Source: Methanoregula sp.
Lineage (GTDB): Archaea > Halobacteriota > Methanomicrobia > Methanomicrobiales > Methanospirillaceae
Direction of reading: 5' to 3'
Length of the DNA: 64,000 nucleotides
NCBI GenBank assembly: GCA_026625165.1
Contig: CP112999.1
Coordinates: 124,001-188,000, forward strand
Shown here: positions 1-64,000 of the stretch, in pieces
Layout of the letters: every line of letters starts with the position of its first letter
How positions within the stretch are numbered: position 1 is the first letter of the stretch
Made by a program: the position numbers and the translations under genes
The notes under the pieces: generated by a model
What the model was told of the DNA's origin: nothing
Seen by the model: the letters and a program-made list of their open reading frames with translations, nothing else
The model's database searches: none

Positions 1-642
1 CCCGGTAACCGAAAACTCAACCCGGCCTGAAGACACTTTTTCGGGATCATCAACCACCATGGTATACGAGCCCGACTGGACAGAATAACCCGGGTTCCAC
101 TTATAGCTCCACGAACCGACAGCGTTGGTTTTCGGCTGGTCAAGGAGGACCCCCTTTGCATAATACCCGGGTCCATACAGCGTTAAGAGAACATTGCTGC
201 CGGCGGGGCCAGTACCTGAAAAGGAAATTGAGTCGCCGATAACCATTGCCTCTCTGTTTGCAGTGATAGTAACCCCGGCCTGTAACGGCGGCCGGGGCGT
301 CTGTTGGGAAATATCAGAGGGGGTTTCAATGTTCTGCTGTGCAGCTGGCTTTAACAGGGCATTAAACTGGTAGATCCCTGAAGATACCGCAACATCAGTT
401 GACCAGCTCTGGTATCCTTTTAACCGGAGTTCGATATTATACATTCCCGGGTTCAGGTCCGGAATCGTGCATGGGGTACTTCCACGGAACTGGTTGTCCA
501 GGTACACTTCGGCACCCGAAGGTTTTGATGTGAGATTTAGGGTGCCTTTTCCTGAATTTTGGTCTGATGATATGCAGCCCGACAATACAACGCAAAAAAA
601 TATGACGATAAGGACAATCAGAAGATGATTTTTAAATCTCAT
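1..642 (-). CDS. PEGA-domain lipoprotein, 3' end cut by window edge
   Basis: The reverse strand reads open from an ATG at 640-642 through the window edge (214 codons visible, no stop). The N-terminus is a hydrophobic signal followed by a lipobox-like LSGC at about residues 20-23, so the protein is probably a lipid-anchored exoprotein. Residues about 33-85 form a PEGA domain (LNLTSKPSGAEVYLDNQFRG, then TIPDLNPGMYNIELRLKGY). A proline/glutamine-rich linker follows, then an Ig-like region (about 118 onward) in which GPAGSNVLLTLYGPG is visible. PEGA domains are common on archaeal surface proteins, and the ligand is unknown. The gene is divergent neither in codon use nor composition from its neighbours. 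Domain assignment is by eye. Confidence 0.8.
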   Translation of the reverse strand, partial: MRFKNHLLIVLIVIFFCVVLSGCISSDQNSGKGTLNLTSKPSGAEVYLDNQFRGSTPCTIPDLNPGMYNIELRLKGYQSWSTDVAVSSGIYQFNALLKPAAQQNIETPSDISQQTPRPPLQAGVTITANREAMVIGDSISFSGTGPAGSNVLLTLYGPGYYAKGVLLDQPKTNAVGSWSYKWNPGYSVQSGSYTMVVDDPEKVSSGRVEFSVTG

Positions 643-709
643 GTTTCCCACGATAACCGTTATTGCGCAGGATTATATAGGTTTCCAAAACCGGTGGGGG
701 GCAGGGAGA

Positions 710-1612
710 TCATGCTCCGGCAAGCCGGAGAATTTCCCGTGCAAGGGCGATGCTTTTCTCCTCACCGGTCATCAGCGTGTCGAACCTTACAGAGCCCTCC
801 ACATATACCGGGTCCAGGGTATCCTGGATAAAAACGTCAGCCAGGTCTTTGTAGCAGGAGAACGTGCCCTGCGATGACGGTTCAAGACCACGTGCCTGCA
901 TCAGTGCCGCTGCCGGGCCGCTCACGGGAGCATTTCCGATAAACGGGCTGACCGCGATCACGTATTTGTCCCGTAGTCCCGGACAAATCCCCTCGCACTC
1001 TAATATTGGCAGGATGCTTGTGATCGGATTGCTCGGGCCGATGACAACAGTATCGCTTGCCTCAATGGCAGCGAGCACTTCTTCGGTGGCAACCGGCGGT
1101 TCTGTATAGCTTCGCACAACCTCGCGGATCTCAAGCGCACCTTTTGCACGGACCCAGTACTCCTGGAAATGGACCAGCCCGATATCCGTCCGTACCTGGG
1201 TTGTCACATCACTATCGGTCATAGGGAGCACGTTTTCCCGCACACCCAACCGGTCACAAAGCACCCTGGTGGCGTTTGTCAGCCGCATCCCGTTCCTGAG
1301 CATCTCCCCGCGTGCGATATGCACGGCACGGTCATTGTCCCCGATCCTGATGAATTCGTCAATACCGAGGTGCTGTATTTCATTATGCGTTGTAAATGAA
1401 TCGTTCCGGATACCCCACCATGTGTCGGTATTCAGGATTCCGGCAAAGAGGTACATGACCGTGTCTAGATCCGGTGAGATGTGGTTGCCGGAGATCCAGA
1501 TATCCTCGGCAGTATTCACGACAACCGAAATCTCGTGACGGTCGATCACCCGCTGCATGCCGCGGAGCAGCTTGGGTGTCCCCGTGCCGCCCGACAGAAA
1601 CGTGATCATCAC
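710..1612 (-). CDS. cofD: 2-phospho-L-lactate transferase (F420 biosynthesis)
   Basis: CofD joins a phospholactate-type side chain donated from the LPPG/EPPG nucleotide intermediate to 7,8-didemethyl-8-hydroxy-5-deazariboflavin (Fo), giving F420-0 in the cytoplasm. The 300-residue protein begins with the family hallmark [17 protein letters not shown] and contains the conserved [14 protein letters not shown] region (about 84-97) and the [13 protein letters not shown] stretch (about 192-204), all typical of CofD. The length fits the family. An alternative start one codon downstream (MITF) is equally possible. It is transcribed divergently from the HD-domain gene. Presence of an F420 gene fits a methanogen. 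Identification is confident from motifs, but not tested by search. Confidence 0.95.
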
Positions 1613-1657
1613 TCAATAGTTTTATCCCATGTATATGAAGATTCTTTTAGTGATTCC

Positions 1658-2857
1658 TTGAAGATCATAAAAGACCCGGTCCATGGGTATATCGAACTGG
1701 ATGATTTTGCCCGCGAGCTCCTTGACTCACCGGCGCTGCAGCGTTTGCGGTACATCCGCCAGCTGGGTTTTTCCTACCTGGTATATCCCGGCGCAAACCA
1801 TACCCGGTTTGAACATTCGCTGGGGACGATGTACCTTTCCGATATTGCCGCACAAAAGTTCGGGCTCCCGGATGCTGAACGGATGCTTGTTGCGGCTGCC
1901 GCCCTCCTTCATGATATCGGGCATGGCCCTTTCTCCCATGCCAGCGAACCCCTGCTGGAGGAATACCTGCACCGGACCCATGATGAAATCGGATTGTATG
2001 TTCAAGGTCAGACACGGGACATACTTTTACAGCACAATATCAATCCGGAGGAGCTCTGTGCACTCATAAAAGGGCAGCATCCACTTTCAGGCATCATTCG
2101 TGGCGACCTTGATGTCGACCGCATGGACTACCTTCTCCGTGATGCATATTACACCGGCGCCCCTTACGGCACGGTCGATGCCCAGAGGCTTATACGGAAC
2201 ATGGTGCGGACAGATGACGGGATTATCCTTGACGAGAATGGGATCAATGCTGCAGAATCGCTCCTGATCGCACGCACGATGATGCGCCCTGCAGTCTACT
2301 TCCATCATGTGAGCCGGATCGGGGAGAGCATGTTCCAGCTTGCAATGCTTGAGCACCTGGATGGGGCGGGCGATGAACCCGTGGAACAATTGCTGCACAT
2401 GGACGACATGGGCTGTATGCATTCTTTGAGAAGTTCAAAAAATTCAATTTCCAAAATGCTGACCGGGCGAATCTGCCTCCGCCAGCTGTTCAAACGGGCA
2501 TTGTATGTCGGGCAAGACCAGGTGAATATTATGGCATATCCACGGGCACCATCCCTAAAAAAGAACCGGGAACTTGCAGCGGCAATTGCTGAAGGTGCCG
2601 GTGTTCAACCACATACTGTTCTTCTCGATATCCCCTCATTTCCAGGAGATATGTCAATGGACGTGCGCGTGAAGAACCGGAGTGCTGTTGTGCATTTTGA
2701 GGAGATCACCCCCAGAATTCGGACTCTGAACGAAACCCGGAGAGAGCAGTGGCGATTAGGTGTGTATACCCTGCCGGAGCAGCTGGAACCGGTTGCCCAA
2801 TCTGCAGCAGACATCCTCCATGTGAAAAAAGCCACCCGTCAGGACACATTGTTTTAA
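1658..2857 (+). CDS. HD-superfamily phosphohydrolase
   Basis: A 399-residue HD-domain hydrolase of the SAMHD1/dGTPase-like type (COG1078). The metal-binding HD motif is visible: the family histidine lies in HTRFEHSLG (about 49-57) and the HD pair in LLHDIGHGPFSH (about 84-95), with a third site in GDLDVDRMDYLLRD (about 149-162). The start is chosen at TTG 1658, because MKIIKDPVHGYIEL is the usual N-terminus of this family and the longer frame from 1481 would run through the cofD coding region on the opposite strand. The family hydrolyses nucleotides or phosphate esters; the substrate here cannot be read from sequence. The C-terminal third is less conserved. Confidence 0.85.
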   Translation: MKIIKDPVHGYIELDDFARELLDSPALQRLRYIRQLGFSYLVYPGANHTRFEHSLGTMYLSDIAAQKFGLPDAERMLVAAAALLHDIGHGPFSHASEPLLEEYLHRTHDEIGLYVQGQTRDILLQHNINPEELCALIKGQHPLSGIIRGDLDVDRMDYLLRDAYYTGAPYGTVDAQRLIRNMVRTDDGIILDENGINAAESLLIARTMMRPAVYFHHVSRIGESMFQLAMLEHLDGAGDEPVEQLLHMDDMGCMHSLRSSKNSISKMLTGRICLRQLFKRALYVGQDQVNIMAYPRAPSLKKNRELAAAIAEGAGVQPHTVLLDIPSFPGDMSMDVRVKNRSAVVHFEEITPRIRTLNETRREQWRLGVYTLPEQLEPVAQSAADILHVKKATRQDTLF

Positions 2858-3061
2858 AAAAGCGGGGGTGAAAGGCGGGCCTTTGAGGCACGTCTTTTAA
2901 AAATCAGGCCGGACGGGTATAAGAACCGGTTCATTTTCATTGCCAGTCTGATGCAAAAACCAGGACTTTTTCATGCTACATTGTTACAGTTTCAGTCTCC
3001 CTGCCGGTACTTAACCAGTCTAAAAAGGTAATATAACCCTGAAAGCAAACAATCACTTTAT

Positions 3062-3532
3062 ATGAAGAGCCTAGTTCCTTTGATCGCAGGACTGATCATT
3101 CTCGGGGCGCTTGTGGCAGGATGCACAGGTACCCAGAATGTTGCCACTCCTTCACCAACCCCGGTTCCGACCACGTCTCCCACACCAACCCAGACGACAT
3201 CGTTTACCCTGGGGGCATCATATTTGAGCCATCCCACGCCCTACTCCTTCACGAGTGAAAAAGATGTCTATACCGAACAATTCCGGGCGACAAACGAGCC
3301 TTGGGGTATCGAATTTACCGTCAACCCGACAAATGAAGACCCGCAGTACACCTGGTTCGAGATGAAGGTTACGCAAATGGACACCGGAAAGACGGATACT
3401 TTCGGGTATGGCCGTACCTATGATTTCGAAAAGCACCAGCTGCACCCGATGTATAACGCCGGACCATACAAGGTTGAGATGAAAGGCAACCGTGTCAGCG
3501 TCAGCGTCAATATCGCAAAGCGGAACCCGTAG
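3062..3532 (+). CDS. Small secreted lipoprotein, unknown function
   Basis: The 156-residue product has a positively charged N-terminus, a hydrophobic stretch and a lipobox (ALVAGC, Cys21), so it should be lipid-anchored outside the membrane. A Pro/Thr/Ser spacer (about 28-45), typical of methanogen surface lipoproteins, precedes a compact domain of about 110 residues rich in aromatic residues. I do not recognise the domain. A TATA-like stretch (taatata, about 3029-3035) lies roughly 30 bases upstream of the ATG, suggesting a nearly leaderless transcript. The next gene starts 15 bases after the stop and may be cotranscribed. Confidence 0.75.
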   Translation: MKSLVPLIAGLIILGALVAGCTGTQNVATPSPTPVPTTSPTPTQTTSFTLGASYLSHPTPYSFTSEKDVYTEQFRATNEPWGIEFTVNPTNEDPQYTWFEMKVTQMDTGKTDTFGYGRTYDFEKHQLHPMYNAGPYKVEMKGNRVSVSVNIAKRNP

Positions 3533-3547
3533 GTAACGTGATTTGGG

Positions 3548-3991
3548 ATGTTTGAAGACTGGATTGTAGTCGCGTGCGGAGTGATCGTCGTAATCTCTGC
3601 GTTTTGTATCACCCTCATCATAATCCAGAGACAGGAACGCCGCGTAATCGAGAGCAGGTATAAGATGCTGGTGTACAGCGAACTGCTCCACGCGGTCACC
3701 GAACTCAACCTTGCCGGGGACGACCAGTACAGGATCGATATTGCAAAAAAGAACCTTGCCTATTCGGTGAACCGCCTGAACCTGATCGCAAGTTCCGGGG
3801 TGTTAAAGAGCACCAACGACCTCCTTGACTTTTTAAATGAGCATCTGGGAAAGGAATTTGACGCCCTGCGGCTCCACAATATTTTAAACACGCTCGTGAT
3901 TGAAGCAAGGCGCGACCTCAACCCGGACCATGCCCGGAAGGTAGAGGAAGCACAGGTACGGTTCAGGTTTTTTGCCCCCCCTAAAAAATAA
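3548..3991 (+). CDS. Single-pass membrane protein with helical cytoplasmic domain, unknown
   Basis: A 147-residue protein with one strong transmembrane helix near the N-terminus (about 6-28, WIVVACGVIVVISAFCITLI) followed by a positively charged IQRQERR, so the rest probably lies in the cytoplasm. The C-terminal 115 residues look wholly helical, with a repeating Asn/Leu pattern and no recognisable catalytic motif. It follows the small lipoprotein by 15 bases, so the two may form an envelope pair with one partner on each side of the membrane (inference). No family name can be assigned. Confidence 0.7.
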   Translation: MFEDWIVVACGVIVVISAFCITLIIIQRQERRVIESRYKMLVYSELLHAVTELNLAGDDQYRIDIAKKNLAYSVNRLNLIASSGVLKSTNDLLDFLNEHLGKEFDALRLHNILNTLVIEARRDLNPDHARKVEEAQVRFRFFAPPKK

Positions 3992-4070
3992 ATTTAAAAA
4001 AAATTCAGCGGCATAAACTCTTTTTGGTTCCGGCTCTGACAATGGTATGAGATCAAGAGCGGGAGCAACA

Positions 4071-4619
4071 ATGAAAAAAGAGTTTGTCGTTGGAGTCACG
4101 GGTGCGAGCGGATCCTTGTATGCACGCCGGTTGCTGGAAGTGCTCTGCACTGATGCAAAGGTGCACATCATCATCTCGGATGTGGCAAAAAGAATTGCTG
4201 CCCACGAAGGTGTCGACCTCTCCGGTTTTTCAGCACATTATCATGACAACAACCAGATGTTTTCTGACATCGCAAGCGGGTCGTACCGGTATGACGGGAT
4301 GGTGGTGATACCCTGCAGCCAGAAGACGCTTGCCGCAGTCGCGCAGGGGTATGCAGACAACCTCATCACCCGGACCGCAGACGTGTGCTTGAAAGAGCGC
4401 AGGAAGTGTATCCTCGTTACCCGTGAAACCCCGCTCTCGGGGATACACCTCAATAACATGCTTGCCGCACACAATGCCGGTGCTCTGATCATGCCCGCAA
4501 GCCCCGGGTTCTACCATCACCCCAGGACCATAAATGATATGGTGGATATGGTGGTGTCCCGCGTGCTCGACCACCTTGGGGTTGAACACAAGCTCACCGA
4601 ACGCTGGGGTGGTTTGTGA
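4071..4619 (+). CDS. ubiX: Flavin prenyltransferase, UbiX family
   Basis: UbiX attaches a dimethylallyl group to FMN to make the prenylated FMN cofactor used by UbiD decarboxylases. The N-terminus KKEFVVGVTGASGSLYARRLL is the flavoprotein Rossmann motif, and VVIPCSQKTLAAVAQGYADNLITRTADV (82-109) and LVTRETPLSGIHLNNML (118-134) are typical UbiX signatures. The start at 4071 is preferred over 4047 because a gggag sits 6 to 10 bases upstream and the family N-terminus begins there; the product has 182 residues. The stop overlaps the next gene by 4 bases, so UbiX and its client decarboxylase are translationally coupled. Confidence 0.93.
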   Translation: MKKEFVVGVTGASGSLYARRLLEVLCTDAKVHIIISDVAKRIAAHEGVDLSGFSAHYHDNNQMFSDIASGSYRYDGMVVIPCSQKTLAAVAQGYADNLITRTADVCLKERRKCILVTRETPLSGIHLNNMLAAHNAGALIMPASPGFYHHPRTINDMVDMVVSRVLDHLGVEHKLTERWGGL

Positions 4620-5854
4620 TGCGTGATTTTATTGAGAAAATGCGGGAGCAGGGCAATGTGATCGATGTCCACGAGCCCTGCACAACGGATATGCAGGCCG
4701 CAAAAATGGCGGGCACTACGGATAAGCTGCTCTTTTTCCACAATATTGACGGCGGACGCGCGGTCATGAACGTAACCGCGAACCGTCAAGCCCTGTCCCT
4801 CGCGCTGGGGATTGACGAGACCGCTATGGTCAGAGCGCTTGTCGATGCAAAGTTCGATGGCAGGATCGTCAATAATGGTACGCTGGCGATGGAAAAACCC
4901 GATCTCTCCCGAATTCCTGTGATGCATCATTTCCCCAAAGATGCCGGGAAATATGTCACGGCAGGCATCGTATTCTCCCGGTTCGGGGGCATTGAAAATG
5001 CATCCATCCACCGGATGCTCATACTGGATAACCAGCGCGTTGCCTCCCGCCTTGTTGAGGGAAGGCACACGCACGTGATGCTCCAAAAAGCGCTTGCACA
5101 AAACGGGCGTCTGCCCATTGCGGTGGTCATCGGCACGCACCCGGCCGTGACATTTGCCTGCTGCACCCGTGTGCCCGAGGGCATGGAACTGGCATATGCC
5201 GCGGAGCTCCTTGGCGGGAAGATCAAGGTGAAGCGATGCAGCAACGGGGTGCTTGTTCCCGATGCCGAGATTGTGCTCGAGGGTTTTATCGGTGCAGAAC
5301 GGGCAGAAGAGGGGCCTTTTGTGGATATCACTGGGACATATGACCCGGTGCGCCACGAGCCGGTAATTGAGTTCACCGGCATGCACCTCAAACGCGATTT
5401 CATCTATCATGGGATTCTTCCGGGCGGCAACGAGCACAAGGTGCTGATGGGTTGCCCGTACGAACCAAAGATCTACCGTGCGGTATCCGGGGTGACAGAG
5501 GTCAAAAATGTTGTCCTGACCCGGGGGGGATGCGGTTACCTCCACGCAGTAATCCAGATCAGGAAGAGCACGCAGGGCGATGCGAAGAATGCGATCATGG
5601 CAGCGTTTGCCGCCCACACCTCGCTCAAGCATGTCATCGTTGTCGATGAAGATATCGACCCCTCCAATCCGGAAGATGTCGAATATGCAATAGCAACAAG
5701 GGTGAGCGGGGACCGGGACGTCATGGTGATCACCGGGGTGCGGGGTTCGTCGCTTGACCCGTGCCAGCTTGAGGACGGTACCAATGTCAAGGTCGGGGTC
5801 GATGCAACGATGGTCCTCGGGCGGGAAGAAGAGTTCCGGCGCGCTACGTGGTGA
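4616..5854 (+). CDS. UbiD-family decarboxylase, probable anhydromevalonate phosphate decarboxylase
   Basis: A 412-residue UbiD-like prFMN-dependent decarboxylase. The region TYDPVRHEPVIEFTGMHLKRDFIYHGILPGGNEHKVLM holds the family glutamate/arginine network. It is shorter than typical aromatic-acid UbiD enzymes (about 450-500 residues), as are the archaeal anhydromevalonate phosphate decarboxylases. It is coupled to ubiX upstream (ATGA overlap) and overlaps aconitase X downstream. Known for archaea: phosphomevalonate dehydratase (aconitase X) makes trans-anhydromevalonate phosphate, which a UbiD homologue decarboxylates to isopentenyl phosphate. The gene neighbourhood makes that assignment much more likely than ubiquinone or aromatic metabolism; the substrate itself is inferred. 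Confidence 0.85.
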   Translation: MMRDFIEKMREQGNVIDVHEPCTTDMQAAKMAGTTDKLLFFHNIDGGRAVMNVTANRQALSLALGIDETAMVRALVDAKFDGRIVNNGTLAMEKPDLSRIPVMHHFPKDAGKYVTAGIVFSRFGGIENASIHRMLILDNQRVASRLVEGRHTHVMLQKALAQNGRLPIAVVIGTHPAVTFACCTRVPEGMELAYAAELLGGKIKVKRCSNGVLVPDAEIVLEGFIGAERAEEGPFVDITGTYDPVRHEPVIEFTGMHLKRDFIYHGILPGGNEHKVLMGCPYEPKIYRAVSGVTEVKNVVLTRGGCGYLHAVIQIRKSTQGDAKNAIMAAFAAHTSLKHVIVVDEDIDPSNPEDVEYAIATRVSGDRDVMVITGVRGSSLDPCQLEDGTNVKVGVDATMVLGREEEFRRATW

Positions 5855-7023
5855 AGCCCGTGGACCTTGAACCCGGGGACGAAGAGATCCTTGCGGGCGA
5901 GCAGGGTGAAACAAAGCAGGAGATGCTGGAGATCCTTGTCGCGCTCGGCACGGTCTTTGGCGCAGATCGCCTCGTCCCTGTCACGAGCGTGCAGGTGAGC
6001 GGGGCATCGTACAAAACGATTGGAAAGTACGGGCTTGAATGGCTGGAGCATCTCGATGCACGGGCAGTTGTCCCTGCGATCTTAAACCCCATCGGAATGC
6101 CGAGGGGGCGCTGGCAGGAGATGGGGGTGGAACCGGATTTTGCAAAAAAACAGCAGGCGGTCATTGCAGCATATGAAAGGCTCGGGATCCGGCTTGAATG
6201 CACCTGCACTCCATATTACCTGCATGCACCGGAATATGGCGATCACCTCGCATGGTCTGAGTCATCTGCAGTCAGCTATGCAAACTCGGTGATTGGAGCC
6301 CGGACGAACCGGGAAGGCGGGCCCGGAGCACTTGCCGCTGCCCTTATCGGCAAAACACCGTGCTATGGGTTCCACCTCTCACAAAACCGGAAGCCTCAGG
6401 TGGTGATTGAAGTTCATGGGGTGGGCAGGGAAGCCTCTGTCGCACACTACGGTGCCCTCGGGTATCTCGCAGGAAAACTTGCCGGCAACCGCACCCCGCT
6501 TTTTTGCGGGATCCGTCCGGACCGCGACAGGCTCAAAGCACTTGGTGCTGCCATGGCGGCAACCGGTGCGGTGGCGCTTTACCATGTGAAAGGAGCGACT
6601 CCCGAAGCGAGGCTGGTGCATTTTGATACATCCGGCCTTGAGAAGATCGAGGTTGAAAGGCAGGAAATTGACAGGCTCTTCTCTGAAATCCATGTTGATG
6701 CAGTTGCGGTGGGCTGCCCGCACTGTTCGTCCGGCGAATTAAAAACAGCGGATCGGCTGCTCAGGGGAAAAAAGGTAAAAAAGCCATTCTATATCTTTGC
6801 AGCGCAGGATGTTATCAGCAGGAACCGCAGGACGGTGGATTCCATCGAGAAAAGCGGCGCCCGTGTCTATGCCGATACCTGCATGGTGGTCTCTCCCGTC
6901 ATGGAACGGTACACCGCCATAATGGTCAACAGCGGCAAAGCGCTGTCGTATGTCCCTGGCATGTGCGGGGCGGTGGCACGGATCGGGACAATTGAGGAAT
7001 GCGTTGAAGTTGCATCGTCCTGA
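5848..7023 (+). CDS. Aconitase X large subunit, probable phosphomevalonate dehydratase
   Basis: The 391-residue product is the catalytic (DUF521/AcnX large) domain. Visible signatures are SGASYKTIGKYGLEWL (about 51-66), SYANSVIGARTNREGGPGAL (about 143-162), VGCPHCSSGE (about 288-297), DTCMVVSP (about 345-352) and PGMCGAVARIG (about 370-380), the last three supplying cysteines for an iron-sulfur cluster. In archaea this subunit, with a small DUF126 subunit, dehydrates (R)-5-phosphomevalonate. A GTG at 5848 or 5851 is the start, inside the end of the UbiD gene. The small subunit gene is not visible in this window and must lie elsewhere. AcnX relatives that act on hydroxyproline or other acids are the main alternative, which the UbiX/UbiD context argues against. 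Confidence 0.88.
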   Translation: MVKPVDLEPGDEEILAGEQGETKQEMLEILVALGTVFGADRLVPVTSVQVSGASYKTIGKYGLEWLEHLDARAVVPAILNPIGMPRGRWQEMGVEPDFAKKQQAVIAAYERLGIRLECTCTPYYLHAPEYGDHLAWSESSAVSYANSVIGARTNREGGPGALAAALIGKTPCYGFHLSQNRKPQVVIEVHGVGREASVAHYGALGYLAGKLAGNRTPLFCGIRPDRDRLKALGAAMAATGAVALYHVKGATPEARLVHFDTSGLEKIEVERQEIDRLFSEIHVDAVAVGCPHCSSGELKTADRLLRGKKVKKPFYIFAAQDVISRNRRTVDSIEKSGARVYADTCMVVSPVMERYTAIMVNSGKALSYVPGMCGAVARIGTIEECVEVASS

Positions 7024-7092
7024 AAATGGTTAATTAAACGGTCAATTCTCCGGATAATCAATAGCATAGAGTTGAAATAAACCGGATATTGA

Positions 7093-7422
7093 TCACTTAA
7101 GATTCATGAGAATTTTTTTAATTTCCTCAATTGCGGCCGGTTCCGGGTTTTTCCCCGGGCGGACATCCTTTCCGTAATCAAGTATTTTCTGTACGGTATC
7201 CCTGGTCGTATGGGCAAAGGGGATATCATCCCAGATCTTCTGGTCAATGACATTCCAGGTGCATTGCAGTAAATGGCCGAGTATGGCAATGTCATCCTGC
7301 GTAAACGACCTCCATTCCGGCCCAACGCCATGCTGGATCTTCTTGATCGCCTGCTCAACCCGTTTTTCCCGGTGGAGATGGTACATCCTCCTCCCCACTT
7401 CGGTCTGTGTTACATCCGGCAT
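7093..7422 (-). CDS. Conserved helical protein of unknown function, tandem paralogue 1
   Basis: A 109-residue, probably all-helical protein without signal peptide. It is a paralogue of the gene at 7614-7943: both begin MPDVT, continue GRR...H(R/K)E(K/R), share A-KIR/KKI followed by G-(E/G)W-(A/S)F(S/T)Q(Q/D)DI--L--(I/L)L--TW-----R/KIW, and end in a hydrophilic helix with EE(I/A)--I--IL. Start at ATG 7422 is chosen because it aligns with the paralogue's start; a GTG at 7449 would add nine residues. No catalytic residues or known family are recognised. The conserved tryptophans suggest a small structural or adaptor fold. Confidence 0.65.
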   Translation of the reverse strand: MPDVTQTEVGRRMYHLHREKRVEQAIKKIQHGVGPEWRSFTQDDIAILGHLLQCTWNVIDQKIWDDIPFAHTTRDTVQKILDYGKDVRPGKNPEPAAIEEIKKILMNLK

Positions 7423-7613
7423 CTCATCAGTCCCCAGTTTTTCCCCCACAAAATCGTGGTCAGTCTCTCATCAGCATCCTACATGAAAACCTTTTTGGCA
7501 CGTGATACCTGCCTGATCAACGGCAACCAACAGGAAAACCGGATTAATCCGCCGTCACTGTTCCATAAACACAGGCGATCCCGGGACAAACCGGCAATCC
7601 AGCTGCCCGGCCA

Positions 7614-7943
7614 TCAGATCGACCGGTTCAGGATCCTGCAGATCCTGCTGATCGCCTCCTCCTCCCTCATTTTCCGGCCGGTTACGTCATTTCCGATGCC
7701 GATGATCTCACCCAGGTCATCCATTGTCAGCCGCGTGAAGGAAGATTGTTCCCAGATTCGCCTCTCCACGGTTACCCAGGTCTCACCGAGGATATAGGTC
7801 AGCGTCTTGATGTCCTGCTGGGAGAATGCCGCCCAACCGGATCCGACATTCCGGCGTATCTTTTCCAGTGCCGCTTCGACGGCCCTCTCCTTATGGATCT
7901 GAAAAATTCTCCTGCCCCGCTCATCGCTGGTCACATCCGGCAT
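7614..7943 (-). CDS. Conserved helical protein of unknown function, tandem paralogue 2
   Basis: The 109-residue partner of the gene at 7093-7422, same strand, separated by 191 bases without a recognisable gene. Sequence in common includes the N-terminal MPDVT, the GRR-F/Y-H-E motif (about 10-20), GSGWAAFSQQDIKTL and the TW/RRIW pair. The divergence between the two (roughly 40 percent identical by eye) indicates an old duplication rather than a recent one. Function unknown; no transmembrane segment, no metal-binding cysteines. The order on the minus strand makes this copy the upstream one if they are cotranscribed. Confidence 0.65.
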   Translation of the reverse strand: MPDVTSDERGRRIFQIHKERAVEAALEKIRRNVGSGWAAFSQQDIKTLTYILGETWVTVERRIWEQSSFTRLTMDDLGEIIGIGNDVTGRKMREEEAISRICRILNRSI

Positions 7944-8113
7944 ATGTCCCCATCCTCACCATACTATTCCGACTCCAATTAAATAGTTTTCCCTTATTAT
8001 AATGTTGATTCCGGATGCCGGTTCTGCATTCAGGGAATGATTAAGTACCATCTGCCGGCAACCGGATCGGTGCTGAATACGGCTGGTGCAGCGTGCAGGA
8101 AGAAGGTTCTGTT

Positions 8114-11100
8114 CTATAATTTATACCGGATTTTGTCAAGCCTCCCGCGCCTTCCTTTAAGGTATAGGATAGCAATAATCGCTATGATAATCAATATCAG
8201 ATACAGGTTTTTAACCGCAATACCTGCAATAAATATCACCATATTATAGAAAATCCCTAACGGGCTTGACGGTGAGGGGGTCGGGATTGTTTCGGGAGGT
8301 ACCTCCATGGTTACTGATGCTGTGACTGGGACTTTTGACGGTATTGCGCTGGAGAAAAGTGCGATGCAGCAGAAATGGGAAACTGAAGTTGAGACTGTAC
8401 CGGATTTGGTGTCATAGGTTGTCGGAAGATCGATCCATGATCCTGATTTTGCATCGAATTGACTAATAGTGTATTGCTGGCTCCACTGGGCATTGGGGGG
8501 GGTAAAGGTGATCGTGACTGATGGTGAAAATGTAGCGCCGTCTGGCTGGAAGTTATAAGCAAGCCCTGCAAACGAGAGAGTATTCGGAGATGGCATCCCA
8601 AAAATATGATGAACAGAAAGCGTTTCGATGCTTACTGATGATAGGGGGTTGCCGCCAGAATCAAATGCGGTCACCCCCTGACCAATGGCGATTGTTGCGA
8701 ACTGGTCAGCAGATTCCAGCACTGTTGTCTGGGTCACCACCCCCTGATCGTTGATATAGAGGTCGGCGCTCTTTGCAGTTGGTGCAGCGGGATTGGCCTC
8801 CGGCTGGTTCTGCGACGGCTGGTTCTGCTGGGAGCCAAGACCCTGCCCCGTACTCTTCCCGTCGCCCGTATCGGCTCCGGACTCAGAACCGGCAGACTGC
8901 TGGCTTGCTCCGGAATGGTCCGTGGCACCAAGATAGGCCATCTGAAAGACGTTGCCGGAGCCGGAGAGCTTGGCGAGGGCAAATTTGGACATATAAGAAA
9001 TCTGGGAAGGTATCTCAACTTCGAAGAATTCTAAATTATTAACGCCATCATGACCAACAAATACAGGTTTGAGAACTGTTCCCCACAATTTGTCGCAGGT
9101 ATCCCAGCCCATCATAATAACAAAGGTCTTATCCCGTCCATCAGGAAGTGACGTTGAACCCTGTACCCAATCTGAGGCCACACTCATATTTACAAAAGCA
9201 TGAGATGGTGCAGTAATACCAGATCTGGTGGTATTCAGGGTGTATGCAACATTCTTGGAACTGAATCCCGATCCTTGGATAATGTTTTCAAAATTCGTGT
9301 TATCCGTAGGTATTGTCCCGTTCCAGATCTCTGAATACAACATTGCAGGTATAGTATACCTGTTGTGGTGCATTTCATAGTTGACCGGGAGATTTGAACC
9401 GATTTCTGCGGGAAATCCTGTTGGAGTAAGATCCTTTATTTGGAGAATCACATGGGTGATATTTCCTATATAATTCGGGGCTGTAAATGAGAATCCGTCT
9501 GAATCTGAAACCAGCGTCAGGTTCTGCCAGCCAAACACATCAGGGGGGCGTGTTATGAGAATCGTTGGATCTGGATTAACTGATGGAATGGCCCCGGAAT
9601 TTATCGTTATTTGCTGGTTTGATCCAATTGTGGATGCCGTGAGCCCTGCAATATTAGTTGTGGCAAGGGAATGGGCTCCGGCCTTGACTATGATGTAATT
9701 TGGTTCTGTTGTGACACCCGGCCCATAGATATTCGTGGCGGTCAGTGAGACAGAATACCTCCCCGGTGTGTTGTAAATATATGTGTGATTCTGATTGGTG
9801 GAGGTTCCAAGATCTCCGAAATCCCATGCCCAGCCTGTTGGTGCTCCGGTTGCTGATCCGTTAAAGACCACCGTGAGAGGGGCTATTCCTTCCCGCGGAC
9901 TTCCAATTATACTCGGAATTGGCGCTGCACCAACGGATATGCGATGGACCAAAGCACCGGTCGTTGTATTACGGCAGTGCGGTGAACCTGCAGTCAGTTC
10001 AACATCATACGTACCTCCTGTGGAGAATGTGTGAGCCGGGCTCTGTGCTGTTGAGGTTGTTCCATCGCCGAATTTCCAGAGCCAGTGGGTTGGTGAATTT
10101 GTTGAAGCATCGGTAAACTGAACTGCCAGAGGAGGTGCCCCCGAAGTAATATTTTCAGTGTAGAGGGCTGCCGGGCAGGAGACAACAGTTCCATACGTAT
10201 ACATGTAAATCTGGGTTGGTGCTCCCCGGTCGTCCTGCCAGATGATATGGTTGTCTGAGTTCAATCCGGGTTTCCAGTCCGGAGGAATAGAGTTACGAAC
10301 AAGTGAACTCGTGGTTGTTATTATTAATTCAGGAGGAAGGGACGAATCGAAAAATGCAAGATCATAATTCGGGTCCCCGACAATCTGATCATCCATCCAG
10401 ATCAAATAAGTACTGCATACAGCTGGAGAGATCTTGTTGGAACCTGCTACAGTAACCTGTTGTGCAGGGCCACCGACCGATAGGTCATACTTGAAAATAT
10501 CGAAAGATCCCCCACCCGAATCACCTGACCATGCAATCAGATCGCTATTGATAACCGGAGGAAATTGCGTTAATCCCCCACCATTAAATATTTCAGTGGT
10601 TGGCCATGGAGGGGGAGATCCGGTATCAATCATATAAATATCCCCCTCAGCATTCATTCGCTTATCAAGCCAGACAACCCTGTCGCTACCGATGGATGGC
10701 CATGTCTGGTCAGAATCACCTGTACCCGGCGTCAGGATATGCCAGTTGCCCCCGGTCAGGTCGAACATGTCGACATCTGAGTGGCCGGCGGTAACATTCT
10801 CCCAGACAATCTTGTTACCGGAGACTGCCGGATGTATTTTCTGTGAAACACCAGTGAGTGGAAGGCGGTTTGTGGTACCGTCATAGGAATCAAGATCCGT
10901 GTAATAAATGTCATAAGTCCCCACACCATCCCATTCGTACCAGACAACGCGATCACCACTGATGCCGGGCTCTTTGGCAAACGAAAGTGTTTTTCGCAGC
11001 GTTATTTCGACACCGGTCTGGTAATTATAGGCAATAATTGACTGGTTTGAATTATCTTCCCAGACGATCCATTGATCGCCGATTGCCGGGTTAATATTTG

Positions 11101-11236
11101 AATGGATCTGGAGATCCGTAGAGATCATCGTTTCAGTACCGACTGCCAGGACATGCCCGTTAACCAGCAGGGAAAATACTAAGGTTGTAACTATGAATTT
11201 AAAAAGAGAAAAATTAGTATTTCTTTGAGGATCCAT
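8114..11236 (-). CDS. Large surface protein: beta-propeller repeats, two PKD domains, C-terminal membrane anchor
   Basis: A 1040-residue secreted protein. Residues about 10-33 form a signal peptide. From about 40 to 350 there are six or seven TolB-like propeller repeats with the recurring pattern I-GD-(R/W)IVW-D(N/K)R----DIY-YD. Two PKD domains follow (about 356-440 and 445-525), each with the WDFGDG-like core (WLWKFGDGTTST; WAWDFGDLGTST). A beta-rich region (about 530-745), a Gln/Ser/Asn-rich linker (about 765-805) and another beta domain (about 810-980) precede a single transmembrane helix near 1000-1027 and a basic tail GRRGR. Such architecture is typical of methanogen cell-surface adhesins or S-layer-associated proteins. 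It lies 12 bases downstream of the calpain-like peptidase gene, so the two are probably cotranscribed. Confidence 0.85.
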   Translation of the reverse strand: MDPQRNTNFSLFKFIVTTLVFSLLVNGHVLAVGTETMISTDLQIHSNINPAIGDQWIVWEDNSNQSIIAYNYQTGVEITLRKTLSFAKEPGISGDRVVWYEWDGVGTYDIYYTDLDSYDGTTNRLPLTGVSQKIHPAVSGNKIVWENVTAGHSDVDMFDLTGGNWHILTPGTGDSDQTWPSIGSDRVVWLDKRMNAEGDIYMIDTGSPPPWPTTEIFNGGGLTQFPPVINSDLIAWSGDSGGGSFDIFKYDLSVGGPAQQVTVAGSNKISPAVCSTYLIWMDDQIVGDPNYDLAFFDSSLPPELIITTTSSLVRNSIPPDWKPGLNSDNHIIWQDDRGAPTQIYMYTYGTVVSCPAALYTENITSGAPPLAVQFTDASTNSPTHWLWKFGDGTTSTAQSPAHTFSTGGTYDVELTAGSPHCRNTTTGALVHRISVGAAPIPSIIGSPREGIAPLTVVFNGSATGAPTGWAWDFGDLGTSTNQNHTYIYNTPGRYSVSLTATNIYGPGVTTEPNYIIVKAGAHSLATTNIAGLTASTIGSNQQITINSGAIPSVNPDPTILITRPPDVFGWQNLTLVSDSDGFSFTAPNYIGNITHVILQIKDLTPTGFPAEIGSNLPVNYEMHHNRYTIPAMLYSEIWNGTIPTDNTNFENIIQGSGFSSKNVAYTLNTTRSGITAPSHAFVNMSVASDWVQGSTSLPDGRDKTFVIMMGWDTCDKLWGTVLKPVFVGHDGVNNLEFFEVEIPSQISYMSKFALAKLSGSGNVFQMAYLGATDHSGASQQSAGSESGADTGDGKSTGQGLGSQQNQPSQNQPEANPAAPTAKSADLYINDQGVVTQTTVLESADQFATIAIGQGVTAFDSGGNPLSSVSIETLSVHHIFGMPSPNTLSFAGLAYNFQPDGATFSPSVTITFTPPNAQWSQQYTISQFDAKSGSWIDLPTTYDTKSGTVSTSVSHFCCIALFSSAIPSKVPVTASVTMEVPPETIPTPSPSSPLGIFYNMVIFIAGIAVKNLYLILIIIAIIAILYLKGRRGRLDKIRYKL

Positions 11237-11248
11237 AACCTGATCCCT

Positions 11249-12781
11249 TCATGTAAACCTCACCCATCCGATTCCTTGGAATGTGGACTCGAACCATTCC
11301 TGTTTAAGACCGAACAGACCATCGGTTCTGATAGAATTATCCTGTAGTTTCCCAAGATATTGAGTAATATTTGCTTTGGGGGTCCAGATACCATTTGCGA
11401 GTTTGTCCCATCCCAGTGCAGTAATATCTCCGGCATAATTCTTTCCCCATGGGTTGCGGAGGACTATGTATTTACCAGCACCGTTTGTTAGGGTTCCGAG
11501 GACAGAATAGGTATGTCTGGATGCGATGGTAGTGTCAGAATAACTGGCATCACCAGGAATCGGGTCATCAGGAATCTGATTTCCGGGATCGTAGGTCCAT
11601 GCAACTGTCGGGTACTTGGTCTTTGAAGAATTGCCATTTATTACAGCATTGTATTTTATTAGGATATCATAACTGTGCATGTATTGAACCGGGTTTGTAT
11701 TTGGTATTTTCAGAATAGGATTGTCATTGTTTCTTATATCGCGGATGAGAAATGCTGAGGGAAAATTCGTAATATTGTTTGTGCTGAAATCATATTTTTT
11801 CCCGGTCAGATTGAAAAGGGAATTGAGGGGGCTCCCATCGGATAAAGTACCAATATCCAGATCTCCGGATTGCCGCCCTTCAATAGGGGATCCATCAGGT
11901 GCATACATCAGATCTGAAACGAGTGGTTTTGGGAGGAGTTGGTTAGTTACCAGAAAGTTATGGAATTTCGCGTATGCCTTTTCATATACTGAAGGATAGC
12001 TCTCATTTTGCTCCGTAGGCGAAGCATATACCGGCAGATTGTTCACATCAAGGATAATTCTTGAGTCAACACTGCTGTCATAAGACTGTTTGACTCCATT
12101 CAAATCTTTATAATAAAATCTGATTGTAAAAGGTTCATTGGTCAGATCCAAGGGGCATTTTGCTGCACCAATTGCTGTATAGTTCATCCATGTGTTTGAA
12201 TAAAGAGCAGCAATAAAATAGCAATCAATACTGGCTCCCTGCACACAATCATTAATCATCTGTCTTTCATCAGCTGGCGCCGGGCGGTAAACAAACGAAG
12301 GATTGGACGGTGCTTTTTGAATTTTTTTAGGACTTCCCCTGTTTTTTGCCGCGGCTCCAACCTGAGCATTTGTAGCAAACATGGGTAAGAAAAAGAGGAT
12401 TGGATTTAATGCCATAAATGAGCCTGATGAAAAAGAACTTTTTTTCATGATTTCCATCAGTTTATTTGCTACCAATTTGGGAGAATATATTAGTGCATTG
12501 TTTTTGGAATTAAATATTAGATTATACGGCATTCCAAAAGCCTGGATCAATTCCCGATCCGCCTTAATGAGATTGACCTCATATCCAAGGATCATCCGGG
12601 CGACAACGAAAGGATTTGCAGCACCAATATGACAATGGGATTTTTCATTATCTTTATCCCAATTTGGATTTTCTGTCCAACCTCCGTCACCAAACACTTT
12701 CTTTACAAAACCTCTGTCAGCCACCATTGGTTTTTTCATCGAGCCTGAAACAGTATCCCTCATTTTGAAGTTGTCCGACAT
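11249..12781 (-). CDS. Calpain-like (C2 family) cysteine peptidase
   Basis: A 510-residue protein with the papain-fold calpain triad visible: Cys187 in VQGASIDCYFIAAL, His423 in RHTYSVLGT, and Asn443 in VLRNPWG. The spacing and the DCYF, H-YS, RNPWG signatures match calpain catalytic subdomains. About 175 residues precede the catalytic core and show no recognised domain; a hydrophobic stretch at about 120-137 could be a membrane segment, but there is no classical signal peptide. Substrate is unknown. Its immediate neighbour is the giant surface protein (12-base gap), so surface-protein processing is a reasonable inference. Calpain-like peptidases are uncommon in archaea. Confidence 0.82.
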   Translation of the reverse strand: MSDNFKMRDTVSGSMKKPMVADRGFVKKVFGDGGWTENPNWDKDNEKSHCHIGAANPFVVARMILGYEVNLIKADRELIQAFGMPYNLIFNSKNNALIYSPKLVANKLMEIMKKSSFSSGSFMALNPILFFLPMFATNAQVGAAAKNRGSPKKIQKAPSNPSFVYRPAPADERQMINDCVQGASIDCYFIAALYSNTWMNYTAIGAAKCPLDLTNEPFTIRFYYKDLNGVKQSYDSSVDSRIILDVNNLPVYASPTEQNESYPSVYEKAYAKFHNFLVTNQLLPKPLVSDLMYAPDGSPIEGRQSGDLDIGTLSDGSPLNSLFNLTGKKYDFSTNNITNFPSAFLIRDIRNNDNPILKIPNTNPVQYMHSYDILIKYNAVINGNSSKTKYPTVAWTYDPGNQIPDDPIPGDASYSDTTIASRHTYSVLGTLTNGAGKYIVLRNPWGKNYAGDITALGWDKLANGIWTPKANITQYLGKLQDNSIRTDGLFGLKQEWFESTFQGIGWVRFT

Positions 12782-13045
12782 CGATCATTACCTCCCTTCC
12801 TGCCGATCCGCATAATAACAATACAGTTGTTTGAAAGATAGATCGGATCAATGTATACTTTCATTCAGGGTTGATAAATTTTTTCTATAATTATAATCAG
12901 CAATTTAAGATCAGCATTTTAAGGGATAATTCAAGGATTTTGGAATATTCCTTAAAAGGTATTGGGAACGTAAATAACCAAAAATATTGAAAATAAAATA
13001 GAATCTTTCGAAAAGATTTGAAATATGATCTCACTTCACTACTCA

Positions 13046-13190
13046 AATAAGCTTCTTAACCTTGTCCGGCACTGCCCCGTCTATCCCTATGGAAGGTCGA
13101 CGCCCTTGGCCAGCCGGAGACGATTTGCCATGTCCTCTTTTGACCTCGATACAAACTGGATGCGCTCTCCCATTTCTTCAGTCTAATGGA
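13046..13190 (-). pseudogene. Possible remnant of an unidentified gene
   Basis: On the minus strand, codons starting near 13182 read as a charged helical peptide (GERIQFVSRSKEDMANR, then LRLAKGVDLP) up to an in-frame TAG, and the reading continues convincingly only after a shift of one base (GIDGAVPDKVKKLI, then TGA). The pattern of one stop plus one frameshift suggests decay of a formerly functional C-terminus. The family is not recognised. Chance similarity to coding sequence cannot be excluded at this length. Confidence 0.3.
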
Positions 13191-13531
13191 CCTCCAAGGA
13201 TCCAACCGCGTTTGATGTGAATAATTGCATTGACTGTATTCTCGAAAAAGAATTCCTTCATCCAGAGAATCCTTGTAAGATATCGACTGGGTTTTTTATA
13301 GGGCTCAGAAAAATCTGTGGGAACCAACACTTATTTGAACATCACAGGCCTCCGTTGTTGGTTACACCCACCCTCTTCAAAATTGAAGTATCCATGTACT
13401 ATCGACGGGAAACAATATTTTCCTGCTGATGCTCTATATCAATCGCTGTTCATACGGTATTTCACAAGGAGTCCATTTTTGTAAAATCACCAGTTTTTAA
13501 TAGCATCACGCAATACTCCTACTATTCATGA

Positions 13532-13553
13532 TTTGGGATGGAAATGTCCCAAA
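13532..13553. promoter_or_regulatory. Dyad upstream of the V-type ATPase operon
   Basis: Two perfect 7-base arms, TTTGGGA and TCCCAAA, are separated by 8 bases and lie 67 bases upstream of the first gene of the V-type operon. The dyad could be an operator for a repressor or activator. It lacks the T-run expected of a terminator. The assignment rests on symmetry and position only. Confidence 0.4.
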
Positions 13554-13592
13554 ACGGGATCGACCTGAGAAAATTGTTTTGCACTTCCCTGG

Positions 13593-13613
13593 TATACTAT
13601 AAAAATTAAGGAG
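13593..13613 (+). promoter_or_regulatory. TATA-like element and Shine-Dalgarno of V-type subunit E
   Basis: A tatactataaaa stretch (13593-13605) directly precedes an AAGGAG (13608-13613) seven bases before the ATG at 13621. The ribosome site decides the start of subunit E. If the AT stretch were an archaeal TATA box, transcription would begin near the start codon and the ribosome site would be lost, so either the true promoter is further upstream or the element is a relic of a bacterial minus-10. Confidence 0.45.
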
Positions 13614-13620
13614 TTTTTAT

Positions 13621-14232
13621 ATGGCTGAGGATATAAGAGACCTGATCGAAAAAATCAATCGGGAAGGGATTAGGGCTGCGGAAAAAAAGGCTCAGGAGAT
13701 AGAGGCTGCGGCAAAAAAAGAAGCCGATGACATTCTTGCTCATGCAAGGCTTGAGGCAGACAGAATTATTGCTGCCGCTCAGGACAGAATAGGCCGTGAA
13801 GACGAAAAAGAGAAGGTCCGGCTTGCCCAAGCAGGAAGGGACATGCTTCTTTCCTTAAGAAAAGAAATTACCTCGATGCTTGAGAGCATTATGGTTTGGG
13901 AAATCCGGCAGGCTTTAACCCCAGAGGCAATATTCAACCTTATATCCGGAGCAGCAAAGCAATATGGCGCCGGGGAAATTAGGGATATTACGGTTTTTCT
14001 GAATAAAGAGGACCTGGATGCCTTAGAAAAACATTTCCTGCACAAACTGAAAGAAGAAACGAAGAAAAATATTATTTTGAGGTCTTCGGAAGAAATTTCA
14101 GGTGGTTTTACCATAAGTTTTGATGATGGAAAATCCTGCTATGATTTTTCCGATAAAGCCCTGGCAGAATATATCGGTACATATCTCAAACCGAAATTAA
14201 ACAAGACTCTTCAGGAGGCAATCAAGGGATGA
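13621..14232 (+). CDS. V-type ATPase subunit E (peripheral stalk), bacterial type
   Basis: The 203-residue protein has a long charged N-terminal coiled coil (about 1-85, alternating KAQEIEAAAKKEADDILAHA heptads) and a globular C-terminal domain, the architecture of the V/A-type peripheral stalk subunit E. It is the first gene of a tight seven-gene operon. Sequence resemblance to the native subunit E at 25065 is low. No separate subunit G/H gene is present in this operon, so either another protein pairs with it or the stalk is composed differently, as in the chlamydial/spirochaetal operons that have the same order. Codon use is AT-richer than the housekeeping genes around. Confidence 0.8.
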   Translation: MAEDIRDLIEKINREGIRAAEKKAQEIEAAAKKEADDILAHARLEADRIIAAAQDRIGREDEKEKVRLAQAGRDMLLSLRKEITSMLESIMVWEIRQALTPEAIFNLISGAAKQYGAGEIRDITVFLNKEDLDALEKHFLHKLKEETKKNIILRSSEEISGGFTISFDDGKSCYDFSDKALAEYIGTYLKPKLNKTLQEAIKG

Positions 14233-14238
14233 AATAAG

Positions 14239-14769
14239 ATGGCAGATCTTTATACATATTTAATCGCAAGCCTGCCGATGCTGCATTTCGGAATGAAGCC
14301 GCCATTCTCTTTTGAGCGGTTCCTTGAAATATGTCGCCCTCTAATCCCAACAGAAGATTTTCAACTGTTACGTGCCCTCCCGCAACCCGAACAATATTTT
14401 ACAAAAGGCAGAAGACCCAGGATTATCCGGAAATGGATCGGGTTCGATGTTGCCTTAAGAAATGAACTGGTTAAGATACGTGCTACCAGAAAACACGTTG
14501 AGCCTGCGACATACCTGCGCCCTGAAGGCTCCAGCAGTTCTTCCCTTGCCCCTGCAATTGTGGCAGCGACCATCAATACTTCTGTTCTTGAGCGCGAGAA
14601 GGCACTGGATGAAACACGCTGGAAAGCTTTGGACGAGCTGGCAACAGGCCATTATTTTGATCTGGATTTTCTGATAACCTATGCCTATAAGTTATCGATA
14701 CTGGAACGATGGGAGAAAATACACAATGCAGACAGAACAATCCTGCTTAAACAAGCTTTACAGCATTAA
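14239..14769 (+). CDS. DUF2764-like protein, probable C-subunit equivalent of V-type ATPase
   Basis: A 176-residue protein beginning MADLYTYLIASLPMLHFGMKPPFSFERFLEIC, which matches the YYFLVASLPdL--d-KPP-S-eeFle-C pattern of DUF2764, a family found between subunits E and A in bacterial V-ATPase operons (Chlamydia, spirochaetes, Bacteroidetes). The rest is helical with a serine-rich loop (about 96-101). In those operons no canonical subunit C is present, and this protein is thought to take the central-stalk socket position. It starts seven bases after subunit E and ends 10 bases before subunit A. The functional role is inferred from position and family, not from motifs. Confidence 0.75.
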   Translation: MADLYTYLIASLPMLHFGMKPPFSFERFLEICRPLIPTEDFQLLRALPQPEQYFTKGRRPRIIRKWIGFDVALRNELVKIRATRKHVEPATYLRPEGSSSSSLAPAIVAATINTSVLEREKALDETRWKALDELATGHYFDLDFLITYAYKLSILERWEKIHNADRTILLKQALQH

Positions 14770-14779
14770 CGGAGAATAA

Positions 14780-16516
14780 ATGACAGCACCAAGAAAAGGC
14801 CGTATTACCAAAATCAACGGTAACATGGTCACTGTCAGGTTCGATTCTCCGGTCATGCAGAATGAGGTTGCCTATATCCTGCACGCAGGAGAGCGGCTTA
14901 AATCAGAAATCATCCGTGTGCACGGCAACCTTGCGGAGATGCAGGTCTATGAGGCAACCAGCGGTTTAAAAATCGGCGAAGAGGTTGAGTTTACCGGAGA
15001 GCTTCTTTCGGTTGAATTGGGACCGGGGATGCTCGGCCAGATATTTGACGGCCTGCAGAATCCTTTGCCTGAGGTTGCCAGACAATGCGGCTTTTTCTTA
15101 AAACGTGGTGTATATATCGAGGCGCTTTCTGATACCCGGGTCTGGGATTTTACTCCTCTGGTAAAACCCGGGGACAGAGTACGGGCCGGGGATAAAATCG
15201 GATTTGTGGTCGAAAAAATTTTCAGGCACTACTGCATGGTCCCCTTTTCTTTATCGGGAAATTTTGAAATTGTTTTTATTGAAAATGCCGGCAGTTTCAC
15301 TATCCGCCAGCCGGTTGCTCAGATAAAAGAGCCTAACGGAAAAATCCATCCTGTATATTTAAGCCAGCATTGGCCTGTGAAAATCCCAATCAAGGCATAT
15401 GCCGAGAAACTCAAGCCCGGCGAACCTCTGGTTACCAGGATGCGGCTTATAGATTCGCTTTTTCCTGTGGCCCGTGGAGGGACGTATTGCATTCCCGGTC
15501 CTTTTGGGGCAGGGAAAACAGTTTTGCAGCAACTGACCAGCCGGCATGCCGAAGTTGATGTGGTAGTTATTGCCGCCTGCGGCGAGCGTGCCGGAGAAGT
15601 AGTTGAAACAATAAAGACATTCCCTGCCCTGATTGACCCCAGAACCAACCGGCCATTAAGCGACCGCACCGTGATTATCTGTAATACCAGCTCCATGCCT
15701 GTAGCAGCAAGGGAATCCAGCGTCTACACGGCAGTAACCATTGCCGAATATTACCGTCAGATGGGTCTTAACGTACTTTTACTTGCAGACTCCACATCCC
15801 GCTGGGCCCAGGCCATGCGCGAGATGTCAGGAAGGCTCGAAGAGATCCCCGGAGAAGAGGCATTTCCCGCATATCTGGAGTCGCGCATCGCCTCTTTCTA
15901 CGAAAGGGCAGGTGTGGTGCGTTTATATGACGGCTCTACCGGTTCGGTTACAATTGGCGGGGCAGTCAGCCCTGCAGGCGGAAACTTTGAAGAGCCGGTA
16001 ACCCAGGCAACATTGAAAGTAGTAGGTGCATTCCACGGGCTTTCCCGCAGCCGTTCCGATGCCCGCAGATACCCGGCAATCGATCCGTTAATCAGCTGGA
16101 GCAAGTACAGGAGTTTTATTGATGAGAAACAGGAGGAGCGGGGGCACGGGATCCTGCGCAAGGGTAACGATGTGGCACAGATGATGAAAGTTGTCGGAGA
16201 AGAAGGGACTTCGCTTTCCGATTACACAGACTACCTGAAAGGGGAATTTTTTGATTCTGTCTATCTGCAGCAGAATGCCTTTGACGCAGTTGATGAAGCT
16301 ACTCCAAGAGAACGGCAGATATATGTCTTTGATTTTATATACCGCATTATGGAATCGGAATTTTTCGTTGAAGATAAAGGTACGGCTTTACATTTTTTTC
16401 AGCAGCTCAGACAACTTTTTAAGGGATGGAATTCCGCTCCCTGGCAGAGTGAAGAATATGAGAAAACTGAGAAAGAAATCAGGGCGTTTTTGCTCAAGCG
16501 GTTAAAGAAAGGTTAG
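14780..16516 (+). CDS. V-type ATPase catalytic subunit A, bacterial type
   Basis: A 578-residue catalytic subunit with Walker A GPFGAGKT (about 239-246), the GER loop ([13 protein letters not shown]) and Walker [21 protein letters not shown] (about 333-352), followed by the [19 protein letters not shown] segment. The A-subunit-specific non-homologous insertion (about 110-200) is present. It hydrolyses or makes ATP in the A3B3 head. Compared with the native A subunit at 27019, the P-loop differs (GPFGAGKT here against GGFGTGKT there) and many blocks differ in sequence, so this is not a recent local duplicate. Spacing to subunit B is one base. Confidence 0.93.
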
Positions 16517-16517
16517 C

Positions 16518-17810
16518 ATGCAGAAATTATATACCAACATAATTCAGATTGCCGGGGACGTCATTACTGTCGAGGCAGAAAACGTAGGCAATACAGAGAT
16601 GGCCCAGGTGACGACAGGGCGGAGAACTTCCCTGGCCCAGGTCATCCGCCTTGACGGAAAAAAAGTATTTTTACAGGTTTTTGCAGGAAGCCGCGGCATT
16701 TCAACGGGCGATAAAGTCAGATTTTTGGGACACCCGATGCGAATCGCCACCGGTACAACTCTTTTAGGCCGGATTTTTAACGGGAGCGGTATGCCGCTGG
16801 ATAACGGGCCGGCACTTTCTGATAATCTCATCGATATCGGCGGCCCCCCGGTCAACCCGGTAAAAAGAATTATACCGGACAAGATGATTCGTACCGGAAT
16901 ACCCATGATAGATGTGTTCAACTCCCTGGTTGTGTCCCAGAAGCTCCCGGTTTTTTCCATTGCCGGCGAGCCATATAATGAATTACTGGCAAGCATAGCA
17001 ACACAGGCGGAAGTCGATATCATCATTTTAGGCGGCATGGGTTTAAAATACGACGATTACCTTTTCTTTAAAGACACCCTTGAAGAACACGGCGCTCTTT
17101 CCCATTCGATTGTGTTTATGCATACCGCAGCCGATCCGGTCGTGGAGTGCCTGCTTGTTCCGGATATCAGTCTGGCGGTTGCAGAAAATTTCGCCCTTGA
17201 GGGAAAACGGGTACTGGTATTATTGACGGATATGAGTAATTTCTGCGATGCGTTAAAAGAGATTGCCATTACCATGCAGCAGATCCCCTCCAACCGGGGA
17301 TACCCGGGCGACCTGTACAGCCAGCTGGCAGCGCGTTATGAAAAAGCAGTTGATTTTGATACCGCAGGCTCAATTACTATTCTTGCAGCAACCACGATGC
17401 CAGGAGATGATGTAACTCACCCGATTCCGGACAATACCGGCTATATTACGGAGGGTCAATTCTACCTTAAGAACGCCGTGATTGAGCCATTCGGGTCCTT
17501 AAGCCGTCTGAAGCAGCAGGTCAACGGCAAAACCCGTGATGACCACCGGACGATTATGGATACCATGATCCAGCTTTTTGCCGATTACCGCGAAACGCAG
17601 GAAAAGCAGGCCATGGGGTTTCAGATGAGTGCCTGGGACATCAAGCTTCTTAAATACGGAAAACTCTTTGAAGACAAAATGATGTCGCTAAAGGTGAATA
17701 TCCCGTTAGAGAAAGCGCTGGACCTGGGCTGGGAGATTCTGCACGATTGTTTCTCGCCCGACGAAACCGGGATTAAGAGATCCATGATAGACAAGCACTG
17801 GCCGAAATAG
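16518..17810 (+). CDS. V-type ATPase regulatory subunit B, bacterial type
   Basis: The 430-residue non-catalytic head subunit, shorter than the native B subunit (465). It keeps [20 protein letters not shown], the [22 protein letters not shown] region and the [19 protein letters not shown] segment that supplies the interface, while the Walker A region is degenerate ([18 protein letters not shown]), as expected for B subunits. The C-terminus ([20 protein letters not shown]) is of the bacterial type. It is separated from A by one base and from D by one base. Confidence 0.92.
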
Positions 17811-17811
17811 T

Positions 17812-18423
17812 ATGAAAATAAAACTTACTCAGGGAGAGCTTAAAAGACAAAGAGATGCCTTGCATCAGTACGAGAGGTATCTGCCCACCCTGCAGCTAAA
17901 AAAGCAGCTGTTGCAGCTTGAGATTGTACACCAGCAGAATGTTCTGGCAAAGAGAAAGAATTCGCTGTCCGTAAAGGAGAAATCAGCGGAAAACTGGTCC
18001 GGGCTTTTAATTGAGGCACCCGAAATCAGGCAATGGCTTATCATTAAAAAAACCATTGCCGTAAACAAGAACGTTGCCGGGGTTGATGTGCCGGTTTTTG
18101 AACGTGCAGATTTTGAGCAGGCAGAGTATGACCTGTTCTTAACACCTCTTTGGGTGGATGCCGTGCTGGAAACAATAAAGGATATGATCTCTTTACTGGA
18201 AGAGATAAGGGTCATTGAACAGGGAATATCTGTTCTTCAGCATGAATTGCGTATTACCACGCAGCGCGTCAACCTGTTCGAAAAGGTAAAAATCCCCGGG
18301 GCAAAAGAAGCAATCCGTACAATTAAAATCTATATCGGGGACCAGATGACCAATGCCGTGGGCCGCAGTAAAATTGCCAAAAATAAAATTGAAAAAGCTA
18401 ATCTGGAGGAGGTGGCGGTATGA
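17812..18423 (+). CDS. V-type ATPase central rotor subunit D, bacterial type
   Basis: A 203-residue, almost fully helical protein with two long coiled-coil arms (about 1-65 and 125-195), the design of the rotating D subunit. The C-terminal arm contains RITTQRVNLFEKVKIPGAKEAIRTIKIYIGDQ, equivalent to the RRVNALE--LIP segment of canonical D subunits, and the same segment is seen in the native D subunit at 30159 (TRRRVNALEQVLIPDL). Its stop overlaps the start of subunit I (ATGA), so the two are translationally coupled. Confidence 0.88.
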   Translation: MKIKLTQGELKRQRDALHQYERYLPTLQLKKQLLQLEIVHQQNVLAKRKNSLSVKEKSAENWSGLLIEAPEIRQWLIIKKTIAVNKNVAGVDVPVFERADFEQAEYDLFLTPLWVDAVLETIKDMISLLEEIRVIEQGISVLQHELRITTQRVNLFEKVKIPGAKEAIRTIKIYIGDQMTNAVGRSKIAKNKIEKANLEEVAV

Positions 18424-20225
18424 TTGTTCCGATGAAAAAAGCCACTGTCCTTATCGAAACAAAAGACTCAGAAGCAACAATAAAACATCTGAGTAAATTA
18501 GGGGTTTTGCACGTTGAGCACCAGATTCAGCCACAGGACAGAGATATTTCTGCGCTCCAGGAAAAAGCGACCCTGATTGATTCTTCGTTTGAAGTCTTAA
18601 ACCCGGTGATTGAGATAGAGAAAAACATACAACCGCAGAAGAAAATCAGCGGGGACTGGGTGACGGTTGCCAGCCACATCATCGGACTGGGCAGGCGAAA
18701 GGAACAACTGGAGATATCTTTTAGAAACATCACCGGTCAGATCAATGAGTGGGCGCGATGGGGTGATTTTGATCTCCACCAGATTCAGTACCTTAACCAA
18801 AACGGCATTTACCTTAAACTTTTCAAGGTACCGGTAAAAGAGATCAAGAGTTTTCCAAAAGACGTGATGGTGAAAACGATATTTACGGAAGGCGAGAGTG
18901 CTCATTGCGTCGCGATATCCCAAAGGTCGTTCGAATGCACTTTTTTAGAAATTCTTCCGCCAAAGCAAAGCCTGTCTCTGCTTAAAGAGCGGCTGGCCGA
19001 GGATATTAAGGCTGCAGAAATGATTGAAGGGGAGATTATTGAATGCGCCTGTTTTTATGATGACCTCTCGGGAGTCAGGACAAAACTAAAAAAAGAAATT
19101 GAATTGCAGCAGGTAGTAAACGGCATGGGGAAAGAAGGGGCAATCAGCTATGTAACCGGTTACATCCCATTTGACGCAGAAGGGCATCTCATTGCAAAAG
19201 CTAAAAGTAGGAAATGGGGGATTGTCATCACCGAACCTTCCGAATGGGATAATGTACCGACGCTCCTGCGAAATCCCAGATGGGTCAGTATGATTAAGCC
19301 TGTGCTTGGTTTTCTGGGGCTCACACCCGGATATCACGAACTTGATGTGAGTATGCCGTTTCTGATCTTTTTTGCAATCTTCTTTGGCATTCTTATCGGT
19401 GATGCCGGTTATGGGATGGCCTATTCTTTAATCACGCTCCTGATCACGATCTGGTTATGGAAAAAGATGAAGCTGAATACTGAGATAAAAACCATTATTT
19501 CGTTATTTTTTCTTTTAAGTTCCTCTGCAATACTGTGGGGTGTTCTGACTGGTACCTTCTTTGGTCAGACATGGTTGCTGAACTTAGGGTTTAAACCTCT
19601 GGTTCCCCAGTTAAACAATCCCACCTTCATACAAACGTTCTGCTTCTTTATCGGCGCGCTGCATTTATCTATTGCCCATTCATGGCGGGCATACCTGAAA
19701 ATTCCGTCGCTGAAAGCGCTAGCTGATGTGGGGTATATCTGCATCCTCTGGACCGCATTTTTCCTGGCCAATACGTTAGTCCTGGGAGAAGCATTTCCAC
19801 CGTGGGGGATATGGCTGGTCGTTACAGGGGTTGTCCTTGTGATTTTATTTACAAACCCCCAACCAAATATTCTGAGAGCCATCGGAGAAGGGCTTGGGAC
19901 GATAGTGTTGAGCTTTATGAACAACATTACAGATGTGATCTCGTATGTACGGCTTTTTGCGGTTGGGCTGGCAACTCTCGCCATAGCAGAGACTGCGAAC
20001 ACCCTGGCATCCGGGACATCCGGATTCGGAAATGGTGTCGTAGCTCTTGTGGCAGGTGTCGTAATTCTTATCATTGGTCATGGCCTAAACCTCATGTTAG
20101 GACTGATGTCAGTACTCGTGCACGGTGTCAGGCTGAATGTGCTTGAATTTTCGGGACATGCGAATGTGGCTTGGAGCGGGGTGGAATTCAAGCCATTAAA
20201 GAATGAACAGGAGGACATCGTATGA
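18420..20225 (+). CDS. V-type ATPase membrane subunit I (a), bacterial type
   Basis: A 601-residue stator subunit. The N-terminal half (about 1-310) is cytoplasmic and helical; the C-terminal half holds about seven or eight transmembrane helices, beginning at SMPFLIFFAIFFGILIGDAGYG (about 310). The essential arginine that faces the rotor is in DVISYVRLFAVGLA (about 502-515), followed by a conserved HGLNLMLGLMSVLVHGVRLNVLEF block near the C-terminus. It overlaps D by 4 bases and K by 4 bases. It differs markedly from the native subunit I (640 residues) at 22655. The ion half-channels sit here, but ion choice is better read from subunit K. Confidence 0.9.
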   Translation: MIVPMKKATVLIETKDSEATIKHLSKLGVLHVEHQIQPQDRDISALQEKATLIDSSFEVLNPVIEIEKNIQPQKKISGDWVTVASHIIGLGRRKEQLEISFRNITGQINEWARWGDFDLHQIQYLNQNGIYLKLFKVPVKEIKSFPKDVMVKTIFTEGESAHCVAISQRSFECTFLEILPPKQSLSLLKERLAEDIKAAEMIEGEIIECACFYDDLSGVRTKLKKEIELQQVVNGMGKEGAISYVTGYIPFDAEGHLIAKAKSRKWGIVITEPSEWDNVPTLLRNPRWVSMIKPVLGFLGLTPGYHELDVSMPFLIFFAIFFGILIGDAGYGMAYSLITLLITIWLWKKMKLNTEIKTIISLFFLLSSSAILWGVLTGTFFGQTWLLNLGFKPLVPQLNNPTFIQTFCFFIGALHLSIAHSWRAYLKIPSLKALADVGYICILWTAFFLANTLVLGEAFPPWGIWLVVTGVVLVILFTNPQPNILRAIGEGLGTIVLSFMNNITDVISYVRLFAVGLATLAIAETANTLASGTSGFGNGVVALVAGVVILIIGHGLNLMLGLMSVLVHGVRLNVLEFSGHANVAWSGVEFKPLKNEQEDIV

Positions 20226-20665
20226 TACAATTCAGTGATCTGGGAATGGGTCTGGTACTCGGCCTGTCTGCCTGCGGTTCTGCTGCCGGAGCAGGTATTG
20301 CCGGAATGGCTGCGATTGGAGCATGGAAGAAGAAGTACAGCCAGAATAAGCCGGCGGCATTTATGCTCGTTGCTTTTGTCGGTGCGCCGCTTACCCAGAC
20401 GATCTATGGAATGATCGTCATGAACGGGATGTATGAACTTGCTGCTCAGGGCCAGTACCTTGTGGGTATCGGTGCCTTCTGCGGTATGGGTATCGGCCTG
20501 TCTGCCTACTTTCAGGGTAAATGTGCTGCCTGCGCCTGCGACGCCATGGAAGAAACCGGCAAGGGATTTGGCAATTACATGATCATACTGGGCATAACCG
20601 AGACCGTGGCCCTGCTGGTGATGGCGTTTACCTTGGGCATTTTGAGTAAGCTTGCCGGAGGATAA
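20222..20665 (+). CDS. V-type ATPase rotor subunit K, duplicated four-helix form with predicted Na+ site
   Basis: A 147-residue proteolipid with two helical hairpins (about 5-70 and 80-145), the duplicated V-type form. Only the second hairpin carries the ion-binding carboxylate (Glu127 in GITETVALL); the equivalent place in the first hairpin is Thr58-Gln59 (PLTQTIYG). Gln98 (YFQGK) lies in helix 3. Thr, Gln, Gln and Glu in these places are the ligands known from the sodium-binding Enterococcus hirae NtpK, so a sodium site is predicted. One carboxylate per four helices gives a low ion-to-ATP ratio, favouring pumping over synthesis. Five cysteines (18, 87, 101, 104, 106) are unusual in a c-type subunit. 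Confidence 0.9.
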   Translation: MIQFSDLGMGLVLGLSACGSAAGAGIAGMAAIGAWKKKYSQNKPAAFMLVAFVGAPLTQTIYGMIVMNGMYELAAQGQYLVGIGAFCGMGIGLSAYFQGKCAACACDAMEETGKGFGNYMIILGITETVALLVMAFTLGILSKLAGG

Positions 20666-20698
20666 GTTCCTTTTTTTGACGTAGGGGAGAAGATCACC

Positions 20699-20794
20699 AT
20701 GCGCTCCTCCCTCCTGAAGACCTTTATCTTTGTTTTTCTCATCGGAGGACTGATGATATTTGCTATCGTACTGCTTCCGGGACAAATCCGATGA
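20699..20794 (+). CDS. 31-residue membrane peptide at the end of the V-type operon
   Basis: An ATG at 20699 with a good ribosome site (GGGGAG, 20684-20689, ten bases upstream) opens a 31-codon frame ending at TGA 20792. The peptide MRSSLLKTFIFVFLIGGLMI continues as a single hydrophobic helix (about 7-27) and ends with a short polar tail; the N-terminus is basic, so it should be inserted with the N-terminus in the cytoplasm. It lies 33 bases after subunit K on the same strand. It could be a small membrane-sector subunit or assembly factor of the V-type enzyme (speculative), or a chance frame. The ribosome site and position argue for a real gene. Confidence 0.5.
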   Translation: MRSSLLKTFIFVFLIGGLMIFAIVLLPGQIR

Positions 20795-20841
20795 CTGCCG
20801 TACCGGCATCATCCGGAAAGTCAAGCCTCCATCGTTCCCAT

Positions 20842-21708
20842 TTATTCCGGCGTACGGATGATGATTACCGGCCGTTTTGCGTTCGTAGCCACCGTATGCG
20901 CTGTGCTGCCGAGCATCAGTTCACGGAACCAGCCTCTTCCATGGGAGCCCATCCAGATGACTGAAACGTCCTCCTCATCGGCAATTCTTATGATCTCGAG
21001 GGGGGGATCCCCCCACTTTACAATTGCCCTGACTTTTATGCCCTTTGCAGCAACACTGCTGCGGATTGCTTCCACCTGTTCCTTTGACTTCAGGACCGCA
21101 TTCTCGATCTCCCTTTTAGTCTCGCCCTGAGATACCACATGGAGGAGAATGACCTCCCCCACCCCCCTTGTCGTGCTGAGAAGGGATATCGCACGGTCAG
21201 AGTATTGAGAGAAATCAATCGGACAGAGGATCCGGGAGAGTATCATCGGGCAGAACATTTCATAGGTCTTCCCCTTTATCTTCTCGATAATTTTATGGCG
21301 CATAATCAGCACATTGGTCCTGCTTTGGCGGAGAACTCCCATTGATACGCTGCCAAGAAGGATCCCATCCACAAGGCTGTTCCCCCGTGCACCTACAACA
21401 ATCAGGGAAACGCCTCTTTCCTCGGCTGTTTCGATAATTGCTCCGGCGGTGTCAGATGAGATCTTTACCGACGTTGTCACCCTAAGATTTTTGCTGAGGT
21501 TTTCAAGATAGTATTTCTCTTCCTCGAGGAAATTTTCGCCGGTCCGGTAGAATATATCCCCTATCTTTCCACCCCCCCTCGGAGATCTGGCCTCTTCGAC
21601 AACGTGGAGCAGGATGACATCACGGGCTCCCGGAAAACCGGCGATGCAGTCAAGCGTCTTCTTTGCATATTCTGAAAAATCCGTGGGGAAGAGCACTTTT
21701 TCAAACAT
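20842..21708 (-). CDS. Tandem universal stress protein (two UspA domains)
   Basis: The 288-residue protein has two UspA domains, residues about 1-135 (MFEKVLFPTDFSEYAKKTLD) and about 150-288 (MILSRILCPIDFSQYSDRA). Each ends with the ATP-binding pattern: GARGNSLVDGILLGSVS (first) and GSHGRGWFRELMLGSTAHTV (second), matching G-2x-G-9x-G(S/T). Such proteins bind ATP and respond to stress; the client is unknown. It lies between the two rotary ATPase operons on the opposite strand, and converges with the V-type operon. Confidence 0.9.
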   Translation of the reverse strand: MFEKVLFPTDFSEYAKKTLDCIAGFPGARDVILLHVVEEARSPRGGGKIGDIFYRTGENFLEEEKYYLENLSKNLRVTTSVKISSDTAGAIIETAEERGVSLIVVGARGNSLVDGILLGSVSMGVLRQSRTNVLIMRHKIIEKIKGKTYEMFCPMILSRILCPIDFSQYSDRAISLLSTTRGVGEVILLHVVSQGETKREIENAVLKSKEQVEAIRSSVAAKGIKVRAIVKWGDPPLEIIRIADEEDVSVIWMGSHGRGWFRELMLGSTAHTVATNAKRPVIIIRTPE

Positions 21709-21772
21709 AAATTACATCCTGATAGACACTACCTGACCCTGCCACATATAGCGTACTGCGGGGTCTTCTTTT

Positions 21773-21985
21773 TTAAACATTTCCTACTGCCTCCAATATT
21801 TTAATGGTATCTTTGGATATTTTACCTGGTTTACCCTTAAGCCAGCCCGGAAACGTTATGCAATACCGGTATGCTTCAGGACACAGGGTCATTATGGGGT
21901 GGAATGTATCGTTATTCCCTATCTGATAAATGGAGCAGGAAACATTTCGCTCCAATGAAATTTTTTTGTTTGATTTCCCGATCAT
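21773..21985 (-). CDS. Small conserved-looking protein, unknown
   Basis: An ATG at 21985 (minus strand) preceded by GGGAG seven bases upstream opens a 70-codon frame. The product has three cysteines and a compact mixed pattern (NVSCSIYQIGNNDTFHPIMT, then LCPEAYRYCITFPGWLKGKPG). The frame stays open upstream to 22276, but that extension is compositionally unlike protein, so the internal start with its ribosome site is preferred. The CPEAY stretch is reminiscent of small archaeal Cys-containing proteins (TIGR04076-like), but this is not a firm match. Confidence 0.45.
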   Translation of the reverse strand: MIGKSNKKISLERNVSCSIYQIGNNDTFHPIMTLCPEAYRYCITFPGWLKGKPGKISKDTIKILEAVGNV

Positions 21986-22141
21986 TTTAACTCTCCCACC
22001 GTCCTGTATCACGCGCCCATGTTTCCGGGGTTGAACCCAAACAGGTTCGGATTGCCACCTTGATCCGGCAGATTTGGTTAAGGAGAAACATTTATCGTTA
22101 CGGACAGTAGAGGTGAGAGCGATTATAATTGAAATCTGCCT

Positions 22142-22315
22142 ATGCCGACCAATATGACCGAGATCATCGAGAAGTTGAAAAAAGGAGCGATAGGCCGTTG
22201 CCGGGAGCGAATCATTGAAGCACGGGCGAACCCGAAAGAGACTATCACCATAACAAAAAATTCGCACCAGAACCACGGTCTGACCTCACACTTAAAAAAA
22301 ATGCGGGGGTTATAA
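22142..22315 (+). CDS. Possible 57-residue basic protein ahead of the ATP synthase operon
   Basis: A short frame from ATG 22142 to TAA 22315 encodes a basic, helix-forming peptide (MTEIIEKLKKGAIGRCRERI in its first half, HGLTSHLKKMRGL at the end). It ends 12 bases before the start of subunit H, and its 3' end supplies the AAGGGGG ribosome site of that gene. There is no clear ribosome site of its own, so it may be leaderless behind the attataatt at about 22119-22127, or not translated. Could be a leader peptide, an H-like relic or a chance frame. Confidence 0.35.
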   Translation: MPTNMTEIIEKLKKGAIGRCRERIIEARANPKETITITKNSHQNHGLTSHLKKMRGL

Positions 22316-22327
22316 GGGGGATTGTAG

Positions 22328-22648
22328 ATGGTGCCGGAAAAATCCGTTTTGCAGCAGGTTCGTGAAAAGGAGCTGATGTTCAGCATCAAAATATATGAGG
22401 CACGCGGGAAAGCCGAAGAAGTAATCCAGAATGCAAGAAAAGAAGCCTCTGAAATGGTTGAGAATTCAGAGAGGGAGGGGAAAAAGGCAGCCCGGGAATT
22501 ATACGAAAGAGAGATGGAAATCATACGACAGGAGGTTGAGCAGCTCAGAAGTCAGGGCATACAGGAGGCAAAGGCAACAAAAGCAGAGGCGGAACGTAAT
22601 TTAGAACCAGCGATCCGGAATATCGTGACAACTGTCTCAATGGGATAG
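22328..22648 (+). CDS. ahaH: A-type ATP synthase subunit H (peripheral stalk)
   Basis: A 106-residue protein that is one continuous coiled coil from about residue 8 to 95, with the charged heptads of AhaH/G subunits (EEVIQNARKEASEMVENSER). It pairs with subunit E to form the peripheral stalk. The ATG at 22328 has AAGGGGG seven bases upstream. It is the first gene of the native operon H-I-K-E-C-F-A-B-D, the order known from methanogens, and lies 6 bases ahead of subunit I. Confidence 0.88.
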   Translation: MVPEKSVLQQVREKELMFSIKIYEARGKAEEVIQNARKEASEMVENSEREGKKAARELYEREMEIIRQEVEQLRSQGIQEAKATKAEAERNLEPAIRNIVTTVSMG

Positions 22649-22654
22649 GGCACC

Positions 22655-24577
22655 ATGCTGCAGAAGATGAGAAAAGTCCAGATCATAGGGCCGAAAAAAG
22701 AACTGCAGAGCGTTGTTGATATCCTGTACCATACCGGAACTGTTCATCTTGAGGACCTCTCAAAGACCATCCTTCCGGGTGATACCATCTTACGGAAGAT
22801 GGATATCGAAAAAGGCGGGGATATCGCAAACATTCTGGTAAAGATCGGGGGCATTTTCCTCGCTCTGCCCAAAATACGTGATGATGCCGGGAAGCAGGCA
22901 AAGATCTTAGAAGAACTCCGGATCAAAAGCCACAACGACCTGATTGCGAGGGCAAACCAGGTGATTGAGGAACTGGAATCGACCACAAAGGATCTTGCCT
23001 CGACCAAGAATGACCTGGAATTCACCCTTAATGCGCTGGACAGGTATGAAAAAATCATTAAAAAGATCCAGCCATTGGAGAACCAGTTGCCGATTCTGGA
23101 AGGGTTTGAAGTTACAGTCATCCTCATTCAGCGCGAGTTCAAGGATGTCCTTGAGATCATAAGGAATACGCTTGTCGAAATTACCAGAAATCAGTTCGAA
23201 CTGATCTCTGCGGATGTGGACGAGGCAACCATTGCGACGGTTGTCGTGTTCAACAAGAAATACTCCGAACAGGTGCACTCGTTCATCTTCTCCCAGAATG
23301 TGAACGAGGTCAGGCTGCCATCGGAATATCTGGGAAAACCGTTCCATGAAGTCCTTCACCTGATTACGGAAAAAAGAACAAAGTTGGGTGAGGAGATCGG
23401 GGTCATTGATAACAAACTCGTGAAACTCTCGGCAGAATGGTACCAGGAGCTTGCAGTCCTCAAAAAGGTGCTTGATGACAGGAATGAAGAAGCAGGAGTC
23501 TTTGGCAAATTCGGCCAGACAGAGTATACTTTTTTTATCCTTGGCTGGATCCCCAAAAAATATCTGGGCAGTACAAAAGAGGTCCTGAAAAATACATTCG
23601 GAAACCGGGTCATCGTCAACGAGCTTGACGTGAGTCCGGATAATATGGACGAGGCACCGACGTTCTATGATAACCCGGCGTTCGTGAAACCTTTTGAATT
23701 CCTCATGCAGATGGTCAGCCCGCCCAAGTACCGCGAGGTCGACCCGAGCCCGTTGTTTGCGATTTTCTTCCCGTTCTTCTTCGGTCTCATGGTCGGCGAT
23801 ATTGCGTACGGGATCATTATCCTTGTGTTTGCCCTGATCATGAAAAAGAAGTATAAAATGGAAATCTGGCTCCAGCACCTGATGAACATCCTGATCATAT
23901 CCTCGATCCCGACTATCTTTTTTGGGATCCTCTTTGGCGAATTCTTTGGGAATTTCGGTGAAGAGATGGGCTGGATCCATCCGGTCAACTTTCTTGGCAT
24001 AACCTGGAACAGGATCGAGGCGTTGGTGCCTTTGCTCATCCTTGCGATTGCCATAGGGGTGTTCCATGTATTCCTTGGTCTCGCCATTGGAATTATCAAT
24101 TCCCTTGCCAAGAAGAGCAGGAAACATGCGATTGAAAAGGCGGGGATGATCGCCGCGATCACCGGGCTCCTCCTCATCATCGGAGCCTCGGCAAAGATGT
24201 TTCCCGAGATCCTCCTTCAGCCAGGAGTTGTGCTGATCATTATCGCGCTACCGTTAATCATCTATGGCGGCGGATTCTTCGGAGTATTTGAGATCATGAG
24301 CACTGTCGGCAACATTCTTTCCTATGCCCGTATCATGGCAATCGGGATGGCATCGGTCATTCTCGCTCTGGTCGCCAATAAACTCGGGGGAATGATGGAT
24401 GTTGCACTGGTCGGGTTTTTAATCGCCGCCCTTCTGCATATAGTTAATATCGGCCTTGCGATGTTCAGCCCGTTTTTACATTCCTTCAGGCTGCATGTAG
24501 TAGAATTCAATTCCAAATTTTACGAGGGAGGGGGAAAGATGTACAAACCGTTTAAAAGGGAAGAAAAAGGAGGATGA
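22655..24577 (+). CDS. ahaI: A-type ATP synthase membrane subunit I (a)
   Basis: The 640-residue stator subunit. The cytoplasmic half (about 1-355) is helical; the membrane half starts near PSPLFAIFFPFFFGLMVGDIAYG (about 365) and has about eight helices. The essential arginine is in NILSYARIMAIGMASV (about 550-565). The C-terminus has HIVNIGLAMFSPFLHSFRLHVVEF as in other archaeal subunits I. Function: forms the ion half-channels against the K ring. A second ATG at 22667 is an alternative start. It is clearly a different lineage from the subunit I at 18420. Confidence 0.93.
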   Translation: MLQKMRKVQIIGPKKELQSVVDILYHTGTVHLEDLSKTILPGDTILRKMDIEKGGDIANILVKIGGIFLALPKIRDDAGKQAKILEELRIKSHNDLIARANQVIEELESTTKDLASTKNDLEFTLNALDRYEKIIKKIQPLENQLPILEGFEVTVILIQREFKDVLEIIRNTLVEITRNQFELISADVDEATIATVVVFNKKYSEQVHSFIFSQNVNEVRLPSEYLGKPFHEVLHLITEKRTKLGEEIGVIDNKLVKLSAEWYQELAVLKKVLDDRNEEAGVFGKFGQTEYTFFILGWIPKKYLGSTKEVLKNTFGNRVIVNELDVSPDNMDEAPTFYDNPAFVKPFEFLMQMVSPPKYREVDPSPLFAIFFPFFFGLMVGDIAYGIIILVFALIMKKKYKMEIWLQHLMNILIISSIPTIFFGILFGEFFGNFGEEMGWIHPVNFLGITWNRIEALVPLLILAIAIGVFHVFLGLAIGIINSLAKKSRKHAIEKAGMIAAITGLLLIIGASAKMFPEILLQPGVVLIIIALPLIIYGGGFFGVFEIMSTVGNILSYARIMAIGMASVILALVANKLGGMMDVALVGFLIAALLHIVNIGLAMFSPFLHSFRLHVVEFNSKFYEGGGKMYKPFKREEKGG

Positions 24578-24694
24578 GGTGATGTAATGTGTGTTGAGTA
24601 CGTCGCAGGGTATCGTAAAGGTTCTGTATGACGGTTGAAAATTGACAGCAGCAGTAGTTGTGTTATTTGATTAAAAAAAGGGGTGTTGTTAACA

Positions 24695-24913
24695 ATGGTG
24701 GACTGGGGAATTCCTATTGGAGCCGGAATTGCATTCGGACTTGGGGCATTGGGAACAGGTATTGCACAATCAAAGATCGGGTCTGCGGGAGCAGGAACAA
24801 TTGCAGAAAGACCTGAGACGTTCGGTCTCATGGTAATTCTCGTTGCAATTCCCGAAACTCTTGTGATTCTTGGTTTCGTGGTCGCGGCAATGATCATGAT
24901 CATGCTTGTATGA
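24695..24913 (+). CDS. ahaK: A-type ATP synthase rotor subunit K, two-helix form
   Basis: A 72-residue proteolipid with a single hairpin: helix 1 about 6-28 (GIAFGLGALGTGIAQSKIGS) and helix 2 about 44-70, with the ion-binding Glu54 in VAIPETLVILGF. Gln25 in helix 1 and Thr55 beside the glutamate could take part in sodium binding as in other methanogens, but this is not decisive. One carboxylate per hairpin gives a high ion-to-ATP ratio, right for ATP synthesis. The ATG at 24695 is chosen because aaggggtg lies about ten bases upstream; an earlier in-frame codon at 24683 has no such site. Unusually wide gaps (117 and 151 bases) flank this gene. Confidence 0.9.
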   Translation: MVDWGIPIGAGIAFGLGALGTGIAQSKIGSAGAGTIAERPETFGLMVILVAIPETLVILGFVVAAMIMIMLV

Positions 24914-25013
24914 ATATATGCCCGTACCATAACCGCCAAATGTACGAGGGTATATTGAACCATGCCATATCGGGTGTCTTACGTAACCGGTAACTTTTGG
25001 GGGATTATGAGGA

Positions 25014-25030
25014 TTGGATATAAAAATACC
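25014..25030 (+). promoter_or_regulatory. Possible internal promoter between K and E
   Basis: The K-E gap is 151 bases, whereas most other genes of the operon touch or overlap. It contains ttggatataaaaatacc, a good archaeal TATA-like box, about 40-50 bases upstream of the subunit E start at 25065. An internal promoter here would uncouple the highly needed K transcript from the E-to-D genes. Seen by pattern only. Confidence 0.4.
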
Positions 25031-25064
25031 TGCTGGAGAGCAATGAACCGGGGTTGGTAATCAG

Positions 25065-25661
25065 ATGTCTATTGAGCAGTTGATCGAATCCGTCGAGGTG
25101 AGTGCTGAAGAAAAGATCAGCGAGCTGTTAAAAAAGGCAGAAGACGATGCTGCAGAGATTAAGAAAGATGCACAGGCAAAGGATGAAATTATCAAAAAGA
25201 GGCATCTGGCAGCGACCAAAAAATCAATCGAGATGGAGAGAAACAAATTGCTCGCAAAGGTAAAAGAGGAGACCCGGATGGAGTTGACCCGGGTCAAGGA
25301 TGAAGTCTTCAGAAAAGCCTTTTTGGAAGCCCAAAAAATTCTTTCGTCGGCAAGAGAGCAACCGGATTACGAAAATAATTTCAAAAAATTGCTGTCAGAG
25401 GCGGTTCTGGAGATTGAAGGCGGAGAAATCAGCCTGCACATCGACAAACGGGATGAGACCCTCTGTAAAAAGCTGTTGCCGCAACTCAAACTGAACTGCG
25501 ATATCGTTACCGATGTTACCTGTGCCGGGGGGTTGAATGCGGGCACAAAAGATGGCAGATTCGTCGTGTTCAATACGATAGAGTCGAGGTTTGAAACGGC
25601 AAAGGAGATCTTAAAACCGGAAATTATTGAAATACTGTACGGTGGTAAGGGTGGAGTATGA
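25065..25661 (+). CDS. ahaE: A-type ATP synthase subunit E (peripheral stalk)
   Basis: The 198-residue stalk subunit: an N-terminal coiled coil (about 5-85, ELLKKAEDDAAEIKKDAQAK) and a globular C-terminal head (about 95-198) with GGEISLHIDKRDETLCKKLL and the closing ESRFETAKEILKPEIIEILYGG, which is typical for archaeal E. A GGGTTGG lies about 8 bases upstream of the ATG. The 3' end overlaps subunit C by 11 bases. Confidence 0.9.
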   Translation: MSIEQLIESVEVSAEEKISELLKKAEDDAAEIKKDAQAKDEIIKKRHLAATKKSIEMERNKLLAKVKEETRMELTRVKDEVFRKAFLEAQKILSSAREQPDYENNFKKLLSEAVLEIEGGEISLHIDKRDETLCKKLLPQLKLNCDIVTDVTCAGGLNAGTKDGRFVVFNTIESRFETAKEILKPEIIEILYGGKGGV

Positions 25662-26700
25662 CTACGTAAACGCACGGATCAAGGGCATGAAAAGTCGCCT
25701 GCTTGACCCGCACGTCTTTGAGACCCTGATCCTTAAGCCCGATGTTGAATCCGTCATTGCCGAGCTGGAAAACACGCCCTATAAAGAGGAGATAGAAAAA
25801 GCCAGTGTCCAGTATTCCGGGATTGCATGTATTGAGGTGGCGTTGCGGAAGGATTTCACGAATGCGTTCCGGAAGATCTTAAAATACATGAAAGGGGGGG
25901 ATGCCGAAGATTATTTACGCATCCTACTGGGCCGGTGGGATGTCCAGAACATCAAGACCATCCTGCGGGGAAAGAACATCCACGTGACACCGGCAGAGAT
26001 CATCGAGTGCCTGGTCCCGGCAGGAGAACTGGATGACGTTACATTGATCGAGCTGATCAAGCAGCAGGACCCCAAGTCAGTGATCGACCTCCTTGCCACG
26101 TGGGGGATCGATTATGCAAAGCCTCTGACACGGAATTTCAGGGAATATTCTGAAAAAAGGGATCTTGCAGTCCTTGAGTATGCGATTGACCGGTTTTATT
26201 TTGAACATGCACTGAAAACGCTCAAAGAAGATGGATATGACGATCATGTCGTCCGTGACATGGTCATGACGGAGATTGATGTGACCAATATCAAGAGCGT
26301 GCTCCGGATGATACGGGATCACATCGAGATTGAAGAGGCGCAGAGGTATTTGATCAAGGGCGGGATCACACTGAATCCCGAGAAGCTGCTCTCCATGGTC
26401 AGGTCAGGAACGCTCGAAGGTGCGATCAAGTTCCTGGAGACAACGCCATACAGCTTCCTCTCCAAAGTACCCGATGAGGTTTTCAAAGCACAAAAAATAT
26501 CGGTATTCGAAAAAGAACTCGAGAAATACCTTGTAAAGCAGGGGATGGGCCGGATCCTTGGCGACCCCTTAAGTATCGCAATCGCTGTGGGTTATATCTG
26601 GGCAAAATACAACGAAATCACCAACATCAGGATCATCGCGCGGTGCAAGACGGCAGATGTTCCTGAAAGAGAAGTGAGGGAGGAACTGATCTATGTATAA
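25651..26700 (+). CDS. ahaC: A-type ATP synthase subunit C
   Basis: Subunit C caps the rotor ring and carries the central stalk. The GTG at 25651 is preferred because VEYDYVNARIKGMKSRLL is the usual N-terminus (Y-YVNARV--M); a longer frame from 25627 exists. The 349-residue product shows three similar helical repeats typical of C/d subunits, for example DYLRILLGRWDVQNIKTILRG and VMTEIDVTNIKSVLRMIRD. It overlaps E by 11 bases and F by 8 bases. Confidence 0.9.
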   Translation: MEYDYVNARIKGMKSRLLDPHVFETLILKPDVESVIAELENTPYKEEIEKASVQYSGIACIEVALRKDFTNAFRKILKYMKGGDAEDYLRILLGRWDVQNIKTILRGKNIHVTPAEIIECLVPAGELDDVTLIELIKQQDPKSVIDLLATWGIDYAKPLTRNFREYSEKRDLAVLEYAIDRFYFEHALKTLKEDGYDDHVVRDMVMTEIDVTNIKSVLRMIRDHIEIEEAQRYLIKGGITLNPEKLLSMVRSGTLEGAIKFLETTPYSFLSKVPDEVFKAQKISVFEKELEKYLVKQGMGRILGDPLSIAIAVGYIWAKYNEITNIRIIARCKTADVPEREVREELIYV

Positions 26701-27013
26701 ATTTGTGGTTGTCACCGATCCTGATTCGGCGCCGGGGTTCCGGCTTGCCGGTGTGGATGTTCTTGAGGCATCGGGTCTTGACGAGGCAAAGAAGATCATA
26801 TCCCCCCTTATCTATAAGGACGATACGGGGATCATCGCGATCAGTGAAGACCTGATGGCCGGACTGGACGAAAAACTGATAGAAAAGATCAACAGGACAT
26901 ACCGTCCGATCATCATTCCAATCCCTTCGAGGATTAAGGGTATCGACAGGACGAGTTACATCGAACGTCTGCTGCAGAGGGCGATCGGGTATAACATCGT
27001 GATAAGGAGGTAG
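26693..27013 (+). CDS. ahaF: A-type ATP synthase subunit F
   Basis: A 106-residue Rossmann-like central stalk subunit. The pattern [20 protein letters not shown] at the N-terminus and the middle segment [20 protein letters not shown] are typical of archaeal F. It modulates rotor activity by binding D and B. The ATG overlaps the end of subunit C by 8 bases. No F-type gene exists in the bacterial-type V operon at 13621, so this is the only F in the window. Confidence 0.9.
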
Positions 27014-27018
27014 GGGTC

Positions 27019-28761
27019 ATGATAACAGGGGTTATTTCACGGATTTCCGGTCCGGTGGTTCTTTCGGACCAGATGAAAGGATCGAAGATGTATGACGTCG
27101 TGAAAGTGGGGAACGAGGAACTGAACGGGGAGATCATACGCCTTGATGGCAGCCAGGCGGTCGTTCAGGTCTATGAGGACACGTCGGGCCTGAAGATCGG
27201 TGAGAAAGTCCTGAACACGGAAACGCCCCTCTCGGTTGACCTCGGCCCGGGTCTCCTCTCCTCGATTTATGACGGCATCCAGAGACCGTTGCCGGTGCTG
27301 GAAAAAAAGAGCGGCAGTTTCATTTCCCGTGGTATCGCCGTCCCGGGGATTGACAGGGAAAAGAAGTGGGAGTTTGTCGCAACTGCAGGGAAGGGGGATG
27401 CGGTATCCGGTGGCGACATTATTGGGACCGTGAAGGAGTACCATATCGAACACAGGATCATGGTTCCCCACCACATTTCAGGAACCATACGGGAGATCCA
27501 TAGCGGCGTGTTCACGGTTGAAGAACCCGTCTGCACGCTCGAGGGCGGTGTCCCGATAACGATGCTGCAGAAGTGGCCCGTCAGGAAAGGGAGGCCCTAC
27601 CAAAAAAAGATGGACCCGCGCCTGCTCCTAATCACCGGGCAGAGAATTTTTGATACCATGTTCCCGGTGGCAAAAGGAGGAACCGCCATGATCCCCGGTG
27701 GTTTTGGAACAGGAAAGACGGTGGCAGAACAGACCCTTGCAAAATGGTCCGACACCCAGGTTGTAGTGTACATCGGCTGCGGGGAACGGGGAAATGAGAT
27801 GACCGATGTGCTGACCGAATTTCCCGAGCTTGTGGATCCAAGAACAAAGATGCCCCTTATCCAGCGGACAATCCTGATCGCAAACACATCGAACATGCCC
27901 GTGGCAGCGAGGGAAGCCTCGATCTACACCGGGATCACGATGGCGGAGTACTACCGGGACATGGGATATGACGTTGCCCTGATGGCAGACTCCACATCAA
28001 GGTGGGGCGAGGCATTGAGGGAAGTCTCGGGCAGGCTGGAAGAGATGCCAGGCGAAGAAGGATACCCTGCGTACCTTGCGACACGGCTGGCCGCATTCTA
28101 TGAGCGGGCCGGACGGGTGGTCTGTCTCGGTTCCGGCGGGGAACGCCTTGGCTCCATCACGATTATCGGTGCGGTATCGCCACCGGGCGGGGATTTCTCG
28201 GAACCCATTACCCAGAACACACTCAGGATTGCAGGAACCTTCTGGGCGCTTGATACCAGTCTTGCATACCGGCGGCATTTCCCGTCCGTGAACTGGATCA
28301 AGAGTTACTCGCTCTATCTGGAAAGCTTTCAGGACTGGTTTGTCCAGAGCGGATTTGTCGACTGGAAGGAGTTGCGGGACAGGACGATGTACCTTTTACA
28401 GAAAGAGGTTGAACTGCAGGAGATCGTGCAGCTTGTCGGTCCGGATGCACTGCCGGAGAGTGAGAAAGTGATACTGGAGATCACGAGGATGATACGGGAG
28501 GATTTCCTCCAGCAGAGCGCCTACCATGAGGTCGATTCCTTCTGCCCGCTCGAAAAGCAGTACTGGATGCTCAAGGTCATCCTTGCGTTCTATGACCGGG
28601 CGAGCGAAGCGATGAATCAGGGAATTGCGCTGAACAAGATCCTGAAGCTGCCGCTCAAGGTAGAGATCGGAAGGATGAAGGAACAGGTTGACATGAACCG
28701 GATCCAGGGCCTGATTTCCGAGATTGATAAATATATCGGTGCACTTGAGGTGGAGAGATGA
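27019..28761 (+). CDS. ahaA: A-type ATP synthase catalytic subunit A
   Basis: The 580-residue catalytic subunit. Walker A is GGFGTGKT (about 229-236), Walker [20 protein letters not shown] (about 321-339), and the GER loop is [18 protein letters not shown]. Archaeal A subunits usually show GPFGSGKT; here the proline is glycine and the serine threonine, a variation worth noting and probably lineage-specific. The bulge region and the [20 protein letters not shown] segment are intact, so the enzyme should be active. GGTAGGGG precedes the ATG. Its end overlaps subunit B by 4 bases. Confidence 0.95.
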
Positions 28762-30155
28762 AACCGGTCAGCCTCATGACAAAGGAATGCAGGACGGTCA
28801 GCTATGTATCAGGGCCGTTGATATTTGTCCAGTACGTAAAGGGGGTCTCATTCGGGGAGATCGCCCGGATTACCCTCCCTTCCGGGGAGGAGAGGACAGG
28901 GCAGGTCCTTGACGTGTCAAGGGATCTTGCTGTCGTTCAGGTCTTTGAGGGTACCAGCGGGATCGACAACAAGGAGACCCGGGTCCGGTTCACCGGAAAA
29001 CCTCCTACGGTAGACGTTTCGATCGATATGCTCGGGAGGACCTTAAACGGTGTCGGAAAACCCCGTGACGGAGGCCCCGACATTATCCAGGAAGCAAGCC
29101 TGGATATCAACGGAATGCCGATCAACCCGTACGCGAGGGACAAACCCGCCGACTTCATCCAGACGGGCATGTCCACCATTGACGCGTTAAATACCCTTGT
29201 AAGGGGCCAGAAACTCCCGATATTCTCCGGCGCAGGTCTGCCCGCAAACAAACTTGCCGCCCAAATCGCCCGGCAGGCAAAGGTGCTTGGCGAAGGTGAG
29301 AACTTTGCGGTGGTCTTTGTCGCCATGGGGATTACATATAAAGAAGCATCGTTCTTCAGGAATGATTTCGAGCGGACCGGGGCCCTTGAACGCGTGGTAT
29401 TTTTTATGAACCTTGCCGATGACCCGACCATTGAAAGGATTGCAACCCCGAGGTGCGCCCTCACGGTCGCAGAATACCTCGCGTTTACACATAACCTCCA
29501 TGTCCTCGTGATCCTGACCGACATGATCAATTACTGCGAGGCGTTGCGGGAGATCTCCACAGCACGGGAGGAGGTCCCGGGAAGAAGGGGGTATCCGGGC
29601 TATATGTATACGGATCTCGCATCCATCTATGAGCGTGCCGGGAGGATTAAGGGAAAGACGGGATCGATCACCCAGATCCCTATCCTGACCATGCCGGACG
29701 ATGATATCACCCACCCGGTACCGGATCTCACCGGTTACATCACCGAGGGACAGATCGTGCTTTCCCGGGACCTGTACCGGAGGGGTGCGGACCCGCCGAT
29801 AGACGTCCTGCCCTGCCTCTCGCGGCTGATGAACCTTGGCATCGGGCCTGGAAAAACCCGCGAGGATCACCGGAACGTTGCCGACCAGCTCTACGCTTCC
29901 TATGCGTACGGCAGAGACCTGCGGCGGCTCGTGGCGATTGTCGGTGAAGAAGCACTGACAGAGCTGGACAAGAAATACCTGAAATTTGCAGACGAGTTCG
30001 AGAAGAAGTTCATCACGCAGGCAGACGAGAACCGGAGCCTTGAAAGGACACTGGAGATCGGCTGGGATCTCATGTCGATGCTTCCGGAAGAAGAACTGAA
30101 ACGGATAAAACTGGACTTTATCAGGAAGTATCACCCGGCATACCGCAAGGGATGA
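28758..30155 (+). CDS. ahaB: A-type ATP synthase regulatory subunit B
   Basis: A 465-residue non-catalytic head subunit with [21 protein letters not shown] (about 138-158) and the arginine-containing interface region [20 protein letters not shown] (about 311-330) followed by [12 protein letters not shown], as in archaeal B. The Walker A site is degenerate ([12 protein letters not shown]), as is normal. The start ATG overlaps the A stop by 4 bases. The 3' end lies 3 bases before subunit D. Confidence 0.95.
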
Positions 30156-30158
30156 GCC

Positions 30159-30821
30159 ATGGAGCAGGTAAACCCGACAAGGATGGAACTCATCAAGAAA
30201 AACGCCCAGATCAAGCTCGCCGAGCAGGGCAGGAACCTTCTGCGGGAGAAGATGGATGCGCTCGTGCAGGAGTTCTTCCTCATCATGGAGTCGGTCTCCA
30301 AGTCGCGGGAGGAACTGGAGATCGTTGCCAGCTCAGCACAGCGCTCGCTTTTAACCGCTCTTGCCGTTGACGATTCTGTCACCCTAAAGTCTGCTTCCTT
30401 TGCCACACGGAAAGGCCTGTTCATCGATATCACGGGAAAAAATATCATGGGTGTCCCGGTCCCGGTACTTCAGAAAAAGAGGGTGGCAAAGAGCGTGCTG
30501 GAGAGGGGTTACAGTATTCTGGGAGTAAGCGGGAGGATCGATGAGGTGGCGGAGAAGTTCGAGATCGAACTGGACCTGATCATCGGGCTTGCTGAGACAG
30601 AGACCTCGCTTCGAAGGCTTGGGGGCGAGATCCAGATGACGCGGAGGAGGGTGAATGCGCTGGAGCAGGTGCTTATCCCGGATTTAAGAAAACAGGCAAA
30701 ATATATCGAAAATACCATTGACGAACGGGAACGGGAAGACCTGTTCCGGTTAAAAAAAGTGAAAAAGATTATCGAACGCAGGAAAAAGGCAGCCCAGAGA
30801 GCTCCTGCCGACCGGCAATAA
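30159..30821 (+). CDS. ahaD: A-type ATP synthase central rotor subunit D
   Basis: The 220-residue rotor shaft: two long antiparallel coiled-coil arms with PTRMELIKKNAQIKLAEQGR at the N-terminus and TRRRVNALEQVLIPDLRKQA near residue 162, both canonical for archaeal D. The C-terminal arm ends in a basic tail. This is the last gene of the native operon; a 170-base spacer with no gene follows. Confidence 0.93.
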   Translation: MEQVNPTRMELIKKNAQIKLAEQGRNLLREKMDALVQEFFLIMESVSKSREELEIVASSAQRSLLTALAVDDSVTLKSASFATRKGLFIDITGKNIMGVPVPVLQKKRVAKSVLERGYSILGVSGRIDEVAEKFEIELDLIIGLAETETSLRRLGGEIQMTRRRVNALEQVLIPDLRKQAKYIENTIDEREREDLFRLKKVKKIIERRKKAAQRAPADRQ

Positions 30822-30991
30822 AAAGTCCCTGTTATCATAAAAAATCAACAATGAGATGAACGGATGGGGGTGGATGCCATACGTGTGACGGCCGAATGAT
30901 GAAGACCCGCGCACTCTGAAGCAGCCGGTCGCAGCGATTAAGTGATCCGATAACCATCTTTTTATCCCGTTTATTGCAATAATAACAAACG

Positions 30992-31981
30992 ATGACCCCG
31001 GTGCTTGTTCATGCGTTCAATGGCATAAGCCAGGCAGCCCCCGTTTTTCTTTTGCTTCCCGGCATTTCTTTTCTCGATCATTTCAGGAACCTGTGTTCTA
31101 CCGGCAACCGTATTGCAGGATTGGAAGCGGCACTTGACGTCCGGGGTCTTATCCGCCTGTTAACCCACTATGACCCTGATATCCGGTATAAAGCGGCGGA
31201 AGCGTTGGGAGAGATCGGGGATCCGGGTGCGGTGGAACCTCTTGCGAGGCTTTTGAACGGGGAAGAACTGAGCGGGATACGGTGGAAGGCAGCTGAAGCG
31301 CTCGGAAAGATTGGAAAACCTTCGGTGGAACCGCTCATTGCAGCGCTCCGGCATCCGGATGACGATGTACGGTGGAAGGCAGCCATCACTCTGGGAGAAA
31401 TTGGCGATCCGCGGGCAATTGATCCACTCATAAGGCTGCTGTCAGATGAAGACCGGTTCGTCAAAGGCCGCGCTGCCCTGGCACTTGGTATGATTGGAAA
31501 GCCTGCCCTCGAACCGCTGATCTCTGCTTTGTGCAAGGGTGACGGTAATATGCGCTGGGGGGCAGCAATCGCGCTGGGAAAGGTACAGGATCCGGCGTCG
31601 GTTAAACCGCTAATCAGGGCACTTGCGGACAAATATGACAATGTGAGGGCAGAAGCAGCAGCCTCACTGGCCGCAATCGGGACTCCTGCAATTGCCCCCC
31701 TGATCCATTTCTTGAAATATTCAGAAAAGCCTGTTCGCCTTGAAGTGATGAATGCGCTGGGAGAGCTTCATGCAAGTGATGCTATTGAACCGCTGGTACA
31801 GATGCTGGAAAAAGCAGACGAGCAGGAAAGGTATGCCATCGCATCCATACTCGACGCAATACTTACCCCCTCATGCGAACAACTGGCAAAACGGTTGTGG
31901 AACGGCGATGATCAGGCAGAAAATACCCCCCACAAAGGACCGGACCAAGACGGGATAAACGGGGGGGAAAAGTTGGGATGA
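30992..31981 (+). CDS. HEAT-repeat protein
   Basis: A 329-residue protein made of about eight PBS-lyase-type HEAT repeats of some 31 residues, recurring as (V/I)RWKAAEALG-IG-P-AVEPL--LL. The repeats start near residue 45 and run to about 300. The first 40 residues are unlike the repeats and contain a hydrophobic stretch, so the true start may be further in (an upstream ribosome site is not evident). Such scaffolds mediate protein contacts; the partner is unknown. The stop overlaps the next HEAT gene by 4 bases, so the two are coupled. Confidence 0.82.
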   Translation: MTPVLVHAFNGISQAAPVFLLLPGISFLDHFRNLCSTGNRIAGLEAALDVRGLIRLLTHYDPDIRYKAAEALGEIGDPGAVEPLARLLNGEELSGIRWKAAEALGKIGKPSVEPLIAALRHPDDDVRWKAAITLGEIGDPRAIDPLIRLLSDEDRFVKGRAALALGMIGKPALEPLISALCKGDGNMRWGAAIALGKVQDPASVKPLIRALADKYDNVRAEAAASLAAIGTPAIAPLIHFLKYSEKPVRLEVMNALGELHASDAIEPLVQMLEKADEQERYAIASILDAILTPSCEQLAKRLWNGDDQAENTPHKGPDQDGINGGEKLG

Positions 31982-32511
31982 CGGCAACCGGCGAACCGCT
32001 TAACCAGTTGATTGCAGCGCTGCATGATCCCTCGATAGATGTCAGGCACAGTTCCATTTTGCAACTGGCAGCGTATGGTGAATCTGCTGTCATGCCCCTG
32101 ATCAGGGCGCTCAGAGATGCACAGGGCTCTGATGAGCGGTGGTATGTTGCGACCACACTGGCACGGATCGGGCAACCTGCAGTACACCCGCTTATTGCAG
32201 CAATGAAAAAAAATTCCGACCCGGAATTTCGAAAATATGTTGCAGCGGCGCTGGGTACCATCGGGGCCCCTGCCGTTGAACCACTTATCGATGCGCTCGC
32301 AGATGATGACCGGGAACTGCGCGGGTTTATCTCTCTTGCTCTCTGCAGGATTGGAAAACCTGCAATCGGACCTCTCACCCGCTGCCTTGAAGAGGGTAGC
32401 GGGATCATTAAAACCTGTGCTGGTCTGACCCTCTGGCAGATGGGAGAAGAGGGTATTGGAATTATGGTCAGCCAGGCAGCCCGTGAAGGGAATACCAAAA
32501 AGGGCACATGA
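31978..32511 (+). CDS. HEAT-repeat protein, second of pair
   Basis: A 177-residue protein of about five HEAT repeats of the same class (VQPLI-A, RWYVATTLARIGQPAVHPLI, FRKYVAAALGTIGAPAVEPL). It is translationally coupled to the upstream HEAT gene (ATGA overlap), which suggests that the pair forms one complex or derives from a split gene. No catalytic domain is present. It ends 99 bases before the PolD large subunit. Confidence 0.82.
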   Translation: MTATGEPLNQLIAALHDPSIDVRHSSILQLAAYGESAVMPLIRALRDAQGSDERWYVATTLARIGQPAVHPLIAAMKKNSDPEFRKYVAAALGTIGAPAVEPLIDALADDDRELRGFISLALCRIGKPAIGPLTRCLEEGSGIIKTCAGLTLWQMGEEGIGIMVSQAAREGNTKKGT

Positions 32512-32610
32512 AACTGTTGAAAACACCAGATTTTTTGTTGCTGCAATCAGAAACGAACAGATAAATCTCACCATGCCTACCATTCCGGTATGTTGCAGCT
32601 CTCTTCCCGG

Positions 32611-35600
32611 ATGCAGGAGTACGAAAAAACCCTGCAGGCGGCACTTGATGCTGCAATGATTATTGCGTGTCAGGCGCGGTCCCGCGGGATGGATCCCTCG
32701 ACAGAAGTTGAGATCCCGGTTGCAAACGACCTTGCCGATCGCGTTGAGGCTCTTCTTGGCATCCGGGGTGTTGCCGTCCGTATCCGTGAGCTGGAACAGC
32801 AGATGTCAAGAGAGGAGGTTGCGCTCAGGATCGGCGATGATTTTGTGCAGCGGAGATTCGGGGAGACAAGCCGCGAACAGATCCTCGACCATTCCATCCG
32901 CACCGCCATGGCACTGTTGACTGAAGGCGTAGTTGCAGCGCCAACCGAAGGGATCGCAAAGATAGGCATCGGGGTGAATGATGACGGCACCGAGTACCTG
33001 AAGATCTATTATGCAGGGCCGATCAGGAGTGCCGGGGGAACGGCGCAGGCTCTCTCGGTACTTGTGGGGGATTATGTTCGCCATGCACTGGGCATCAACC
33101 GGTATATGCCCCGGCAGGAAGAGATCGAGCGCTATATCGAGGAGATACGTCAGTACAACAACATAATGAACCTACAGTACCTGCCCAGTGAACAGGAGAT
33201 CCGGCTTATCGTTAAAAACTGCCCGGTCTGTATTGATGGCGAAGCAACAGAGCAGGAGGAGGTTTCAGGACACCGGAACCTTGAACGGGTGGAAACAAAC
33301 ACTGTCCGTGGAGGGATGGCGCTTGTGCTTGCGGAAGGTATCGCGGGAAAAGCACGCAAGCTTAAAAGTAAAGTCGAACAGATGCAAATGGAGGGGTGGG
33401 ACTGGCTTGACAAGATTGTAAAAGACAATACAGACGAAGGCACGGTCAACATCAAACCTCTCGACAAGTATCTCCGCGATCTCATTGGCGGCCGGCCGGT
33501 CTTTTCCTATCCCATGCGCAAAGGAGGGTTCCGGCTCCGTTACGGGAGGTCACGGAACACAGGATTTGCCGCTGCAGGACTTAACCCTGCCACCCTGCAT
33601 ATCCTTGGCGATTTTCTGGCTGTCGGCACCCAGATGAAGACCGAACGCCCCGGCAAGGCATGCGGCGTAGTGCCCGTAGATACGATAGAGGGTCCAACCG
33701 TGATATTGAAAAGCGGGGAAGTGCTACGTATCGACGATACAGCAACCGCCCTCCGGCTTGCCGATCAGGTTGACAGGATCCTCGATGTCGGGGAGATCCT
33801 GATCTCGTTTGGGGATTTTTTAGAGAACAACCACCCCCTTATGCCATCGGTATATTGCGAAGAGTGGTGGATGCTTGAGGGAGGAAAACGGCACCCGAAG
33901 GATGAAGAAGAGGCGATTGCATTCGCCCAAAACGGGGCTCCTCTCCACCCTGATTATACATGGATCTGGGATGACCTTACCTGCGATCAGATCCGCTCGC
34001 TGTCCGATGCTGTCTCTGCAGCAGGAATACTCCGGGACGGATACCTGGCACTACCCAATAAGCCCGGAATAAAATCCCTTCTCGAAGAGATCCTCCTCCC
34101 TCATACAATACAAGGTGGACAATTGGTGGTGAAGGAGTACCGGGCTTTCATCGCCTGCCTCGGGCTTGGTGATGACCTTAAGAAAAAAACTGCGGGTGGG
34201 GATTTGACACAGGCAAACTCACTCGCGCTCGTCTCAGATCTGAGCGGGTTTACGTTGCGGTCGCGGGCAGGAACCCGGATTGGCGGGCGCATGGGCCGGC
34301 CGGGGAAATCAAAACCCCGAAAGATGAATCCCCCCCCGCACGTGCTCTTCCCACTTGGCGAATCCGGCGGCTCCCGGCGTTCATTCCAGGAAGCTTCGAA
34401 CCATGCCCCTCAAACAGACACAAGCTTTGTGGGCATTGATTTCCAGAAAGAGGGGGGAATAATCGAGATTGATGTAGGCAGGCGCCGTTGTACCGGATGC
34501 GGGGAGATTACCTTCCTGAACCGGTGTCCTGCATGTAGTGTGCACACCCGGCCTGTATTCACCTGCCAGAAATGCGGCCGCGAGACTGATATGGACCGGT
34601 GCCCGGGATGCAATGTCCCGACTTCATGTACCCAGAGAATCAGTATCAATGTCAAGGGGGAGTATGCAAAAACAATGGAGCGCCTTGGACTGAAACCCGA
34701 CAGTATTGCACTCGTAAAAGGGGTCAAAGGGGTGATATCGCGTGAAAAGACGGTCGAGGCAATGGAAAAGGGGGTGCTTCGGGCAAAGCAGGATATTTTT
34801 GTTTTCAAGGATGGTACGACCCGGTTTGACATGATCGACCTCCCGGTCACTCATATCCGTCCGGATGAAGTCGGGGTTAGTGTTGAAAAGTTCCGGGAAC
34901 TCGGGTATCTCCCGGATATCAACGGGTACGACCTCCAGAACGGGGCACAGGTTCTCGAACTTCACCCGCAGGACATCCTTGTCTCTGAATCATGCGCTGA
35001 TTATATGATCAGAGTTGCCGGGTTCATTGACGATCTGCTGACAAGCTGTTATCAGCTCCCGCCGTTTTATAATGTAAAAACCAGAAAAGATCTCATCGGA
35101 CACCTTGTTATCGGTCTTGCCCCGCACACAAGCGCAGGCGTTCTTGCACGGATCATCGGGGTTACCCGGGCGAATGTCGGCTATGCTCATCCTTTCTTCC
35201 ATGCGGCAAAGCGACGGAACTGTTTCTTTGGAGACACGGAGATCGAAATATTTGATCAGTCCCTCTGGAAAAAAACAACCATCCGTAAATTTGTTCTTGA
35301 AAATTTTGATGTCAGCAAACCCGGGATCGATCGGCTTGGTACCTATTATTCAGATCCGGCGCAGGCATGGTACACCCGCACAGTGGATACAGGGGGGTCG
35401 ATGCATATCCGCCGCATCACCTCCGTCTCGATCCACCGCGCTCCGGCTGCACTTATAAGGTTTATAACCTCGAGAGGCAGGGAGCTTGTTGTCACTCCCG
35501 ACCATGCAATGCTGGTGTGGGATATAAATTACCTCCGCAAGGTCCGCGCGGTCGAGATCCGGGCGGGCGATCCCGTTCCGGTGTACGAGGGCTCAAACCT

Positions 35601-36486
35601 GATCACCGATAAGATCAGGACCATGGAAACCGTTCCTTCCCCGGAAGAGCGGGTTTACTGTATCACGGTTGCCGATGATCATACTCTTGTGGCAAACGGG
35701 ATCTTCACCGGACAGTGTGACGGTGATGAGGACTGTATAATGCTCCTCCTTGACGGTCTTATCAACTTCTCCCGGTCATTCCTGCCGGAAACCCGGGGCG
35801 GAACCATGGACGCCCCGCTTGTACTCACAAGCAGGATCGATCCGGCTGAAATTGATAAGGAAAGCCTCAATGTTGATGTATGCTCACGATACCCGCTCGA
35901 TCTCTATAACGCGGCACTCAGGTATGCAAAACCAAAGGAAATTGAATCCCTCATAGACCGGGTTGAACACCGGATTGGAACCCCCCGCCAGCTGGAAGGC
36001 TTCTCTTTTACCCACGACACATCTGACATCTCATCGGGGCCGCTTGAGTCAACGTATACAAAGCTCAAGACGATGATGGAAAAACTGGAGGCTGAGCTTG
36101 CCCTCGCAGAACGGATCCGGGCTGTCGATGCTGACGATGTAGCAGAACGCGTTCTTACCACGCACTTCATACCAGATCTTATGGGCAACCTTTCTGCGTT
36201 TTCCAAGCAGAAGTTCCGGTGCACCAAATGTAATACGACGTTCCGCAGGATGCCGCTCTCCGGCAAATGCATACGGTTCCGGGGCAAGGGAATATGTAAC
36301 GGCAACATCGTGCCCACTGTCCATGAAGGATCGGTAAAAAAGTATCTGGAGATGTCAAAGGTTCTCTGCTTGAAATACCATGTTTCCGAATATACCCGCC
36401 AGCGGGTTGACGTGCTTGACCTTGCGATCACCTCCACGTTCGGTCTGGAAAAACAACACCAGCTCGGGCTTGCAGATTTCATGTGA
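32611..36486 (+). CDS. polC: DNA polymerase D large subunit (DP2) with intein
   Basis: The catalytic subunit of archaeal family D replicative DNA polymerase. [15 protein letters not shown] opens the DP2 N-terminal region; [22 protein letters not shown] (about 127-148) is conserved; zinc-binding cysteine clusters occur at [17 protein letters not shown] and [16 protein letters not shown] (about 620-670). The active-site region [11 protein letters not shown] and [20 protein letters not shown] is split by an in-frame intein (separate entry). The C-terminal zinc finger [17 protein letters not shown] contacts the small subunit. Start at 32611 is chosen from family N-termini; an ATG at 32590 adds seven residues. 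Mature length without the intein is 1126 residues, normal for DP2. Confidence 0.95.
35221..35715 (+). other. Mini-intein (165 residues) in PolD large subunit
   Basis: An in-frame protein intron inserted between Asn and the catalytic CDGDED motif, the site used by known PolD inteins (for example Pyrococcus). It starts with Cys1 in [11 protein letters not shown] (block A), has TPDHAMLV with the block B histidine, and ends VANGIFTGQ before Cys+1. At 165 residues it has no room for a homing endonuclease. The last residue is Gln instead of Asn, as in the Pyrococcus PolD intein, and the usual penultimate His is replaced by Gly, so C-terminal cleavage would have to follow a non-standard course. Correct excision restores an unbroken polymerase active site. 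Confidence 0.92.
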
Positions 36487-36510
36487 CTAAAACCTGCTTT
36501 CGTAAAAATT

Positions 36511-36812
36511 ATGATAAAAATTTTGGGTATAGTCCTTATTAAACCACTAAAATAAAATTTGAGTTCAGATGTAAAAATTAGCTGAAAAATTAGAAATTAA
36601 ATAGTTAGAAAAAAAGTGAGATAATTTAAGACGTGGTTTATCCTGGCTCAAACAGGATTTTATCCATCTATCGCAATATAGGGGGTCGCCACAACGGCGG
36701 GGGCGAGCCGACGGCGAAGCCCCCGGGAGTGTCTGAATGAATTACTTTTCCAATTGTTACAGGAAAAATTGGTGGTTAGAATGGTTCTATACCCAAATTT
36801 TTTAATCTGCTA
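36511..36812. mobile_element. MITE-like element with ~35-bp terminal inverted repeats
   Basis: In the 480-base gene-free stretch between polC and tRNA-Leu, a segment of about 300 bp is bounded by imperfect inverted repeats: TTTGGGTATAG at 36521-36531 (preceded by GATAAAAAT) and CTATACCCAAA at 36791-36801 (followed by TTTTTTAATC). The match continues inward with about 15 further bases ending in ACCAC. The interior is non-coding and AT-rich, with a GC-rich hairpin (GGGGGC...GCCCCC, about 36698-36724) and an ATCCTG/CAGGAT stem. This is the form of a non-autonomous miniature element; no target-site duplication was identified. Confidence 0.5.
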
Positions 36813-36966
36813 TCTCCCTAATCCCATACCTGTTTTACAAGTACCCCAAAGCAAGAATAGCAAGATACGGCTGGCTGCAGGAGACTCAAGGATCAGTCCG
36901 GAATTTTCGGATTATGGGTTAAAAAAACTCAAAGCCTTTTACGATCCTGCACCAAATCTATTCTGA

Positions 36967-37049
36967 GCGAGGGTATCTAAGTGGCCAACAGAGGCGGACT
37001 CAAGATCCGTTCCCGAAGGGGTTCGCGGGTTCAACTCCCTCCCCTCGCA
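36967..37049 (+). tRNA. tRNA-Leu (anticodon CAA)
   Basis: An 83-base class II tRNA. The acceptor arms GCGAGGG and CCCTCGC pair perfectly; the anticodon stem GCGGA/TCCGT closes the loop CTCAAGA with anticodon CAA at 37002-37004; a long variable arm (TTCCCGAAGGGGT) is typical of leucine tRNA, and the T loop TTCAACT follows. One pair in the T stem (C-T) looks mismatched. Discriminator base is A; CCA is not encoded. No intron is seen. Confidence 0.92.
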
Positions 37050-37239
37050 TCGTTTTTGGTGATTTCGATCATCAATTTCTATCCTGATTTTCATTCTTTT
37101 TTGGAAATCACAGGAATTTTAATTAACCGGCTGACGGATAACCGGTTTTTACATCCCGAAAAAATTATATTTTATCGCACGAACAAGAATATTCACTCAA
37201 GAGACGTTAATGATGTAATTATTAAGGGGAGATGGTGTA

Positions 37240-37548
37240 CTGTCCGAATTTAATGAAGAGAAGAATGAAACCGGGGAAATTGTTCGGGTCAGGTTGCCCC
37301 GAAAGGGAAACCGCGAGATGTTCGGTTGTGCCGAACTGATGATGGGCGCAAATCACATACGCGTGCGGGGTTTTGACGGGATCACCCGTTTAGGGCGGAT
37401 CAAAGGGAAGATAAAGAAAAAGGTCTGGATCCGCGAAGGTGACATCCTGATTGTCATCCCGTGGAACTTCCAGGACGAAAAATGTGATATTATTTACCGG
37501 TATACCGGGCCTCAGGTCGAATGGCTCCGCAGAAATCATTATCTGTAA
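37240..37548 (+). CDS. Translation initiation factor aIF-1A, apparent CTG start
   Basis: An eIF-1A OB-fold protein: RVRLPRKGNREMFGCAELMM, then GANHIRVRGFDGITRLGRIKGKIKKK, then VWIREGDILIVIPW, ending QVEWLRRNHYL, all typical. It stabilises initiator tRNA on the small ribosomal subunit. The reading frame is open back to a TAA at 37216, yet contains no ATG, GTG or TTG before TTG 37294, which would remove the first beta strand (VRLP). A strong ribosome site (AAGGGGAG, about 37224-37231) lies eight bases before CTG 37240, so CTG is the best-placed start, giving 102 residues. Confidence 0.85.
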   Translation: MSEFNEEKNETGEIVRVRLPRKGNREMFGCAELMMGANHIRVRGFDGITRLGRIKGKIKKKVWIREGDILIVIPWNFQDEKCDIIYRYTGPQVEWLRRNHYL

Positions 37549-37586
37549 GCTTTTTTTAAAGAAATAAAAATGAGAAAATCTTTCAA
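37549..37586. terminator. T-rich spacer between convergent genes
   Basis: The 38 bases between aIF-1A and the pilin-like operon contain a T7 run (37551-37557) on the plus strand and A/T-rich tracts on the other. Archaeal termination uses such U-runs without a stem, so this short spacer probably ends aIF-1A transcripts. No hairpin seen. Confidence 0.4.
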
Positions 37587-38375
37587 TTACAGGCCTTTGA
37601 CCATAATGTCATATTTTTTAATGATAAGTGTGTCAGATGTGGGTAATTGATATGTATTGGGAGCAGTCTCAACCCAATTAAGGGAAATTGTAATATAATT
37701 TCGCCATGCATCAGAAAAATCGTTGGCAGGATCAGGTGTATAGGTGACAATAATGGGGTTGGAAGGAGCTGAAACTTCGGTATAGTTCGTCATATCCTGT
37801 TGCAGTTGCATCTGAACAGTCCCTACACCCGTTCTTGACAGAATATCCGTTGAATTAATTCCAATCAGGTATATAACCGTGGTCGTTTTTGAGGTGATTG
37901 GATCGGTATCACTAAACCAACGCGGTTCTGCAAGCATAACCGAACCCGGCTGATATATTGGCCGTGTTATTACAGCGCCGTTTTCAATTGCGATTACCTG
38001 CTGGGCACTTACAGATTCATACTGGAGTTGTCCCGGGTTAAATACAGCAATAGGACCATTGAGATCCGAAATAATAAAGGAAGGTGTAGGATTTGCCGTT
38101 GTATTATATACAGTGAGCATTCCCCCGCCGATCTTAAGCGACGTTTCTTTGTAGGGGACACTCTTGTAAGTGAGACTTTTTATATCGTTTTGTATTACGA
38201 TCATATTTTTTTCCATGATCCGCGTATCAGCATTTACCTGCTGCTCCAGGAGAAGAGGATAACCATAGAGTGTAACCAGCCCAATACCGACAATGATGAG
38301 AGTGAAAATTAACATAAAGCCGATTGATTCAGATATACCCTGCTCATCTCTCTCCCGAATCTTATGCATAACCAT
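37587..38375 (-). CDS. Pilin-like secreted protein, last gene of six-gene operon
   Basis: The 262-residue protein has the layout of an archaeal type IV pilin-like protein: a short charged N-terminus (KIRERDEQGISES) then a hydrophobic helix (about 18-40, IGFMLIFTLIIVGIGLVTLYG) and a large beta-rich exterior domain. The G-I-S-E junction resembles the class III signal peptidase (PibD/FlaK) site. It resembles haloarchaeal DUF7289-type proteins (by eye). Four or more N-x-S/T sequons occur in the exterior part. The start overlaps the stop of the upstream gene, so the two are translationally coupled. Confidence 0.7.
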   Translation of the reverse strand: MVMHKIRERDEQGISESIGFMLIFTLIIVGIGLVTLYGYPLLLEQQVNADTRIMEKNMIVIQNDIKSLTYKSVPYKETSLKIGGGMLTVYNTTANPTPSFIISDLNGPIAVFNPGQLQYESVSAQQVIAIENGAVITRPIYQPGSVMLAEPRWFSDTDPITSKTTTVIYLIGINSTDILSRTGVGTVQMQLQQDMTNYTEVSAPSNPIIVTYTPDPANDFSDAWRNYITISLNWVETAPNTYQLPTSDTLIIKKYDIMVKGL

Positions 38376-38827
38376 CAGAAACCTCCGGAATCATAACTGA
38401 TTTTGTTTATCCCCCTGCCTGTGGTGTTTCCCATCACACCGCGAGTCGCCCCGATACCGGCAAGCGATACTTTGCTCGAAATAAATCCCCTCGAGACCGT
38501 TACGTCCTGGTTGGTGGGTGTTGCACCCTGCCCTATCTCAACAAAATAGTCCTTGCCTGCCACATCATCTGGGATATCAAATATCGTGGAAATTGTCCCA
38601 TTATACGGCGAAGTGACATACACATCGACAATACGCGTGCTGATTCCGTTGCCGATATCAGTAAATGCTGAAGAACTTACCTGATCAGCCGGACCCTCCA
38701 TGATATTGGTATTTACCATCAGCATCATCACGGCCATAAGAAACACGAGGACGCCGCTGATCATAACATATTCGATAAGGTTTGCAACCCCCGCGTCATT
38801 TGTTCGTTCAGTTATTTGTTGTTTCAT
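38375..38827 (-). CDS. Pilin-like membrane-anchored protein
   Basis: A 150-residue protein with a hydrophobic segment at about 20-43 (IEYVMISGVLVFLMAVMMLM) preceded by NDAGVANL, and a C-terminal exterior domain of about 100 residues containing FVEIGQGATPTNQDVTVSRG. It resembles small DUF7266-type archaeal proteins that follow pilus ATPase genes. Start and stop overlap its neighbours (20 bases upstream, 1 base downstream), so coordinated translation is likely. Confidence 0.7.
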   Translation of the reverse strand: MKQQITERTNDAGVANLIEYVMISGVLVFLMAVMMLMVNTNIMEGPADQVSSSAFTDIGNGISTRIVDVYVTSPYNGTISTIFDIPDDVAGKDYFVEIGQGATPTNQDVTVSRGFISSKVSLAGIGATRGVMGNTTGRGINKISYDSGGF

Positions 38828-39179
38828 TGTATGCGGTCACTCCATTGTTATAATGGATATCTATGATTTTTGTATAGGTCAATCCAGGGGGTGCATCGGT
38901 TACCCTGAATGAAACGACTGCATTCTTCCTGGCCATTGCAATTGAGGAAATATCCTTCCGGACATTATCGAGATCAGCAGGAACGGAAATTCCGGAAGAC
39001 TGGAGCACCACGCTTCGCACATTCATGATATCATTTTTTGGAAATTCCAGGACTCCTTCTGCAGTTGTCTGGCCCACGACCGTTGACTGGTTGATCACAA
39101 TTCCTAAAAAGAACAGGGAGAAGCTTACCATGAATCCCATGAGCACGATCCATTGAGCATCATCATTCAGTCGCGCCAT
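38808..39179 (-). CDS. Pilin-like membrane-anchored protein
   Basis: The 123-residue product starts MARLNDDAQWIVLMGFMVSF and continues the hydrophobic helix to about residue 30, followed by an exterior domain with a conserved-looking KNDIMNVRSVVLQS stretch. N-terminal charge and helix position match class III signal peptide proteins of archaea. It is the fourth gene in the operon and overlaps both neighbours. Confidence 0.7.
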   Translation of the reverse strand: MARLNDDAQWIVLMGFMVSFSLFFLGIVINQSTVVGQTTAEGVLEFPKNDIMNVRSVVLQSSGISVPADLDNVRKDISSIAMARKNAVVSFRVTDAPPGLTYTKIIDIHYNNGVTAYNETTNN

Positions 39180-39676
39180 ACAAGCACCTCCATGAGAACC
39201 GCCTGGACCCGGTTATCAATCGGGAGCGGCCCCCCCCCACCATTCATCTTCACCCATTCCGTCACTCTTACCGCATGTTCCCCTCCGGTGGGTTTGCGTG
39301 ATTCGGTAAAGTGATACAGATTAACTGAATTTGTCAGGGTGTCCCGGTAATAGACGTCAGCGCTGAACTGAAGATGATCATTAGTCCCTCCACCCGTTGT
39401 ATTGCAGAATGAAAGAAAAGTCTCCTTAAACCTGTCCCTTTCGTTATTTTTTATCATAGTCTGGAGTGCGCTTTCAGAAGATGCTGCAGACGTGTTCGGA
39501 GTGTTCATCATATGCAATCCATCACTTCCCAGCTGCTCCAGCTGCATATCACTGATATGGGTGTCTCCCGGAGTATATACGGATGTGGTGCCGACAACGA
39601 TAAATGCGGTCAGGAGCATGATAAGTCCGGCAGCAACCCCTTCAATGGTATAGAGCTGCCCATCATGGTTTACCAT
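39167..39676 (-). CDS. Pilin-like membrane-anchored protein
   Basis: A 169-residue protein with the N-terminus MVNHDGQLYTIEGVAAGLIM, then a hydrophobic helix (about 10-32). The first residues resemble DUF7288-type proteins of haloarchaea (G-(Q/A)-T-EGV-AA). The exterior domain includes MMNTPNTSAASSESALQTMI and a C-terminal strand region with AVLMEVLVWRD. It overlaps its upstream gene by 7 bases and its downstream one by 13. Confidence 0.7.
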   Translation of the reverse strand: MVNHDGQLYTIEGVAAGLIMLLTAFIVVGTTSVYTPGDTHISDMQLEQLGSDGLHMMNTPNTSAASSESALQTMIKNNERDRFKETFLSFCNTTGGGTNDHLQFSADVYYRDTLTNSVNLYHFTESRKPTGGEHAVRVTEWVKMNGGGGPLPIDNRVQAVLMEVLVWRD

Positions 39677-40698
39677 ACTGCCACCTCCAGAACCCCCTCA
39701 ATTAATTTTGGCTGGGTCACCCTGTTCGGGCTGTAATCATACTGGTAAGGCAAGGTGAAGCTGTTGTTGAAGAAGTTATCCTGCTGGTTTAAGGTAAATG
39801 TGTAATTTATATACAAATTTGTATTGTCGGTTGCCATGCCATAGAAGAATCCTGCCGGGAATATGACTGATACGTTTTCAACTATGGTAGCGGGTAGCGT
39901 TGTGGTGGCACTTCCCCCATCAATATACGGGTCGTCAAATGTTCGTACCTGGACAAGTGGTTGCGCAGGGTTCTGCCGGTAAATTTTGATGTTTGTCAGG
40001 TTAATTGAATTGGTGTCGGCCCAGAACACCGGGGCTTTGCTCAGATTGGTAACGTTTATCATAATCTGGTCCTGGAGGGGATTAATCTGGTACGCCGGGT
40101 TTCTTTCATCCCAGATCATGTGAGTGCAGTTGATCTGAAGCGAAAAAATATGAGTGGTAACATTTGCTGATGGTCCGGAATTTCTGTAATTGGGCGCCTG
40201 GATCGTCGCATTGCTGGGATATTTCAGCTTCACGAGGCGCCGGATATACCCATACCCGTCAGGTTTTATATCCCCGACAGAGTTGTTCATCAATCCATCG
40301 AATGTTGTGAGGGATATATTAAACCGGTACGGGCGATCACCAAAGATCACCCGGTGCTGATAGTCATCAGGATAGGAAAATGATGTACTGCAGAAAAACC
40401 GTTCCACTTTGCTGAATTTTAGGATATTCGGAGTTTCTTTTGAGATCGTGAGCCCGAACCGTTCGATCTCATCTTTCTGGAGATCGTCCTTGATCTCCCA
40501 CGGTGGATTTGCAGGCATTCCGGAATCTTCGATAAGGATGACGCCGGTCCGGTATGCCACTGCATCATAATCTATTGACCGTGACTGCAGGCCGATGAGG
40601 AGCCCCGGGATCATGGTCGCCACCCAGATTATTGCGATCATGAAGAGGGTCATTCCCGCAAGAAAATCAATAGAGAGGTTTCCCCCGTCATCAGGCAT
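39670..40698 (-). CDS. Large pilin-like membrane-anchored protein
   Basis: At 342 residues this is the biggest member of the set. The N-terminus MPDDGGNLSIDFLAGMTLFM begins a hydrophobic helix that ends near residue 35; the remainder is a beta-rich exterior domain with many N-x-S/T sequons (NVT, NLS, NSF), as in glycosylated archaeal surface proteins. DUF7287-like by arrangement. It starts one base after the upstream gene ends and overlaps the downstream gene by 7 bases. Confidence 0.7.
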   Translation of the reverse strand: MPDDGGNLSIDFLAGMTLFMIAIIWVATMIPGLLIGLQSRSIDYDAVAYRTGVILIEDSGMPANPPWEIKDDLQKDEIERFGLTISKETPNILKFSKVERFFCSTSFSYPDDYQHRVIFGDRPYRFNISLTTFDGLMNNSVGDIKPDGYGYIRRLVKLKYPSNATIQAPNYRNSGPSANVTTHIFSLQINCTHMIWDERNPAYQINPLQDQIMINVTNLSKAPVFWADTNSINLTNIKIYRQNPAQPLVQVRTFDDPYIDGGSATTTLPATIVENVSVIFPAGFFYGMATDNTNLYINYTFTLNQQDNFFNNSFTLPYQYDYSPNRVTQPKLIEGVLEVAVW

Positions 40699-40699
40699 A

Positions 40700-41299
40700 T
40701 TACGGAATCAACGCCCCTGTTTTTGCATCAAATAAAAAGATTTGCCGGTTCTCCAGACGGTTCACCGTAACAGTGTATACCCCATTACCGAGTTCCAGGA
40801 GTTGGACCTGATCCTTTTGCACGGGGGTTGACCCAAAGAGAATTCCTGAATTTTTTCTGACAAGATCCGTTGGCGAAAAAAATGTGCCGTTTCTGATCTC
40901 CTGCTCCGGAAATCCTCCCTGCCAGGGGACCGATTGCCATCCCGAAACATCATAGTACATGAGGGCGCTCTGGTTATCGTACCGGATCCCAAACACCCAT
41001 TTGGTTGCCTTTCCATCGGTATCGATATTAGTTCCCCGGATGTAATGGGTCGTAACATTGGACGAAACCCCCTTGGTCTCGACAAGGTATGATGGGATCT
41101 GGTCAATAACGTCTTCAAAAGCGAACGGCTGGGGCTGACCAGCGTCTGGCAGGTAAATGAGCCCGACGTCTGATATTTTGATATTTTGTGCATTCACCTG
41201 GGGAGTAATGTCTGAGCTTGTTCCCGCCAGGTAGATGACAGAGGCAAACCAGACAATGACGAGTGCCAGAAGGAAGAGGACGATATCATTCCTGCGCAT
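40700..41299 (-). CDS. Membrane-anchored secreted protein, first gene of six-gene operon
   Basis: A 199-residue protein beginning MRRNDIVLFLLALVIVWFAS, an N-terminal signal or anchor helix (about 5-27) with basic lead. The exterior domain (about 30-199) is unrecognised and contains N-x-T sequons. The C-terminal strand RQIFLFDAKTGALIP resembles beta-propeller or PepSY-like ends, but the match is weak. It is the first gene of the cluster on the minus strand, followed at one base by the large member. Confidence 0.65.
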   Translation of the reverse strand: MRRNDIVLFLLALVIVWFASVIYLAGTSSDITPQVNAQNIKISDVGLIYLPDAGQPQPFAFEDVIDQIPSYLVETKGVSSNVTTHYIRGTNIDTDGKATKWVFGIRYDNQSALMYYDVSGWQSVPWQGGFPEQEIRNGTFFSPTDLVRKNSGILFGSTPVQKDQVQLLELGNGVYTVTVNRLENRQIFLFDAKTGALIP

Positions 41300-41555
41300 T
41301 TTTTCCCCTAAAGGTGAATGGGTGGGGAATGAGATATAAATATTGGTACGTCTTCGGGAACCGGATTATTTTATTTTCGGGATAAGAAGAACCTGTCATA
41401 ATGTGGTAAACCTTGATTTTGCCATGTTTTTAAAAATAAACATGGACAAATTTGATGCCGGTGTATGCTATCTATCGGTAATCTCCCGAACCGGCCGATC
41501 TGAAAAATTTTAAATCTCTTAATGTAACGCTGAAAAAAAAATAAGCAATGTGTGT

Positions 41556-42428
41556 TTATGGTACAATTTTTGTTATCGGTATCTCGAGGATATCTTCCGC
41601 ACCGCATTCCTTGAGCTTGGGGATAAGATGATTGACCGCGCTCTTTGGGACTACCGTCTGGACACTGTAAAAATCAATCCCGTGCAGACGGCTCACGGTC
41701 GGGGTTTTCATTGCAGGAAGTGCAGCAACGATCCTATCCATCGATTTTGAAGGGACGTTCATGGTAAGCAATACTTTGTGGCGTGCTTCGATAACCCCGG
41801 ACAACAGTGTTATGATCTCTTCTATCTCTTTGCGTTTCTGCGTATCTGCCCAGCTTGTTTTATTTGCGATGATGACCGTATAGGACTCCATGATCTGCCC
41901 GATAATCTTAAGGCCGTTTTTACGCAGGGTGGCACCGGTTTCGGTGAGGTCGACAACCACATCCATGAGGTCGGGGACCTTTGCTTCTGATGCACCAAAT
42001 GAATGGAAGAGCTGAACCGGGATATTCAGGGATAAAAAAAAATTTTTCGTAAGTTCCGGGTATTCTGTAGTTACCCTGCTGCCCGGGCGGATCTGGGAAA
42101 CGGTCTCAATCGGTTCATCGTGATGGACTGCAACGACAATCCGGACGTTTCCCTCCCCGGTCTTGCTGTATGAGAGTTTTGCTACTTCCACGACATCGGA
42201 TCCGGTCTCCTTGACCCAGTCCAGACCGGAGATGCCAATATCAAAATACCCTTTGTCTACATATGTCGGGATTTCCTGCGGGCGCAGGATCTTTACCTTA
42301 CCAATCCGGGTATCATCGATGCGCGGGTTGTAATCCCGGTCAGTCCGCTTGACTTCGAGATCTGCCTCCCTGAAGAGCTGCAGGGTCTGCGCTTCGAGGC
42401 TCCCCTTTGGTAGTGCGATGGTAATCAT
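41556..42428 (-). CDS. hisG: ATP phosphoribosyltransferase (histidine biosynthesis), long form
   Basis: HisG couples ATP and PRPP in the first step of histidine synthesis. The product begins MITIALPKGSLEAQTLQLF at 42428, the normal N-terminus; the frame continues 54 bases further upstream but that extension overlaps the next gene. It carries the PRPP loop-like VVDLTETGATLRKNGL (about 150-166) and the C-terminal ACT-like regulatory domain of the long form (about 212-290), in which histidine inhibits. Total length 290 residues agrees with long-form HisG, which needs no HisZ. Confidence 0.95.
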   Translation of the reverse strand: MITIALPKGSLEAQTLQLFREADLEVKRTDRDYNPRIDDTRIGKVKILRPQEIPTYVDKGYFDIGISGLDWVKETGSDVVEVAKLSYSKTGEGNVRIVVAVHHDEPIETVSQIRPGSRVTTEYPELTKNFFLSLNIPVQLFHSFGASEAKVPDLMDVVVDLTETGATLRKNGLKIIGQIMESYTVIIANKTSWADTQKRKEIEEIITLLSGVIEARHKVLLTMNVPSKSMDRIVAALPAMKTPTVSRLHGIDFYSVQTVVPKSAVNHLIPKLKECGAEDILEIPITKIVP

Positions 42429-42474
42429 ACAAATAAACATCGGACGCTGGACAAAAAAGGATGATGGCTGACTT

Positions 42475-43734
42475 TCACTCAAAGGTGTGCACTACAAGAC
42501 CACTCATGAGTTTAGGCTCAAACCATGTGGATTTCGGTGGCATAATCCCGTGAGCATCAGCTATGGCGAGTACTGTATCGACTTTTACCGGCTGCATCAC
42601 AAACGCAGTCATATACTCCCCGCAGTCTACCATCTGTTCGATGTCCCGTATAGGGCGTGCACCTCCGAGATACTGGAGACGGGAATCTCCGCGGGGATCG
42701 GTGATGCCCAACATATCTTTGAGCACATACTTCTGGAGCACCACGACATCAAGGGATTCAAGAGCAGGTGCCGTTGGGGAAATATTCCGCACACATTCGT
42801 ACCACTGCCCTTTCAGGTATATGTGCATGACATGGAATTTGTCCGTATCTTTTGTCCTGGGTTGAATATTGTATCCCAGATCGTCCACATTTTCATACGG
42901 TTGTATGTCGAAAAATTCTGCAAGGCCTGCAAGGAATGATTGCGGGGTGAAGGATCCAAGATCGGTGAGCAGCCTGCTATACCCGTGAATCCTTACCCTG
43001 TCATGGGCAAAGAGCACCCCCATGAAACGGTTGATCTCCGCATCTTTGTCTGCATTCGGGTTCCGGTCTGCGACATTGACAGCGGATTTTGCACGGTGGT
43101 GGCCATCAGCGATATAGAGGTCAGGCACACGTGCAAAGAGCATTTCGAGATTGTTGAGTGATGAAGGGTCTGAAATCCGGTACATCTGGTGGATTGCGCC
43201 ATTGTATGTGCGCAACTCAGCTTCCGGGACTCTTCCATCAGATACAAGAGAGTCAATAAACGAGAAGACCCCCCCGGTATCACGGTACAGGAGAACGACA
43301 GGACCGTTGTGAGTCCGGGTCACCTCAATATGACGCGTCCGGTCTTCCTCCTTGTCATATCTGGTCTGCTCATGCCGCCGGATATGATTGGTGCGGTAAT
43401 CGTCAACATCAAGGCAGCAGCAAAGCCCAAGGAATGTTTCGTTCGCATTTCTCACCCGGTAGAGATACATCCCGGGGGCCGTATCCTTCTGCATACTGCC
43501 GTCTTTGAGATACCCAAGGAAATTGTCCCGTGCACGCTTGTACACCCTGTCGTCATAAGGCGGGATACCCGGAAGCTCGGCATCAGAACGGCTGACCCGC
43601 AGAAAACTCTGCGGGTCCTTTTCAATAATCGCCCGCGCCTCATCCACCGTTACGACATCGTACGGCACCGCTGCAATAGCGGGGGCAGCACTCCGTTCGG
43701 GACGCACCCCGGCAAAACGATAAATCCTGACCAT
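42475..43734 (-). CDS. DUF1015 family protein
   Basis: A 419-residue protein of the DUF1015 family. The N-terminal VRIYRFAGVRPERSAAPAIAAVPYDVV (residue 2 on) and the middle block YIADGHHRAKSAVNVADR (about 205-222) are the strongest family signatures; HRRHEQTRYDKEEDRTRH-like residues (about 125-140) are also conserved. The family is widespread and of uncertain biochemistry, with proposals of kinase-like function. The start at 43734 is chosen because the upstream 19 codons are unlike the family. It lies immediately upstream of hisG on the same strand (46 bases). Confidence 0.85.
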   Translation of the reverse strand: MVRIYRFAGVRPERSAAPAIAAVPYDVVTVDEARAIIEKDPQSFLRVSRSDAELPGIPPYDDRVYKRARDNFLGYLKDGSMQKDTAPGMYLYRVRNANETFLGLCCCLDVDDYRTNHIRRHEQTRYDKEEDRTRHIEVTRTHNGPVVLLYRDTGGVFSFIDSLVSDGRVPEAELRTYNGAIHQMYRISDPSSLNNLEMLFARVPDLYIADGHHRAKSAVNVADRNPNADKDAEINRFMGVLFAHDRVRIHGYSRLLTDLGSFTPQSFLAGLAEFFDIQPYENVDDLGYNIQPRTKDTDKFHVMHIYLKGQWYECVRNISPTAPALESLDVVVLQKYVLKDMLGITDPRGDSRLQYLGGARPIRDIEQMVDCGEYMTAFVMQPVKVDTVLAIADAHGIMPPKSTWFEPKLMSGLVVHTFE

Positions 43735-43910
43735 GAAAAACGACCAAGCCCCGTAGGATATGTATGTGTTCTGATATTTGGGTGCGGACACTTATTATTC
43801 TCATCTCTAATGGGGGGCAGGATGGCCTGCGGGCATCCCGATTGGCGCAAACCATATCTGTTCGTCCATACCATGAAAAGCTGCCATTTTAGTGCACAGG
43901 AAATTACCGC

Positions 43911-44396
43911 ATGATCCGCTCCAGTGATATTGCAACCCACCAACCGGCGCAGATACGCAGGGCGACTCCCGTCGACATACCTTCGATTGTTGCGGTTGAA
44001 AATGAGCTCTTCATCGACCCGTGGGAACAGGCAATTTTTTTGGAAGCGCTGACATATTACCCAAGCACCTATTTTGTGGCGGTATGTGATGGGCGCGTAG
44101 TGGGTTTTGTGGTTGGCGGCCTTGAGGATACCGGGGAAAATATTTACGGGCACCTCTGCAACCTCGGTGTGACAGCCTCATACCAGCACCGCGGTATTGG
44201 CCGGCTGCTGGTCAGCCGCCTTGAGCACCAGTACGCGCTGGAGCTGGCAGGCGGCGTCCAGCTCGAAGTGCGGGCGTCAAACACCCGTGCACAGCGGTTT
44301 TACCGCAACCTCGGGTACCGTAAAGTGCTACGGCTCGCGTATTATTACTCCAACGGGGAGGATGCTGTAGTAATGATGAAGTGGTTCCGGTTTTAG
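43911..44396 (+). CDS. rimI: Ribosomal-protein-alanine N-acetyltransferase-like GNAT
   Basis: A 161-residue GNAT-fold acetyltransferase. The acetyl-CoA pyrophosphate loop is HRGIGRLLVSRL (about 93-104, R-x-x-G-x-G/A type), preceded by the HLCNLGVTASYQ strand, and followed by the LEVRASNTRAQRFYRNLGY motif, the RimI hallmark. Archaeal RimI/Ard1-like enzymes acetylate protein N-termini. The 3' end overlaps the convergent HMG-CoA reductase gene by 4 bases. A 24-residue lead with HQPAQIRRATPVD may be partly untranslated. Confidence 0.88.
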   Translation: MIRSSDIATHQPAQIRRATPVDIPSIVAVENELFIDPWEQAIFLEALTYYPSTYFVAVCDGRVVGFVVGGLEDTGENIYGHLCNLGVTASYQHRGIGRLLVSRLEHQYALELAGGVQLEVRASNTRAQRFYRNLGYRKVLRLAYYYSNGEDAVVMMKWFRF

Positions 44397-45667
44397 CCGC
44401 GCCCGAGCTGCTGGTGAGCCCGTGCAAGGTGCTGTGCTGCAAGTGCGCCCAGCAGTGACAGTTCACCTGCAAGAACCCCTGAGGCAATTATTTCCGCAAG
44501 TTTCTTTGCATTGGTGCCCGGTGGTGTTCCACCACCGGCAACACCGAGAAGGTTAAGGCACTCCTGCTGTGTGGTGATACCGGTGCCCCCCCCAACTGTC
44601 CCGACTGGGAGCGAGGGCAGGGTAACTGAAACATAGACGCCGGTCGGTATCGGGTCCACGGTCGTCAGGCAGGTGCTGCCATCGATGGAGTGTGCTGCAT
44701 CCTGCCCGCAGGCGATGAACATTGCGGCAACAACGTTTGCGGCATGGGCGTTGAACCCCATCGCACCCGCGCGGGCAGATCCGACCAGGTTTTTCCGGTA
44801 GTTTACTTCAAAGAGAGTGGCTGCATCCGTCTTAAAGACCTGCGAGATCAGGTCTTGAGAGAGCGCGACACCGGCCACAACGCTCCTGCCCCGGCCCATA
44901 ATCCCGTTAATTGCCGCGGGTTTTTTATCAGTGCACATGTTGCCGGACAGCGCGACAAGTCGGGCGCCGGTACCCTGCATAATCAGATCCGCAATTTTTG
45001 CACTTGCGATCGTCACCATGTTCATACCCATCGCATCCTTGGTATCAAAATTGAACCGGAAAAAAACGCTTGTACCTGCGACAAACGGCACAATATCGAT
45101 GAGTTTTCCATGAGATGTAGTGCTCTCTGCGGCAGTGCGGAGCTCCGTTGTGTGCCCAAGTACCCAGTCCACCACCTGTTTTGCATGTGAAATGCTCCGG
45201 GCGGAAAAGACCGGTGCCCGGGTCATACCATCATGGAGGATGCGCACGTCCGCTCCTCCCGCTTTTGTGATCGCCGTACACCCCCGGTTGACGGATGCGA
45301 CAAGAGCTCCTTCGGTTGTTGCCAGAGGAAGATAGTGATTTCCATGGGCGTATTCCCCGTTTACCAGAAGCGGTCCCGCGATTCCGACCGGTACCTGTAC
45401 CGTGCCGATCATATTCTCGCAATTCCTTTTTACGACACGGTCGACATCGATGGAAAATATGCCCAGATTGTCCAGTTTTGTCCCGGTCTCAAGTTCGATA
45501 AATTCCCGTCTGATACGGATAGCATCTACAGCAGGGATCTCTTTCTCAAGCTCGTAGAGTTTTACTGACCCCTCTTTAAGCCGAGTCAGGATCGCAGTTT
45601 CACTGTCATTGTTCAATGCAGCATCGCCATCTTTTTTGGTCGGACGGCGCCCGGCATCATCAGCCAT
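44393..45667 (-). CDS. hmgA: 3-hydroxy-3-methylglutaryl-CoA reductase (class I)
   Basis: HMG-CoA reductase makes mevalonate from HMG-CoA with NADPH. The 424-residue product has the substrate-binding ENMIGTVQVPVGIAGPLLVNG segment (about 81-101), the catalytic glutamate in LATTEGALVASVNRG (about 112-126), MGMNMVTIASAKIADLI (about 208-224), GIMGRGRSVVAGVALSQDL and the NADPH-binding GTVGGGTGITTQQECL region near 352; the catalytic His is in LARAHQQLGRG at the C-terminus. ATG 45667 is favoured over 45682 by length. It lies divergent from a tRNA methyltransferase with starts nearly overlapping. It feeds the archaeal lipid route with the genes at 46632-49241 and 4071-7023. Confidence 0.95.
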   Translation of the reverse strand: MADDAGRRPTKKDGDAALNNDSETAILTRLKEGSVKLYELEKEIPAVDAIRIRREFIELETGTKLDNLGIFSIDVDRVVKRNCENMIGTVQVPVGIAGPLLVNGEYAHGNHYLPLATTEGALVASVNRGCTAITKAGGADVRILHDGMTRAPVFSARSISHAKQVVDWVLGHTTELRTAAESTTSHGKLIDIVPFVAGTSVFFRFNFDTKDAMGMNMVTIASAKIADLIMQGTGARLVALSGNMCTDKKPAAINGIMGRGRSVVAGVALSQDLISQVFKTDAATLFEVNYRKNLVGSARAGAMGFNAHAANVVAAMFIACGQDAAHSIDGSTCLTTVDPIPTGVYVSVTLPSLPVGTVGGGTGITTQQECLNLLGVAGGGTPPGTNAKKLAEIIASGVLAGELSLLGALAAQHLARAHQQLGRG

Positions 45668-45692
45668 GAATAATGGTAGCACGTATAGCTAC

Positions 45693-46625
45693 ATGATGGT
45701 TGGTGATCAGGGGAAGGCCGGACAATGGTGCCTGCGGGTACCTGCCAAAAAAGGCGAAGAGCTGCGGCAGGCGCTCATACAGGAAGACGCGCTCGACAGG
45801 ATGTTCAGACCCCGGCGGGATGGAGGTGATCTCCTAATCCCTCTTATTAAATGGCGTGAGGGCGCGGAGCGATGCGCGTTTGACCAGAATCCGGAACGTC
45901 CGGAATTATTGCGGCATGAAATGTTAGGGGGGATAGCGGTGATGCAGGAGCGCGATGTGGACGGAGCACACACAATCCTTGCCTCCCGCCCGTCCCTGCA
46001 CACGGTCCTGTATGCGACCAGCGAAGTAGGAGGGGAGTACCGCACCCGCAGTTTTGAAGTGCTAGCAGGCACCCCCACAACACGGACAGAATACATTGAG
46101 TTCGGGCACCGGTTCACCATCGATCTCTCCGCCGCTTACTTTTCTGCACGTCTCGCAACCGAACGCCGGCGCATCGTCTCCCTTTTAACCCACGGGGAAT
46201 CTGTGCTCGACATGTTCGCCGGTGTTGGGCCATTTGCGATCGCCCTCGCCGACCAGGCAGAACTTGTAGTTGCCGCGGATATCAACCCACAGGCAGTTGC
46301 CCTGATGCTTGAAAATATCGTGCAGAACCACACACGCGCTGTACTTCCGGTCCTTGCTGATGTCCGGTGCCTGCCGGAAATCATCCCTTGGCAGTTCGAC
46401 CGGATCATCATGAACCTCCCTATCAGCGGTGCTGAGTTCCTGCCCATTGCCTTCAGGATGATCCGTGACGGGGGAATAATCCACTTCTATGCGCTTGTGT
46501 CACGTGAAAACGAGCACACGGAACTCATTTCGGCTTTGGGCGGAACAGTTATGAGTGAACGGGTTGTCCGTTCGTATTCACCAGGTCAGTGGCACGCGGC
46601 GTATGATATCAAAAGAAAAGAGTGA
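45693..46625 (+). CDS. Trm5-like class I SAM tRNA methyltransferase
   Basis: A 310-residue SAM-dependent methyltransferase of the Trm5/Taw2 family (tRNA guanosine-37 N1 methylation or wybutosine-related). The SAM motif VLDMFAGVGPFAIALAD (about 171-187) and the catalytic NLP in IIMNLPISGAEFLP (about 235-248) are visible. The start is uncertain: ATG 45693 is chosen because earlier in-frame ATGs (45609, 45666) would lie within the HMG-CoA reductase gene on the other strand. It overlaps no downstream gene; a convergent DUF35 gene ends 7 bases after it. Confidence 0.82.
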   Translation: MMVGDQGKAGQWCLRVPAKKGEELRQALIQEDALDRMFRPRRDGGDLLIPLIKWREGAERCAFDQNPERPELLRHEMLGGIAVMQERDVDGAHTILASRPSLHTVLYATSEVGGEYRTRSFEVLAGTPTTRTEYIEFGHRFTIDLSAAYFSARLATERRRIVSLLTHGESVLDMFAGVGPFAIALADQAELVVAADINPQAVALMLENIVQNHTRAVLPVLADVRCLPEIIPWQFDRIIMNLPISGAEFLPIAFRMIRDGGIIHFYALVSRENEHTELISALGGTVMSERVVRSYSPGQWHAAYDIKRKE

Positions 46626-46631
46626 ATGGGG

Positions 46632-47024
46632 TTATTCCACAGGGACAAACTTTGTGCCATAATGGATAACGCCGCTCTCTCCGTCGGTCATGATCCGGCG
46701 GAACGCCCTTTTCACCCGCATCCCGATCTTTACTTCATCGGGCCGGCACACCACCTGTGCAGTCATCCGCGGCCCTTCATCGAGCTGTACAATTGCGAGT
46801 ACATAAGGCGTGAGCTGCTCGAACTGCTCGCTTGCGGTATGTATGATGGTGTACGTGACAACGGTGCCGGTACCGGCAAATTTGTAATCAGCGATTTTTC
46901 CGGTCCTGCGGCATTCCGGGCAGAACGACCGTGGCGGGAAGAAATGACGCCCGCAGGTCTCACATCTCGTGCCAAGCATGTTGTACCGCTGGGGGATCTT
47001 TCTCCAGAAACGTGCAACCGACAT
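46632..47024 (-). CDS. DUF35 zinc-ribbon/OB-fold protein (thiolase-HMG-CoA synthase partner)
   Basis: A 130-residue DUF35 protein: rubredoxin-like zinc ribbon CETCGRHFFPPRSFCPEC (about 21-38) then an OB-fold (about 50-120). In archaea this protein bridges acetoacetyl-CoA thiolase and HMG-CoA synthase in one complex and shares the substrate pantetheine tunnel, which pulls the unfavourable thiolase reaction. Here it is the last gene of the same operon, starting right after the thiolase stop (GGGAGGG ribosome site). ATG 47024 is chosen on that site; a longer frame to 47078 overlaps the thiolase. Confidence 0.9.
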   Translation of the reverse strand: MSVARFWRKIPQRYNMLGTRCETCGRHFFPPRSFCPECRRTGKIADYKFAGTGTVVTYTIIHTASEQFEQLTPYVLAIVQLDEGPRMTAQVVCRPDEVKIGMRVKRAFRRIMTDGESGVIHYGTKFVPVE

Positions 47025-47025
47025 C

Positions 47026-48192
47026 TCATACCCTCCCGAGAATGTGTACTGCAACGGTTGCGCCCGTTCCACCGACATTGTGTGTCATCCCAATCTTTGC
47101 GCCGTCGATCTGTCGTTTGCCGGCGTCGCCCTTCAGCTGCTGGACAACTTCGAATACCTGCTTGATGCCCGTCGCACCGACCGGATGCCCGCAGGCTTTG
47201 AGCCCCCCGCTTGTGTTCACCGGGATCTTCCCGTCGAGTGCTGTTTGGCCATCTGCGGTGAATTTACCTGCCTCCCCTTTCCTGCAGAACCCGAGGTCTT
47301 CGATCGCGCAGATCTCAGCGATAGAGAAGCAGTCGTGCACCTCGACAAGGTCTATATCCTTATGCGAGAGCTTCGCCATCTTAAACGCCCGCTGACCTGC
47401 GGAAATACTCGCGTCCAGCGTGGAGATATCGCGCCGGTCATGAAGTGTGATCGTATCGCTTGCCTGTGCGCTTGCAAGCACTTTGATCGGGGCGTCAGTA
47501 AATTCACGGGCACGTTCGAGTGGTGCGACTATCACGGCGGCAGCTCCGTCTGTTATCGGGGAACAGTCAAACAGGCGCAGCGGTTCAGCAACCATCGTGG
47601 ATTTCAGGACGGTATCGATCGTGATCTCCTGCTGGAACTGGGCAATCGGATTGCGCGCCCCGTTGTAATGGTTCTTTACCGCAACCATTGCAAGCTGTTC
47701 GCGGGTGAGCGGGTATCGGTGCATATAATCGGTCGCGATCATCGCGTAGAGCCCTGGAAAAGTTGCGCCTACAAACCCCTCCCACTCCCGGTCTGCTGCT
47801 CCGGTGAGCGTATCGGTGCTGGCACCGGGCTCAACATCGGTCATCTTCTCGACACCTGCGGCTACAACGATGTCTTCCATTCCGCTTGCAACTGCGATTA
47901 CTGCCTGGCGAAATGCGAGACCTCCCGAAGCGCAGGCAGCCTCGACTCTCGTTGATGGTATATGGTGCGTGGCCAGCCCGGCATAGTCAGCGATAAGCGC
48001 ACCGATATGCTCCTGCTCGATAAACCTGCCCGCGCTCATGTTACCCACATACATCGCGTCGATCTTTTCACCCGAAAGCTGCGCATCCTCGAGCGCAAGC
48101 GCTCCTGCCTCTACAAAAAGGTCGCGGAAGGAACTGCTCCATTTCTCACCAAATGTCGTGCACCCGGCTCCGATTACGGCAACGTCTCTCAT
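47026..48192 (-). CDS. Acetoacetyl-CoA thiolase (archaeal)
   Basis: The 388-residue archaeal thiolase-family protein condenses two acetyl-CoA to acetoacetyl-CoA. The catalytic nucleophile Cys is in [15 protein letters not shown] (about 83-97), histidines are in [18 protein letters not shown] (about 326-343), and the C-terminal [15 protein letters not shown] shows the archaeal type, in which the usual second cysteine motif is altered. It overlaps HMG-CoA synthase (upstream) by 4 bases and abuts DUF35 (downstream). Gene order and family match the archaeal thiolase/HMGCS/DUF35 complex. Confidence 0.93.
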
Positions 48193-49241
48193 GACTGCAT
48201 CACGATCTTCCCCTTGTGTCTAGCGTACTGGGCGTAATCCAGGTATATAGGATTTTTAAGCAGCGCTTCAACTGAAGGAGCGGCATTCCGGTTGAACGCC
48301 TCCCCCTCAATCGCATCAGTCACCTCGATGTCAAATGCATCGCTTCCCGCCCCGGAACCAAACGAGCAGACAAAAATCCTGTCACCGGACTTTACGACAT
48401 CTAGCGTTGCCGCAAGCCCGATGGGGGACGCTCCCGAATAGGTATTCCCGAGCCGTGACACTACAAGCCCCGGCCTGATCTGTTCAGGTAAAAAACCAAG
48501 AACCCTGGCCACCTTCTGGGGGAATTTTGCGTTGGGCTGGTGAAACACCGCATAATCGTAGTCCTTTGCATTTTTATTGAGGTTTTCAAAAAGAAGGCGG
48601 GTCGCCCCTTCGACATGTCTGAAATAACCGGGGTCTCCTGTAAACCTCCCTCCATGGCGGGGATAATCCTGCCCTTCACGTCTCCAGAAGTCCGGGGTGT
48701 CGGTAGTGTACGAACATGTATGGTTGAGAACTGCGATCGGGTCGTCCATGCCGATAATGAATGCGGCCCCTCCTGCCGCAGCGGTGTATTCCAGCGCATC
48801 GCTTGGTGCCCCCTGTGCAACATCGGAACCGATTGCAAGACCATATGTGATCATTTTGCTTGCAGCAAGGCCCATGCAGGTCTGGATGCCTGCAGTCCCT
48901 GCCTTGCAAGCAAACTCATAGTCAGCGGCGGTCATATGAGGTGTCGCGCCGATCGCTTCGCCAACCGTACATGCGGTTGGTTTGACTGCGTAGGGATGGG
49001 ATTCGCTACCCACATATACCGCACCTATCTCTTCCGGATCTATAGCCCGGCGCGCAAGCGCGTTTCGGGCCGCTTCCACGGCAATAGTCGCCGTGTCTTC
49101 ATCCATATCCGGGACCGACTTTTCAAAAACCCCGAGCCCGCCCGAGATGTCCGAGGCATTTGCGCCCCAGACTCTCGCGATCTCTTCTACCTTGATCCGG
49201 TATCTCGGTATATACACACCGTAGGTTATGATGCCTACCAT
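48189..49241 (-). CDS. HMG-CoA synthase (archaeal)
   Basis: A 350-residue HMG-CoA synthase: adds acetyl-CoA to acetoacetyl-CoA. [26 protein letters not shown] is the archaeal N-terminus; the active site Glu region ([15 protein letters not shown], about 73-87), nucleophile Cys in [14 protein letters not shown] (about 106-119) and His in [14 protein letters not shown] (about 230-243) are visible. It is the second gene of the four-gene operon regulator-HMGCS-thiolase-DUF35, overlapping the regulator by 7 bases. Confidence 0.95.
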
Positions 49242-49945
49242 TCTTTATCCCTCAATGTACTCACAATTTTGTCGATTTCCATGCCCGTGCACATGACGGT
49301 GATACGGTCACGTTCTGCCATCTTCTCCACGATCGGGTGGACATCAGGGGCATCGATACCCTGGAGGATCACGCACCGGGGCTTGAACGGCGTGACGCGG
49401 ATTGCCACCATCGGAGACTTACCAGTCGAAACATTGGTAAAGACAAGCGCCCGCTCAGTGCTCCACCCGTAAATGCGGTTGAACTCGTTACTTGAGAACT
49501 GGAGGATCGCGTTTAAGCTGTTGATAACGGTGTATCCATGAATCATCTGGTCAGCTGATCCACAGAGCAGGGTGCATCCTATCGCTTCGGCAAACTGCCT
49601 GAGCTGTACCGGTAAAGCATACTCATGCATGTCATAGATGACGTCGTCATCAACGCCGGCATACAGCATAGAGGAAAACTGTTCGATATGTCTCCCACCG
49701 GATTCTTCATCGGTATCAAGGATTGCATCGACGATCTTGCCGACAATAGCCGTGCCGGGGCTTTTCCTCCTGCCGCTCTCATAATCGCTGATGACAGAGG
49801 GGGAGACTCCAAGGCGTTCCGACAGGATGCCCGGAGCGATCTCAAAACTTACGCGCCATTTTTTCAGCGCCTGCCCCGGTGAGTCCGACAGCGTGATCTC
49901 CCCTGCCATCTTTTCGGCGAGCTGGCTTCGCATACCGGATTTCAT
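49235..49945 (-). CDS. XRE-type HTH regulator heading the mevalonate operon
   Basis: A 236-residue protein with an N-terminal helix-turn-helix (about 32-70: [20 protein letters not shown]) followed by a C-terminal domain of about 150 residues (COG1709-like). It is the first gene of the operon that makes HMG-CoA and overlaps HMG-CoA synthase by 7 bases. The placement suggests that it senses a lipid-pathway metabolite and controls the operon (inference; similar arrangement is common in methanogens). The first three codons of the open frame to 49957 are probably not used. Confidence 0.8.
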
Positions 49946-50069
49946 GCTGTATAACAACGATGCATCTGATTAAATAATTAACGAAATCATCTTCGACAGT
50001 GAACGAATCACGACGAGAGGCTGTCCGAAGAGCAACTCATAAATAATAAGCATCCCAATTTTGATAGGC

Positions 50070-50735
50070 ATGCTGGAAGCAGGGGATCTCTCTTATTTAA
50101 AGGCCATCGCGTTGATGGGCGGTTGCAGGATGCAGGTCTTTGTATCATCCCAGACAATTGCGGATACACTGCATACCAGCCCCCAGACAGCTTCGCGCAG
50201 GCTCAAAGCTCTCGAAACACAAGGACTGATCAGCCGTACGATGAGCCCGGAGGGGCAACACATCATTCTCACGAGGCAGGGCGAGGAGGAACTGCGCAGG
50301 GAGTATCTGGATTACTGCAGGATATTTTCCGAGGGGAATGGAGCGTATACTCTTATAGGGAGTGTCATCAGCGGACTTGGTGAGGGAAAATATTACATGA
50401 GCCTTGCAGGTTACAGGCAGCAGTTTGGATCCCTGTTAGGTTTCGAGCCATACCCCGGGACCCTGAATATCCGCCTTTCCCCGTCGAGCTTACCTGTCCG
50501 TAAAAAGGTCGAGGCGCTCAGCTGGATCCGGATCAAGGGATTCTCGTCGGACAGCAGGACCTTCGGGGACGCCCGCTGCCTCCCGTGCAGGATCGGCAGT
50601 GTTCCGTGCGCCATCGTACTCCCGGGCAGGACCCATTACCCTGAAGATATCATCGAGGTCATTGCTCCGGTTGCATTGCGGAGGCAGCTTGGAGTGGAGG
50701 ACAGCGATACCGTTACTGTAGAGGTGGGATCGTGA
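50070..50735 (+). CDS. CTP-dependent riboflavin kinase with N-terminal HTH (RbkR-like)
   Basis: A 221-residue protein with a winged HTH (about 1-80; SSQTIADTLHTSPQTASRRL) fused to the archaeal riboflavin kinase domain (about 90-221), recognised by GLGEGKYYMSLAGYRQQFGS and FEPYPGTLNIRLS. RbkR proteins of archaea are both FMN-making CTP-dependent kinases and repressors of riboflavin genes; the linked ribB gene overlaps its stop by 4 bases, consistent with that. ATG 50070 is used; a TTG at 50061 would add three residues. Confidence 0.9.
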   Translation: MLEAGDLSYLKAIALMGGCRMQVFVSSQTIADTLHTSPQTASRRLKALETQGLISRTMSPEGQHIILTRQGEEELRREYLDYCRIFSEGNGAYTLIGSVISGLGEGKYYMSLAGYRQQFGSLLGFEPYPGTLNIRLSPSSLPVRKKVEALSWIRIKGFSSDSRTFGDARCLPCRIGSVPCAIVLPGRTHYPEDIIEVIAPVALRRQLGVEDSDTVTVEVGS

Positions 50736-51406
50736 TCGGCGATGCGCTGGCCGCATTGAAGGCAGGAAAATTCATCCTGCTCTATGATTTCGACGACCGT
50801 GAGAAAGAGACAGACTTCACGATCCGTGCTGATGCAGTCACCCCTCAGCATATCGTCCAGATGCGCCGTGACGGCGGCGGTCTGATATGCACCGCTGTAC
50901 ACCCCCTCGCTGCTCAACGCCTTGGCCTGCCGTTTGCAAGCGATATCCTGCGTGCGATGGTTGCTGCCGAACGTGAGGGAGATATCCCGTACGACCGGAA
51001 GAACCATTCGTCCTTCTCTATCTGGGTGAACCACCGGGGCACTTTTACAGGCATCACCGATCGTGACCGCGCCCTGACAATCACGGCGATAGCCGATCAG
51101 GTAAAAAAATCGTTAAATGGCGGGGGATCAAATTTCCACGAGGTCTTCCGGACACCCGGTCATTGTGCACTCCTCCGTGCCGCGGATCACCTTCTTGACC
51201 AGCGCAAAGGGCAAACCGAGCTCTCGATCGCACTTGCAGAGATGGCCGGTATTACCCCTGCCGTTACCGTCTGTGAAATGCTGGATGATAAAACCGGTCT
51301 CGCTCTCTCAAAAGAGGATGCGGAGCGGTACGCAAAGAAACACGGGCTTGTATTTATTGAAGGACACGAGGTGCTGGAGCGTTGGGATGCCCGGCGCTCC
51401 TTATAG
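50732..51406 (+). CDS. ribB: 3,4-dihydroxy-2-butanone 4-phosphate synthase
   Basis: A 224-residue RibB that converts ribulose 5-phosphate to the four-carbon riboflavin precursor. The first metal-binding block FILLYDFDDREKETDFTIRAD (about 14-34) and the FRTPGHCALLRAADHLLDQRKGQTELSIALAEMAG region (about 144-178) are diagnostic. It starts with GTG overlapping the upstream kinase/regulator stop. The C-terminus (RYAKKHGLVFIEGHEVLE) is the normal end. Confidence 0.93.
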   Translation: MIGDALAALKAGKFILLYDFDDREKETDFTIRADAVTPQHIVQMRRDGGGLICTAVHPLAAQRLGLPFASDILRAMVAAEREGDIPYDRKNHSSFSIWVNHRGTFTGITDRDRALTITAIADQVKKSLNGGGSNFHEVFRTPGHCALLRAADHLLDQRKGQTELSIALAEMAGITPAVTVCEMLDDKTGLALSKEDAERYAKKHGLVFIEGHEVLERWDARRSL

Positions 51407-51415
51407 GTATCTTTC

Positions 51416-51577
51416 TTACTTCCTGGCAAGCCGTTTCAGATTCTCTTCCGGCAACATCTTTGCAATGCTTGTCTTGGTAGGGCAGCGTCCCGGCTTCAGC
51501 CCCAGTCTCTTTGCTTCATCCTTGAGCACTTTCAAATCAAGATCTTTTAACATTTCACGCAGCTCCTTCTGATCCAT
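51416..51577 (-). CDS. Small SAP-like protein
   Basis: A 53-residue charged helical peptide, [20 protein letters not shown] followed by [22 protein letters not shown]. The L-x-x-x-A-K-x-L-G-L pattern resembles a SAP-type DNA-binding helix pair. It lies convergent to ribB (9 bases) and upstream gene-free spacer separates it from the RPA pair. ATG 51577 is favoured; a longer start exists at 51601. Confidence 0.55.
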
Positions 51578-51651
51578 ATTGTATCGGAGAATGATATGCA
51601 CTGGTAAAAATAAGGTTTGCTATGATAGCAGGAATAAATAAAAAGGGGAAA

Positions 51652-52254
51652 TTATATTTTAATCTGCGCCAGTGCCTCGTACGCCATCTTCCGGAATGAA
51701 ACGGGATCAATTGAAGGATAGTGTTCTTTGATCCGGGCCGCATCTGGGGAGGTACCTGCGATAAGCGCTTCAATCCGATCGAGCGTGGATCGTGCTGCAT
51801 CCAGCACCCAGAGGTCGCGGGTCTCGCGATCGACAACGGTAATTGATTCAACCCGCACCGAGACCGTGTATGCCCCGTCCGGTTTCTGGTAGAGATTAGG
51901 TTTTCCAACCACTGCAACAAACGCAGGAGTTTCGATCTTTGCAAGCTGCTGCATTGCCTCGGGCTGGTAGCTGCCCGCCATCACATAAAATGTTCCGGTC
52001 GGGTCCACTATGCGCCCGCGGTAGAAAATGTTCTGGTCGCCCTGCCGTTGTTTCTCGGTAAGCGTGCCGATTAAAAAGATTCGGTTACAGCGTTCCCCTG
52101 TAGGGAGGAGGACAAAGGTGGGGCTTTTCTCATCATCCCCCTCCCGGAACTGGTACTTGCACTCGCGGAGTTCACTTGAAAAAACCCGTCGCGCAGGTTC
52201 ACGCTCAAATCCGCCCTCTTTTCTGACTGATGCCGGGGTCCCTCCGTTGCTCAT
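51652..52254 (-). CDS. RPA-associated OB-fold protein
   Basis: A 200-residue RPA-associated protein (RPAP/COG3390-like): an OB-fold (about 55-140: RCNRIFLIGTLTEKQRQGDQ, then RGRIVDPTGTFYVMAG) with a C-terminal helical tail. These proteins are always found next to archaeal RPA genes and assist single-strand DNA handling. Its start overlaps the RPA stop by 4 bases (ATGA). Confidence 0.88.
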   Translation of the reverse strand: MSNGGTPASVRKEGGFEREPARRVFSSELRECKYQFREGDDEKSPTFVLLPTGERCNRIFLIGTLTEKQRQGDQNIFYRGRIVDPTGTFYVMAGSYQPEAMQQLAKIETPAFVAVVGKPNLYQKPDGAYTVSVRVESITVVDRETRDLWVLDAARSTLDRIEALIAGTSPDAARIKEHYPSIDPVSFRKMAYEALAQIKI

Positions 52255-53498
52255 GCAACACCTCCTGCCCGGTTGAGAAGTGCGGTGTGGTCGCCAGGCT
52301 CCACCTTCAACCGTTCACAAGCCCTGACAAGCAGGCGGTTGTCGATCTCCCGTCCCTTACAGGCCACATACCTGCCCAGGACTGCGTCCCGCATGCGGAG
52401 GAAGACCTCGTCCATGCCCAGAGGATTATTTTCGGCAAGTTCTTTTGCTGCGTCAAGGGTTATGCCCGTGAGAGACTCCACAACATCACGCTGCAGGAGA
52501 AGGTTGTAGGTCTTTTTTCCGTCATCCAGCCACCCTTTGATCCTCAGATCATAGACGAATTTCGGCTGGATTTCATGGACCGGGCAGTAGTTCTGCCGCG
52601 AAAGCGCACGGTTGCACCCGTCTACCGGGCAGCGCTTGATGAGACCGGAACCAGGAGCCATATGGATGATGGTCCCCCGTATCTCGGCATCTCCACCGCT
52701 TACTGCGATATCTCCCTCGTCCTTCATATACGATGCAGTAGTCAGGTTGAGCGAGAGCCTCCCGTTAAACTCATCGACCTGCGCATAATAGATAGTGTAA
52801 ACGGAACCTACAGCGAGCTTATCTTTGCCTGCTTCTTTCCAGATAATGAACTTGATGGTACCGGACTCATCGCCAAGGACTCCGGACTGGAGCATCCTCT
52901 CGTGTGTTGTTTCCCACTCCTGAACGACCTTTGCCCGGACACTGCCGATGCCGGGTTTCAGATCACCGATCTTAAGGATTGACGGAATCAGTGCCTGGTC
53001 TTCAATAATCGGTTTGATCGCCGTGCCGGAATGAATCTTCAGGTTTGCGACACCCTTGTATTCATCCACGACTGCGGACTCGATCCGGTACCATGACCCC
53101 TCGGCCATCTTCGGGGCATTGGCTTTTGCCCATGCCACGAACCGGATTGCACCGGTACTATCGGCAATGATCCCGCTCTGCGCGATAGCCGGTGAAGGGG
53201 GCGAGAGAATTCCCACCACTTTTCCCTCAATGGTCACCCATTCGCCCGGGGCAATTTCAGAGATTGAACATCCTTCTTTTACCCCTGCACTTCCACTGAT
53301 GCCGGCACTTGTGCCAAAACCCGGAAGGTTCAGTTCCTTTGCCAGCTCATTGGTCACGCTTCGTTCCGCTTCAGCGGGCTGGACACCGAACTCGTCAATG
53401 AGCCGGCGCAGTTTTGCTTCGATCTTCTTTTTATCGACGTCCTGTCCTTTCTGGCTGAATCTTACGGAGATTCTTTCTGCTGTTTGGGAAATATCCAT
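52251..53498 (-). CDS. Replication protein A (single-stranded DNA binding)
   Basis: A 415-residue archaeal RPA. Three OB-folds are visible (about 76-160: WVTIEGKVVGILSPPSPAIA; about 175-265; about 270-350), then a zinc finger with CPVDGCNRALSRQNYCPVH (about 288-306) inside the last. Function: binds single-stranded DNA in replication and repair. An N-terminal helical region (about 1-60) precedes the OB folds. It is operonic with the associated protein downstream. Confidence 0.93.
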   Translation of the reverse strand: MDISQTAERISVRFSQKGQDVDKKKIEAKLRRLIDEFGVQPAEAERSVTNELAKELNLPGFGTSAGISGSAGVKEGCSISEIAPGEWVTIEGKVVGILSPPSPAIAQSGIIADSTGAIRFVAWAKANAPKMAEGSWYRIESAVVDEYKGVANLKIHSGTAIKPIIEDQALIPSILKIGDLKPGIGSVRAKVVQEWETTHERMLQSGVLGDESGTIKFIIWKEAGKDKLAVGSVYTIYYAQVDEFNGRLSLNLTTASYMKDEGDIAVSGGDAEIRGTIIHMAPGSGLIKRCPVDGCNRALSRQNYCPVHEIQPKFVYDLRIKGWLDDGKKTYNLLLQRDVVESLTGITLDAAKELAENNPLGMDEVFLRMRDAVLGRYVACKGREIDNRLLVRACERLKVEPGDHTALLNRAGGVA

Positions 53499-53633
53499 AT
53501 GTTATACATCTCCGGTTATCCATCGTTTCTTATCATGTCTTAATCTTGCGGAGCGTGTGGTGTGAAAGTGAAATTGCAGCATCTTTTTGAGATTATGGTG
53601 AGGTTTATGCCTCACGGTGCCGAACTGTAGGAT

Positions 53634-53825
53634 ATGGAATTAACAGCAGACAGTACAATCTATGATCTCCTGAAAGCAAAACCCGACGCAGCGGAAGCAT
53701 TATTCAAGTTTGGGATGGGGTGTGTCGGTTGCGCGATCGCCCGTGGTGAGACCATCCGTGAAGCGGCGGAAGCACACGGAATCCCCCTCCCGGAGCTCCT
53801 CAGTGCGATTGGCATAAAAGAATAA
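53634..53825 (+). CDS. DUF1858 small redox-type protein
   Basis: A 63-residue DUF1858 protein with a CxxC (GMGCVGCAIA, about 28-37), a compact helical domain. Family proteins accompany hybrid cluster protein or other redox factors; alone, the partner is unknown. ATG 53634 is the natural start. Confidence 0.85.
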   Translation: MELTADSTIYDLLKAKPDAAEALFKFGMGCVGCAIARGETIREAAEAHGIPLPELLSAIGIKE

Positions 53826-53936
53826 ATTTACCTTATTCTTTTTGCAGTGCTCCTGTTGTCGCACTGAATCAGAGAGAGAAAAATATCCGGTCTCTCAACG
53901 CGTTCGCCGCCTTGCACATAAAAAAAGAGTATTAGT

Positions 53937-54824
53937 TCAGTGAATCCGTTTTTTAAGGTTAAAACGGTGCACAAGTTCATTTTTCGAAGCTTCAGGGTGG
54001 TGCTTCAGGTACTCTGCAACTTCAGGCTCATGGAGGAGCGTGCACCGGCTGCAGTTCCAGACATTTCCACTGTTGGAACTCTCCACCCATTGCCCAAGCG
54101 ACTCATCTCCGCATGGATACAAGGGGCAGTAACAGAAATCACACCGCTGCCCGGCAAAGTGGCAGGGGTAGTAGGGGCAGTCCTCCGAAGTCCACCCTAA
54201 CCAGTGCTCCCCTTTTAACCGGCTGAAGATAAAAAAGGACGGGCTGCCAGGAGGCATCCCGTTTTTAATCCTGTTAAGCGCCTGTGGGATGCCGTACAGG
54301 ACAGCGGAACGGACCCGCTTTCTGGTTTCTGTGAGCCTGCCGGTATCCAAATCCCCCTCGTCCCCCTCGCAAGCTGCGATAATTGTACCGGTGCTGGCAG
54401 CGGATGCACCAGGTCCAAATCCCTTCAATGCCTCTGATTTTGCCTCAGTGGCGACACGGATAATTTCCACAAGCCCCTCATCGCTTAATCCATGGCTGCT
54501 GAATGCAATGATGGTCACAGGGCTTAAATTTTCACTGGCGCCAGGCAGGATTCCTGTTAAGATAAAAACGGTTATATAGTCATACTGCAGGACGCAGAGG
54601 TTTTTAAGGGGGGCTGTTATACTCAGCCCGAGACAGTTCCTGCCAAGGCCGTGACGGGCTGCGATCATCTCGCAATCATTTTCCGGGATTTTGACGTTAT
54701 GGTTGGGAGAGATGCTGTGAATGAGGATGGTTGAAACAGGGCGAATACGGCCGGAGATCAGCGTGCCTGCGGCGCGAAACGATCCGCGGATAAAAAGTGT
54801 AGTATTTTCAATATAGTATCTCAT
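53937..54824 (-). CDS. cbiZ: Adenosylcobinamide amidohydrolase (CbiZ) with C-terminal Cys-rich domain
   Basis: CbiZ cleaves the aminopropanol side chain of adenosylcobinamide for cobamide salvage. The N-terminal two thirds contain the CbiZ signature (EAKSEALKGFG, then STGTIIAACEGD at about 144-155, then RVRSAVLYGIPQALNR). The C-terminal 90 residues are an extra metal-binding module: DCPYYPCHFAGQRCDFCYCP, followed by NCSRCTLLHEPEVAEYLKHH, about eight cysteines. ATG 54824 is chosen because the longer frame to 54908 overlaps the adjacent gene. The Cys domain is known on related archaeal proteins, so it is a fusion rather than an artefact. Confidence 0.87.
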   Translation of the reverse strand: MRYYIENTTLFIRGSFRAAGTLISGRIRPVSTILIHSISPNHNVKIPENDCEMIAARHGLGRNCLGLSITAPLKNLCVLQYDYITVFILTGILPGASENLSPVTIIAFSSHGLSDEGLVEIIRVATEAKSEALKGFGPGASAASTGTIIAACEGDEGDLDTGRLTETRKRVRSAVLYGIPQALNRIKNGMPPGSPSFFIFSRLKGEHWLGWTSEDCPYYPCHFAGQRCDFCYCPLYPCGDESLGQWVESSNSGNVWNCSRCTLLHEPEVAEYLKHHPEASKNELVHRFNLKKRIH

Positions 54825-54850
54825 GAAATGCTGTCGGTTCACGCTGCCGG

Positions 54851-55213
54851 TCAGGCAACCGAATAGCGCACACGGTCTTTGAGTTCCTGTTGTTTTCCGG
54901 CGTTCCACCCGGAGACATCCTGCAGGTAACCGGTAACCCTGCTGATCTGGACGACATCATGGGAACCGCATTCCGGGCAGACTGCCTGGTTGCAGAGGGG
55001 ACAGAACTCGATCCCGGAAATCATCTCGTGGGAGCAGTGGCAGTGGTCAAGCGGGCACATTATGGCAAGATGGGTTTCGCCGCAGTTCGGGCATGGGGCA
55101 GAGTCAACAATAAGGTGGCACGTATGGCACTTGTATATACGCTCTTTTTTCGGAATATCTTCAAGTTTTTTGTATTTTTTTGCCAGATCCTTTTGCTCTG
55201 CGCTCCAATCCAT
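54851..55213 (-). CDS. Stand-alone NrdD-like zinc-ribbon and glycyl-radical domain
   Basis: A 120-residue protein whose C-terminal half matches the C-terminus of anaerobic class III ribonucleotide reductase (NrdD). It has two or three Cys4-type zinc ribbons (Cys29, 32, 41, 44; Cys53, 58, 60; Cys71, 74, 79, 82) and ends [20 protein letters not shown] followed by LKDRVRY, where Gly95 aligns with the glycyl-radical glycine (R-(V/I)-T/C-G-Y). No reductase body is present here. It may be a split subunit or a spare part that restores a broken radical enzyme, like YfiD for pyruvate formate lyase (inference). The reductase large piece is not in this window. Confidence 0.75.
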
Positions 55214-55411
55214 ACTACTACATCGCAGGAGTCATTAATAAACTTTTAGACCGTGCAGTGAATCTAATATCGAATTCGCGGTACAGAAAGGAGCGTGTGT
55301 GCAGATCTGGTCGCAAATTGAGGGTTATTTATATATGCAGGAGTTCACGCAGTGTCGTAACAGGTATTTTTTTAGGCATCACCAATCACGAGATTAAAAA
55401 TATCTCCCCGG

Positions 55412-56056
55412 TTATGGGCCCTTTTTGCAATTGCGGGAATACTCCTCTGCCACCAGAGCGGGATTGGCGGACTCATAGATTGCCCTGCCTACAATGATGC
55501 CATCTGCTATACCGGTGATTGCATGCAGGTCTCCACCCTGTGCACCAGCACCCGGCGCGAAAATCTTCTTTTTTCCGACAACCGCACGCAGCTTTTTAAT
55601 ACGCTCCGGGCGCGTGGCAGGCGCGATGATGCCATCAGCCCCGCATACCAGCGCCACCTGTGCGAGTCGTTCTGCAACACCGCCATGGAAAAATTCGGTG
55701 GCTCCGGGATGGCTCATCTCCGCAACAACATAACACTCCCCGCTGTTGTTATGGGCGCTGTCAACACACGCCTGCACCGCGTCCCTTCCCGTGAACGCGT
55801 GGCATATAATGGCATAGAATCCTCCGGCAAAGACCTGATCTGCGATGAGACGGTTGGTGTTCGGGATATCTGCGACCTTGAAATCGGCAATCAGCGGCAG
55901 TCCGAACTGTTCAAGATCGCGGGCGATCCCCAAACCCACTCTGAGGACAAGCGGGTATCCGATCTTGACCGCATCGATATGGGGCACGCAGGCACGGGTG
56001 ATGTTGACCGCATGTCCTTTGTCGGTAACGTCCAGTGCGAGGATCAATTCAGCCAT
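55412..56056 (-). CDS. pyrF: Orotidine 5'-phosphate decarboxylase
   Basis: The last step of UMP synthesis. The 214-residue protein has the LALDVTD N-terminal strand (about 5-11), the catalytic K-x-D-(x)2-K-D-like DFKVADIPNT (about 58-67), and the phosphate-binding PGAGAQGG (about 167-174), then GIADGIIVGRAIYES. Its start overlaps the deoxyhypusine synthase stop by 8 bases. Confidence 0.95.
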   Translation of the reverse strand: MAELILALDVTDKGHAVNITRACVPHIDAVKIGYPLVLRVGLGIARDLEQFGLPLIADFKVADIPNTNRLIADQVFAGGFYAIICHAFTGRDAVQACVDSAHNNSGECYVVAEMSHPGATEFFHGGVAERLAQVALVCGADGIIAPATRPERIKKLRAVVGKKKIFAPGAGAQGGDLHAITGIADGIIVGRAIYESANPALVAEEYSRNCKKGP

Positions 56057-56987
56057 GGTGCATTCGCTCCATCACCGCAGCAACAAGCAGCGGCAGCGTG
56101 ATTGTGGCATCGCCATAGACGGTCATGGTCTTTGCTTCTTCCGTTATCTTGCCCCACGAACGCGCCTCGTCAAGTGTTGCACCCGAAAGCCCCCCGAGAT
56201 CCGGGCGGTCTCCGGTGAGTTGTACTGCGTAGCTGAACCCGTTGGGCGTCATGAGCATGCTCTGGAGGATGAAATTCTTGGGAACGCCTCCCCCCACTAT
56301 CATTGCACCTGCTTTTTTTGCGGAAAAACACCGGTCCATCAGCGCCTGCATATCCGCGAACGCATCGACCGTCACATTGTTTGTCTGGGAGAAGAGCCAG
56401 TACTGGAGCCCTACCATCGAATCCTGTACAGCGGGGCAATAGACCGGGATTCTTTTTTTTGCCGCGATATTGAGTATCCCGCTCTTTGTACGTGTTCCGA
56501 TATGACTGAGGAGGCTGGAAATAGAGATGCGGCTCTCCGGCTCCAGCTCTGAGAATGTTTTCTGCATGAACTCCTCGAACTGTCCGAACGCCTCATTGGG
56601 GAGGTAGACATCGTAGATCCGGTTGATCTCATCATGCCTGAGTGCAACATCATCACAAAATGCGGTTCCGTGAAAATGCCGGCACCCGATCGCTTCTATG
56701 ATATCATGGGTGAGGTTTGCGCCTGTTGATACCAGGATATCAATATGCCCCTGGGCGATAAGATCGCTGACGATCCTGCCCATGCCGGCAGGCACCATCG
56801 CACCGGCAAGCCCAAAGAACTTCGTTGTGCTTTTTTCCCTGAGCATTGCCTCGTAAATCCCAGCCGCCCGGTAGAGAGCACCCCCGTTATACGCGCCTGC
56901 TCTCCCCATCGCATTGACCAGCTCGCCAACGGTCATCCCCGGTATGAGATGCATCTGGGTGACAGGTTCACTGCATTCCTTTCCCAT
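56049..56987 (-). CDS. dys: Deoxyhypusine synthase
   Basis: A 312-residue enzyme that transfers the aminobutyl group of spermidine to a lysine of aIF-5A. It contains TKFFGLAGAMVPAGMGRIVSDL (about 54-75), STGANLTHDIIEAIG (about 86-100) and the catalytic-lysine block EARSWGKI (about 278-285; Lys in SWGKI). Length fits the family. Same strand, overlapping pyrF; ribosome site is weak. Confidence 0.93.
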   Translation of the reverse strand: MGKECSEPVTQMHLIPGMTVGELVNAMGRAGAYNGGALYRAAGIYEAMLREKSTTKFFGLAGAMVPAGMGRIVSDLIAQGHIDILVSTGANLTHDIIEAIGCRHFHGTAFCDDVALRHDEINRIYDVYLPNEAFGQFEEFMQKTFSELEPESRISISSLLSHIGTRTKSGILNIAAKKRIPVYCPAVQDSMVGLQYWLFSQTNNVTVDAFADMQALMDRCFSAKKAGAMIVGGGVPKNFILQSMLMTPNGFSYAVQLTGDRPDLGGLSGATLDEARSWGKITEEAKTMTVYGDATITLPLLVAAVMERMHHG

Positions 56988-57040
56988 GGGTATCCCTCAC
57001 TCCTGCATGAAATTTGGCGGTGCAAGCTGATAACATTGTG

Positions 57041-58261
57041 TCAGTCCGGAACCCCCCGGCATAACGGCTTTGCCAGATGCCTGCGGGCAGTGGGGGGAAC
57101 TTCATACCATCCTGGTTCCAGCGTCCGTGCTAGGTCCTGTAATTCCCGCTCATTTTTCTTCGCTCCGCACTTTTTACATTTGTACCCCTTTCCTTTGCCA
57201 TCGCTTGTCATCCGCTTGTTGCATGCGGTGCAGAGCGGCGGGTGTGATATGGCGGCGCGTGCAAGGGACACCATCCTTACCTTCTCCAGATTGATGCTCC
57301 CTTTCTTGAAACTCCCGCATGCAATCACCGTATCGCCCGGCACAAGTGCACGTACGATCTGCCTGAAATTTTTTGTGGGCTCGTATGCCATGCACCGTAT
57401 TACGTTATCTCCGGATTTTATCGTAAATGCAACATGCCCGCCGGCACCTGTATTTGGTGTACCCACAACGACCCCCCTCACGCTGTATGAAATCCCCTCA
57501 CGCAGTTCTCCGGCATTGCCGTTTATAATATGGGAATCCGTTCCCTGGTTTGTCACCCAGATCTGTTCGAGACCGGGTTTTTCAGAATCAATCATCGACC
57601 GGGCTATCATCACCCAGCCCGGGCTTTCGCCCCGGATGCCAAAAAGCACCGGGTCCGGTGTATGCGGTACGCAAACAACAACACCGTTCTCTATATCAAC
57701 AGTGTCCCACGTATGCGGAAATGTCGCCTCTTCTGCGGCAAAGAGGCTTTCACGATTTACATCGCGGACCGTCCCCCACTGCTCCGGGTGACGGTAAGCC
57801 AGGACCTCGTACGTTGCATCAGGTAATTCGCTCGCTACCGCGGCGGTTGCGCCAATCAGACCACGCCGGTTTTTATAACCGCGGTATAGCGCACCTGCCG
57901 ATTCAAGGATTTCTACTGCCTCATGAATCTCACAAAAATCCCTCACAGCCTTCCAGTAAAATGCAGGGTCAGGAGGAGTTTTTGCAACAACAACTCCGGG
58001 ATTTGTGTTCTCGCACGCAAAATCGGCCAGGTCCTCAACGGTACTGCAGGCAATATCAAATGCAGTGGCAGGGTTACCTTCAACTCGGAGCGCGATCGCT
58101 GCGTTGCCACGGGTCTTATAGGTAACATTCGGGTTGAGCCGGATGAGACGTGCCTCGCGTACTCGCATACCCCGCCTGATCAGGCGCCGGACGAGCACCG
58201 CCCCGAGGTATGTAGTGCACATTCCCTGTGGGGAATCCGTATCATCGATCCCGATCAGCAT
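57041..58261 (-). CDS. tiaS: tRNA(Ile2) 2-agmatinylcytidine synthetase
   Basis: TiaS attaches agmatine to cytidine 34 of tRNA-Ile2, enabling AUA decoding in archaea. The protein begins LIGIDDTDSPQGMCTTYLGA (residues 2-21), the known TiaS N-terminus, and has an OB-fold in its third quarter and a C-terminal zinc ribbon (CTACNKRMTSDGKGKGYKCKKC). ATG 58261 is favoured over 58294. It shares a short divergent region with the regulator gene at 58306. Confidence 0.93.
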   Translation of the reverse strand: MLIGIDDTDSPQGMCTTYLGAVLVRRLIRRGMRVREARLIRLNPNVTYKTRGNAAIALRVEGNPATAFDIACSTVEDLADFACENTNPGVVVAKTPPDPAFYWKAVRDFCEIHEAVEILESAGALYRGYKNRRGLIGATAAVASELPDATYEVLAYRHPEQWGTVRDVNRESLFAAEEATFPHTWDTVDIENGVVVCVPHTPDPVLFGIRGESPGWVMIARSMIDSEKPGLEQIWVTNQGTDSHIINGNAGELREGISYSVRGVVVGTPNTGAGGHVAFTIKSGDNVIRCMAYEPTKNFRQIVRALVPGDTVIACGSFKKGSINLEKVRMVSLARAAISHPPLCTACNKRMTSDGKGKGYKCKKCGAKKNERELQDLARTLEPGWYEVPPTARRHLAKPLCRGVPD

Positions 58262-58305
58262 GTCTATATTAATATATGCAGAGGCTCTATCCATTCTTAA
58301 CTGCT

Positions 58306-59250
58306 ATGACTCAGGACCGGTCGCTCCAGCTGGTGACAAGCGTTATGATCACCGCTGGGTTTGAAGTGTCCGAGCGCTTCTCGCTAAGGCCGCGGAGTTT
58401 TGACCTTATTGCCCGTAAAAACGGGACAATGCTTGTCATCAAAGTTGTCTCCCACATCGACAGCGTGAGTGATGACGTGGCATTTGACCTTGAGATCATC
58501 GCCCGGCACCTTCGCGGCATCCCGATGATAGTCGGGGAGCGCGCACGTGATGCGGAGCTGGAGCGCGGTGCAGTGTATGTCCGGTATGGCATCTACGCGG
58601 TCAGCGTTGCCACGCTCTATGACTTTTTTGTCGAGAAGATCCCCCCGCTCGTTTATGCTTCGCCCGGCGGGCTGTACGTGAACATCGATGGGGAAGTGAT
58701 CCGGGAAATGCGGGAGCGGCGCGGGATGTCGCTTGGGGATCTCGGGCACCTGCTCGGTGTCTCGCGCAGGACGATCAGCAAGTACGAGAGCGGGATGGGT
58801 ACGACACTTGATGTGGCGATCAGGATCGAGGAAGTTTTCAATGCCGGGGTTGTTGAATCCATTGACCTTCTCAGGCATGAACCTAAAAAAGAGAAAGAAC
58901 CGATCGATCCAAAAGAGCACCAGGAACGGTTAACACCCATCGGTTTTCTGGAAGAGATTGGTATGAAGCTCCACACGCTGCGGGGGGCCCCGTTCCAGGC
59001 GCTGGTCACTTTTGATGAACATACGATCTTTACCAGCTACGGGACGGCGCAGAAGGTGATCAAGCGCGCTGCACTGATCGGCAACCTCTCCAAGATCGCA
59101 AAGAAGCACGCAATGTGCGTGATCACCGATTACTACAAAGAGAAAAAAATCGGGAGAACTCTTTTAATTGGTGAGGACCGTCTTCACCATCTCCGCGACG
59201 GATCCGAGCTGATCGATCTCATCGGAGACTCAGGTTCTGATAAGTTGTAG
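58306..59250 (+). CDS. Archaeal HTH regulator (COG1395 type)
   Basis: A 314-residue regulator: an N-terminal domain with nuclease-like fold (about 1-120), an HTH of the XRE type (about 130-165: GMSLGDLGHLLGVSRRTISK) and a C-terminal domain of about 130 residues. The divergent TATA-like tattaatatatg (58267-58278) serves it or tiaS. ATG 58306 is chosen; the frame is open to 58276. Its last codons (GSDKL and stop) are inside the left inverted repeat of the accessory island, so the repeat overlaps the gene end. Confidence 0.85.
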   Translation: MTQDRSLQLVTSVMITAGFEVSERFSLRPRSFDLIARKNGTMLVIKVVSHIDSVSDDVAFDLEIIARHLRGIPMIVGERARDAELERGAVYVRYGIYAVSVATLYDFFVEKIPPLVYASPGGLYVNIDGEVIREMRERRGMSLGDLGHLLGVSRRTISKYESGMGTTLDVAIRIEEVFNAGVVESIDLLRHEPKKEKEPIDPKEHQERLTPIGFLEEIGMKLHTLRGAPFQALVTFDEHTIFTSYGTAQKVIKRAALIGNLSKIAKKHAMCVITDYYKEKKIGRTLLIGEDRLHHLRDGSELIDLIGDSGSDKL

Positions 59251-59331
59251 GTTGATCAACCGATCTGTCGGTTGGTGATAACTCGCGGTTGGTAGTGGCG
59301 CATATATACTTTAAACATTGAAAAACATCTG
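59226..59331. repeat. Left inverted repeat of the accessory island
   Basis: About 106 bases that reappear, inverted, at 63627-63733. Positions 59233-59257 match 63702-63726 (inverted) without a difference over 25 bases; a 17-base stretch then differs, and a 45-base segment (59275-59319) aligns gap-free with many identities (GTGATAA, GGTTG, ACATT). Both copies end at the start codon of an inward-facing gene. The left copy includes the last six codons of the regulator and the TATA-like atatatac at 59302-59309, the likely promoter of the restriction gene. Confidence 0.85.
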
Positions 59332-60264
59332 ATGGCCCAGAAAGTAGATACAAGACAGCCCTACCCGCGTGATAGTGGCAGTCTGTTATCTTCATCTACA
59401 ATGTACCCAAAACCCACCCCCTTACCAATCGAATCTTTACACACGGCAATAAAATCTGCATTTGAGAGAGCATTAAAAACAAAAAAGGGAAAGCAGAAAA
59501 AAATCCCAGACACTCCAGATAAACTCGTTTCATTGTGTTTAAAACATCTGAAAGAGCGAACCGATCCGATAATCGGAACCGATTTTTATACTCACTTAAG
59601 GGCGGAAGAAATCTTCGATATGGATGCAATCTCTCACGAAATGCAGAGACAACGGATGCAGATTGGCGTTTTTTATCAGTTCTTAATAATTGCTTTAATG
59701 GAAGCATCCCGTCAAAACGGGAATATCCATATTATTCGTGCTTCTGATGGCACAAGAGAAGGGGATGTACTTGCGGATCTAAAACCACCCGGTTGTGAAG
59801 TCGGACTACGGTTGTACATGTCCGTAAAAAAATCGGCGGATACCGTTGGTGGGCAGGATGTTGAGGGAGTGGTAAAGAGGTTGGAGAGAGTTGCAAAACA
59901 AGAGAAGAATCTAACCTCTCCATATCTCTGTGTTATTGCTATTGCAACACCGCAGAATGGAAGAATACAAAGTTATGATAACAGTCGAAGCGTCAAATAC
60001 AATCAAGATGGGTATCCATATTCTGAAAATTGTGAAGTTTGGACACCGGGATTCATTTATCCATTTATCTCTGGAAGGAGTGCGATCGAGATATATTCAG
60101 AATCGATGAAATTCATCGATGCAAATATGCCATTTAATTCTCTGAAGTATCGTGAAGAATGCAACCGACTTCTAAAAAATAAGTTAATAGAGATGGGAAT
60201 TTCAAATTCTGAAGGAATGGTCGTTAAGGAAAAATTATTCGAATATGTCGCCCACGAAGATTAG
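59332..60264 (+). CDS. Putative type II restriction endonuclease
   Basis: A 310-residue soluble protein with no close family I recognise. It is convergent to, and overlaps by 4 bases, a DNA methyltransferase gene, the classic layout of a type II restriction-modification pair. A PD-(D/E)xK-like core may lie at REGDVLADL (Asp about 143-148) and RLYMSVKKS (Lys about 166), with strands predicted around. The start codon at 59332 sits directly after the inverted repeat and its TATA-like box at 59302, so the message would be nearly leaderless; a later ATG at 59401 is possible. Codon use is AT-rich. The target site is unknown. Confidence 0.6.
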   Translation: MAQKVDTRQPYPRDSGSLLSSSTMYPKPTPLPIESLHTAIKSAFERALKTKKGKQKKIPDTPDKLVSLCLKHLKERTDPIIGTDFYTHLRAEEIFDMDAISHEMQRQRMQIGVFYQFLIIALMEASRQNGNIHIIRASDGTREGDVLADLKPPGCEVGLRLYMSVKKSADTVGGQDVEGVVKRLERVAKQEKNLTSPYLCVIAIATPQNGRIQSYDNSRSVKYNQDGYPYSENCEVWTPGFIYPFISGRSAIEIYSESMKFIDANMPFNSLKYREECNRLLKNKLIEMGISNSEGMVVKEKLFEYVAHED

Positions 60265-61163
60265 AATCCCTCTTTAATCATCCGTGTTCCATTAAGATTT
60301 GCCTCTTTTGATATTCGGTCATACGCCGCTTTGCAATATTCTTCATTGTTATCAATAATGATTGAATTTCTATGGAGGTTGATCGCCGCTATCCCAGTTG
60401 TTCCAGATCCCCCGAAAGGATCAATTACAAGGCCGTTATCTGGAGTCAATAACCGAATAAAGAATGCAGGTAATCCGGTCGGGAATACAGCCGGATGTCC
60501 ATAATTTTTTCCAACTAATGGCAGGTCTATAACATTAGAGGGGAGCACTTTTGTTTTACCAACCCAGTTTCTCAAATCTCTCCCAAAACCGCTTTTGTTC
60601 TCGGAGTCGTGCCGTTGAGCACTCTTTCCTTTCAAATTTGCGAGCCGTACTTCAGTCCATCCACCGATAGGTACTTTCACGGCTTCCTGATCCTCGTATG
60701 GCTTTTTGTCCTTAGCGAGATGGAAACAGTATTCCCAACCATCTCGTAATCTGGTTGGCCAATACCCCGGCATTGGATTTGTCTTATACCAAATGTAATC
60801 GTCAATTGCGTACCAATTTCTTTTTTGGAATCCGATCACGGTTTCCCAGACGTAGCGATGTCTTTGACCGGCTACAATTCTGTCCTTAATATTCAGGACG
60901 AAACTACCCTTTGGATTCAGTATGTTAAAGAACGGATCTGAAAAAGTAAACATCCATTCGGCGAACTCATCGGGATGCATACTATCATAATGTTTTTTTC
61001 TGGCATCCGCATACGGTGGGGAAGTAATGATGAGATCGGCGGATTCATTGATTTTTGGGAGCTCTTCTCTACTATCTCCGCAGATTATTTTACAATAGAT
61101 ATTCCCCGATAAAGCCTCTTGTATAGCACCGGAACTTTTTATTTTTGCTCTTCTCGTTTTCAT
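60261..61163 (-). CDS. DNA methyltransferase (N4-cytosine/N6-adenine, beta class)
   Basis: A 300-residue methyltransferase. The catalytic motif IV TSPPYADARKKHYDSM (about 48-63) precedes the SAM-binding motif I DPFGGSGTTGIAAI (about 242-255), the beta-class order. TSPPY is most often linked to N4-methylcytosine, though adenine is possible. The middle region (about 130-215) is the likely target recognition domain. The start ATG at 61163 is 12 bases after the AbrB-like gene's stop, so the two are probably one transcript. The target sequence cannot be read from this. Confidence 0.88.
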   Translation of the reverse strand: MKTRRAKIKSSGAIQEALSGNIYCKIICGDSREELPKINESADLIITSPPYADARKKHYDSMHPDEFAEWMFTFSDPFFNILNPKGSFVLNIKDRIVAGQRHRYVWETVIGFQKRNWYAIDDYIWYKTNPMPGYWPTRLRDGWEYCFHLAKDKKPYEDQEAVKVPIGGWTEVRLANLKGKSAQRHDSENKSGFGRDLRNWVGKTKVLPSNVIDLPLVGKNYGHPAVFPTGLPAFFIRLLTPDNGLVIDPFGGSGTTGIAAINLHRNSIIIDNNEEYCKAAYDRISKEANLNGTRMIKEGF

Positions 61164-61175
61164 ATAAAATCCCGG

Positions 61176-61322
61176 TTACTGTTTATTTTGTCGCTCAATT
61201 TTCTCAATCGTGATCTTGACGTAATCCCCTTCTTGGATGCTCTCAATTTCCCGTACTTCTTGGGGTATCGTAATCCGTCCACCTTGAATTACTTTAAGCG
61301 TAGCAGAATGTAGTTGTGCCAT
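61176..61322 (-). CDS. AbrB/SpoVT-type DNA-binding protein, 48 residues
   Basis: A 48-residue swapped-hairpin DNA-binding protein: MAQLHSATLKVIQGGRITIP, then QEVREIESIQEGDYVKITIE. The GRITIP--VRE motif followed by a GDYVKI strand is the AbrB/MazE signature. It is immediately upstream of the methyltransferase gene (12 bases), where a controller of restriction-modification expression would be expected. AbrB-type proteins as R-M controllers are not the common HTH C-protein type, so the role is inferred. An antitoxin role is the alternative, but no toxin partner is next to it. Confidence 0.82.
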   Translation of the reverse strand: MAQLHSATLKVIQGGRITIPQEVREIESIQEGDYVKITIEKIERQNKQ

Positions 61323-61390
61323 ACAAATCTAAAGTAAGAATACACTTTTAACACATTTAATACTTTCTAAATCAATCGGCATCAAAAGGT

Positions 61391-61434
61391 TTATAATGTA
61401 GTCTAACGTATTATAATGTATAATAACTACATTA
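61391..61434. promoter_or_regulatory. Dyad and direct repeats between AbrB-like gene and transposase
   Basis: The inverted pair TAATGTAGT (61394-61402) and ACTACATTA (61426-61434) is perfect over 9 bases, and TTATAATGTA occurs twice (61391-61400, 61411-61420). This sits between divergent genes. It may be an AbrB operator controlling the R-M transcript or the transposase, or part of the IS left end. Confidence 0.45.
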
Positions 61435-61447
61435 AGATACATAAGAA

Positions 61448-62647
61448 GTGAGTGAAATGATTCGCCAACTCAACAACCCAAGAGAATTAAGAGGACTGGC
61501 AATCCTCAGCCAGCCCGATACCGTCATCCAGACGGATAAGAACCAATGGAATGTCCGATCACAGTCAAAGGACTCGTACTATCAGGTTACCCGGTCATTC
61601 CAAGATCGAAAAGCCCAGATGAACAACCGAGCAACATGGACTTGCTCTTGCCCGGATTATCAAACCCGTCAATTACCCTGCAAGCATATCCACGCCGTTC
61701 AATTCTCCCTGAAACTTGCCGGTGAGATAGAACAGGAAAGCGCAGTTCAACACATCGCAGAAACAGAACAGAAGATCACCTGTCCTTTCTGCAAGAGTGC
61801 GAACATCGCAAAGTGGGGGAACCGAAAAACACAATTCGGATCAGTCCAGCGGTTTGCCTGTCATGACTGCAACCATAAGTTTGTTATCGATAAGGGATTC
61901 TGCCGGATGAAGAACAGCCCCAAGACGATTACCCTCACTCTTGATCTCTATTTCAAGGGAGTGTCACAGAGAAAGATTGCCGATCACCTGAAGCAGTTTG
62001 AAAGTGTCGAAGTAACACAGCCAACGATCCTGAACTGGATTCACAAGTATCTGAAACTACTCTCGAAGTATGCAGAGAAATACAAGGCCGATGTCGGCAA
62101 CATCTGGCACTCCGATGAGACAACCGTGTTCATCAAGAAAGACGGTCAGAAGAAGTGTTATGAGTGGATATGGAATATCATGGACGCTAAGACCCGGTAT
62201 CTCCTCGCGTGTCAGGTTACGGAAACCCGGTTCAAAGAGGATGCGCGTAAGCCACTCCGGAAGGCAAAGGAAACCGCAAACAAAGCACCGGACGCGATTG
62301 TAACCGATGGACTGCACGCGTACCGGGATGCGATTAAAGCAGAGTTCTAAGGTCTTAATGATCGTATTCTAAATCCACACGTCCGGTTAAAAGACTTTGA
62401 AACAAAACCGAATAACAACATCCTTGAGCGGTTAAACGGGACGTTCCGCGAGAGAACGAAAGTTATGCGATCCTTTGACAGCTCCGTTAGCGCGCAGGAG
62501 TTTGTCGCAGGGATGCAGACGTACTATAATTACATCAGACCTCATCAGGGAATCGGAGGATTAACCCCGGCGCAAATGGCTAACATTCCGATCAATCTGA
62601 TGGGGAACAGATGGGAAACAATGATCGGGTTGGCAAGCGAGAAATAA
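61448..62647 (+). pseudogene. DDE transposase with N-terminal SWIM finger, interrupted by TAA
   Basis: An IS-type transposase of 399 codons. The N-terminal SWIM zinc finger (CSCPDYQTRQLPCKHIH, about 61-77) and a zinc ribbon with CPFC/CHDC pairs precede the DDE core: Asp in HSDETTVFI (about 219-227) and VTDGLHAY (about 285-292). An in-frame TAA at 62348-62350 (codon 301) separates the catalytic Glu (NNILERLNG) and the C-terminus (62351-62647). The reading frame after the stop is intact, so a single nonsense mutation explains the break. GTG 61448 or ATG 61457 is the start. The right end abuts the next gene with no space for a terminal repeat. Confidence 0.85.
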
Positions 62648-63307
62648 CTAAGGAAAATAGTCAATCTTATTTTCAGGTTCGTACTTTTTTAAGTGGTATT
62701 CACTGTATTCAGTAATTGAAAAAAGACCGACTATAAATGCCACAATAAAAATAAGGATTGCAACTGGATCAATATCAACTGTGAATCCTTTGTTTAGGAT
62801 AGCCATGTACCCAAATCCTAAAAGCGCCACTATCATCTGAGCTGCAATCAGTGAGAAAAGAAATGATAAAAATCGCTCTCTATGCTGCTCAATAATCATC
62901 TCTCGCTTCTCAAATGGGAAATATTGAGTTATCGGAGTTTTATCTTTTGTTGGATTACCATAAATCCTGATGATAAGGAGTGTTATCATTGTTGATGAAA
63001 CGGCTAATAATGAGGTTAATATTGTGATTTGGATGTTTAAAGTTAAAAGAACCACAAGATAAGAACCGATCAAAGGAATAGAGATGCAAAAATAACTTGC
63101 CCTAACTTTTTCTTTTTTTGATGCTATATCCTCATTTGAAAGTTTATGATACAGTCCAAGTAGAGAAATGTGCTTAGACAAAAAGGGCAGAACATAGAAT
63201 AAAAGGAGCCCGAAAAAAACAACGATTAAAATTAAGGTTATCCAAGGAGGGATTATGGTTTCCTTAGGAATGGATATATTATCGATTACCTGCGATGGAT
63301 TATCCAT
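62648..63307 (-). CDS. Multi-pass membrane protein, unknown
   Basis: A 219-residue protein with about five or six hydrophobic helices (about 19-42, 76-93, 93-115, 147-166, 178-200). Its middle cytoplasmic loop PFEKREMIIEQHRERFLSFL is charged. The C-terminus overlaps nothing, but its stop codon abuts the transposase stop, so a 3' truncation by the insertion cannot be excluded. No family is recognised. It is transcribed from the right-hand repeat inward, with the small membrane gene upstream (19 bases). Confidence 0.65.
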   Translation of the reverse strand: MDNPSQVIDNISIPKETIIPPWITLILIVVFFGLLLFYVLPFLSKHISLLGLYHKLSNEDIASKKEKVRASYFCISIPLIGSYLVVLLTLNIQITILTSLLAVSSTMITLLIIRIYGNPTKDKTPITQYFPFEKREMIIEQHRERFLSFLFSLIAAQMIVALLGFGYMAILNKGFTVDIDPVAILIFIVAFIVGLFSITEYSEYHLKKYEPENKIDYFP

Positions 63308-63326
63308 TGAACTCTCTGGATAAGAT

Positions 63327-63626
63327 TTATTCTTTTAGGAGTTGTTGCTGAGATTTAAGCTGTTCAGATTTCCGCCTGTCTAAACGGATCATAATCAATA
63401 CGAACAAGTTCATTAAAAATATTCCAAGTAAGACGTACTGAAGTAGGATGAATACAATACTTGCTCCACCAACAACAAATGGCAGACCGTTTAGTAATAC
63501 TTGAATTAAATTACCCCATGACACGGATAACCACTCCTTTTTTTGGTGATGTTTTCCTGCGCTGCCCGCATTGCAATAAATTTTACTATAATCTAAAAAA
63601 CAAATCATACTCTCGCGCGTCATCAT
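63327..63626 (-). CDS. Small membrane protein of the island
   Basis: A 99-residue protein, MMTRESMICFLDYSKIYCNA at the N-terminus, two or three hydrophobic segments (about 37-52, 52-80), and a basic tail RRKSEQLKSQQQLL. The ATG at 63626 is preferred over an upstream GTG (63674) because the equivalent place in the left repeat carries the restriction gene's start. It is followed by the larger membrane protein, so the two may form one transcript. Function unknown; could be linked to defence or toxicity (speculative). Confidence 0.6.
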   Translation of the reverse strand: MMTRESMICFLDYSKIYCNAGSAGKHHQKKEWLSVSWGNLIQVLLNGLPFVVGGASIVFILLQYVLLGIFLMNLFVLIMIRLDRRKSEQLKSQQQLLKE

Positions 63627-63733
63627 ATAAATATTCTGTAATGTTTTAAGATCAATCGGCGCATTATCAACCACGACTTATCACACGCGTTGAAATTTAT
63701 CGATCAACCTACAACTTATCAGAACCGAGACTC
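63627..63733. repeat. Right inverted repeat of the accessory island
   Basis: The inverted counterpart of 59226-59331. Its 63702-63726 segment is identical over 25 bases to the inverse of 59233-59257. The homologous stretch continues gap-free to near the start codon of the small membrane gene at 63626. It therefore holds a reversed copy of the end of the regulator gene (stop included) and the promoter-like part. It adjoins the thermosome promoter on the other side. Confidence 0.85.
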
Positions 63734-63735
63734 AT

Positions 63736-63752
63736 AATATTTATATAGAACC
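63736..63752 (+). promoter_or_regulatory. TATA box of the thermosome gene
   Basis: The tttatata (63740-63747) lies about 40 bases upstream of the ATG at 63787, a good archaeal TATA box position with a 15-20 base leader that carries GTGGTGAT before the start. It begins only a few bases after the right inverted repeat ends, so the island insertion left the promoter intact. Confidence 0.6.
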
Positions 63753-63786
63753 ACAAACCAATTTTAGTGCTAAAAGTGGTGATACT

Positions 63787-64000
63787 ATGTCACAACAGCT
63801 TGGAGGCCAACCTATTCTTATCTTAAAAGAGGGCAGTTCACGCACGCGTGGACGCGATGCACAGGGCATGAACATTACTGCTGCTAAGGCAGTAGCGAGT
63901 GCCGTGCGCACGACCCTTGGTCCGAAAGGAATGGACAAAATGCTTGTCGATACCATCGGCGATGTCGTTATCACAAACGACGGCGTCACAATTTTAAAAG
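63787..64000 (+). CDS. Thermosome subunit (group II chaperonin), 3' part outside window
   Basis: The first 71 codons of a thermosome subunit: [20 protein letters not shown] (about 19-38), the [18 protein letters not shown]-binding motif (about 42-56), and [13 protein letters not shown] (about 59-71). These are hallmark CCT/thermosome sequences. The rest lies beyond 64000. Confidence 0.95.

Follow-up and report, generated by a model that had tools for sequence, protein, structure and literature searches.

A predicted Na+-coupled, bacterial-type V/A-ATPase operon in a methanogen, probably acquired from Omnitrophota and alternating with a six-hairpin A1Ao ATPase

The 147-residue protein encoded at positions 20222–20665 (forward strand) of the window, the whole 64,000-nucleotide stretch of Methanoregula sp. 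DNA analyzed here, is likely the rotor subunit K of a complete, Na+-coupled and reversible V/A-type ATPase of bacterial type, which was probably acquired from Omnitrophota and fills a slot for which a six-hairpin archaeal A1Ao ATPase is the alternative.

Subunit K is the last of seven tightly packed forward-strand genes (13621–20665, in the order E, DUF2764, A, B, D, I and K), and its ATG overlaps the stop codon of subunit I (20225). Gene order and family models are those of the seven-gene bacterial V-ATPase with DUF2764, and five of the products score above their cut-offs: K (NCBIfam NF005174, "V-type ATP synthase subunit K", 176.9 bits, cut-off 127), the DUF2764 protein (14239–14769; Pfam PF10962, 40.8 bits, cut-off 24.1), catalytic subunit A (14780–16516; NCBIfam PRK04192, 754.7 bits, cut-off 470), subunit B (16518–17810; PRK02118, 731 bits, cut-off 431) and the central stalk subunit D (17812–18423; PRK02195, 206 bits, cut-off 189). 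The models matched by K, B and D are V-type, and we take all three to center on spirochaetes. Subunit E (13621–14232; PRK01558.1, 139 bits) and stator subunit I (18420–20225; 431.6 bits) fall under their NCBIfam cut-offs of 241 and 799. For subunit I, the best solved match is its counterpart in the Enterococcus hirae sodium ATPase (8wci_P, E 2.7e-21; Thermus 5gar_N, E 3.1e-9), and the arginines of ISYVRL and VHGVRL each align with an arginine in NtpI. The archaeal A1Ao subunits C, F and H are absent from 13621–20665 and present in 22328–30821. Against two relatives, dN/dS for all seven genes is 0.07–0.24, which denotes purifying selection and indicates that the operon is maintained. K belongs to a complete bacterial-type operon. 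A reading of the DUF2764 protein as a shrunken subunit C/d was not supported (hhalign probability 0.4%; E 0.034 at best among solved structures), and its structural model was too poor (pLDDT 52.7) for a fold search to be meaningful.

Pfam ATP-synt_C covers two stretches of K, as two fused hairpins, and the predicted model, although of low confidence (pLDDT 61.5), places four helices at residues 7–41, 47–75, 81–112 and 115–146. In these predicted helices Glu127 is the sole acidic residue at a mid-helix position. The first-pass annotation had described K as duplicated, with one carboxylate per four helices, and this description holds. A Foldseek search with the same low-confidence model retrieved V-ATPase rotors; ranked by E-value, NtpK (2bl2_A) came third (E 0.042, probability 1.00).

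By both hhalign and BLASTP (27% identity between K and NtpK), Thr58, Gln59, Tyr62, Gln98 and Glu127 of K correspond to Thr64, Gln65, Tyr68, Gln110 and Glu139 of NtpK, and a MAFFT alignment is concordant. Tyr68 of NtpK presumably also has a role at the Na+ site. Leu61 of NtpK, a ligand through its carbonyl, corresponds to Ala55 in K, where only the carbonyl matters and the side chain differs. Leu61, Thr64, Gln65, Gln110 and Glu139 are the Na+ ligands described in the cited part of Mulkidjanian et al. 2008 (PMC2359735). The proposal that Thr58/Gln59 and Gln98/Glu127 occupy the NtpK ligand positions, made from the sequence at the outset, is therefore confirmed by all three methods, including for Gln98 and Thr58, at which the alignment could have contradicted it.

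Conservation of these residues was assessed in a first alignment and in a wider set. None of the five varies among the 22 sequences of the first alignment, from which L054 and four short matches (L050, L057, L059 and L060) were left out. Among the more distant Omnitrophota K of the wider set, Ser takes the place of Thr58 in 17 of 30, while Gln59, Tyr62, Gln98 and Glu127 are kept in all 30. Across the wider set as a whole, in which identical K were counted once and the sole Bacteroidota K (L135) was grouped with the first set, the same four residues occur in every K reaching the position, the gaps stemming from two partial K (L031, L060). Proton V-ATPase c subunits (human, bovine, rat, pig), by comparison, align with no Thr/Gln pair and with Ile at the Gln110 position. 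Na+ binding by K is strongly predicted from these alignments, and Na+ coupling is well predicted. Each K would bind one Na+ between its two hairpins, through the Ala55 carbonyl, Thr58, Gln59, Gln98 and Glu127; judging from the family, subunit I would load and unload Na+ as the ring turns, and rotation would be coupled to A3B3 via subunit D.

From one carboxylate per four helices, the first-pass annotation had derived a low ion-to-ATP ratio and hence an ATP-driven pump. This step fails, as the ratio also depends on the size of the ring. In E. hirae, ten NtpK, a rotor subunit of the same type, form a ring that gives 10/3 = 3.3 Na+ per ATP (measured, 3.2 ± 0.4). This is the ratio of the E. coli F-ATPase, and the E. 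hirae enzyme synthesizes ATP under sodium motive force (PMC12018189, cited part). The argument for a low ratio is rejected on this published measurement of the E. hirae enzyme. Of the suggestion that a methanogen carries a separate Na+ pump, the separate Na+-coupled rotary enzyme remains, as a prediction, and the argument for pumping does not. The enzyme would be reversible, the sign of net flux being set by the sodium motive force against the phosphorylation potential.

The window carries a second rotary ATPase. Downstream of the V operon lie a convergent universal stress protein gene (Usp; 20842–21708, reverse strand), which adjoins the V operon in the methanogen loci that extend that far, and an archaeal A1Ao operon (22328–30821, forward strand; H, I, K, E, C, F, A, B, D), whose two-helix K (24683–24913) has 76 aa from its GTG and carries Glu54 if an ATG start is used. 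The one-contig genome holds three rotors in all: the V-type K, the adjoining 76-aa K and, at 2.07 Mb, a K of 91 aa. The last was considered as part of an F-type or N-type ATPase, which was ruled out, as it lies in a complete A1Ao operon (2068562–2076859 of the contig, reverse strand; 4562–12859 of locus L061) next to a phosphoglycerate kinase-like gene. With subunit I as the marker, 204 of the 232 genomes of Methanomicrobiales (132 of the 135 good ones) carry the 2.07-Mb type, compared with 98 of 232 (63 of 135) for the type adjoining the V operon. The two-helix K with Glu54 exists, as first annotated, but the "native" enzyme to which it was assigned is an accessory ATPase, and the near-universal one is that at 2.07 Mb. 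Rotors that lack a Tyr at the fifth position past the carboxylate are, as a rule, of the proton type. This rule, taken with a genus-level statement in ProAD (PMC11738941, cited part), would make both A1Ao proton-type, which is a rule-based guess.

We then considered what occupies the same place in relatives. In same-family genomes without the V operon, another A1Ao, with a six-hairpin K of ~483 aa, stands beside Usp and the accessory A1Ao. In all eight six-hairpin loci compared (L146–L153), K has 482–485 aa, with Gln replacing the carboxylate in hairpin 1 and Glu in the other five; of these loci, L152 and L153 come from other families and have no adjoining Usp, and L149 ends before that place. 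An apparently triple-hairpin K of ~243–254 aa was also seen in other genera. Within genus g9, the upstream genes are largely co-ordered in V carriers (G144, G145, G147) and six-hairpin carriers (G148, G152, G154), and within g17 the five genes nearest the site are likewise largely co-ordered between the two V carriers, G225 and G227, and the six-hairpin carrier, G221; in both genera, Usp and the A1Ao lie downstream beside either ATPase type. The swap is seen in these two genera, and the upstream genes of the window's own genome differ from theirs.

The distribution of the two types was also assessed. V markers are present in 29 of the 232 genomes (27 by B and two more by K) and a multi-hairpin K in 57, a count that takes in three-hairpin forms and fragments. 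The two occur together in none of the 232 genomes, compared with 7.1 expected (P 1.5e-4, a value that ignores kinship and comes from a set in which many genomes are incomplete). All 13 genomes of g9 have exactly one type (nine V, four six-hairpin); of those in g17, seven have the V type, three the six-hairpin type, and two, both incomplete, neither. A 24-row tree of the adjacent A1Ao, built without G230 and G151, whose stretches hold no A1Ao genes, requires two state changes, and the A1Ao itself moves between genera.

Usp sequence tracks the ATPase type beside it and not the adjacent A1Ao. Mean identity among 20 V-side Usp is 63%, versus 43% between these and the four on the six-hairpin side, which are themselves diverse (45–76% identity). 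This is so although, in the six-hairpin carrier G221, A1Ao subunit A is 91% identical to that of V carrier G225. It is possible that Usp is a functional partner of the ATPase. In sister genomes, the Methanomicrobiales slot would be taken by an archaeal A1Ao whose six-hairpin K is likewise of the Na+ type, and the two enzymes would be alternatives for one role, that of a Na+-coupled enzyme beside the near-universal A1Ao. In its stricter form, a single exchangeable Na+-ATPase slot in which the V-type enzyme and the six-hairpin A1Ao swap in place with their own Usp, never together and perhaps with 10 Na+ per turn conserved, this reading is tentative, and we hold it at slightly less than an even chance. 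Should two six-hairpin K form a ring with ten Na+ sites, as ten V-type K would, the figure of 10 Na+ per turn might be preserved through a swap; with five carboxylates per six hairpins against one per two, the coupling ratios of the alternatives need not be equal.

A dedicated ATP-driven Na+ export pump, keeping internal Na+ low or sustaining Na+-coupled uptake when methanogenesis is slow, is a serious candidate, though we would sooner bet against it than for it. The loss of the first-hairpin carboxylate, with Gln59 in its place, presumably marks a pump-type rotor, and two A1Ao enzymes are already present for ATP synthesis. In the cell, the E. hirae enzyme does work as a Na+ pump, but the same rotor also makes ATP at 3.2 Na+ per ATP (PMC12018189, cited part). 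The same-site alternative, moreover, retains five of six carboxylates, and the authors of the work on the Bacteroides fragilis homologue propose Na+-driven ATP synthesis for it (PMC10790697, cited part). Since the methyltransferase Mtr generates a Na+ gradient (PMC5754280, PMC10579272, cited parts), ATP synthesis from that gradient appears slightly likelier than ATP-driven Na+ export.

Two other readings concern the coupling itself. That the enzyme is proton-coupled and its Na+ ligands a relic is very unlikely: some Na+ ligands do persist in proton enzymes (PMC2359735, cited part), but here the full set, with residue 58 as Thr or Ser, is present in every K reaching the positions, and it is gone from the c subunits of proton V-ATPases. 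Alternatively, the Na+ enzyme and the adjacent A1Ao might run in opposite directions through a shared ATP pool, amounting to Na+/H+ exchange. The adjacent A1Ao type is indeed found in 24 of the 29 V-operon genomes (12.3 expected) and lies beside the operon in most loci extending there. However, the 57 genomes with multi-hairpin K divide into 32 with that A1Ao and 25 without, and the proton specificity of the A1Ao is the rule-based guess described above; we therefore regard exchange as improbable. A reversible Na+-coupled enzyme in a slot shared with the six-hairpin A1Ao remains the preferred explanation.

To place the operon among its relatives, genome contigs were scanned, which yielded 26 loci, 15 with methanogen or euryarchaeal labels, 10 from Omnitrophota and one labeled Bacteroidota. 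The last (L054, JAKQLB010000387.1) was rejected as a carrier: Usp and the A1Ao follow its operon, so that it is a misbinned methanogen contig, and its own assembly has a distant V operon. Seven Omnitrophota loci (L035, L037, L041, L051, L052, L053, L058) have an identical gene order, with identities of 68–83% for K, 72–77% for A and 79–84% for B, and neither Usp nor an A1Ao operon lies beside the V operon in the Omnitrophota stretches read. In one of them, subunit B is in two frames (L035 6328–7567), a frameshift or an assembly error.

In a 39-row tree of A and B, the methanogen copies form one clade (100/100) within a 22-row clade shared with ten Omnitrophota (100/100), and in a 38-row tree of A, B, D, I and K they again form one clade (100/100) among Omnitrophota. 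Loci with incomplete gene sets (L036, L038–L040, L050, L054, L059, L060, L124, L131–L133, L138) were left out of the trees, and the five-gene tree also omits L134. The closest relatives of the V operon are, by these sequences, Omnitrophota enzymes. Constraining Omnitrophota to one clade is not rejected by the AU test (p 0.151 with two genes, 0.15 with five; the outgroup branch is long), so that the direction from Omnitrophota to methanogens rests mainly on breadth of distribution: the NF005174 cut-off is exceeded in 122 of 285 genomes of the Omnitrophota (the phylum of L035) versus 26 of 232 Methanomicrobiales. The operon was thus probably acquired from Omnitrophota.

Several known systems resemble this one in part. 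The E. hirae V-type Na+-ATPase (NtpK, 2bl2/8wci) shares the hairpin duplication, the Na+ ligands wherever the positions align, the single carboxylate of each K and the closest solved stator, but the window's operon lacks C, F and G/H and has DUF2764 instead, and K is only 27% identical. The B. fragilis V-ATPase likewise has seven genes, DUF2764 in second place and the Na+ ligands kept (PMC10790697, cited part); its host is bacterial, and the Bacteroidota B subunits found are 44–47% identical to the window's B. The same source calls DUF2764 exclusively bacterial, whereas here it is archaeal. The Omnitrophota V operons differ, in the stretches read, in having no adjoining Usp or A1Ao. Whole rotary ATPase operons also spread horizontally in Thaumarchaeota, another archaeal phylum, where the transfer is tied to acid soil and deep-sea habitats (PMC6863869, cited part). 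ProAD lists three A-ATPases for eight Methanomicrobiales genera, two of them H+-type and one Na+-type, a count that equals the three rotors of this genome; its section 7 does not tell the bacterial-type enzyme apart from the six-hairpin one, leaves the genera unnamed and does not mention the shared site (PMC11738941, cited part).

The enzyme type, the Na+ signature and a Na+ ATPase alongside two others in Methanomicrobiales are therefore already known. Apart from the ProAD count, our literature searches found no prior account of the in-place swap, the Omnitrophota link or an archaeal DUF2764, and we regard the Omnitrophota link, DUF2764 in an archaeon and the in-place alternation with the six-hairpin A1Ao as new. 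Whole rotary ATPases are usually viewed as stable housekeeping machines. Two very different Na+ machines at one site in close relatives constitute a natural experiment on rotor design in a shared bioenergetic setting. With them it can be tested whether the rotary enzyme that a methanogen retains is determined by coupling ion and ratio and not by ancestry, and why one small genome has three rotary ATPases. Elsewhere in the window, a 1298-aa open reading frame (32590–36486) was observed, whose motifs resemble those of the large subunit of DNA polymerase II, with what looks like an intein insertion.

Follow-up and report, generated by a model that had tools for sequence, protein, structure and literature searches.

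The AT-rich island in front of the thermosome gene of the window, by which we mean the whole 64,000-bp stretch analysed here (G000:C1:124001-188000, from the 2.17-Mb genome of a Methanoregula-type methanogen), is, judged by its ends and by the empty site in a relative, a 4,494-bp transposon insertion (59233-63726). Our overall explanation, to which we assign a probability of about 0.8, is that an IS6-related, cargo-carrying transposon has inserted in front of the thermosome gene, 5 bp before its TATA box, and that the family to which it belongs lands at this same position relative to TATA boxes, mostly those of heat-shock genes. The boundaries of the element, its target-site duplication (TSD), the empty site, the membership of a family, the spacing of 5 bp between TSD and TATA box and the identities of the target genes can all be read from the DNA sequence. 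Members of this family seem to seek out promoters and to leave the genes themselves whole.

Ends and target duplication of the island

A first-pass annotation had described an AT-rich accessory island bounded by matching inverted repeats. The repeats are real, with positions 59233-59257 and 63702-63726 forming a perfect inverted pair of 25 bp, for which we estimate a chance expectation of ~1e-8 in the island span, and the base composition is as described, with a GC content of 36-48% in this span against 50-56% outside. Homology between the repeat arms runs on inward at ~74% over 95 bp. Inward of its outer 25 bp, each arm has a second conserved block, GTGATAA(C/G)TCG(C/T)GGTTG, located at 59275-59291 in the left arm (GTGATAACTCGCGGTTG) and at 63668-63684 in the right arm.

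The nature of the island is settled by a feature absent from the first-pass annotation, a direct 8-bp repeat of GAGACTCA that lies immediately outside both arms in the same orientation (59225-59232 and 63727-63734). Because this TSD flanks the arms and the corresponding site in L004 is empty, the arms are assigned as the terminal inverted repeats (TIRs) of an inserted element, at 59233-59328 on the plus strand and 63631-63726 on the minus strand. In L004, a Methanoregula whose regulator is 96% identical, GAGACTCA is present as a single copy and the regulator ends with GGAGACTCATAA, directly followed by the thermosome promoter; the site is likewise empty in L005, L006, L007, L010 and others. 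The comparison with relatives lacking the island, which the annotation had proposed as a check, thus supports its view of an inserted accessory island with matching ends. Its suggestion of an ancient duplication during insertion came close, but the duplicated part is the 8-bp target, while the repeats belong to the element.

Both flanking genes are affected little. The regulator upstream (58300-59250, plus strand; NCBIfam NF003162, PRK04140) has an altered C-terminus, with ...GDS* changed to ...GDSGSDKL*, its last five codons and its new stop codon being supplied by the left TIR. In this respect the repeat does include the end of the regulator gene, as had been noted, but the repeats start at the element ends, GGTTCTG, and not inside the regulator. 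On the other side, the thermosome (Cpn60/TCP1) gene starts at 63787 (63787-63999, plus strand) behind an intact promoter, in which a BRE-like 5-bp spacer, TAATA (63735-63739, plus strand), separates the right TSD from the TATA box TTTATATA (63740-63747, plus strand), the putative targeting landmark.

Gene content and related elements

The transposase gene (61448-62647, plus strand) encodes an N-terminal SWIM finger, a zinc ribbon and a DDE domain, and is interrupted by an in-frame TAA (62348-62350) where homologues have Y or F. The window copy may therefore be immobile, its transposase being nonsense-mutated. A second, intact homologue, 67-70% identical, is present in the same genome at G000:C1:1319904-1321085 (L021), in an element with a different TIR subtype. 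Divergent from the transposase gene lies that of a 48-aa AbrB/MazE-like DNA-binding protein (61176-61322, minus strand), which would control the transposase. The cargo comprises an N6/N4 DNA methylase (60261-61163, minus strand; PF01555, 2.8e-39; a type II MTase according to PADLOC), a 310-aa protein (59332-60264, plus strand) with no Pfam, NCBIfam or PADLOC match, which is a putative restriction endonuclease by its pairing with the methylase, a 219-aa membrane protein without a family match (62648-63307, minus strand) and a small membrane protein with an uncertain start (63327-63674, minus strand). Apart from the DDE transposase no recombinase was found in the island. A casposon was ruled out, as no ORF inside the TIRs matched the Cas1 integrase, and a Tn7-like transposon was ruled out by the lack of TnsA/B/C (TnsABCD-like) genes, the IS6/IS1-like DDE transposase being the only one present.

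Among 108 genomes of the family, 8 contain a homologous transposase, and across the phylum such transposases are sporadic. When viral contigs were scanned with the transposase alignment, only two matches came up, both remote and partial. By searching outward from each transposase for TIRs and an 8-bp TSD, related elements of 2.6-8.8 kb with 8-bp duplications were located both in Methanoregulaceae and in other families belonging to this phylum. Besides the window element, 13 further two-ended elements have a perfect 8-bp TSD, among them L042/L015 (8.0 kb), L044 (3.2 kb), L021 (6.0 kb), L045 (4.8 kb), L046 (5.9 kb), L047 (3.0 kb), L081 (8.8 kb), L082 (3.8 kb), L083 (2.8 kb), L087 (3.8 kb), L088 (4.8 kb) and L097 (3.2 kb). 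L048 and L090 lack a TSD, and the DDE genes of L089, L091, L092, L093 and L096, around which no clear TIR/TSD pair was found, were excluded from the TATA-offset statistics. The TIRs begin with GGTTCTG in the window and most relatives, with GGTGCTG, GGCACTG and GATTCTG as variants.

Most related elements that are open to annotation carry restriction-modification cargo, including Bpu10I-like, MvaI/BcnI and weakly EcoRII-C-like endonucleases, type IIG enzymes, and methylases accompanied by a specificity subunit. The cargo also features a dGTPase and an HNH protein. In most elements a small gene is divergent from the transposase, encoding an AbrB-like, ribbon-helix-helix, zinc-ribbon or DUF2080 ('putative transposon-encoded') protein. 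The transposase is missing from two elements at the thermosome site, L009 and L011, although their ends are the same, an indication that such cargo-only copies were moved in trans.

The transposase is closest to IS6 (and IS1) models, with NF033587 as the best NCBIfam match. The scores of six homologues free of internal stops, 107-123 bits, fall short of the curated IS6 cut-off of 125, and we therefore file the family as IS6-related rather than as a member. In the accessible part of a 2021 review (PMC7986276), IS6 elements are described as 700-890 bp long, with short inverted repeats and 8-bp repeats, and one member with a passenger gene. The elements found here share with IS6 (IS26) a related DDE transposase, 8-bp duplications, arrays of neighbouring copies and ends of the GG..CTG type, here GGTTCTG. 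They differ in the extra N-terminal SWIM module, in two-block ends of ~100 bp, in a fixed position relative to TATA boxes and in their size, with several cargo genes in 2.6-8.8 kb compared with single-gene elements of ~700-890 bp. That part of the review (PMC7986276) describes no promoter targeting for the IS6 family.

Some further structures were seen along the way. In tandem arrays, extra ends abut the shared TSD in L046 (reverse strand, 4273 and 5397) and at the right ends of L044 and L021; the tandem copies have the same 8-bp duplication between them, as though each newcomer had gone in at the identical base, beside a copy already there. L012 (2700-3633) holds another thermosome-site insertion at a contig end, with an ORF that is by eye of the AlbA/Schlafen type. 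Mini-elements, made up of only two inverted outer TIR blocks, are constant in size, at 79 bp (GGTTCTGATAAGT type) or 89-93 bp (GGTTCTGTTGCGTT type), and occur several per genome, for instance at G000:C1:1269869-1269947 (L134, 9870-9948) and also in L121, L127, L129, L137, L143 and L161. Those inspected showed no target duplication and no clear link to a TATA box.

Position of the insertions and their target genes

In the window, exactly 5 bp lie between the duplication and the thermosome TATA box downstream of it. To evaluate this spacing across the family, every offset outward from the TSD was scored for a match to TTTATATA of at least 6/8 or at least 7/8, with offsets 25-180 as background. 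A match of at least 6/8, reading outward, was found exactly 5 bp beyond the TSD in 14 of the 15 two-ended elements, compared with 1.2% in the background (P ~1e-26), and one of at least 7/8 in 10 of 15, compared with 0.04% (P ~6e-31), where several of the 15 sites are orthologous promoters (thermosome four times, cdc48 twice, one hsp20 locus twice), so that the independent promoters number ~10 and not 15. L044 has a weak match of 5/8. Offsets 3 and 7 reach 8/15 each, owing to the two-base periodicity of TATATA, and no comparable peak is observed elsewhere. The 5-bp spacer has the consensus NAANN, with A at +3 in 15/15 and A at +2 in 12/15 sites; in both sequence and length this gap matches what would be expected of a BRE, the TFB recognition element.

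The rule is not confined to this set. A blind set of ends, collected by TIR pattern alone, gives the same peak at offset 5 (8/37, P 5e-9), where only one end per element should face a promoter, and the one-ended L084, L090 and L095 (another family) also follow it. The 79-93-bp mini-elements show 2/25 at this offset (P 0.01), with no peak comparable to that of the ends of the larger elements. In the window the TSD overlaps the stop codon of the regulator and in L042 it lies 3 bp past the stop, while both are 5 bp from the TATA box; hence, the landmark is the TATA box rather than the upstream gene.

Heat-shock genes, namely thermosome, Cdc48 or its operon, and Hsp20, make up 10 of the 15 targets. 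By Pfam, three targets are HSP20 (L044, L081 and L045), three are Cdc48, comprising L021, L047 and, via an arsR-like regulator that forms an operon with cdc48, L087, and four are thermosome. The thermosome promoter is occupied in four different Methanoregula (window, L009, L042 and L011), and TIR kinds and cargo differ between them. The remaining targets are a zinc-ribbon gene (L046), an RNA polymerase Rpb5-type gene (L082) and a MarR-like gene (L088), and L083 and L097 are further sites with the same TSD-5 bp-TATA geometry. At the L082 site a tRNA was suspected downstream, with an intron by eye, but ARAGORN did not call it, and only the next gene, of the Rpb5 type, is confirmed. In all copies the flanking genes are intact or nearly so.

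On the promoter side of L087, right of 11686 and upstream of the arsR-like regulator and Cdc48, we also noticed the palindrome CTAACTATAAGTTAG, which matches the HSR1 heat-shock site, the CTAAC-N5-GTTAG palindrome (PMC9133787). Degenerate HSR1-like palindromes were seen by eye at the L021, L047, L081, L045 and L044 sites.

Proposed recognition of the promoter and its implications

We lean towards a model in which TBP on the TATA box and TFB on the BRE steer the transposase, a link to which the geometry points. The 8 bp spanned by strand transfer would then lie immediately upstream of bound TFB, and the core promoter would keep working. Strong or stress-induced promoters would be struck most, and the preference for heat-shock promoters (10/15) may stem from their strength or from an open state under stress. 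On balance, archaeal DNA transposons with anti-phage (restriction-modification) cargo would thus probably use the TBP/TFB promoter complex as a landing beacon and insert precisely upstream of BRE/TATA, preferably at heat-shock promoters, as a convergent prokaryotic counterpart of Ty3 targeting. Transposase copies would also mobilise the cargo-only elements in trans.

A conceivable but less probable alternative is that the transposase itself reads BRE/TATA-like DNA (NAANN-TTTATATA) with no host transcription factor involved. The geometry fits this equally well, the motif, with its A at +3 in 15/15 sites and the TATA 8-mer, is informative enough, and the N-terminus of the transposase contains SWIM and zinc-ribbon modules that are absent from the short IS6 transposases. 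A crude motif scan of the window gave 18 matches, of which ~11 lie in ORFs without a downstream gene start, spurious ORFs misclassifying some of them, yet the insertions are found at promoters, mostly strong heat-shock ones. This tips the balance slightly towards promoter state and away from sequence alone, although selection against gene disruption could yield the same promoter bias.

The other alternatives fare much worse. It is very unlikely that the DDE gene belongs to an insertion sequence that hopped into an unrelated island, with ends belonging to another recombinase. The broken transposase of the window and the presence of the same ends in L009 and L011 without a transposase would agree with this, but at ~12 other loci, with different cargo, TIR/TSD elements enclose a homologous transposase together with a divergent small regulator, and no separate IS ends were found immediately around the transposase gene. 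Random insertion with survival of only those copies just upstream of core promoters, though in line with the intact flanking genes, is highly improbable, as selection after insertion would tolerate copies scattered across the intergenic region and cannot produce a single-base offset, here exactly 5 bp in 14/15. Equally improbable is the invertible phase switch of the first-pass annotation, in which the island would be flipped by recombination at the 25-bp repeats: the perfect repeats are long enough for homologous recombination, but they are the TIRs of an element that has a TSD on either side and whose site is empty in relatives, the island encodes no site-specific invertase, the related elements have only the TIR kind in common and no invertible arrangement, and flipping would leave the thermosome promoter untouched.

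Several known systems bear comparison with the family. The Drosophila P element prefers heat-shock gene promoters; transposase and organism are unrelated to those studied here, and we know of no fixed TATA offset for it. Tn7-like transposons use safe insertion points. They also carry defence genes, including restriction-modification, as the accessible part of one report describes (PMC8649781), but here the target is a promoter position instead of a gene end, the duplication is 8 bp and TnsABCD-like genes are lacking. The closest functional resemblance is to yeast Ty3, which is targeted through contact with TBP/Brf1 (PMC8632968), a transposase-TBP/TFB link being suggested here by the geometry. 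As with Ty3 and other Pol III-targeting retrotransposons, the offset from the promoter is precise and genes stay unbroken; Ty3, however, is an LTR retrotransposon and enters 2-3 bp upstream of where Pol III starts, whereas the present elements are DNA transposons upstream of archaeal BRE/TATA, and no homology is claimed. A search of the open-access literature found no report of promoter- or TATA-targeted transposon insertion in archaea, which, given that scope, is weak evidence of absence.

Eukaryotic retrotransposons are known to insert precisely and to spare genes by way of general transcription factors. If this also holds for archaea, which have TBP and TFB in common with eukaryotes, such insertion would have evolved separately in DNA transposons and would offer a simple purified system for studying promoter-guided insertion. 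It would point to a natural means of delivering DNA to sites upstream of archaeal promoters with the genes undamaged, and it would explain why defence genes adjoin chaperone genes in methanogens.
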